A model generated the notes under the pieces. It ran no database searches. It was not told where the DNA came from and was given only the letters and a program-made list of their open reading frames with translations. From positions 1 to 25,793 of IMG/VR virus record IMGVR_UViG_3300047550_003969: a stretch of 25,793 nucleotides of DNA. The stretch is one strand, 5' to 3'. This document shows, one piece after another, positions 1 to 25,793 of the stretch. Positions within the stretch are counted from its first letter, which is position 1, and each line of letters opens with the position of its first letter. A program made the translations under genes and the position numbers. Origin of the DNA: a virus.

Positions 1-679
1 TACATTCATTTAACATCTTCAAATCTTTAGCAACTCCCATTCTTACTTCATTCAAAAATTTAGCAAAATGAGGTTCGTCATGTTGGCGTACAATTTCGGT
101 TAGATGAATGACTCGGATTTTTGCCGTTCTCCACGCTTCAGAATCAAAAGCAAATTGTTCATTTTCCAACTTATCGAAAACTGGAGGTAACTGGAGAAAA
201 TCTCCAACAAACACAACTTGTATTCCTCCAAACGGTCTTCCATCATCACGGATAACTTGGCAAACAATATCCAGCTTTTCTATAAGTTCAGATTTAGCCA
301 TAGATATCTCATCAATGACCAGAACCTTGCAAGATTTAATTCTATTAGTCGCTCTTGTGTTATCTTTTACTCTATTTATAAGATCCATACCCTGTTCTTC
401 TGCAATACCCATACCTGACCAAGAATGTATGGTAGTACCACCTATATTTAGGGCAGCTACACCTGTGGTGGCTGTTTTTCCATAAAATATTCCTTTTGAA
501 TCAAGAAATCTAAACAAAAGATTAACGGCGTAGGATTTTCCAGTTCCAGCCGGTCCGGTCAAGAAAATATTTTTATGTTGAAAGAATTTTCTGAAGAACT
601 CTTTTTGAAGTTCTGTGAGGCTATTCCACTCAGGCCATTTTGAAAATTCGTCTAAAAGTACGGTCTTTAATTTTGCCAT
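1..679 (-). CDS. PIF1-like superfamily 1 DNA helicase (C-terminus outside window)
   Basis: A 5'-to-3' DNA helicase-type ATPase, probably acting in replication or recombination. The reading frame opens at the ATG complementary to 677-679 and runs off the left edge, so only about 226 N-terminal residues are visible. Seen directly: a Walker A motif GPAGTGKS (about residue 40), TTGVAALNIGGTTIHSW typical of PIF1/RecD-type motif Ia, Walker B VLVIDEIS, and GDFLQLPPV, a PIF1-type motif III. The order and spacing fit PIF1/Dda-like helicases. A sigma70-like promoter lies directly upstream (691-719), so it can be read separately from the glycosylation operon that ends at 738. Helicase class is firm; assignment as the T4 Dda equivalent is not. 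Confidence 0.88.
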   Translation of the reverse strand, partial: MAKLKTVLLDEFSKWPEWNSLTELQKEFFRKFFQHKNIFLTGPAGTGKSYAVNLLFRFLDSKGIFYGKTATTGVAALNIGGTTIHSWSGMGIAEEQGMDLINRVKDNTRATNRIKSCKVLVIDEISMAKSELIEKLDIVCQVIRDDGRPFGGIQVVFVGDFLQLPPVFDKLENEQFAFDSEAWRTAKIRVIHLTEIVRQHDEPHFAKFLNEVRMGVAKDLKMLNEC

Positions 680-690
680 ATACAAGCACT

Positions 691-719
691 AATCTATACA
701 CTAGGATTGCATATGTCAA
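691..719 (-). promoter_or_regulatory. Sigma70-like promoter for the helicase gene
   Basis: On the minus strand TTGACA (complement of 714-719) is followed by TAGATT (691-696) at 17 nt, or TATAGA (693-698) at 15 nt. The same -35 with similar spacing recurs before many units in this window. Confidence 0.5.
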
Positions 720-737
720 TGTATTTTAGAATTTACA

Positions 738-1412
738 TCATCGTTTTTTACAAGAAGCAGCAAATACTCCACTCCACCAATTTTCCAAGTCTCCATCAAA
801 ACGGGCGGGAAGAATTTTAACGAAATCTATTTTTACATCCGTATCTCTCAAAGCCTCAAATACGCCAGTAGATACTTCGGCTCTGTTAAAGTCATCCACG
901 ATATAAATAAATTCATCAGCCAGACAGTCATAGTAATAAGGTAATGATTTGGCCGTATCTTCTCTGGAATGATTACCATCATAATAATATATATTTATAT
1001 CTTTTATTCCTTTTTCCAGAGGGTCTAACGCAAAGCAATCGGCATTAAAAAAATTTGGATCATATCCCAACACTTTTCTACAATTTTCATAAAATTCATT
1101 TGCCATCCACTCAAAACCTCTAAAACTATCGATGGCCGCGTGATATTCGGGATTGTTATTGTAGAGAGCCGAGGTCAAAGATGCTCCCTTGTATGTTCCA
1201 ATTTCTAGGTATCTCGCTTTATCCATTGATAAAAGATTATTCAATAGACATCTATTTTTAACACTTGAAAGTCCTTCTACAGATATTCCGTGCATATCCA
1301 ACCTTGAAGTTCTGGAATCGGCCAAGCTGATAGCTTCAATCAAAATTTTTGATAAACCAGAGTATAAATTGGGATCTGGTAAATTTAATGGTTCTATCGG
1401 TAATATTTGCAT
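738..1412 (-). CDS. Class I SAM-dependent methyltransferase (Methyltransf_24-like)
   Basis: A 224-residue putative methyltransferase, last gene of the glycosylation operon. The SAM-binding motif I is YLEIGTYKGASL (about residues 68-79), followed by an acidic residue ending the next strand (HAAID) and a later DGNHSREDT block where Methyltransf_24-type enzymes carry metal- or catalysis-linked D/H residues. VDDFN follows. The likely job is O-methylation of a sugar or glycan, inferred from the flanking glycosyltransferases. It starts 3 nt after the preceding methyltransferase gene. No clear terminator follows its stop; the next element is the helicase promoter. Substrate unknown. Confidence 0.65.
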   Translation of the reverse strand: MQILPIEPLNLPDPNLYSGLSKILIEAISLADSRTSRLDMHGISVEGLSSVKNRCLLNNLLSMDKARYLEIGTYKGASLTSALYNNNPEYHAAIDSFRGFEWMANEFYENCRKVLGYDPNFFNADCFALDPLEKGIKDINIYYYDGNHSREDTAKSLPYYYDCLADEFIYIVDDFNRAEVSTGVFEALRDTDVKIDFVKILPARFDGDLENWWSGVFAASCKKR

Positions 1413-1415
1413 AAT

Positions 1416-2006
1416 TTAAAATCTGTAAACCAACATCACGTCGTCGAGTTGTTCATTTATAAATCTTCTGTCTATTATAGTTGGTTTTTTCTGAATGTTT
1501 TGAATAAAATATTCTATGTTATCAGAAACATACTGAATATCTTCTATAACATACAATCCTCCTGGTTTAATTCTACTAGAATATAAATTGAATAGATTAA
1601 CCTGTGACTCTTTTTCGTGAGCACCATCGTCCAATATGATATCAAATTTTTTATCTCCAAAAACTGAATTAAATTGGACCGAATCCGCTGCATCAAAAAC
1701 ATATGCTGATATATTGTCTTCTTTTTTGAAGGGTTCGAAGGAATTTCGAATGTCTACACCATTTATTGAGGTAGATAGATTTTCAAAGAATCTTCTCCAC
1801 ATCACCAAGCTCCCACCCCTATTAACTCCAATTTCAAGAAAATCTATTTGGTTGTGTCGATATTGGCCAAATAACAAGTCATAAAAACCGGCATATGTGT
1901 GTCCAGGACCATCCGGCACAGGACCATACGCTCCCATTCCTTTATCAGTATGTCTATTTGGAAATTCTACGATTACCTCGTCATATATTTGCTGTAAACT
2001 TTTCAT
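1416..2006 (-). CDS. SAM-dependent methyltransferase, CmcI/macrocin O-methyltransferase-like
   Basis: A 196-residue methyltransferase. FLEIGVNRGGSLVMW (about residues 55-69) is the glycine-rich SAM motif. ILDDGAHEKESQ and GGLYVIEDIQ match the pattern of CmcI/TylF-type sugar O-methyltransferases, in which a DD/H group near this site binds metal. It ends 3 nt before the next methyltransferase and begins 1 nt after the DUF6492-like gene. Context suggests methylation of a hydroxyl on a glycan made by the neighbouring enzymes. The call at family level is good; the acceptor is not predictable. Confidence 0.68.
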   Translation of the reverse strand: MKSLQQIYDEVIVEFPNRHTDKGMGAYGPVPDGPGHTYAGFYDLLFGQYRHNQIDFLEIGVNRGGSLVMWRRFFENLSTSINGVDIRNSFEPFKKEDNISAYVFDAADSVQFNSVFGDKKFDIILDDGAHEKESQVNLFNLYSSRIKPGGLYVIEDIQYVSDNIEYFIQNIQKKPTIIDRRFINEQLDDVMLVYRF

Positions 2007-2007
2007 A

Positions 2008-2808
2008 TTAATATTTTAATGGGATGTTTGCATTACTTTGCATTACGATTCCTAGATATATCTGGGAATAATGTTCTTCCGTATATCCCTGATGTTTAGC
2101 TTCATGATATTGTTGCCCGTAATGAAATACCTTGAATAATGGCTCTATGGGTTGCACGCCTGTGTCGTGAGCCAGTAACCACTCCCCATACCAAGTAAAC
2201 TCGCTGGGAACTATTTTGATCGCATCACTGAAGCTAAGTTTGTTTGGTTTAAGATAATGTTCCTCAAGAAACCTCCAATTATCAGCACTCCAGATGACAG
2301 GTACTGGGCCAAAGTCGTAATAACGTCCAGTTCTTCCAAAAACGTCCATTATTTTCTTTCTGCATTCTTGAAAACTTTCTATAGGATCAAACCCAAGTTT
2401 GGATATCTTATTTACTGTCCAGTTGAACAGTTCTTTTTGTTCGTGCATCACGGTATATGGTTTTCCGTTTGGTGCAATAAAGTCGGAAATATAAAATGGA
2501 CGAATAAAATAGCTGTCGCTGTCGAGCACCAAATAGTTTTCACATAGTCCAAGTTTCCAGAATGAACTTTTTACTACTTGTTGTGCAGTCCAATCTTCAT
2601 TTTGATCATGATCGTATATAGACTCGTCGTCTACCAAAGTATATCCAGAAGCTCCAAGGATATGAACAAATACATCTCTATCTTTCTTGGGACAAGAAAT
2701 ATAAAACGGTATTTTATCCACATTGTACTTTAATACACTATCATACAGAATTTTTACTCTGTGAACGTCTCCTCTGTATGATTTGCAGTATAGAACTATT
2801 TTATTCAT
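2008..2808 (-). CDS. DUF6492-like putative glycosyltransferase
   Basis: A 266-residue protein resembling the DUF6492 group of GT-A-like proteins. It opens with a strand (KIVLYCKSY) and later has LVLDSDSYF, a DxD-type metal and nucleotide-sugar site in GT-A enzymes, followed by IRPF. A conserved-looking YDFGPVPVIWSADNW segment lies in the middle. It overlaps the upstream gene by 8 nt, implying translational coupling. It probably transfers one sugar during glycan assembly. The DxD motif supports a GT-A fold; donor and acceptor are unknown. Confidence 0.55.
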   Translation of the reverse strand: MNKIVLYCKSYRGDVHRVKILYDSVLKYNVDKIPFYISCPKKDRDVFVHILGASGYTLVDDESIYDHDQNEDWTAQQVVKSSFWKLGLCENYLVLDSDSYFIRPFYISDFIAPNGKPYTVMHEQKELFNWTVNKISKLGFDPIESFQECRKKIMDVFGRTGRYYDFGPVPVIWSADNWRFLEEHYLKPNKLSFSDAIKIVPSEFTWYGEWLLAHDTGVQPIEPLFKVFHYGQQYHEAKHQGYTEEHYSQIYLGIVMQSNANIPLKY

Positions 2809-3682
2809 AAACCTTATCCGCCATACTGTTAAATATACATTCGGTTGTCAACTTTTCTTTTGTATGATTAATAAAAAGATTTGCGAGATTAAAATATTTA
2901 GACAAATCCAATTCCTCGTTCATTAACATTTCATTTGCTCTCAAACATAAGTCCTTTGGAAAATTTACCATAGTTGTTTGTGGGCATCTCGCTATGTCTG
3001 GAAAATGGGGGACACATCCATTCAACAAAATTTCATAATGTCTCATACAATCCCATCCACCCTTCTTATGAGTAAGAGCAAAATATGATTTTTGATAATC
3101 TTCATAATATGACTTTTCGTCATCAAAAATGTATGTGCTCATTTCTCCAGGTATTACCGTTCCCCAATCTTGTGTCTTTTTTGGAATTTGTTTTACTATT
3201 TTTTCTTTTGGAGCACCAAAACTTATGGGAAACACATTTTTGACGTTGGGTTCGGCCAGTTCACGTTTAAAAACAATTCCCATCTTTAGGTATTCATGAC
3301 GTATTAGCTGATCGTCCTCTCCGTCCACAAACAGTATTTTTTCTTTTGGGTAATTTGATAATACTTCTTGCAGATAATCTAAACATCTTGTAGAAGATCC
3401 ATATATCACAAAATCGAAATATTTGTTTCGTATCTTGGATATTAAATCTTCTCTATCAACATCGCACTCATCCAAGGTTCCGTGTAGAGTCATTCCTCTA
3501 CCATAACTTTTTCCGTTGTCAGGAACTCTCGTATTCCAAAATTGTTCCTTTTCTTTTTTGTACATATACCAAGCAAAATTCGCATCAACGAAATCAGAAC
3601 CCAGAACAGACCTTCCACCATGTATAATGGTATCCGATTGATAGTCTGGCAAGTCGCCTTTTGATATGAACAATACTTTCAT
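2801..3682 (-). CDS. Putative glycosyltransferase, exostosin/GT-B-like C-terminus
   Basis: A 293-residue protein of uncertain family. It has a Rossmann-like start (KVLFISKGDLPDYQSD), a central KILFVDGEDD and a C-terminal block HKKGGWDCMRHYEILLNGCVPHFPD. That arrangement (R..E.....GC.P) is what the nucleotide-sugar pocket of exostosin-like and some GT-B enzymes looks like. It overlaps the FkbM-type gene by 4 nt upstream and the DUF6492-like gene by 8 nt downstream. A glycosyltransferase role is inferred from this block and from the context; no catalytic residue was confirmed. Confidence 0.45.
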   Translation of the reverse strand: MKVLFISKGDLPDYQSDTIIHGGRSVLGSDFVDANFAWYMYKKEKEQFWNTRVPDNGKSYGRGMTLHGTLDECDVDREDLISKIRNKYFDFVIYGSSTRCLDYLQEVLSNYPKEKILFVDGEDDQLIRHEYLKMGIVFKRELAEPNVKNVFPISFGAPKEKIVKQIPKKTQDWGTVIPGEMSTYIFDDEKSYYEDYQKSYFALTHKKGGWDCMRHYEILLNGCVPHFPDIARCPQTTMVNFPKDLCLRANEMLMNEELDLSKYFNLANLFINHTKEKLTTECIFNSMADKVYE

Positions 3683-4299
3683 AATTTTTCAAACAAAAAG
3701 TTACATTGAATCAATTTGTTGTCTATGTATGTCGGTTCGCATATGTCAGATACAGAATATCCAAGTTTATTCATGTACAAAAATACATCAGAAAACAAGG
3801 GGGCACCTTCGTTGCATTTTACAAATGAAACTTCAAGATATATCCATTTTATTTTGTTCAATAATCTCGTAGATCCATCCAATATATCAATTTCAGCTCC
3901 TTGAACATCCATTTTTAAAAATTCCATATTTGCTTCGTCTGGAATAATATCATCTAATTTATACATGGGTAATTGAACTGTTTGAGCATCTTTGAAATGT
4001 ACAGATTCTTCTTTGTATATACTACATCCAGTGGATGTTTTATCGTTTGGATTTATATAGAAAGGGACAGACTCGATTGTATTTTTTCCTAACAAACAAA
4101 TGATATATTCTTGAGTATTCGATTTTAGAATAGATTCGCAGTTGGGATTAGCTTCAAACGACACTATTCTAGAATCTGGGTATATTTGCCGTATGGTTGC
4201 ATTAGTTTCACCAAAATGTGCACCAGCATCAATAAATCCTTTTGGATATATTCCTCTACTTTTCATCCTTATCAATAGATCTCTGAAAAATCCACTCAT
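3679..4299 (-). CDS. FkbM-family SAM-dependent methyltransferase
   Basis: A 206-residue methyltransferase of the FkbM type, which O-methylates sugars and polyketides. The signature is clear: FIDAGAHFGETNATIRQ (SAM motif I, about residues 22-38), SFEANPNC (acidic residue binding the ribose), and LKMDVQGAEIDILDGS, the FkbM motif IV region. LEVSF follows. Start and stop overlap both neighbours by 4 nt (ATGA-type junctions), showing it is translated as part of the operon. It is one of four methyltransferases in this unit, implying that the final glycan carries several methyl groups. Confidence 0.8.
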   Translation of the reverse strand: MSGFFRDLLIRMKSRGIYPKGFIDAGAHFGETNATIRQIYPDSRIVSFEANPNCESILKSNTQEYIICLLGKNTIESVPFYINPNDKTSTGCSIYKEESVHFKDAQTVQLPMYKLDDIIPDEANMEFLKMDVQGAEIDILDGSTRLLNKIKWIYLEVSFVKCNEGAPLFSDVFLYMNKLGYSVSDICEPTYIDNKLIQCNFLFEKL

Positions 4300-5237
4300 T
4301 TTAAAAATACTTCGTCAAATTTTTTGATTACATTGTTTGAACTAAATCTTGTAGAATAGCAATCCCAGTCTACATCTTTCACATATTCTTTATCAATATC
4401 TTTCAAATATACGGTGAGGTCTTCTTCATTCTTATAGACGATTGCTTTTTCTCCAAGAATATGTAAATGACTTTTCATATACCACCAGTAAGGAGCATCG
4501 TATGTAAATACAGGTTTATTCATTGCTGAAAATTCTCCGACAGCTAAACCAAACGTTTCGCCGTCGCTTCTACCGTGAATCATAGCATCGCATGTATTAA
4601 TGAACTTCCATTTATAAGAACCATCCGGATTGAAAGGTAGAAACTTGATTCTAGGATGGTTTGCGAAAGGTTTGGTGTTCAAAAATATGGCCCACAAATC
4701 TTTTCTGGATTCAATAACTTTTATAATTGATGTATGTACGAACTCCAAATCAAATTGTTCATACCCACCAAGCCTACCTATTACAAAATCAGACTTTGGT
4801 ATACCAAGGTCTTCGTGTAGACTAGATACATTTTTTGGTGGATTTATAATGTGAGGAACCCACAAATCTTTACCATAAAATTTAGCCAACCATTCGCTTA
4901 CTCCAGCATACACATCTCCGTGTGGTTCACGCATATCAAATACACAATGTATAGCAGTTTTACAATTGTCTGGGGTTATTTTATCGTTATTACCTGCTTT
5001 GGTCATATACAGAACGTCAATTTTTTCTTGCTCTATGATATTCGGTATTTCTTTAGGATCTTCATATAATTTTACCCCAAACATAGAAAACCGTTCAGTT
5101 GGATGAGTAGATTTAACTCTTGAACTTATAATCAACGGTTCATGTCCAAGAATATCACGTAGAGCAGACGCATAGTCGAAAGTAACCGTACTGTTTCCAC
5201 GGAAATCTAATTGATTAGCATGCAATCCTATTTTCAT
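4296..5237 (-). CDS. GT4-like glycosyltransferase (GT-B fold)
   Basis: A 313-residue protein with GT-B features. The C-terminal half has IGRLGGYEQFD at the start of the second Rossmann domain and HGRSDGETFGLAVGEFSAMNKPV, the EX7E-like GT4 motif (E.FGLA..E) that contacts the donor sugar nucleotide. The N-terminal half (KIGLHANQLDFRGNS) would be the acceptor domain and is short, so the protein is compact compared with typical 350-400 residue GT4 enzymes. It overlaps both neighbours by 4 nt. Donor sugar unknown. Confidence 0.68.
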   Translation of the reverse strand: MKIGLHANQLDFRGNSTVTFDYASALRDILGHEPLIISSRVKSTHPTERFSMFGVKLYEDPKEIPNIIEQEKIDVLYMTKAGNNDKITPDNCKTAIHCVFDMREPHGDVYAGVSEWLAKFYGKDLWVPHIINPPKNVSSLHEDLGIPKSDFVIGRLGGYEQFDLEFVHTSIIKVIESRKDLWAIFLNTKPFANHPRIKFLPFNPDGSYKWKFINTCDAMIHGRSDGETFGLAVGEFSAMNKPVFTYDAPYWWYMKSHLHILGEKAIVYKNEEDLTVYLKDIDKEYVKDVDWDCYSTRFSSNNVIKKFDEVFLK

Positions 5238-5809
5238 AATAGTTCTAATTCTATATCATCTCCAAATAACACGCAGCCTGTTCCAGAACTGTGTCCGTAT
5301 TTAGTTAAATCATATTTTGGGTGTGTAATATCTGCCCAGAATTTGTGAAGAGGTTGAAAGTAATGAATATCATCACAAATCAACATACCTTTCCATTTGT
5401 TCTTTGTCAGAAATTCATACATCCATTGTTCATTTGTGTATTGATGATCTATGTCAAGAAGCATCAAAGAAGAACTCAATATTTTTTTCTGTATGCTCTC
5501 ATCTTCTTTGAAATTTCCTATGGAAAATTCAATGTTGGAAGGAAAATTATCGTTTTCTCTGATTCTTTCTATATCCAAACTAAATACTTTGTTGGAAATG
5601 TTGCTACTCAAGGCCAAGGCTGACGCTCCAGAATGAGTTCCAATATCAGCAATGAGAACGTTATCAAAGTAATAAGACAGATGAACCAGTAGTTTATAAT
5701 GTTCTTGTCCAGACGGCTGATTGAAATATTGACGGCTGTATTGAGGAATATTTGGTATCCCACTCAAATCATTCATATCAAGAAGGGAATTTGATAATTT
5801 GATTTTCAT
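5234..5809 (-). CDS. SAM-dependent methyltransferase (Methyltransf_24-like)
   Basis: A 191-residue class I methyltransferase. LIADIGTHSGASALAL (about residues 51-66) is motif I; VFSLDIE supplies the acidic residue at the end of strand 2; LLDIDHQYTNEQW and LICDDIHYF supply the D/H cluster found in metal-dependent sugar O-methyltransferases. It overlaps the GT2 gene upstream and the GT4 gene downstream by 4 nt each. It looks like a distant relative of the other two Methyltransf_24-like enzymes here rather than a recent duplicate, since identity by eye is low outside motif I. Confidence 0.65.
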   Translation of the reverse strand: MKIKLSNSLLDMNDLSGIPNIPQYSRQYFNQPSGQEHYKLLVHLSYYFDNVLIADIGTHSGASALALSSNISNKVFSLDIERIRENDNFPSNIEFSIGNFKEDESIQKKILSSSLMLLDIDHQYTNEQWMYEFLTKNKWKGMLICDDIHYFQPLHKFWADITHPKYDLTKYGHSSGTGCVLFGDDIELELL

Positions 5810-6489
5810 CCGTGTCCCATATTTTCTCTTATAGACCAGTTCTTATTATAAAATTCATTCTGTGATTTTTGTCTATCTATTGTTTTGTCGTGAATGATTG
5901 CCCACTCAATCACCTTCGGTAGCTCTGACACATATTCTGCACCAACAACGGTTTCGTGTAATGGTTTTTTCCATTGAATCTTAAGACTGTTCTTGTAGAT
6001 ACGAGATTGATAATCTCCGTGATTCCAATTAATGATTGGTTCATTGCCAAAATATTCAGGTAATTCTGATACATTCCATCCCCATTTTTGCGCATCTTCC
6101 CTCGTTGCACCACGAACTATATTTACTCTTGGAACACGATACAATTCAACTTTTGGATTGGATTCCAACAGTTCTCGCATATTATACAAAAAATCTGGCC
6201 ACAGATACTCATCTGCATCTAATTGTACAATATAGTCTCCCACACAACGCTTGGACCCATAGTTCTTGTGCTCAGCAAAGTTCTTATTTAAAGAATGTTG
6301 AACAACCGTAAACCCATAGCTTTTAGCTTTTGCCAAGATTTTCTTTGTATCTTCGTTGTCAGAGAAGTCATCAAGAATGACCACTTCGTCGTTGGGAGCA
6401 TTAAAATCAAGATGAGTCTTGAGCTTCTCGATCAGTTCAAGAAGCTCAAGCGTCTCGTTGTGACACGTAACAAGATAACTTATTTTCAC
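5806..6489 (-). CDS. GT2-family glycosyltransferase (GTG start)
   Basis: A 227-residue family 2 GT-A glycosyltransferase. It starts with ISYLVTCHNE, then EVVILDDFSDNEDT (nucleotide binding), NYGSKRCVGDYIVQLDADEYLW (the DxD-type metal site) and a later W-rich acceptor region with HET. The start is GTG (complement of 6487-6489), overlapping the stop of the upstream GT4 gene by 4 nt; no ATG gives a better start. It is somewhat shorter than usual for GT2 proteins but has the full catalytic core. It acts in the cytoplasm, with donor unknown. Confidence 0.82.
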   Translation of the reverse strand: MKISYLVTCHNETLELLELIEKLKTHLDFNAPNDEVVILDDFSDNEDTKKILAKAKSYGFTVVQHSLNKNFAEHKNYGSKRCVGDYIVQLDADEYLWPDFLYNMRELLESNPKVELYRVPRVNIVRGATREDAQKWGWNVSELPEYFGNEPIINWNHGDYQSRIYKNSLKIQWKKPLHETVVGAEYVSELPKVIEWAIIHDKTIDRQKSQNEFYNKNWSIRENMGHG

Positions 6490-7781
6490 GTCGAAGGAGC
6501 ATTTACTTTCTTGAATTTAGGAAGCGTAATAGCAACCTTCTTCTCAAACGCGGGAACATATTTCTCCAATATATCCATGAATACTTTGTTTCCTGCGTCA
6601 AGAGTATATTTCTCACTGTTTTCTTGTCGCAACTTTTCTGCGTTTGGAATATACTTGATATAATTGTTATACATATCTTCCAACTTTTGGGCGGCTACAC
6701 TATAATTGACATTAAACCAAGATGCTTCTTTGATCAACCATTCATTGCAAGCGCTCGGAGGTATTCTCCCAAGTTCTCCAGGAAGAAGGTTGGACAAATT
6801 TTCTGGTAGAAAATCTTTATGTCCACTCCAATTGGAAACTAGTAGCGGTTTTCCACTTAGCGTAGCTTCAAGCAATGGTCGGCCAAATCCTTCTCCGTGA
6901 GTAAAGCTAACATGTACCTTCATTTTTGGATGGTTATATAACCTATTCATTTGTTCAGGTGTCAAATCTCCGTGTATGATATATACGTTTGGAAGATCTC
7001 CAGATAATGATTCACGAATCTTGTTGATTTTATTCAGAATATCCGCCTTGTCCACGTGAGAAAATGTAGCTCCACTCGTCTTTAATACTAACGCGGGTCT
7101 TTTCTTTTTGTTTTTGAATATTTCACAGAATACTTTGATAAGCATACCTATGTCTTTTCGATCTGCACCAAGATCCCCTTGTATCCAGTGACCAACGAAT
7201 AGAAAACAGAAATCTTCAGGAATTCCCTCTAAACCAACATCTAACATTTCATTGGTATCGTTTGACTTTTTAAAGATAGACGTATCTACTCCCTCAAAAG
7301 CAACTTCGATTGGTTTGAAAACTTGCACTTTTTCTTTTTTTCCGTCCGACATCTGTTTTTCAAACGTAACATCTTTAAAAACATTTTTGGTGAAATTTGA
7401 AGGAACTACATTCAAATCCATTCGATTCAGTCCTTCAATCCATTCTGGTTTGGGAACTGTACTTTCTATACCAGCTGTAACGCCGATGTTATACTTTCCG
7501 TTTGGTTGAAATTCGTTCGGAATCCCAATTTGGACATATAAATCCGGTCTTGGTACGTTTGGAGAGGATATGAACTTACTCTTGATTTCTTTTACCATAT
7601 ATCTGGATTCGTCATCAAGTTCAGTATTTGGACAATTTCCCCATCTAGTAGGAGCTATTTTTACGTCATACTTTCCGGAATTAATTAGCGCGATAGCGAT
7701 TTGTCTAGCATGGTCGCCATAACCAGATCTAGAAGATACAGGCGCTTGTAAGAAACATGTTGGTTTGATTTCGGTACTCAT
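6486..7781 (-). CDS. GT4-like glycosyltransferase
   Basis: A 431-residue GT-B glycosyltransferase. The N-terminal domain opens with the donor/acceptor loop SRSGYGDHARQIA, common in GT4 enzymes (G.G...R.). The second domain has FLFVGHWIQGDLGADRKDI, VYIIHGDLTPEQMNRLYNHPKMKVHVSFTHGEGFGRPLLEATLSGKPL, with the E-G-F-G-R-P-x2-E signature of retaining GT4 transferases, followed by NWSGH. Length is normal for the family. It lies 5 nt after the hydroxylase gene and overlaps the GT2 gene. It may be the first transferase acting on the hydroxylated acceptor, but that order is only inferred. Confidence 0.85.
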   Translation of the reverse strand: MSTEIKPTCFLQAPVSSRSGYGDHARQIAIALINSGKYDVKIAPTRWGNCPNTELDDESRYMVKEIKSKFISSPNVPRPDLYVQIGIPNEFQPNGKYNIGVTAGIESTVPKPEWIEGLNRMDLNVVPSNFTKNVFKDVTFEKQMSDGKKEKVQVFKPIEVAFEGVDTSIFKKSNDTNEMLDVGLEGIPEDFCFLFVGHWIQGDLGADRKDIGMLIKVFCEIFKNKKKRPALVLKTSGATFSHVDKADILNKINKIRESLSGDLPNVYIIHGDLTPEQMNRLYNHPKMKVHVSFTHGEGFGRPLLEATLSGKPLLVSNWSGHKDFLPENLSNLLPGELGRIPPSACNEWLIKEASWFNVNYSVAAQKLEDMYNNYIKYIPNAEKLRQENSEKYTLDAGNKVFMDILEKYVPAFEKKVAITLPKFKKVNAPST

Positions 7782-7786
7782 TTATT

Positions 7787-8353
7787 TTATTCTATTAGTC
7801 CTTCAGGTCTTGGTGCCTCGTTGGTTACATTTTTCCAATGGAAAAATGCAGCGATAACATATTGGTCTGGCTTACATGACAGAGGTTTTCTCCAGTGAAT
7901 CATTGTTTTTCCAGGAATCATAGCTCCATCTCCAACTTTGATATCAAATGGCACAACATTACATTTTTTATCTACGCAATATAGAGGCCAAGGCTCATCA
8001 AGATTGGAATAAAGCATAACAGAAAGAGTATGATCAAGTCCGTTTCTATCAAAATGTGGATTGAGGGTACTTTCATTGAAGTAAATTCTAGCATATGTAG
8101 CTTCTGGAACTACATTTGGCATTCTAAAAATTTCTTTAATTTTTTCCGTTTTTGCTTGAAGAACTTTTCTTAATTCTGGAGGATTTCCGCCTATCGATTT
8201 ATAATAATAACGATCATCCGTTTCGTCTCTCAGTCCTTTGTTTGACCTAGCATTCATCATTACTTCCGATAAATACTCAGCCTCTTCTTTGGACAAAAAG
8301 TCCTTAACATAAGCATATCCTAAATCAGAGTATCTGTCTATTTCTAAGTGCAT
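7787..8353 (-). CDS. 2-oxoglutarate/Fe(II)-dependent hydroxylase, prolyl-4-hydroxylase-like
   Basis: A 188-residue double-stranded beta-helix dioxygenase. ARIYFNESTLNPHFDRNG holds the H-x-D iron ligands (H100, D102), and MIHWRKPL holds the distal His (H153), with basic residues R155/K161 in position to bind 2-oxoglutarate. The family hydroxylates Pro, Lys, Asn or small molecules using O2 and 2-oxoglutarate. An AAAGGTT Shine-Dalgarno lies 5 nt before the ATG. It sits between a coiled-coil gene and a GT4 gene, so hydroxylation of a protein residue before glycosylation is an attractive inference. The alternative, hydroxylation of a sugar or other small molecule, cannot be excluded. Confidence 0.78.
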   Translation of the reverse strand: MHLEIDRYSDLGYAYVKDFLSKEEAEYLSEVMMNARSNKGLRDETDDRYYYKSIGGNPPELRKVLQAKTEKIKEIFRMPNVVPEATYARIYFNESTLNPHFDRNGLDHTLSVMLYSNLDEPWPLYCVDKKCNVVPFDIKVGDGAMIPGKTMIHWRKPLSCKPDQYVIAAFFHWKNVTNEAPRPEGLIE

Positions 8354-8372
8354 ATATAACCTTTTATGATTT

Positions 8373-8564
8373 TTATGGATTTGTTCCAGTTGTATTTTGA
8401 TCTTCTTGTTCAGCGATGATAGCTTCCATCTGACCTTTTACGTCATTGATACGGTCCTTAAAATCCATCATAACTGATCGTTTCTCTTTTTCGATTTCAC
8501 GAAGTTGCTTGGCAAGTTCGTATACTTTATTTTTAGCTTCTTGTGTTGTTAATGGTTTAGCCAT
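8373..8564 (-). CDS. Small coiled-coil protein of unknown function
   Basis: A 63-residue charged protein. Residues 8-55 are predicted by eye to be one long helix with heptad-like spacing (ELAKQLREIEKEKRSVMMDFKDRINDVKGQMEAI), and the tail is polar (QNTTGTNP). No signal peptide or membrane segment. A good AAGGA ribosome site lies just before the ATG. It is the second gene of the glycosylation operon, 8 nt after the first, so it may be an accessory or scaffold for the enzymes. Function not recognised. Confidence 0.7.
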   Translation of the reverse strand: MAKPLTTQEAKNKVYELAKQLREIEKEKRSVMMDFKDRINDVKGQMEAIIAEQEDQNTTGTNP

Positions 8565-8572
8565 AATTTTCC

Positions 8573-10084
8573 TTATATGTTATTGAATTTTTTTAGTACT
8601 GCTTCTCTATCAATTTTTGGTATTTCAAATCCGAGTTGATTTTGTGGCATATTATGTCCAACATACTCGTCGTGTCTGTATATGTTGAATTGTTCTCTTC
8701 CCTTCCAACTATTCATCATACTTTCCAGTCCGTCTATCATCTTGGAGGACATATATTTGCTGTTTAGATTACCTTCGTTGCTTAACCAGCGACGACCTTC
8801 CAAACCACATTCTTTTCTCTTTTCCTTTCCGATGACATACCAATACATCATAGCTTCGGCAGCGTCTTCCCACTTACCATAATCAGCGAAGATATATGGA
8901 GTTGGTACGCTTCCTTGAACCATACGTGCTGCTGGATAAATTGGAGTGACCCATCTACCATGCTTCTTGTATTTTCCATCGTGATTGCTTCCCCAACCAA
9001 TGTTGAACTCAATTGGATTGCCGTTTTCATATGTGAAACCGCACTGATCTTGAAGACCACCAGTCACCGTGACAATGATAGGCGTTCCCGCACAAATGCT
9101 TTCAGCCGTACCTAGACCAAATCCTTCATTGTCTGAAAGATTGATAGTAACATCCACCATATTATAATAACGGTTCAGTTCCTCTGGCATGATCTTTGGT
9201 TCACTAAACACGATATCATAGTTAGGACACATCGCTTCTTTACAGGCTCGTAAATCCGTACCATTTTCATCAACAGCGTTGGTGTGCATAAATAATACAC
9301 ATTGACTTGCCTCTTCTGGAGTAAGACTATCACAGAATGCTCTGTAAGCCATCAGAATGGTAGCTGTCTGCTTTCTTCTGATGTTTCTGTTATTATAGAA
9401 AATTATATACTTGTAGTTCTTCTTAAATAACTTTTTCTTTAGTTCTTCTATTTTATTTAGCTCTTCTTTGCTTGAAAGAGGTTTGAAAGTATCGGTGTTA
9501 ATACCATGAGGCACATATGTAACCGTGGTTGGATTTTTATAAGTTTTACCCAAAACGTTCTTGACGATGTTTTCAGTCTGCTTACTAATACAACCAATCC
9601 AATCACAGCTTTCGTAAAACGCTTTGTTATACATTGGATATGGCAAATCGTCCCAAATACTATAATAACCAATAGGACAACGTTGTCTGATTTCTCTTTC
9701 GATCTGATATAGCCAGCCCCAGAAACGAGGATCTGTAAAGTGAAGTATTGCGTCTGGCTTTTCTATATTCATTATTTCACGTAGTAAATCCGGGTGTCCA
9801 TATCCGTCTACGGGATATAAACGAGTGTATCCATCTGGAATACCCGCGAACTCGCTGGTAGCCTTGTCTACGTTAAATATCTTACCTTTGTCCGGGTGTT
9901 GAATAGAACCCGCGATTTGAGCCCAGTTAAATCTATGAGCTGTACCAACGACGAATTCTCTTGCCATTGTAGCAATACCAGAATGCATTCTGATATCGTC
10001 ACATAGTAGTAGAATCTTCTTTCTTTCGTTTTGTGGGATATAACCCGGTGGTAAACTAACCGATCCAGAAGCTTGATTTTCCAT
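8573..10084 (-). CDS. GT4-like glycosyltransferase, first gene of the glycan operon
   Basis: A 503-residue GT-B glycosyltransferase. N-terminal domain: KKILLLCDDIRMHSGIATMAREF, the usual glycine-containing loop. Second domain: YIIFYNNRNIRRKQT and VTINLSDNEGFGLGTAESICAGTPIIVT, the GT4 EX7E signature (E-G-F-G-L-G-x2-E). The protein is longer than typical members because of inserts around the donor pocket and a C-terminal extension. An AAAGGT ribosome site precedes the ATG, and a sigma70-like promoter lies at 10103-10130. As first gene it sets the start of the 9.3-kb operon. Donor unknown. Confidence 0.84.
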   Translation of the reverse strand: MENQASGSVSLPPGYIPQNERKKILLLCDDIRMHSGIATMAREFVVGTAHRFNWAQIAGSIQHPDKGKIFNVDKATSEFAGIPDGYTRLYPVDGYGHPDLLREIMNIEKPDAILHFTDPRFWGWLYQIEREIRQRCPIGYYSIWDDLPYPMYNKAFYESCDWIGCISKQTENIVKNVLGKTYKNPTTVTYVPHGINTDTFKPLSSKEELNKIEELKKKLFKKNYKYIIFYNNRNIRRKQTATILMAYRAFCDSLTPEEASQCVLFMHTNAVDENGTDLRACKEAMCPNYDIVFSEPKIMPEELNRYYNMVDVTINLSDNEGFGLGTAESICAGTPIIVTVTGGLQDQCGFTYENGNPIEFNIGWGSNHDGKYKKHGRWVTPIYPAARMVQGSVPTPYIFADYGKWEDAAEAMMYWYVIGKEKRKECGLEGRRWLSNEGNLNSKYMSSKMIDGLESMMNSWKGREQFNIYRHDEYVGHNMPQNQLGFEIPKIDREAVLKKFNNI

Positions 10085-10102
10085 AATTTGTAACCTTTGT
10101 TG

Positions 10103-10130
10103 ATAATGACCTATTTGCTTTAAATGTCAA
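10103..10130 (-). promoter_or_regulatory. Sigma70-like promoter of the glycosylation operon
   Basis: Minus strand TTGACA (10125-10130), 16-nt spacer, CATTAT (10103-10108). The leader to the ATG at 10084 is short and carries an AAAGGT ribosome site. It is the only good promoter seen for the whole operon down to 738. Confidence 0.55.
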
Positions 10131-10134
10131 GACG

Positions 10135-10344
10135 TTAAAACGCCGAGCCACTTATTTGCAGATCGTTTGTGTTATCAATTTTAGCTTTGAAATCAGGATC
10201 GTTGGTATATAGATAAACTGAACGATTTACCAGCTTTTGTAGTGTCATTCCGCTTGATACCCCAGACTCCTTAAATTGCGTATACTTGTCCTTAAAGATA
10301 TGGATCGAAGTAAAGCTTGTTTCATGGTTTGATTTTAGTTTCAT
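10135..10344 (-). CDS. Small ribbon-helix-helix-like putative DNA-binding protein
   Basis: A 69-residue protein. FTSIHIFKDKYTQFKESGVSSGMTLQKLVNRSVYLYTND matches by eye the ribbon-helix-helix pattern: a short beta strand, helix A (KDKYTQFKE), a turn, and helix B (TLQKLVNRSVYLY). Arc/MetJ-type repressors look like this. A 9-bp inverted repeat with 17-nt gap lies directly upstream (10350-10384), a natural operator for self-repression. It sits between the nuclease gene and the glycosylation operon promoter and could regulate either. The RHH call is a pattern judgement without a search. Confidence 0.45.
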   Translation of the reverse strand: MKLKSNHETSFTSIHIFKDKYTQFKESGVSSGMTLQKLVNRSVYLYTNDPDFKAKIDNTNDLQISGSAF

Positions 10345-10349
10345 ATAGT

Positions 10350-10384
10350 CTATTGTTCTCTATATACATATATATGAACAATAG
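10350..10384. repeat. 9-bp perfect inverted repeat, candidate operator
   Basis: CTATTGTTC (10350-10358) and GAACAATAG (10376-10384) are perfect inverted copies separated by an AT-rich 17-nt spacer. It lies 5 nt before the start of the RHH-like gene and 24 nt after the nuclease stop. It lacks a U-run on either side, so it is a poor terminator and a better operator or mRNA structure candidate. Confidence 0.5.
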
Positions 10385-10408
10385 TTTTATACTCATATAA
10401 AAACTAAA

Positions 10409-11410
10409 TCATCCTTCTTTACCATCACAATATAACTCTCCCTCTTTGTTCTTGAGAGTCTTGAAAACACAATATTTGCAGTTCTTACGAGCCTTTTCTG
10501 GATTTTTAAGGAACGATCCGTTCACATTATAATTACCATTTTCATCAAACGCATTGTTGATAAAGTCAAGAAACGAAGATTCTACTTCTCGCATGCTCAA
10601 CTTACCATCCGGCGGAGCGATACGTTGAATTCTCTGCTGAGGGAATGCAACATCCTCATATAGCTTCCGTTTAACGACGAAAAACTCAACATCAATATCA
10701 GACATAGGTACATTGAAGGTCTGATGATAAAAACGCTTATACAAAAGAAGTTGATCAATCTTGGTGCGGTCAGCCTTTTGATATTTGTTCCAACCAAACG
10801 AACTAGTCTTGAAGTCCAGAATAAGGATTTTCTTTGTAACCTTGTCTTTCAGAACAATGTCAAGAAATCCTTTATACATAATCTTACCACCACGCATGGG
10901 TATTTCTAGGGGTAGTTCGATACCAAGAACTTCGTATTGCTTAGATGGAAAATGCTTACTTCTGATAGCGTAGCTGGTAACGTGATCCAGAATAGTCTTA
11001 CCATCTTTTCTGAACTCTTCGATTCTGGTTGGAGTGACCAGATCCAGTTCGTCCAACTCCTCTTCCGTCAGCTTGAGCTGTTCTTCGGTTGCCAATTTGA
11101 GGTCTTTAAGTCCTTCATCAAATACCTTGGTAAACTCGGCGTAGGTATCAAAAGCATCCGCGTCTTTTGTACTTACATTGTATAATAATCTAAGATACTC
11201 TTGAAGAGCAGAGTGAATGCCGTCACCAAATACCGTGTTCAGACTGGCTTCATACGGAGCCAGCTTATCAATATAAGATAACTTCCACTGCATGGGACAC
11301 TTAAGCCACATTGAATATTGACTGAAGCTTACGGTTTTTGCCTTAGCCTTTGGCTTTTCTTCCGGAACTTTTGTGGTTGTATCTTCCACGTAGAAATCTT
11401 GAATAGACAT
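10409..11410 (-). CDS. PD-(D/E)XK nuclease, RecB/Cas4-like, with putative Fe-S cysteines
   Basis: A 333-residue nuclease of the RecB-like PD-(D/E)XK family. FGDGIHSALQEYL (about residues 61-73) is the N-terminal conserved His block. GFLDIVL (D184), ILDFKTS (D199, K201) and QLLLYKRFY (Q220, Y224) form the catalytic core. Cysteines C38, C311, C314 and C328 reproduce the one-plus-three layout that holds a 4Fe-4S cluster in Cas4 and AddB. The likely role is 5' or 3' exonuclease in DNA recombination or host DNA breakdown. No CRISPR array or cas gene is nearby, so it is not a Cas4 in the adaptation sense. It has its own promoter. Confidence 0.8.
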   Translation of the reverse strand: MSIQDFYVEDTTTKVPEEKPKAKAKTVSFSQYSMWLKCPMQWKLSYIDKLAPYEASLNTVFGDGIHSALQEYLRLLYNVSTKDADAFDTYAEFTKVFDEGLKDLKLATEEQLKLTEEELDELDLVTPTRIEEFRKDGKTILDHVTSYAIRSKHFPSKQYEVLGIELPLEIPMRGGKIMYKGFLDIVLKDKVTKKILILDFKTSSFGWNKYQKADRTKIDQLLLYKRFYHQTFNVPMSDIDVEFFVVKRKLYEDVAFPQQRIQRIAPPDGKLSMREVESSFLDFINNAFDENGNYNVNGSFLKNPEKARKNCKYCVFKTLKNKEGELYCDGKEG

Positions 11411-11418
11411 ATATACGT

Positions 11419-11446
11419 ACTATAATGATATAGAGTGAAATGTCAA
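11419..11446 (-). promoter_or_regulatory. Sigma70-like promoter of the nuclease gene
   Basis: TTGACA (11441-11446), 16-nt spacer, TATAGT (11419-11424), all on the minus strand. Only about 8 nt separate the -10 box from the ATG at 11410, so the mRNA would be almost leaderless. No Shine-Dalgarno is seen. Confidence 0.6.
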
Positions 11447-11488
11447 TGAATAAACGTTATTTTCACTCTTGTTTATATTTATTTTGAT

Positions 11489-11911
11489 ATGGGAGAAAAT
11501 TCAAAAGAAGTGGTATTCACACATATTCTTCAAAAGACAGGCATTTTGAGAAATTTTTCTATTTCCAGAGTGGTTTCTATGAGCGAATTGGAAAAAATTA
11601 AAATTGAAGCAAGAAAAAACTCATCTAACGAAGAAGAATTTAATAAAGCATTTCAAAAAAAGATTTCCGAATTTGCAAACTTACACGATCCAAAAAATCC
11701 AATACCTGGTATAATATACTTTAATGACAGTGAAAAGAAAAGAATGATTTATGCCAAGTATGCCAAAGAATGGGCAAAAAAGATAAAAGAAGATGGTACT
11801 CCAAAAAAAGAATTGGCTAACCTAATTAAAATGATGATATCGGAGCTGGGATTGACCAAGGACGACTTTGTAAACGAAAAGCAGGAAGAACAAGAGGATG
11901 ATGAAGAATAA
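11489..11911 (+). CDS. Hypothetical acidic-tailed helical protein
   Basis: A 140-residue protein not recognised. It is lysine- and glutamate-rich and mostly helical by eye. The N-terminus GENSKEVVFTHILQKTG is followed by a helix with MSELEKIKIEAR, a short DPKNPIPGIIYF turn, and helices to a strongly acidic tail (EKQEEQEDDEE). No signal peptide or membrane segment. It is the only rightward gene in the left 20 kb, and its stop codon directly abuts the stop of the convergent dNMP kinase gene. A possible TATATT -10 at 11474-11479 lies 9 nt upstream of the ATG, with a weak -35. An acidic tail is common in DNA-mimic or nucleic-acid-partner proteins, but nothing more can be said. Confidence 0.7.
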   Translation: MGENSKEVVFTHILQKTGILRNFSISRVVSMSELEKIKIEARKNSSNEEEFNKAFQKKISEFANLHDPKNPIPGIIYFNDSEKKRMIYAKYAKEWAKKIKEDGTPKKELANLIKMMISELGLTKDDFVNEKQEEQEDDEE

Positions 11912-12568
11912 TCAAATCTTCAATGTATCCACGAATTTTTCGACATAAGCAATCATATTTTTATTTTTGATAAGCTCTTCAACTGGGTCGTTGAATGTAG
12001 GCCATTCGATCACATAATCTGCACGCTTCTTGATTTTTGGATCATTGATCATTTCGTGGTCGTTTGCAGGAGGTACAAACTTTTTAATACTAACTTCTTG
12101 AGAAACCTTTGGAATTTTTCCAGTGTATTCCTCATATCGGCTCACGTGTACAAGTGTTCCTCCCATTTTGTTTTTTATCCAATCAAGTTCATCTTCTTGG
12201 TAATGATCGTAACGAACGTCTGATATGATTGCATAATCAAACCCGTGTGCATCAGCTCTATTGATGCTAGCTTCTGCTAAATCTGTCCAAAACTTACCAT
12301 TAGTTTGCTTTCTTTTTGCGTCGCCAAACCAAACCAAAAACGGACGAATTAAGGCTTTTTCTTCTGGAACTTGAGTGAAAGCGGAAAATCCAATTCTCTG
12401 GGTGCAAAACCAGTCGCAATGCTCTTTCAGAGGATCTGCAAGAGCAATTCTCTTAGCCTTCAATCCCTTTTCTTGGAGAAGATTGATCAAGATAGACACA
12501 AACGTATCTTTACCAGCTCTTGCAACTCCACCAACGCCAATGACACGAATTTTCTTTAAATTTTCCAT
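11912..12568 (-). CDS. Deoxynucleoside monophosphate kinase (T4 gp1-like)
   Basis: A 218-residue P-loop kinase that would phosphorylate dNMPs to dNDPs for phage DNA synthesis. GVGGVARAGKDTF (about residues 11-23) is a Walker A loop of the dNMP kinase type; LADPLKE, PFLVWFGDAKRKQTNGKFWTD and IISDVRYDHYQEDELDWIK match the substrate-binding and lid regions of T4 gene 1-like and related phage kinases. Length is close to T4 gp1 (about 240). It fits with the dCMP deaminase further right. It has its own promoter with a hairpin between the -35 and -10 boxes. Confidence 0.75.
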   Translation of the reverse strand: MENLKKIRVIGVGGVARAGKDTFVSILINLLQEKGLKAKRIALADPLKEHCDWFCTQRIGFSAFTQVPEEKALIRPFLVWFGDAKRKQTNGKFWTDLAEASINRADAHGFDYAIISDVRYDHYQEDELDWIKNKMGGTLVHVSRYEEYTGKIPKVSQEVSIKKFVPPANDHEMINDPKIKKRADYVIEWPTFNDPVEELIKNKNMIAYVEKFVDTLKI

Positions 12569-12578
12569 ATTGCTAAAT

Positions 12579-12607
12579 ATCCTACGTCAAACCGTAGGGT
12601 TAGTCAA
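12579..12607 (-). promoter_or_regulatory. Promoter of the dNMP kinase gene with internal hairpin
   Basis: TTGACT (12602-12607), 17-nt spacer, TAGGAT (12579-12584). Inside lies a perfect 6-bp inverted repeat CCTACG-6-CGTAGG (12581-12598), which covers the spacer and part of the -10. It could be an operator or the site of a hairpin. Confidence 0.5.
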
Positions 12608-12614
12608 TGTAAAA

Positions 12615-13091
12615 TTATTCGTCCAATAACTTTTTAATATCTTTATCGTTATGACCATACAAAGAAAGTATTTCCCTTACTTCGTCCTTGCTAACGATTT
12701 GTAGATACTCTGAGACATTTCTCTCGCTCTCTTGAAAGTGTTTACAAAGAATTTCCATAACTTCCTTTGACCACTTCTCCTCGGATTGGTTCTTGATATA
12801 CGGAAAGAAAGCACGTCCCTTGGGAGTCACGGCCAAACACAATTGATAGAACTCTCTTGGTTGAAGAATACCTTGATATTTCTGAATCTCGTTGATCATA
12901 TCAATACAACGAGTATCCATGCTTAAAAATCGGCATACCATATAATTCGACCAACTCTTCTGATCCGCCTCAGAAAGCGTATCAAAATATTTGGGGTTTC
13001 TACCTTCTCGGATTTGATTGATGTGATCAAACAATCCTTTGACTTTTGGTTTTGACTCTCCATCAGCTTTGGTTGTTTTCTTTTTTGGCAT
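12615..13091 (-). CDS. Sliding-clamp loader small subunit, T4 gp62-like (tentative)
   Basis: A 158-residue protein resembling T4 gp62-type clamp-loader subunits. After a lysine-rich tail (MPKKKTTK), it has LFDHINQIREGRNPKYFDTL, SWSNYMVCRFLSMD and MINEIQKYQGILQPREFYQLC, an arrangement (F..i..I....., yminRfLSm, ine.qky..l....Y) that T4-like gp62 proteins show. The role would be to tether gp44-type AAA subunits that load the clamp. It is slightly shorter than T4 gp62 (187). Sits 2 nt after a small membrane-protein gene. Assignment is by pattern memory. Confidence 0.5.
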   Translation of the reverse strand: MPKKKTTKADGESKPKVKGLFDHINQIREGRNPKYFDTLSEADQKSWSNYMVCRFLSMDTRCIDMINEIQKYQGILQPREFYQLCLAVTPKGRAFFPYIKNQSEEKWSKEVMEILCKHFQESERNVSEYLQIVSKDEVREILSLYGHNDKDIKKLLDE

Positions 13092-13093
13092 AA

Positions 13094-13423
13094 TTACTCT
13101 TTAGTATCTTCTTCGGTTTTTCTGTTTGCAATATTTTTTAGTCCTTGCCTTACAATTTTCTTTTCATGAATTATGATACCTTGAAGTCGAGAGTCAATCT
13201 CTTTGACGCTTTTATTGAGACGTTCATGTTTTTGATTAATATTCTTTATATTATCAAAGGCAGTTCTGAGTGTATCTGTTATAGCGTTTCCTGCCTCTGC
13301 CAATGACCGTTTTTGATTTTCATTTTGCTGAAGCAGCTGCTTCTTAACTTTAACAATTTCGTAAATAGAAAGGCCCAACAAAGTAAAAAGTATAACAAAT
13401 AATAAAATTTGTAAATTATTCAT
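13094..13423 (-). CDS. Small membrane-anchored coiled-coil protein
   Basis: A 109-residue protein with one N-terminal membrane helix (about residues 4-23, LQILLFVILFTLLGLSIYEI) followed by a long charged coiled coil (about 25-95). The architecture is that of a bitopic inner-membrane protein with a cytoplasmic or periplasmic coil. i-Spanin (Rz-like) proteins have this shape, but no lysis genes are seen around it, so that is only a possibility. The promoter's -35 lies at the stop codon of the HNH gene, and the leader is very short with no Shine-Dalgarno. Confidence 0.65.
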   Translation of the reverse strand: MNNLQILLFVILFTLLGLSIYEIVKVKKQLLQQNENQKRSLAEAGNAITDTLRTAFDNIKNINQKHERLNKSVKEIDSRLQGIIIHEKKIVRQGLKNIANRKTEEDTKE

Positions 13424-13430
13424 AATAAAA

Positions 13431-13458
13431 AAGGATGTATGAGTTTACACACATCCTT
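13431..13458 (-). terminator. Intrinsic terminator after the HNH gene
   Basis: An 11-bp stem (13431-13441 with 13448-13458, one G-U pair) with a 6-nt loop, then a minus-strand U6 run ending just before the next gene's ATG at 13423. The loop bases AGTTTA are the complement of the TAAACT -10 box of the next promoter. Confidence 0.65.
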
Positions 13459-13470
13459 GTTTTTTGTCAA
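13442..13470 (-). promoter_or_regulatory. Promoter embedded in a terminator, for the membrane coiled-coil gene
   Basis: TTGACA (13465-13470), exact 17-nt spacer, TAAACT (13442-13447). The -35 contains the TGA stop of the HNH gene, and the -10 is the loop of the terminator hairpin. Confidence 0.55.
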
Positions 13471-14129
13471 GATGCTACTTGATATCCTCTAATTTCCGAG
13501 ACATTGTCTAGGAAATGAATCCAACTTGGATGGTGTGCAATTTGAATAGTAGAACTAACGGGAACAGGAGGGGGAGCCTTTGGCTTACGAATAAGCTTCA
13601 AGCCAGCTTGGTCCGGTGTTTTGTCTGCTTTCTTACTGTTGATATCCTTATGACACCATACCATGTTTTCAAAGGTATTTCTACCACCTTTGGTACGTGG
13701 AATTACGTGGTCGATGTTACCTTCTTTCCAGCTTAATGCCTTACCGGTGTATTGGCAAATACCACCATCACGTTTACGGATACTTTCCTTGGTCGGCCGA
13801 GGGGTGATAAGGGGCATCTTACTATAGTTAGGTTGAATGATGACACGCGGAGCACGAATTGTCATACTGGATGTACGAATCGCAAGATCATATTCTCTGA
13901 TAGGGAGATTCTTCCAAGTATCCCAGTCAACGGGCTGAACATATTCTGGATTGTCCCAATCAACATTTCCATTGTCATCGGTGGGAAAATTCATGTCTAT
14001 AGCAAGAGCAGCGGGACTGTTACCGTCCACGCCACCAAGCATAGAGATGAGTGCTTCCTTAACAGTCTTTGTGTTAAGAGCTTGCCATAGTCCGTTTAGA
14101 CATAGAACAGGTTGATTAACTACATTCAT
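13467..14129 (-). CDS. HNH endonuclease
   Basis: A 220-residue HNH nuclease. The catalytic module reads RKRDGGICQYTGKALSW, then IDHVIPRTKGG, FENMVWCHKDINSKKAD: the D-H-x-I-P-R and N-K-x2-D core of the HNH_5/McrA-like group (one Cys of the usual zinc knuckle is replaced by Thr/Gly). The N-terminus VLCLNGLWQAL resembles the N-terminal segment common in stand-alone HNH proteins of bacteria and phages. The C-terminus KLIRKPKAPPP also fits. It may be a free-standing nuclease with a role in DNA processing or as a homing enzyme; no split target gene is seen next to it. Own promoter, AAAGGA ribosome site. Confidence 0.85.
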   Translation of the reverse strand: MNVVNQPVLCLNGLWQALNTKTVKEALISMLGGVDGNSPAALAIDMNFPTDDNGNVDWDNPEYVQPVDWDTWKNLPIREYDLAIRTSSMTIRAPRVIIQPNYSKMPLITPRPTKESIRKRDGGICQYTGKALSWKEGNIDHVIPRTKGGRNTFENMVWCHKDINSKKADKTPDQAGLKLIRKPKAPPPVPVSSTIQIAHHPSWIHFLDNVSEIRGYQVAS

Positions 14130-14153
14130 TTATAATATATCCTTTCAGATATA

Positions 14154-14182
14154 ACTATGAACAATTATGTATAATAAGTCAA
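14154..14182 (-). promoter_or_regulatory. Sigma70-like promoter of the HNH gene
   Basis: TTGACT (14177-14182), exact 17-nt spacer, CATAGT (14154-14159). The -35 contains the TGA stop codon of the upstream cupin gene. The sequence GTTCATAGTTATA around the -10 recurs exactly at the promoter near 14780. Confidence 0.55.
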
Positions 14183-14556
14183 GACTTATTTTGAGAATCT
14201 CCTGGCAAAACTCTATATGAGTCATCCTCAAAGTGTTGCGTAGAAACTTCTATGATAGTTGTGTCTTCCAACGCATATACTTGATGCGGATTTAACCTCG
14301 GAATATCTACTAAATCACCTTCGCTTAGAATAATTTCTTTCTTTTCAGCATTCTCAGTGTTTATTGTAGTCAAAGATATTTTTCCACTTTGAATATACCA
14401 GGTTTCGTGTTTAGAAACATGAAAATGCATAGAACCTTTTGATCCGGCATTAAAAATAAGAAACTTCATGCAATAGTCAGAGCTGTTAATTACCCAAACT
14501 TCTTGTCCCCAACCTTTTTTATATACTTCCGGCTTTAGTAACTTAGTCTTCTCCAT
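14179..14556 (-). CDS. Cupin-domain protein, phosphomannose isomerase type II-like
   Basis: A 125-residue single-domain cupin. GSKGSMHFHVSKHETWYIQSGKISL is cupin motif 1 (H-x-H ... E), and GDLVDIPRLNPHQVYAL is motif 2 (P...H). The N-terminus KPEVYKKGWGQEVWV resembles the start of mannose-6-phosphate isomerase/WbuC-like cupins (the P-W-G-x-E pattern). Such proteins isomerise sugar phosphates or bind sugar nucleotides, fitting the glycan theme. I place the start at the ATG at 14554-14556: an AAGGA site ends 6 nt before it, whereas the earlier ATG (14562) directly abuts that site. It overlaps the preceding small gene by 14 nt. Confidence 0.72.
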   Translation of the reverse strand: MEKTKLLKPEVYKKGWGQEVWVINSSDYCMKFLIFNAGSKGSMHFHVSKHETWYIQSGKISLTTINTENAEKKEIILSEGDLVDIPRLNPHQVYALEDTTIIEVSTQHFEDDSYRVLPGDSQNKS

Positions 14557-14770
14557 ATACATTCCTTTTTACCAATTTTACCTGTAAATATGGGTCGAGG
14601 TCTACCTCCATATCACCATCGAATAATACAATTGTCTTGTTAGCTTTATTTACTACAAGAGATACAGTAAGAATTTTTCCAGAAGCGCTTAGCACTTCGT
14701 CTCCAACTTTTAATCTCTTGGCAGCTTGTTCAACATATTTTACTTCTTTTTCTAATGTTTTCTTTGCCAT
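14543..14770 (-). CDS. Small beta-rich protein of unknown function
   Basis: A 75-residue protein. After a helical start (AKKTLEKEVKYVEQAAKRLKV) it contains GDEVLSASGKILTVSLVVNKANKTIVLFDGDMEVDLDPYLQVKLV, which looks like a small SH3/KOW-type barrel. I start it at the ATG at 14768-14770 because a promoter -10 box lies at 14780-14785, between that ATG and the earlier in-frame ATG at 14794, which would leave the earlier one outside the transcript. Not recognised further. Confidence 0.6.
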   Translation of the reverse strand: MAKKTLEKEVKYVEQAAKRLKVGDEVLSASGKILTVSLVVNKANKTIVLFDGDMEVDLDPYLQVKLVKRNVYGED

Positions 14771-14779
14771 ATGCTTATA

Positions 14780-14808
14780 ACTATGAACCAACATATTCTA
14801 AGCGTCAA
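14780..14808 (-). promoter_or_regulatory. Sigma70-like promoter giving a near-leaderless transcript
   Basis: TTGACG (14803-14808), exact 17-nt spacer, CATAGT (14780-14785), with the start ATG at 14770 only about 9 nt after the -10 box. The -35 contains the TGA stop of the small zinc-ribbon-like gene. Confidence 0.55.
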
Positions 14809-14999
14809 TCATATTTTGTAGCAAGATGCCAGTAACCACAATAATTACATTTGTATGGAGTTTTCTCCGACCTGTATTCCATCAGTATTCTTTTAGCATC
14901 ACGAATAGCATCATTGCGAGACTCGTATCCCATCTTAGTCTGGCATGATGCTTTATGATGATCACTTGAGGACTTGATATAGGATTTTCTTGTATTCAT
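14805..14999 (-). CDS. Small Cys/His zinc-binding-like protein
   Basis: A 64-residue basic protein overlapping the end of the RNA ligase gene by 38 nt. The C-terminal block PYKCNYCGYWHLATKYD (CxxC ... H) together with an upstream C/H (HHKASCQTKMGYES) suggests one zinc site; small phage proteins of this shape are common and mostly unstudied. A longer frame starting at 15062 lies entirely inside the ligase gene and its N-terminus looks unlike protein, so I chose the internal ATG. Confidence 0.6.
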   Translation of the reverse strand: MNTRKSYIKSSSDHHKASCQTKMGYESRNDAIRDAKRILMEYRSEKTPYKCNYCGYWHLATKYD

Positions 15000-16059
15000 C
15001 CGAACCAATAGGTTTGTTGTCCAGAATTTTGAAAACAATCGCGGCTCTTCCAGTAGCTCCATGCAATTCTAGTATCTTGGCAGCTGCTTCTTTGCGTGTA
15101 AGATGTCTGCAATCGTCCGCACATTTAAACAAACCATCCATTATTTCAAGCACAACTTTCATCGCCTTTGTGATTTTGTTTGCATGACCGTGAGCTATGG
15201 CCGCAATCTCAAAATCAAATTTTCTTGAAATATAGTTAAAGAAAGAAACATAATCATACTTTTTTGTTTCCATAACCCAGTCCATATAAACATCAATCAC
15301 TTTATCTATGCTTGATACTTCGGACTTGGCACGATGCAAGAATAGATAATGAGCAGATTTTATCTTGAGGATATCTTGATCACCGTTATAATACAAGCAA
15401 ACCCCTTCTTGATCACGCATTTCCGTGACCGATTTCTTCATATCTTCTATGCTATCATATGAATATATCTTGGGACGACGAAGATTCATACTTTCTGAAA
15501 GAGAATCTAGCGCTGCTTGACTCATCATATCATAATTGTCGTGATATACGACTCCAATTAAAACCATGTCTGGTTCGTCCCCATAGTCCAGAACAATTCT
15601 ATTGGTTGGAGTAATCCATTCAAAGATAAACGATTCTGTGTTATGTGCTACATCCAGAAAAGATTTGAACTTGGGATACTTATTGAGTAAGAAGTCTACT
15701 TCATTTCCGTTTGGTTGTACACGAGCGTCCACCGTACCTCTTGTACGAACAACTAGATGTCCTTTATATTTGGAAAATATGAGGGTAGAACCGTCTAACT
15801 TTTCCATCAGTCGAGCGTACTTCAATGAAGATGGAGCCGGAAACAAGTCCGGCTTCTCACCCATATTAAAGAATTTCTTGAAGCTCAACGAGATAGGAGT
15901 TCCTTCCTTATCCCATAATGAAGAACGATATATAAGATTTTCCTTATTCCAAACAGTGCCAAACGGTGTAGGCTGAACAAGATAGCATTCGTGTTCACCA
16001 ATATAGTGTTGATGCACCATAAAGTGTTCACGGTTTATGCTTGTCAGATCTACTTTCAT
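14962..16059 (-). CDS. rnlA: RNA ligase, T4 RnlA (Rnl1)-type
   Basis: A 365-residue ATP-dependent RNA ligase that seals broken RNA, in T4 the tRNA cut by host anticodon nucleases. The nucleotidyltransferase motif I is EKLDGS with the adenylated Lys at K87; LVVRTRGT follows; SFIFEWITPTNRIVLDYG is motif III/IIIa-like; EGVCLYY is motif IV; KIKSAHYLFLH is motif V. Length is close to T4 Rnl1 (374). It begins 1 nt after the dCMP deaminase gene. No polynucleotide kinase gene (the T4 partner) is in the window. Confidence 0.83.
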   Translation of the reverse strand: MKVDLTSINREHFMVHQHYIGEHECYLVQPTPFGTVWNKENLIYRSSLWDKEGTPISLSFKKFFNMGEKPDLFPAPSSLKYARLMEKLDGSTLIFSKYKGHLVVRTRGTVDARVQPNGNEVDFLLNKYPKFKSFLDVAHNTESFIFEWITPTNRIVLDYGDEPDMVLIGVVYHDNYDMMSQAALDSLSESMNLRRPKIYSYDSIEDMKKSVTEMRDQEGVCLYYNGDQDILKIKSAHYLFLHRAKSEVSSIDKVIDVYMDWVMETKKYDYVSFFNYISRKFDFEIAAIAHGHANKITKAMKVVLEIMDGLFKCADDCRHLTRKEAAAKILELHGATGRAAIVFKILDNKPIGSDEYKKILYQVLK

Positions 16060-16060
16060 T

Positions 16061-16585
16061 TTATGTGCTGAAGAATTTGGTTGGATTTTTATCTTTAATA
16101 TATCTAGAAGTCAACTGCAAAGTTGAATATATCTGGTCGATGTTGTCCAACACTCGGATATTAACCTTTGGAGAATATTCAAGCATAAGATCAACAATAG
16201 CCTTTTCGTCGGCATCTTGCATCACGGCAAGATTTGCGTTACAATACACGATGTTTTTGATTCCTTTTTGTAGAATCATACGCAGACACTTATGGCATGG
16301 TCTGCCAGTGACATACATCGTTGCTCCATCAAGGTCTTGGTTGCTTCCGTTGTATGCCAGCAAGCAGTTTTCCTCGGCATGAAGAATATGAGAATATTTA
16401 GCTGGCCTAATTAGGGGCACTAAACCGTCAATAGATCCTTTGATTGGACCGTTATAACCGGTACTTAAAACCTTATATTCTTTACTTACAAGAACTGCTC
16501 CGCACTTTGTGGAAGGATCGATTGATCGCATAGCCACAAGATAGCACATACTTAAAAAATAGTCGTCGTAATTAATTTTAATCAT
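16061..16585 (-). CDS. Deoxycytidylate (dCMP) deaminase
   Basis: A 174-residue zinc enzyme converting dCMP to dUMP for dTTP synthesis. HAEENCL (H69, E71) and GRPCHKC (C97, C100) are the zinc site and proton shuttle of the cytidine/deoxycytidylate deaminase fold; MRSIDPSTKCGAVLVS and TGYNGPIKG are typical of dCMP deaminases. The open frame extends to 16828 but that part crosses two hairpins and lies opposite the upstream 68-residue gene, so I start at the ATG at 16583-16585. The ATG comes right after a terminator's U-run. Confidence 0.87.
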   Translation of the reverse strand: MIKINYDDYFLSMCYLVAMRSIDPSTKCGAVLVSKEYKVLSTGYNGPIKGSIDGLVPLIRPAKYSHILHAEENCLLAYNGSNQDLDGATMYVTGRPCHKCLRMILQKGIKNIVYCNANLAVMQDADEKAIVDLMLEYSPKVNIRVLDNIDQIYSTLQLTSRYIKDKNPTKFFST

Positions 16586-16593
16586 ATAAAAAA

Positions 16594-16618
16594 TCCCCAG
16601 ACTTTTTACATCTGGGGA
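16594..16618 (-). terminator. Intrinsic terminator of the 68-residue protein gene
   Basis: Perfect 8-bp stem TCCCCAGA (16594-16601) with TCTGGGGA (16611-16618), 9-nt loop, followed on the minus strand by a U6 run that ends just before the dCMP deaminase ATG. Confidence 0.75.
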
Positions 16619-16624
16619 ATTAGT

Positions 16625-16644
16625 TACAACATTTTGGTGTTGTA
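16625..16644. other. Perfect 7-bp hairpin
   Basis: TACAACA (16625-16631), loop TTTTGG, TGTTGTA (16638-16644). It lies between two stronger hairpins in the 3' region of the 68-residue protein gene. Confidence 0.45.
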
Positions 16645-16648
16645 TATG

Positions 16649-16673
16649 AAAGAGGAGACGATGTCTCCTCTTT
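16649..16673. terminator. 11-bp GC-rich hairpin directly after the 68-residue gene
   Basis: Perfect 11-bp stem AAAGAGGAGAC (16649-16659) with GTCTCCTCTTT (16663-16673) and a GAT loop. It begins 3 nt after the stop of the gene ending at 16677. The minus-strand U-run is short, so it may act more as an mRNA 3'-end protector than as a terminator alone. Confidence 0.55.
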
Positions 16674-16676
16674 TGA

Positions 16677-16883
16677 TTAGGCAAGAACGGAACGCAGAGC
16701 GTTGACCTGGCGGCCGTCAAGACGGATCTTGGTAAACTTACCAGTCTCCGGATTGGTAGCCGAAAGGGTGAGGAATGTGGCCTCACTCTTGTTATTAGCC
16801 TTAGAGAAGTACAGAGCAAAACCATCATTGATGACGGTTGTAGCTGTCTTCGCGCCGTTGTGTGTCTTTGTGACCTTCTTCAT
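16677..16883 (-). CDS. Small 68-residue protein, likely abundant, function unknown
   Basis: A basic, beta-rich 68-residue protein (MKKVTKTHNGAKTATTVIN ... RLDGRQVNALRSVLA) not recognised. It is compositionally higher in GC than the glycosylation genes. It is monocistronic: a promoter about 60 nt upstream (16941-16969), a leader with a hairpin, and three hairpins downstream. Such isolated, strongly framed small genes are often highly expressed; in phages, small basic proteins like this are often nucleic-acid binding, but this one shows no motif. Confidence 0.65.
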   Translation of the reverse strand: MKKVTKTHNGAKTATTVINDGFALYFSKANNKSEATFLTLSATNPETGKFTKIRLDGRQVNALRSVLA

Positions 16884-16904
16884 ATGTTTTATTTTTTTAT
16901 TTGA

Positions 16905-16921
16905 TTTTCTTTGTTATTACT
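16905..16921. other. Leader hairpin of the 68-residue gene
   Basis: GTTATT and AATAAC arms with a 5-nt loop lie in the 5' leader about 20 nt before the start codon, on the minus-strand transcript. AT-rich and weak; it could stabilise the mRNA 5' end. Coordinates are within a base or two. Confidence 0.35.
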
Positions 16922-16940
16922 TGAATAACGTTAGAAATAC

Positions 16941-16969
16941 ATTCTGTTTTATTTTCTCCGTTTCGTCAA
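16941..16969 (-). promoter_or_regulatory. Sigma70-like promoter of the 68-residue protein gene
   Basis: TTGACG (16964-16969), exact 17-nt spacer, CAGAAT (16941-16946). Leader of about 50 nt, longer than at neighbouring promoters. Confidence 0.45.
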
Positions 16970-16980
16970 CAACTTTCTGA

Positions 16981-17922
16981 TTATATTAACACTTTTTCAC
17001 GATTTATTTTGTTGATGGCGATTTCTTTCAACTTGAATTCGAAGTCAAGATGCAATGGATCTTTGTGATTGGCGTAGATGTCGGGAAGCATAGTAGGAAA
17101 GTCAGCATGAGCGCGTGGATTCTTACCGGCGAGAGATTCACTGAAATGAAACAATGGAATAACATCCTTGGGCCAAGTAGACAAAGCTTTCTCAAATGCC
17201 AGCTGGCTGCTTGTGGCATTTGCGTTGCACTGATGATGCAAATTGTCAAACGTAATCGGAATACCGAGCCGTTTGTATGTATAATTATACAATTCCGTCA
17301 CAGGCCAACTTCTAGGTTTGTCTTCGTTCTCAAGCACTAGGCGTTTACGAACACCGTCATTTAACTTGTTGTACACCTTCTCAAACCTCTCTGTTGTTTC
17401 GTGGAAATTACCATTATTATAGCAGTTCATATGGATGTTGATCGGAGCCTCATATGAACGAGGAAGATCAAGCATATCCATAATCATAGCGTGTTGTTCA
17501 AGATCTCGTATGGAATTCTTACGAGTCTTGGGGTTCGGACTGGCGGGTACAACAAACTGGTCTGGATGCATACTGCATCTAATATTATACTTTTTGATTG
17601 TGGCCGCAGCAGCGGCAAACTCGGCATGAATATCGTCAGCGTTGTAAAAATCATCTACCCCAAACTTGAGGTCTGGATGTGTCATCAATGGAAACACATT
17701 ACTACCGATACGATAGTTCCAACCGTTCTTGGCACATTCTTTGATGATACTATGAATGGTCTTGATGTTGTTCAAAGATCGGTCAGCAAGAACTTTCATT
17801 GCCTCTTTCTTACCCAATTTATTATATTGGGCGTAAGTCATTACGTTGAACTTGATCTTCTGTTCTTGTAGACCTGTGTGAATGCAACACAAGGATGGTG
17901 TGATATTAGAAGGTAAAATCAT
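16981..17922 (-). CDS. uvsE: UV damage endonuclease (UvdE/UvsE family)
   Basis: A 313-residue TIM-barrel endonuclease that nicks DNA 5' of UV photoproducts. The family landmarks are present: IKFNVMTYAQY start, YRIGSNVFPL, IRCSMHPDQFVV, INIHMNCYNNG, RLVLENEDK, ITFDNLHHQCN and LFHFSES, which carry the His/Glu/Asp metal ligands. Length matches bacterial UvsE. The ATG at 17931 is possible, but the promoter -10 box overlaps it (17932-17937), so the second ATG at 17920-17922 is the better start for a near-leaderless transcript. UV repair suits a phage exposed to sunlight. Confidence 0.9.
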   Translation of the reverse strand: MILPSNITPSLCCIHTGLQEQKIKFNVMTYAQYNKLGKKEAMKVLADRSLNNIKTIHSIIKECAKNGWNYRIGSNVFPLMTHPDLKFGVDDFYNADDIHAEFAAAAATIKKYNIRCSMHPDQFVVPASPNPKTRKNSIRDLEQHAMIMDMLDLPRSYEAPINIHMNCYNNGNFHETTERFEKVYNKLNDGVRKRLVLENEDKPRSWPVTELYNYTYKRLGIPITFDNLHHQCNANATSSQLAFEKALSTWPKDVIPLFHFSESLAGKNPRAHADFPTMLPDIYANHKDPLHLDFEFKLKEIAINKINREKVLI

Positions 17923-17931
17923 ATGGACCAT

Positions 17932-17959
17932 ATATTAGTTCAACCCTTTGTTCTGTCAA
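17932..17959 (-). promoter_or_regulatory. Sigma70-like promoter of uvsE
   Basis: TTGACA (17954-17959), 16-nt spacer, TAATAT (17932-17937), overlapping the upstream in-frame ATG. This places transcription start around 17923-17926, just before the second ATG. Confidence 0.6.
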
Positions 17960-17970
17960 CCCAATAAAAA

Positions 17971-17992
17971 AGAGCCTCGTTTCCGAGGCTCT
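17971..17992 (-). terminator. Intrinsic terminator of the outer-membrane barrel gene
   Basis: Perfect 9-bp stem AGAGCCTCG/CGAGGCTCT with loop TTTC, followed on the minus strand by a U6 run. It separates the barrel gene from uvsE, whose promoter begins 11 nt further on. Confidence 0.85.
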
Positions 17993-18018
17993 TCTTATAT
18001 AATAGAACTAATTGTTTA

Positions 18019-18738
18019 TTAGAACTTTAGGTTCAATCCAGCAGATACACCATTGATGGTATTTCCGGCGGTAAACAATGCGTCACGGCGTTGATAAACG
18101 TCGGCGGAAACGGTTGCTCCCTTGACGTATGTGGCAACTCCAAGACCAGCGATAACATATTGCTTGCTGTCTTTGAAAGCAGCGATTGTTGCGGCTGTTG
18201 GATCATTGAATCCATAACCAAGTGCTGGGACTAACTTTAGTCCTTGGAAGCCGAAAGGTAGTCTGACGTTGGCTTGAAGATTTGTAGAATGACTCTTCAA
18301 ATCGTTGCGAGCCAATACATCCCAAGTGAACTTGGTACCTTTGACGCTGCCATCCAGCTTAGCGAATGGTTCAACGCTGCTGGCATATCCGTTGGACTGA
18401 GCCGACTTTGAGAAGGTATGATAAGTACCACCAAAGGTCAGATTAGCCAAAGGAGATGTGAACTTGTAGCCAATGTTTGTGTCTACACGCTTGAACAGCC
18501 CAGAAGAAGCTGTGGTCTTGCCCACGGTCTTGTCCTGAGTGGTGGTGAATGTATTGACACCCAGCACAAAGCCAGCTGCTTCATATTCAGCACCAGCGAT
18601 GACGACGTTCTCAAAAACCAACGTACCCTTGTCGATATAGTTGGTTAGATACTTCGCATCAACTGTAACGCCGACTCCGGCGTTCAATGTAACGGCGGTA
18701 AACAATGCCATTATTGTTACTAGTAGTTTATTCTTCAT
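18019..18738 (-). CDS. Secreted outer-membrane beta-barrel protein
   Basis: A 239-residue protein with a clear Sec signal peptide (MKNKLLVTIMALFTAVTLNA, cleavage after about residue 20), then alternating hydrophobic/polar strands with aromatic girdles (VDAKYLTNYIDKG, VDTNIGYKFTSP, LTFGGTYHTF, FTWDVLARND, NLQANVRLPF, LVPALGYGF, QYVIAGLGVATYV, TVSADVYQR) and a C-terminal aromatic (GLNLKF) as in BAM-inserted barrels. The size suggests about 10 strands. Phage-borne barrels such as lambda Lom or OmpX-like proteins alter the lysogen or infected cell surface; an exclusion or surface-masking role is plausible. Monocistronic, with promoter, leader hairpin and strong terminator. GC content looks higher than in the glycan genes, suggesting transfer from a host. 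Confidence 0.8.
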   Translation of the reverse strand: MKNKLLVTIMALFTAVTLNAGVGVTVDAKYLTNYIDKGTLVFENVVIAGAEYEAAGFVLGVNTFTTTQDKTVGKTTASSGLFKRVDTNIGYKFTSPLANLTFGGTYHTFSKSAQSNGYASSVEPFAKLDGSVKGTKFTWDVLARNDLKSHSTNLQANVRLPFGFQGLKLVPALGYGFNDPTAATIAAFKDSKQYVIAGLGVATYVKGATVSADVYQRRDALFTAGNTINGVSAGLNLKF

Positions 18739-18756
18739 ATGTTTATATGTTGTTTA

Positions 18757-18772
18757 TCTTTACTTTTGTAAA
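18757..18772. other. 5' leader hairpin of the barrel gene
   Basis: CTTTAC, loop AAAA, GTAAAG on the minus-strand transcript, about 20 nt before the start codon. 5' hairpins stabilise abundant outer-membrane protein mRNAs such as ompA; here that is an inference. Confidence 0.4.
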
Positions 18773-18782
18773 GTAATAGATA

Positions 18783-18810
18783 AATATAGACCAAAAAATG
18801 TTTTCGTCAA
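18783..18810 (-). promoter_or_regulatory. Sigma70-like promoter of the barrel gene
   Basis: TTGACG (18805-18810), 16-nt spacer, TATATT (18783-18788). Leader of about 40 nt. Confidence 0.55.
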
Positions 18811-18849
18811 CTTATAAAATGTTGATATATATCATCTGACAGTCCCCGT

Positions 18850-19974
18850 TCAATTTTTTGTCTTTTTTAATTCTTGATAATATATTTCACGAAAATGTTT
18901 TGCTAAAAATCTTCTGATCCAATAGTGAATCGATTCTAACTTTTTACGATATATTTCTTTTGGTAAGTAATCCGAATTTAAAAATTCATCTGGTATTTTT
19001 TCCAATGCTTCAAGTCTAGCGTCTTCTTCATAGACTTTTCCATAAACTTCCTTGGCGATTTGTCTATATGTTATGAAACTATATGGAGCAATTCTAACGG
19101 ATTTACCACTATCAAACTTGAACATAATTTCACAAACATACCATTTTTTTTCTTTTACATCTTTTAATAAATCAAAACAATACGCTTGAAAGCCAAATTT
19201 TTTTTCTAATTTTGCACATATGTCTTTCAAAATTTGATATTCCGGTACGATTTGGGTTTTGAAAAAATCATATTGAAGACCTGGAGCTTCGGCGTATGTG
19301 GTTTCTCCAGGAACCCTTACAACTCTATCACTTCTTTCTGCAGGCGCACATTTAATCATAAAATGTGTAATCTGATCCCCAAGCGCGTATAATCTTGGAT
19401 TAACATAATATGTTTTTCCTTGATATTCGTAACTTGCATCAATCAGTTTTGTGTTATACATTTTTGGATTCAAAAACGATCCATTTGGTATAACTTTAGC
19501 TTCTGGACTTCGTGATCCATTCGGAACATTTACAAATATTGGTTTGTCGTATTCAGGATTAGTAATTATTTCTGGACACAATATGTCCAATTGAGTTAAC
19601 ATTTTATTACTTTTAATTTTATCTCCAAACAATTCTCCTAAACTATATGGGTGGTGAATATGAAATTTTTTTGAATTTGATAAAGAAGAAATTAATTTTT
19701 CACCATTCAATGCTAATTTTGGAACAAGATGTTTGCGATTTTTTATACCCGTGTCTTCGCAGTACAAAAAAATTACATCGACCCGTGAATAAAGAGGATC
19801 GTCATTCAATTTGACAATTAATGCATCGGCCGCGTCTGTAGTTCTTGCAAGAAAAGAGTCTACGCCTGTAATTCCCATATCTGCAAGATCCGAAAGAAGA
19901 ACTCTAGATATTTTTCCAGACATTCTGTTTCCGACATATAAAACGGCATGTTTAAATTTTTGATTATTTGGCAT
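18850..19974 (-). CDS. ATP-grasp-like protein of unknown substrate
   Basis: A 374-residue protein with the layout of ATP-grasp ligases. A Rossmann-like first part (KHAVLYVGNRMSGK) is followed by LGELFGDKIKSNKMLTQLDILCPEII, like the K-x5-L...g...P segment preceding the ATP-grasp domain, then KPIFVNVPNGSRSPEAKVI, like the P-x-V-x-K-P-x3-G-S-x-G nucleotide strand, and AYCFDLLKDVKEKKWYVCEIMFKFDSG, like the D-x-L...W-x-V-x-E-I-N metal site. Two canonical residues differ: the first Lys is Asn and the final Asn is Met, so activity is uncertain. It begins 6 nt after the tmRNA 3' end and so is probably co-transcribed with it. Confidence 0.5.
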   Translation of the reverse strand: MPNNQKFKHAVLYVGNRMSGKISRVLLSDLADMGITGVDSFLARTTDAADALIVKLNDDPLYSRVDVIFLYCEDTGIKNRKHLVPKLALNGEKLISSLSNSKKFHIHHPYSLGELFGDKIKSNKMLTQLDILCPEIITNPEYDKPIFVNVPNGSRSPEAKVIPNGSFLNPKMYNTKLIDASYEYQGKTYYVNPRLYALGDQITHFMIKCAPAERSDRVVRVPGETTYAEAPGLQYDFFKTQIVPEYQILKDICAKLEKKFGFQAYCFDLLKDVKEKKWYVCEIMFKFDSGKSVRIAPYSFITYRQIAKEVYGKVYEEDARLEALEKIPDEFLNSDYLPKEIYRKKLESIHYWIRRFLAKHFREIYYQELKKTKN

Positions 19975-19980
19975 TTAATT

Positions 19981-20380
19981 TGGTGGACGTGAGGGGAGTT
20001 GAACCCCTGTGTCTTACAACATATATATAAACATATACATGCTTATCTCTTTTTATACGACAACATTTGATAGAGCATCGTGTTGAAGTTGAGGGCTCGT
20101 ATTGACTCGCTATTGTTACGACCCTCGTCCTTACAATAGCCAGCAGATGTTTGACGTTGTTGACTTGTTATCTGCGTCACAAGGACAACGGGCTGCTTAT
20201 TATATTAAGCAGCGGCTAGAAGCTCAACGTCGGCGTTCTTTTTGAAGGAAACGCTGATGAGGCTCTTCTTTGCAAGATTTCTCTTAGCATTTATTTTTTC
20301 CAACGGGTATTATACAGAGACGTTAGGCTCTGTGCATGCGGCCTATACCTATATCATAAGATAGAATCCAGAACACGCCC
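19981..20380 (-). ncRNA. ssrA: Phage-encoded tmRNA
   Basis: Transfer-messenger RNA, which frees stalled ribosomes and tags their products. Seen directly: a 7-bp acceptor stem GGGCGTG (20374-20380) with CACGTCC (19985-19991) including the G3-U70 pair that alanyl-tRNA synthetase needs; encoded CCA (19981-19983); a T arm AGGGG-TTCAACT-CCCCT; an ACAGAG/CTCTGT hairpin whose loop CTAACG can pair with CGTTGG, the PK1 pseudoknot; a tag reading frame 20205-20288; and a stop codon within a perfect 8-bp hairpin (20192-20213), the helix H5. The 27-residue tag starts AKRNLAKKSL and ends ADVELLAAA. It is longer and more basic than usual tags. No SmpB gene is in the window, so host SmpB is presumably used. 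Confidence 0.92.
20205..20288 (-). other. tmRNA tag reading frame
   Basis: 27 codons plus TAA, resuming at GCT (20286-20288), inside the tmRNA. The product has six Lys and one Arg, and ends LLAAA where most tags end LAA. The stop sits in the 5' arm of the H5 hairpin. Confidence 0.8.
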
Positions 20381-20412
20381 ATTAAAATAAGTTGAATCAA
20401 AGAACGGTGACT

Positions 20413-20441
20413 ATAATTATCTGTTTAGATTCAATTGTCAA
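20413..20441 (-). promoter_or_regulatory. Promoter of the tmRNA gene
   Basis: TTGACA (20436-20441), exact 17-nt spacer, AATTAT (20413-20418). The transcript would carry about 30 nt of 5' leader to be removed by RNase P. Confidence 0.5.
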
Positions 20442-20464
20442 CGATTTTTTGAACATGTTAATAT
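20435..20464 (+). promoter_or_regulatory. Divergent promoter for the rightward operon
   Basis: TTGTCA (20435-20440), 18-nt spacer, TAATAT (20459-20464), with the ATG at 20474 about 9 nt after the -10. It shares its -35 bases with the tmRNA promoter on the other strand. Confidence 0.45.
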
Positions 20465-20473
20465 TGTATATAT

Positions 20474-20650
20474 ATGGGAAAGTTGGACGCAGACAAACAA
20501 GGTCATACCAAAACTGAGATACTTGAAGACCTTGAGTATTGGAGAAAAAAGAAGCAACATTTTGAAAAAACAGGCAACAAAGAAGGAGTTAAAATATCTA
20601 AATTACTGATTGACAAATATCTTGATGCGTATAACAATGCAATTATATGA
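20474..20650 (+). CDS. Small 58-residue charged protein
   Basis: A small gene, first of the rightward operon. The product begins MGKLDADKQGHTKTEILED and is rich in Lys and Glu, probably two helices (KTEILEDLEYWRKKKQHFEK and VKISKLLIDKYLDAYNN). Its TGA stop overlaps the ATG of the next gene (ATGA, 20647-20650), strong evidence that it is translated and coupled to it. No motif recognised. Confidence 0.7.
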   Translation: MGKLDADKQGHTKTEILEDLEYWRKKKQHFEKTGNKEGVKISKLLIDKYLDAYNNAII

Positions 20651-21012
20651 AATTGGCGATTGTGGGAAGTAGAGAATTAACGGACTATAACAAAGTAAAG
20701 TACAACGTCATACGGTATTTTACAGACAAAGAAACGGATCGCCATCCTCACTTCGATGAAATTGTAAGCGGCGGAGCTTCTGGAGCAGACGCCTTTGGTA
20801 AACAACTCGCCCAAGAATTGAATATCAAATATACGGAATTTCCAGCAGATTGGAGCACTTACGGTAAATCGGCTGGATATATTCGCAACGAACAAATCGT
20901 AAAACATTCAGATAAAATCATAGCGTTTTGGGATGGCAAATCAAAAGGAACGATGCATACAATAAATCTTGCACGTAGATACAAAAAAGACACACTAATA
21001 ATTTACATATAA
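20647..21012 (+). CDS. SLOG-superfamily (DUF2493/YAcAr-like) protein
   Basis: A 121-residue Rossmann-like protein. AIVGSRELTDY, IVSGGASGADAFGKQLA, RNEQIVKHSDKIIAFWDGKSKGTMHTINLA are the signature blocks of the DUF2493/YAcAr family of SLOG proteins, which bind nucleotide-derived ligands such as ADP-ribose relatives. Some family members work in phage-bacterium conflict; most are uncharacterised. Complete single domain. ATGA-coupled to the 58-residue gene and 4 nt before the aminotransferase-like gene. Confidence 0.82.
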   Translation: MKLAIVGSRELTDYNKVKYNVIRYFTDKETDRHPHFDEIVSGGASGADAFGKQLAQELNIKYTEFPADWSTYGKSAGYIRNEQIVKHSDKIIAFWDGKSKGTMHTINLARRYKKDTLIIYI

Positions 21013-21016
21013 ATTT

Positions 21017-21646
21017 ATGGCAAACGGAGTATACAAAATAACAGAAGACTTTGAAAAAGCGTTAGCAGATTATACAGGTGCTCCATATGTGGTCACGGTA
21101 GACAATCAAAGCAACGCATTGTTCTTGGCATTGATGTTTGAGAATGTCAAAGGAAAAGAGATAACCATTCCAGCCAGAACATATCCATCTGTTCCATGTG
21201 AAATCATTCACGCGGGAGGAAAAGTAAAGTTCAAGTCAGTCGAAGGAAGAACCTTAAAGGGACCATATAGGCTAGAACCTACAAACGTGTGGGATTCAGC
21301 TTTAAGATTTACAGGAGACATGTATATTCCAGGCAGTCATATGTGCATTTCCTTTACCGGCCCATATAAACACTTCAAGCTTTCTAAAGGTGGCGCAATT
21401 CTTACAGACAATCACGATGCTTATTTATGGTTCAAACGAGCAAGATATAGTGGTAGAAGAGAATGTTCATACCACGATGACCACTTTGATATGCTTGGTT
21501 GGAACTTTTATATGATGCCAGAGTTGGCAGCACGTGGCTTATTGTTAATGAATCAATTTTATACTGGAGATGGAATTAAGAAAAAAAATGAGGATTTGGA
21601 ATTACCTTATCCAGACCTATCAAGGTTTGAAATTTACACCAAATGA
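21017..21646 (+). CDS. Short DegT/DnrJ/EryC1/StrS-type aminotransferase-like protein
   Basis: A 209-residue protein matching part of the DegT family of PLP-dependent sugar aminotransferases. ADYTGAPYVVTVDNQSNALFLALM, ITIPARTYPSVPCEIIHAGGKVKF, SFTGPYKHFKLSKGGAILTDN (candidate PLP lysine in the SF...K position) and MPELAARGLLLMNQ are recognisable. Full enzymes are about 370 residues; here the C-terminal small domain is mostly missing, yet the frame is intact and ends in a 4-nt overlap with the GT2 gene, so it looks like a naturally shortened form, not debris. It may aminate a keto-sugar nucleotide or only bind one. Confidence 0.65.
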   Translation: MANGVYKITEDFEKALADYTGAPYVVTVDNQSNALFLALMFENVKGKEITIPARTYPSVPCEIIHAGGKVKFKSVEGRTLKGPYRLEPTNVWDSALRFTGDMYIPGSHMCISFTGPYKHFKLSKGGAILTDNHDAYLWFKRARYSGRRECSYHDDHFDMLGWNFYMMPELAARGLLLMNQFYTGDGIKKKNEDLELPYPDLSRFEIYTK

Positions 21647-22440
21647 AAGTAAGTGTAATAATACCGTGTTATAATTTTGAGCAGTATATCGAACAATGTT
21701 TACTATCGGCTGCCTCTCAAAAAACCAACTTTGAATTTGAGATATTGATACGAGATGACGGATCTTCGGACAAATCAAGAGATTGTATCAACAGAGTATG
21801 TTATAGATTGGGAGATGGTTTCAACATCCGTAACTTTTCCGACATACATGAACAAGGAAAAAATTTGGGACATTCTGGGCTGAATAATTTCAGGTTCATG
21901 TTAGACCAAGCAAAAGGAGATTATATAGCGTATCTTGATGGAGACGATTATTGGATAGACCCATATAAACTTCAATTTCAAGTGGATTTTTTGGAAAATA
22001 ATAAAGAGTATGTTATGGTTTTCACTGGTCACTGGGAAAAAAATGATGAAGGAGTATATAACCCATCGGACCCAGGTTGTTGGCTCGGTCTTCCATCAAA
22101 TTTGTTCAAGGATAATGACGTGAGTACTGATAGATTACTAAGTTATAATTGGGCGGTGTACGGCAGAGTTTACAGAAATATTCCAAATTTGATAAAAGAC
22201 TGGATGGTTGGATTGCCCATATTAGATTGGCCCATGAACTATGAAATGTCAAAGATCGGAAAAATAAAATATATTGACATTCCCACGGGAGTGTATAGAA
22301 TTCATAACAAATCCACTTTTGGAATATTGAACGAAAATAAAAAGAAAGAGCACGTCGATAATGTCCGAAAGATAATAAGAGAAAAACATAAAGAAAGTTA
22401 TCTAGATTACGATACAAACGAACCAATCGTTGGAATGTGA
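21643..22440 (+). CDS. GT2-family glycosyltransferase
   Basis: A 265-residue family 2 GT-A transferase. VSVIIPCYNFEQYIEQCLLSA, EILIRDDGSSDKS and GDYIAYLDGDDYW (the metal-binding DxD) are the standard N-terminal half; W-rich LLSYNWAVYG and LPILDWPMNYEMSKIGKIKYI, then GVYRIH complete the acceptor half. It overlaps the aminotransferase-like gene by 4 nt, so the two probably act on the same amino-sugar. This is a separate glycosylation unit from the large operon on the left. Confidence 0.86.
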   Translation: MKVSVIIPCYNFEQYIEQCLLSAASQKTNFEFEILIRDDGSSDKSRDCINRVCYRLGDGFNIRNFSDIHEQGKNLGHSGLNNFRFMLDQAKGDYIAYLDGDDYWIDPYKLQFQVDFLENNKEYVMVFTGHWEKNDEGVYNPSDPGCWLGLPSNLFKDNDVSTDRLLSYNWAVYGRVYRNIPNLIKDWMVGLPILDWPMNYEMSKIGKIKYIDIPTGVYRIHNKSTFGILNENKKKEHVDNVRKIIREKHKESYLDYDTNEPIVGM

Positions 22441-22444
22441 TAAA

Positions 22445-22927
22445 ATGAAAAAACTAATATACAAACAAGGAGACTTATTGATAGCAGAAGATGTACAAGT
22501 GATTGGACACCAAGCCAATTGTCAAAATACATTTGGAGCGGGTATTGCTAAAAATATAAAAGAATTTTATCCTAAAGCGTTTCACGCCGACACTATGGCT
22601 TACAAAGATGGAAAAGCCGTATTGGGTAGTTTTAGTTTTTGTCACTTAGAGTTCAGCAGCCGATTCAAAAAGATTTTTAATCTTTATGGTCAAAGTTTAT
22701 ATGGTAAAGGAAAACGGCAAACAAACTATAATGCGTTATTTGATGCACTAGAAGGAATGAAGAACCATCTGATTGAAAATGACGAAGATCTCCCGGTTCC
22801 AGATGTTGGGTTTCCGTATCTTATGGGGTGTGGACTTGGTGGTGGCGACTGGCGTATCGTGGAAAGACTAATAGAAGTAGCTTTCCATAACTACGAAGGA
22901 AATGTTATAATCTATAAACTCCAATAG
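22445..22927 (+). CDS. Macro-domain protein (ADP-ribose binding or hydrolase)
   Basis: A 160-residue macro domain. VIGHQANCQNTFGAGIAKNIKEFYPKA carries the N..G.G.A......P pattern of the ADP-ribose pocket, FNLYGQ and VGFPYLMGCGLGGGDWRIVERLI give the second loop (P..G.GlgG..W). Such proteins bind or hydrolyse ADP-ribose 1''-phosphate or ADP-ribosyl groups. The frame can be read from a TTG at 22430, but that lies in the GT2 gene and the ATG at 22445 is better. Its stop abuts the convergent gene. With the SLOG protein it makes two ADP-ribose-type modules in one operon. Confidence 0.85.
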   Translation: MKKLIYKQGDLLIAEDVQVIGHQANCQNTFGAGIAKNIKEFYPKAFHADTMAYKDGKAVLGSFSFCHLEFSSRFKKIFNLYGQSLYGKGKRQTNYNALFDALEGMKNHLIENDEDLPVPDVGFPYLMGCGLGGGDWRIVERLIEVAFHNYEGNVIIYKLQ

Positions 22928-23857
22928 TTATATGTTTTCATTTTGTAGCTTTATAAGATCTTTTACTTTTATTATTTGTTTTTTATTGAATACATCATCG
23001 TCAACAACTGACCGAGTATAATAATCGTTTGTGTCTAGTTCTTTTGGTACTACTCCCTTACAAATTTTAAAAGCATCATCAAAAGACATATAATCAAAAA
23101 CTGTACATTTTGACGTTGGATTGCAATTATAAACTTTTAATTTATATTCTTCAAATATCGGTTTAAGTTTTTTTAGCATTCTATTATATCGAAGGTATGC
23201 TTGAGGAGTTCCTTTTTTTGATTGAGGAAACGCGTATTGTTGATCACCTTGTTGAGCCTCAAAATCAACACCAACCAAAAATACACGCTGACATCCCATA
23301 TAATGTAACAATCTCAACCCAACAAACATCGTAGATAAAACGTGGGGAGGATTTTTTTCTCCCCACTGTGCATATTTCGTGTTAAAAAAATTTTCAGGAT
23401 CAAACTTTTCTTTTCTTAAAAATCCAAACGTATTTGGACAGTCGGCCAATCTTTTATTTGTTTTAGAAAAAGTTCCGTTTGGTAATTTGGCAACAACTTT
23501 GTCTTCAAATTTGTGTACAGGACTAAAAGTTATACATTTTGGGTCAAAATATAAACCATGATGAAATTTTCTTACTCCGTCTGTGTGGCACCAAGCGGAA
23601 ACAGGAACTTTTGTAGCAATATTGTTGATACCCAACGAAACTATTCCTCTTTCGGATAGTTTTTCATATGGTATTTGATTGATACTTGGTCCTCCACAAA
23701 CTAAAAACGCAGAAGATTGATACCACAAGTTTCGTAAACTTATTGGATTCCATCCAGTATTATTGCAATATTCACATTTATATTCTTCACTTCTATGACA
23801 TTTGATACATTTTGTCTTGGAATCAAATAAAACCAACGCGTCTTGTTTAGGATTCAC
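22928..23857 (-). CDS. MptE/DUF115-like Rossmann protein with N-terminal zinc ribbon (GTG start)
   Basis: A 309-residue protein. Residues 17-35 hold CIKCHRSEEYKCEYCNNTG, two CxxC knuckles, likely a zinc site. SAFLVCGGPSINQIPYEKL is a GGPS loop as in DUF115/MptE-like and CstI-type sialyltransferase folds; VSLGINNIA, CHTDG and VFLVGVDFEAQQGDQQYAFP follow, matching the second half of that fold. DUF115 proteins include flagellin-glycosylating and pterin-pyrophosphokinase-like enzymes. Starts at GTG 4 nt after the tyrosinase stop, so it is co-transcribed with it. No Shine-Dalgarno. Function likely nucleotide-sugar linked but unproven. Confidence 0.6.
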   Translation of the reverse strand: MNPKQDALVLFDSKTKCIKCHRSEEYKCEYCNNTGWNPISLRNLWYQSSAFLVCGGPSINQIPYEKLSERGIVSLGINNIATKVPVSAWCHTDGVRKFHHGLYFDPKCITFSPVHKFEDKVVAKLPNGTFSKTNKRLADCPNTFGFLRKEKFDPENFFNTKYAQWGEKNPPHVLSTMFVGLRLLHYMGCQRVFLVGVDFEAQQGDQQYAFPQSKKGTPQAYLRYNRMLKKLKPIFEEYKLKVYNCNPTSKCTVFDYMSFDDAFKICKGVVPKELDTNDYYTRSVVDDDVFNKKQIIKVKDLIKLQNENI

Positions 23858-23861
23858 ATTT

Positions 23862-25364
23862 TTATTTCATTACTATAAGTTTTACATTTTTTATCAACAC
23901 GTCTTTGTCTAAACCATATGTATAAAAGTTTAAATCAAATTTTCCCGAAGTCGGAACAGCCTTTATAATATTACCCAATTCACCCAAAGTCATTGTAAAC
24001 GTGTGAGACGCCTTGGGCGATGTTGTACTTGGATCTCCATCCATAATTTTTATTCGTCCAACATACGTTTTTCCAACATACACATCTATTCTAGCTCTTC
24101 CTTTATGGGATATTGGTCCAGTTTCAACTTCTAATAAAGAAATTGCATCAAACCATCCACTTCTAATAAATGCTTTTGTGCTTTCATCTGGTTCAATTGT
24201 AACACTCAATCCAGCTTTGGCTGTTGTTGACTTGTTAATATTAAAAGCTACCGAATTTATTGAATTTATTTGGCGAGGCGAAGATTTAAGTTTAAACGAT
24301 TCGATTGAAGGTGCTTGGTATGAGACAGATTGCGTCCACAAGAATATTTCTTTTACAGAAACACTTACAGGAGATCCATCAAGATCGGGATAAACATATC
24401 TTTGTTCACCCCAAGGACCATTTACGTCCGGCATAGTGTTCTTGTATAATGACCATATACGATCAAGATTAGCATGATGCATAAAGAAAATAGGATCATT
24501 AGCTGCGTATCTTAATGTTCCCATATTTCTATTACATCCATATCTTGTACCAACCCAATCGTGACCATCGTTGTGGGCGCCAGATTCAAGAAGTCCTTGG
24601 CCGGTCTTTTGATCTATACCAGGTTTACCCATAAATTGCTCCCACGGGGTTGTTAGCATAAGATTAATATATTCGTGGCTCATATAATTTCTGCATTCTT
24701 GAATATGCTGCTTTGAATCTTCTTGAGTTTCTAAATTCGGATCCATTCTGCTTTTGTCGATTGTTGGGCCACGATTGCCATCATACAAAGCAAGATTATC
24801 GAATCCAAGATTATCTCCCTTTACCATATTTTGCTTGGTCAAATCATACCCAAATAATGGACTTGCCAATCCTCTTTCTATTCTTTCTTTTGTGTTTGGC
24901 ATTTCAGCGTTATTCGTCCAGTCCCAATATGGATATGCGAAAGATGCTCCATTATATCCTTGCTTACTTAAACAATTTGCAAGAATTCTTTCGAGAAAGA
25001 AAATATAACCACGATGCCAAGGAAGAAAATGCCATCCCCAATGAACTTGAGGATGATCGGCATCCCACGCAGTACAATGTTTGTAATGAATACGTGCATA
25101 TGATTCCCAACTTGTGGACAACTCGAGCGGAATAGAATTTCGCATATATCCAACAGCTCTACATAGATTTTTTACTTCATCATCGGTGAGATCGTAAAAA
25201 CTCTTACGTACACGTAAAGGATCACTACCAAATACAAATTTTTTAGCGTCGTCTACTCCACACAATTCAAATGGTTTAGGTTGTTTTTCAGCGGTTTTTC
25301 CAATTGAAGCTATTGTTGCTCCAAACAAACCTGTTCCCAAAAAGTTTCTTCTTGATATGTCCAT
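23862..25364 (-). CDS. Tat-exported tyrosinase / polyphenol oxidase (type-3 copper enzyme)
   Basis: A 500-residue copper oxidase that would oxidise phenols or tyrosine to catechols and quinones. The start at 25364 gives a twin-arginine signal (SRRNFLG then a hydrophobic stretch). CuA: H93, H108 (QVH) and H117 (PWHR), with C97 placed as the Cys that forms the thioether to H108 in plant-type enzymes. CuB: H264, H268 (HNDGH) and DPIFFMHHANLDRIW (H296/H297). A middle linker with DLDGSPV and a C-terminal beta domain ending near KFDLNFYTYG recall the PPO1_DWL and PPO1_KFDV domains of plant polyphenol oxidases. The frame runs upstream to 25553, but that part crosses a terminator. Co-transcribed with the MptE-like gene. 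Tyrosinases in phages are, to my knowledge, not described. Confidence 0.9.
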   Translation of the reverse strand: MDISRRNFLGTGLFGATIASIGKTAEKQPKPFELCGVDDAKKFVFGSDPLRVRKSFYDLTDDEVKNLCRAVGYMRNSIPLELSTSWESYARIHYKHCTAWDADHPQVHWGWHFLPWHRGYIFFLERILANCLSKQGYNGASFAYPYWDWTNNAEMPNTKERIERGLASPLFGYDLTKQNMVKGDNLGFDNLALYDGNRGPTIDKSRMDPNLETQEDSKQHIQECRNYMSHEYINLMLTTPWEQFMGKPGIDQKTGQGLLESGAHNDGHDWVGTRYGCNRNMGTLRYAANDPIFFMHHANLDRIWSLYKNTMPDVNGPWGEQRYVYPDLDGSPVSVSVKEIFLWTQSVSYQAPSIESFKLKSSPRQINSINSVAFNINKSTTAKAGLSVTIEPDESTKAFIRSGWFDAISLLEVETGPISHKGRARIDVYVGKTYVGRIKIMDGDPSTTSPKASHTFTMTLGELGNIIKAVPTSGKFDLNFYTYGLDKDVLIKNVKLIVMK

Positions 25365-25371
25365 ATTATTT

Positions 25372-25387
25372 AGTATATATATATACT
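25372..25387. repeat. 16-bp perfect AT palindrome upstream of the tyrosinase
   Basis: AGTATATATATATACT, a perfect palindrome, 7 nt before the tyrosinase start and in its probable promoter region. No TTGAC-type -35 was found here, unlike other units; TATA-rich sequence next to it could serve as a -10. Confidence 0.4.
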
Positions 25388-25409
25388 TATAAAAATTTAA
25401 TAAATAAAA

Positions 25410-25431
25410 AATCCCCGACATCTCGGGGATT
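25410..25431 (-). terminator. Intrinsic terminator of the 64-residue membrane protein gene
   Basis: Perfect 9-bp stem AATCCCCGA/TCGGGGATT with loop CATC, then a U6 run on the minus strand. It separates this gene from the tyrosinase. Confidence 0.82.
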
Positions 25432-25438
25432 AAACTAT

Positions 25439-25633
25439 CTATTTTCTTAGTTGTTTTGTTATATTCAGCAGATAAGGATCTAATGTCATGCATCCCATCA
25501 TTGTCCACATAAACCACATCTGATTTACTAATATACAATTTGGTCCGCCGCATATTTCAGGTCCGCTATAATAGCTATAAATTGCGAAAGCAAAACAAAG
25601 TGGACTCCAAAGATAAGACAATATTTTCCTCAT
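25439..25633 (-). CDS. Small two-helix membrane protein
   Basis: A 64-residue hydrophobic protein: SYLWSPLCFAFAIYSYY and LVNQMWFMWTMMGCMTLDPYLL are two likely membrane segments joined by a Cys-Gly-Pro loop (PEICGGPNC, a possible disulfide if periplasmic), ending in a basic tail. Function not recognised; small membrane proteins in phages can be holin-like, pore-forming or envelope-modifying. AAGG abuts the ATG, so the ribosome site is poorly placed. Strong terminators on both sides make it a separate unit. Confidence 0.55.
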   Translation of the reverse strand: MRKILSYLWSPLCFAFAIYSYYSGPEICGGPNCILVNQMWFMWTMMGCMTLDPYLLNITKQLRK

Positions 25634-25669
25634 CCTTCATAAATATAATATATAAAAGTAAAAAATAAA

Positions 25670-25699
25670 GAGGGTGGACTTATTTTTTTGTCCACCCTC
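25670..25699 (-). terminator. Intrinsic terminator before the small membrane protein gene
   Basis: Perfect 10-bp stem GAGGGTGGAC/GTCCACCCTC with a 10-nt loop, followed on the minus strand by a U-rich run. It ends the gene running in from the right edge. Confidence 0.82.
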
Positions 25700-25715
25700 A
25701 CTGTTTTCTATTTTA

Positions 25716-25793
25716 TTATTGGCCATAGTCTTGATCAAATATGATGACCAATCCTAATAAGGCCCAACATACAACGGCTGCTACCATAATATG
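25716..25793 (-). CDS. C-terminal end or whole of a tiny single-helix membrane peptide
   Basis: An open frame ending in TAA at 25716-25718, 16 nt before a terminator. From the ATG at 25785-25787 it gives 23 residues, MVAAVVCWALLGLVIIFDQD then YGQ, a single membrane helix with an acidic end. The frame stays open to the window edge, so the gene may be longer. The terminator right after its stop supports that it is real. Confidence 0.4.
   Translation of the reverse strand, partial: HIMVAAVVCWALLGLVIIFDQDYGQ

Follow-up and report, generated by a model that had tools for sequence, protein, structure and literature searches.

The analyzed stretch of DNA (the window), a linear fragment of 25,793 bases (25.8 kb), makes up an entire IMG/VR virus record. 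Its feature of main interest is an open reading frame on the minus strand which starts with ATG and codes for a tyrosinase of 500 amino acids (Table 1). At the same locus, an alternative frame of 563 amino acids begins upstream of a terminator hairpin; this is an unlikely start, since the relatives of the tyrosinase all begin at the twin-arginine (RR) segment. The terminator and the AT-rich stretch that follows it suggest that the tyrosinase forms a transcription unit of its own. Likewise, a terminator and then TATAAATA are found upstream of the tyrosinase at two further viral loci (L027 and L013). As the top-enriched motif upstream of genes in that genome is the reverse complement of the TATAAATA-type site, no expression timing is claimed from TATAAATA, and the assignment of a promoter class based on it was dropped. 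In a 297-kb contig (L077-L091), an upstream motif CTTGACTT recurs, often followed by TATAAAA, and ATATTTAT occurs near the start codon, with 37 of its 98 total occurrences in upstream regions; these motifs possibly represent early and late promoter classes. Three scans of IMG/VR yielded 19 other contigs from many metagenomes, encoding proteins with 45-68% identity to the window tyrosinase. Several of these contigs are near-copies, and the viral set analyzed therefore consists of 14 distinct sequences, window included.

Table 1 Features of the tyrosinase locus and its syntenic neighbors in the window
Feature	Position	Strand	Basis or remark
Tyrosinase (type-3 copper phenol oxidase), 500 aa	23862..25364	-	PF00264, AF2 model, Foldseek
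Twin-arginine motif SRRNFLG (residues 4-10), head of predicted Tat signal peptide	25335..25355	-	RR in 14/14 distinct viral homologues
CuA site H93, C97, H108, H117	25014..25088	-	Invariant in viral sequences
CuB site E260, H264, N265, H268, D269, H297	24474..24587	-	Invariant in all viral sequences covering CuB
C-terminal beta-sandwich domain (367-500), putative inhibitory lid resembling that of plant pro-PPO	23865..24266	-	AF2; within full-length matches to 4z11-4z14, 6els, 6hqj
Intrinsic terminator just upstream of tyrosinase, then AT-rich TATAAGTATATATA stretch	25410..25431	-	
Macro-domain protein (DarG-like), syntenic tyrosinase neighbor	22430..22927	+	Macro 27.5 bits; DarG 42 bits, far below cut-off
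tmRNA, syntenic	19981..20380	-	RF00023, 98.4 bits
Signal-peptide protein, probable outer-membrane beta-barrel (OMP), syntenic	18019..18738	-	
UV-damage endonuclease UvdE, syntenic	16981..17931	-	PF03851, 154 bits
T4-type RNA ligase / tail-fiber attachment catalyst, syntenic	14962..16059	-	PF09511, phrog_562

Tyrosinases are the copper enzyme family behind melanin formation and fruit browning. In a Pfam profile search, the window protein matched PF00264 (Tyrosinase) with 125.1 bits (E = 6.7e-36, cut-off 22.6), residues 84-309 aligning to profile positions 2-213 of 214, and this is the single Pfam family found in the protein. All six copper-ligand histidines (H93, H108 and H117 in CuA; H264, H268 and H297 in CuB) are invariant in the viral sequences, and a seventh histidine, H296, is present. 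Hence, the tyrosinase with complete CuA and CuB ligand sets that a first-pass annotation had read from the letters alone is borne out, and the loss of copper-site conservation that would have spoken against it is not seen in the alignment, conservation being complete in the viral copies covering the site. The same annotation had also named two plant-type families for the Pfam search; here, only Tyrosinase was matched, while PPO1_DWL and PPO1_KFDV gave no match in the window protein at gathering score or at an E-value of 10. Altogether, the protein is almost certainly a type-3 copper phenol oxidase. The segment H93-YKH-C97 displays the plant-type H-x3-C topology, as had been noted from the spacing, and does so in all viral copies; C97 is the predicted thioether partner of H108. 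Moreover, E260 as waterkeeper, N265 as HisB1+1 and D269 as HisB2+1 residue are invariant in the viral sequences. The roles of these positions have been described previously, and Asn or Asp at HisB1+1 combined with Asp at HisB2+1 afforded high monophenolase activity in CgAUS mutants (PMC7693034). Since E260, N265 and D269 provide a waterkeeper Glu together with permissive activity controllers, a combination that acts as predictor and not as proof, monophenolase activity of the viral enzyme is likely as judged from its residues.

An AF2 model of the tyrosinase, obtained from a 43-row alignment with bacterial homologues included, reached a pLDDT of 79.5 and a pTM of 0.83; from only ten viral-type sequences, the core was poorly modeled (pLDDT 45). 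The model is composed of a helical copper core (residues ~40-350), a short linker (~350-366) and a beta-sandwich (367-500), the latter with pLDDT values mostly between 84 and 95 in blocks of ten residues (lowest 66), so that the two-part C-terminal region recognized at first pass can now be described as linker plus beta-sandwich. A Foldseek search against the PDB ranked latent aurone synthase first, followed by latent tomato and apple PPO and then by Hahella tyrosinase. As the matches to the latent plant PPOs extend over the full length (TM 0.55-0.65, ~22% identity, rmsd ~7 Å), the C-terminal domain is equivalent to the inhibitory domain of the plant pro-enzyme in both fold and position. This resemblance to the plant lid is confined to structure, the Pfam families KFDV and DWL being blind to the domain. 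From its fold, the domain would block the active site, and latency of the viral enzyme through it is fairly probable. In case of the tyrosinase vsTyr, the core without its C-terminal extension displays 213 U/mg compared to 0.67 U/mg for the full-length enzyme (PMC10526336). A search of BFVD gave no tyrosinase-like structure match, only partial matches of beta-sandwich type. Hemocyanin was rejected as closest relative, as the structure search puts plant PPO first; that it tops the PDB sequence list is due to its many repeated units adding up.

The N-terminus of the protein reads MDISRRNFLGTGLFGATIASIG, a twin-arginine signal in which the SRRNFLG motif is followed by the hydrophobic region FLGTGLFGATIASIG. 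This signal had already been recognized at first pass, and its RR pair (residues 5-6) is found in 14 of the 14 distinct viral sequences inside an otherwise drifting N-terminus, where the mean majority frequency is 0.50 (residues 1-35), with 0.76 for core residues 51-350 and 0.46 for the C-terminal domain. Such retention amid drift argues for real Tat export and not for a relic, and export of the enzyme via the Tat system is very probable. In the copy at L023:10001-11494, a possible lipobox (TTAC) follows the Tat motif; hence, this copy may be a lipoprotein. The tyrosinase could also be a component of the virion or be released upon lysis, with the RR segment as a left-over of a bacterial ancestor. 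T4-like phages do package accessory proteins, and at L025 large proteins are encoded directly upstream of the tyrosinase, one of them resembling Microcystis and Flavobacterium phage proteins. Yet, the RR pair was kept in all copies while the flanking signal region diverged and, in most contigs, the tyrosinase does not lie within a structural module, which renders this explanation improbable.

While the window fragment contains no structural genes, it does carry T4-like families, namely T4-type RNA ligase, clamp-loader, dCMP deaminase, dNMP kinase and exonuclease. Contig G001 (297,258 bases) combines the tyrosinase with terminase, portal, head-tail adaptor and tail-spike genes as well as more than 30 tRNAs, and the 109-kb contig G009 combines it with a different T4-like terminase (TerL). 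With 51-52% identity, the terminase of G001 resembles its counterparts in Microcystis phage Mel-JY01 and Flavobacterium immuto phages, and with ~52% identity that of G009 resembles those of cyanomyoviruses and Pelagibacter phage Mosig; with two distinct terminases, at least two separate T4-like lineages carry the tyrosinase. In the window as in G001, the genes are arranged in the order tyrosinase - macro domain - tmRNA - OMP - UvdE - RNA ligase - HNH with other genes interspersed, and the L015 group displays the same order, again with some further genes in between. A tmRNA is also present in L015, L016, G001, G006 and G010. A chimeric assembly, or a viral contig contaminated by a bacterial gene, was conceivable for a linear fragment of 25.8 kb, and contiguity of the phage neighbors had accordingly been named as a check in the first-pass annotation. 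However, independent assemblies keep the same neighbors and their order across the suspected join at 23.8-25.5 kb, the GC content of the tyrosinase tracks its contig (gene 32-57%, locus 31-52%), the gene recurs on 19 other contigs obtained from many metagenomes, and in two lineages a terminase lies on the tyrosinase contig. For the tyrosinase family, chimerism and contamination are thus ruled out by synteny, GC tracking and the further contigs, and what chance is left to them is negligible. With TerL on G001 and G009, portal and tail genes on G001 and the shared synteny, the presumed location of the tyrosinase in a real tailed-phage genome is supported. There, the gene is conserved under purifying selection, with dN/dS values of 0.08-0.13 in unsaturated viral pairs (L027/L013 0.097, L019/L022 0.13, L019/L026 0.08). 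A tyrosinase pseudogene is ruled out by the intact frame, the invariant active site and these dN/dS values.

The syntenic UvdE gene in the window's group favors a possible function in photoprotection, in which quinones would give rise to a melanin-like pigment shielding the infected cell or released virions from sunlight. This function is quite unlikely, as UvdE lies several kb off with the tmRNA and other genes in between, is absent from the inspected stretches of the other lineages, and is present in many phages without a tyrosinase. The macro-domain protein, which is also encoded near the tyrosinase at L027:11525-12025 and L015:13036-13518, is a candidate counter to DarT-type DNA ADP-ribosylation defense, its similarity to the DarG antitoxin being weak. 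Further tmRNAs near the tyrosinase are located at L082:7795-8185, L015:14866-15246, L103:10042-10429 and L108:1776-2158, and the predicted tag peptides are long and unusual (AKRNLAKKSLISVSFKKNADVELLAAA in the window, AEDNVISYDFVSRDAKVALAA in another lineage). At positions 738-10084 of the window, a series of genes on one strand codes mainly for glycosyltransferases, FkbM-like methyltransferases and further sugar-related proteins, likely a surface or capsid glycan island. Within it, the gene at 7787-8353 is labeled ferrochelatase in PHROGs (phrog_2954), perhaps wrongly; it has no Pfam match and by eye appears nearer to a 2-oxoglutarate dioxygenase. Two-partner-secretion (TPS) domain proteins with DUF5649 repeats are encoded ~6-8 kb from the tyrosinase (L027:273-2246, L015:1817-4051), a pair of proteins that combine a signal peptide with Ig-like domains immediately upstream of it (L015:8902-9963), and an AIR synthase-like (PurM-type) gene just upstream of it (L019:1586-2659). 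At L023, the tyrosinase follows ~0.9 kb after a class II ribonucleotide reductase gene.

Regarding its origin, a scan of 84,980 bacterial and archaeal species in GTDB r220, based on two short peptide patterns by which relatives could be missed, revealed one close cellular homologue, L029, from a Verrucomicrobiota MAG (43% identity over the full length). The remaining hits were tyrosinases of ~23-32% identity across the copper core and one match of 43% that was restricted to the CuB part. When 388 Verrucomicrobiota, 50 L029-family, 294 Planctomycetota and 398 Pseudomonadota genomes were searched by profile, nothing closer than L029 emerged; the nearest-relative search as a whole covered bacterial and archaeal genomes. 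As all tyrosinases in the profile-searched genomes other than L029 were distant, a widespread bacterial gene was rejected as the source of a simple transfer. In two trees, the viral proteins and L029 form a clade with support values of 100/99 and 100/100 on a branch of ~2 substitutions per site, which sets them apart from ordinary bacterial tyrosinases. The nearest of these homologues mostly display C-P-H with a fungal-type Cys position, which vsTyr has as well, the viral clade H-x3-C. L029 itself is placed inside the viral clade, but a tree placing it outside is not rejected (AU p 0.40), and its gene lies on a bacterial contig (VHCG01000074) next to DUF7133/cytochrome c and hydrolase genes. 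As L029 is not firmly placeable outside the viral clade, either an ancient viral uptake from a Verrucomicrobiota-like source took place or L029 was gained from a virus. The bacterial host gene that the first-pass annotation had proposed as source consequently stands as a weak suggestion, set against the long viral branch of its own. Concerning the host, a profile of the syntenic OMP matched 14 of 195 Verrucomicrobiota genomes and none of the 200 Pseudomonadota or 136 Cyanobacteriota genomes compared; the difference between Verrucomicrobiota and Pseudomonadota is significant (Fisher 4e-5), the matches being remote (20-34 bits). The group-B OMP profile gave no host signal (1/190), and that of the terminases is ambiguous, pointing to Microcystis and Flavobacterium phages for G001 and to cyano- and pelagiphages for G009. 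For the window's group, but for no other, OMP matches and L029 together lean weakly towards Verrucomicrobiota as hosts.

Among the genes known from phages are those of photosynthesis and of nucleotide and sugar metabolism; with an exported copper oxidase that depends on oxygen, their repertoire would gain a new type of chemistry. No phage tyrosinase was matched in 50,697 INPHARED (GenBank phage) records, PHROGs or BFVD, nor was one reported in the openly accessible journal literature searched; the impression at first pass that a phage tyrosinase is new is hence uncontradicted by these sources, and priority is not claimable. The enzyme family as such is already known, and what is new is the viral clade, its plant-type topology and its packaging for Tat export in phages. 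As sequenced bacteria almost entirely lack the viral branch, it appears that phages maintain an enzyme by which phenols or tyrosines are oxidized at the infected cell's surface.

On balance, and with slightly better than even confidence, we read the locus as coding for a working, phage-owned tyrosinase of PPO type which is Tat-exported, probably latent and most likely modifies the envelope of the infected cell. The enzyme would be made in the infected cell and, as we infer, loaded with two copper ions in the cytoplasm before passing in folded form through the host Tat system to the periplasm or cell surface. There, its C-terminal beta-sandwich would probably keep it latent until proteolysis or changed conditions. 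The active enzyme would then use O2 for the hydroxylation of monophenols and oxidize o-diphenols to reactive quinones, which may cross-link or coat surface proteins and glycans, leaving the cell hardened or closed to competing phages. Envelope modification or superinfection exclusion as the actual role is speculative, and we consider it possible at less than even chance; the oxygen use and light protection also put forward at first pass are likewise hypothetical. In favor of the envelope role, exported or outer-membrane neighbors are found in several lineages, such as a TorF-like barrel in L015 (whose member of the OMP alignment matches Gcw_chp/TorF putative porin), a TPS-domain protein, secreted Ig-domain proteins and DUF2490. 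These neighbors differ between lineages, and the copies in L023 (after class II RNR) and L025 (beside DNA polymerase A) lie without a surface-protein neighbor; therefore, the envelope role rests on association. Among the neighboring proteins, no strikingly tyrosine-rich partner substrate was found, and export through Tat takes long in comparison with a lytic cycle, which counts against an envelope role. That several large tailed-phage lineages own a distinct, mostly virus-confined tyrosinase subfamily as an exported weapon or sealant, its quinones hardening or masking the infected cell's surface to exclude competing phages, is doubtful; if true, a virus would be tanning a bacterial cell by means of an enzyme.

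Alternatively, the exported enzyme could polymerize toxic small phenolics in humic waters and thus keep the infected cell productive, a form of phenol detoxification or carbon supply. Removal of inhibitory phenolics in peat has been proposed for bacterial tyrosinases (PMC8375020), which favors this possibility. N265 and D269, predicting the use of monophenols, would fit as well. Furthermore, the title of the MAG with L029 refers to a DeepCast 0 m sample, presumably Lake Tanganyika water. However, neither the window nor the neighborhoods inspected contain another gene of aromatic metabolism, and detoxification is unlikely. Some other role, including one in the virion or lysate, is given a small chance. 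If active, the enzyme would connect infection by phages with the chemistry of melanin and quinones on the cell surface and be a testable candidate for phenol turnover or the exclusion of superinfecting phages; moreover, a family of biotechnological use would gain a viral clade whose active site has plant-type topology.

Compared to known systems, the viral tyrosinase resembles latent plant PPOs (cgAUS 4z11-4z14, apple 6els, tomato 6hqj) in its whole-length fold including the C-terminal domain, in its H-x3-C thioether topology and in a waterkeeper Glu four residues before HisB1. It differs from them by an identity of only ~22%, a C97-x10-H108 spacing instead of x18 in cgAUS, a bacterial-type Tat signal in place of a plastid transit peptide, and the lack of a DWL/KFDV Pfam signature. 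With vsTyr from Verrucomicrobium spinosum, it shares the Tat signal, a core plus C-terminal extension (inhibitory in vsTyr), the absence of a caddie protein, and waterkeeper Glu and Asn activity controller, whereas vsTyr displays a C-x-H thioether (C84-H86) instead of H-x3-C and Asn instead of Asp as second controller (PMC10526336). L029 is 43-47% identical over the full length and has the Tat motif, H-x3-C and the E/N/D set in common with the viral copies, but carries a C-terminal extension of ~100 aa and resides on a bacterial contig. The six-histidine type-3 copper core is also that of Streptomyces MelC2 and the Bacillus megaterium tyrosinase, both of which are without a C-terminal lid; MelC2 in addition needs the caddie MelC1, and its profile is matched with ~48 bits at a cut-off of 450. 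Finally, the viral gene resembles phage auxiliary metabolic genes or morons in being a cellular-type enzyme carried as cargo of large myoviruses near tRNA/tmRNA clusters.
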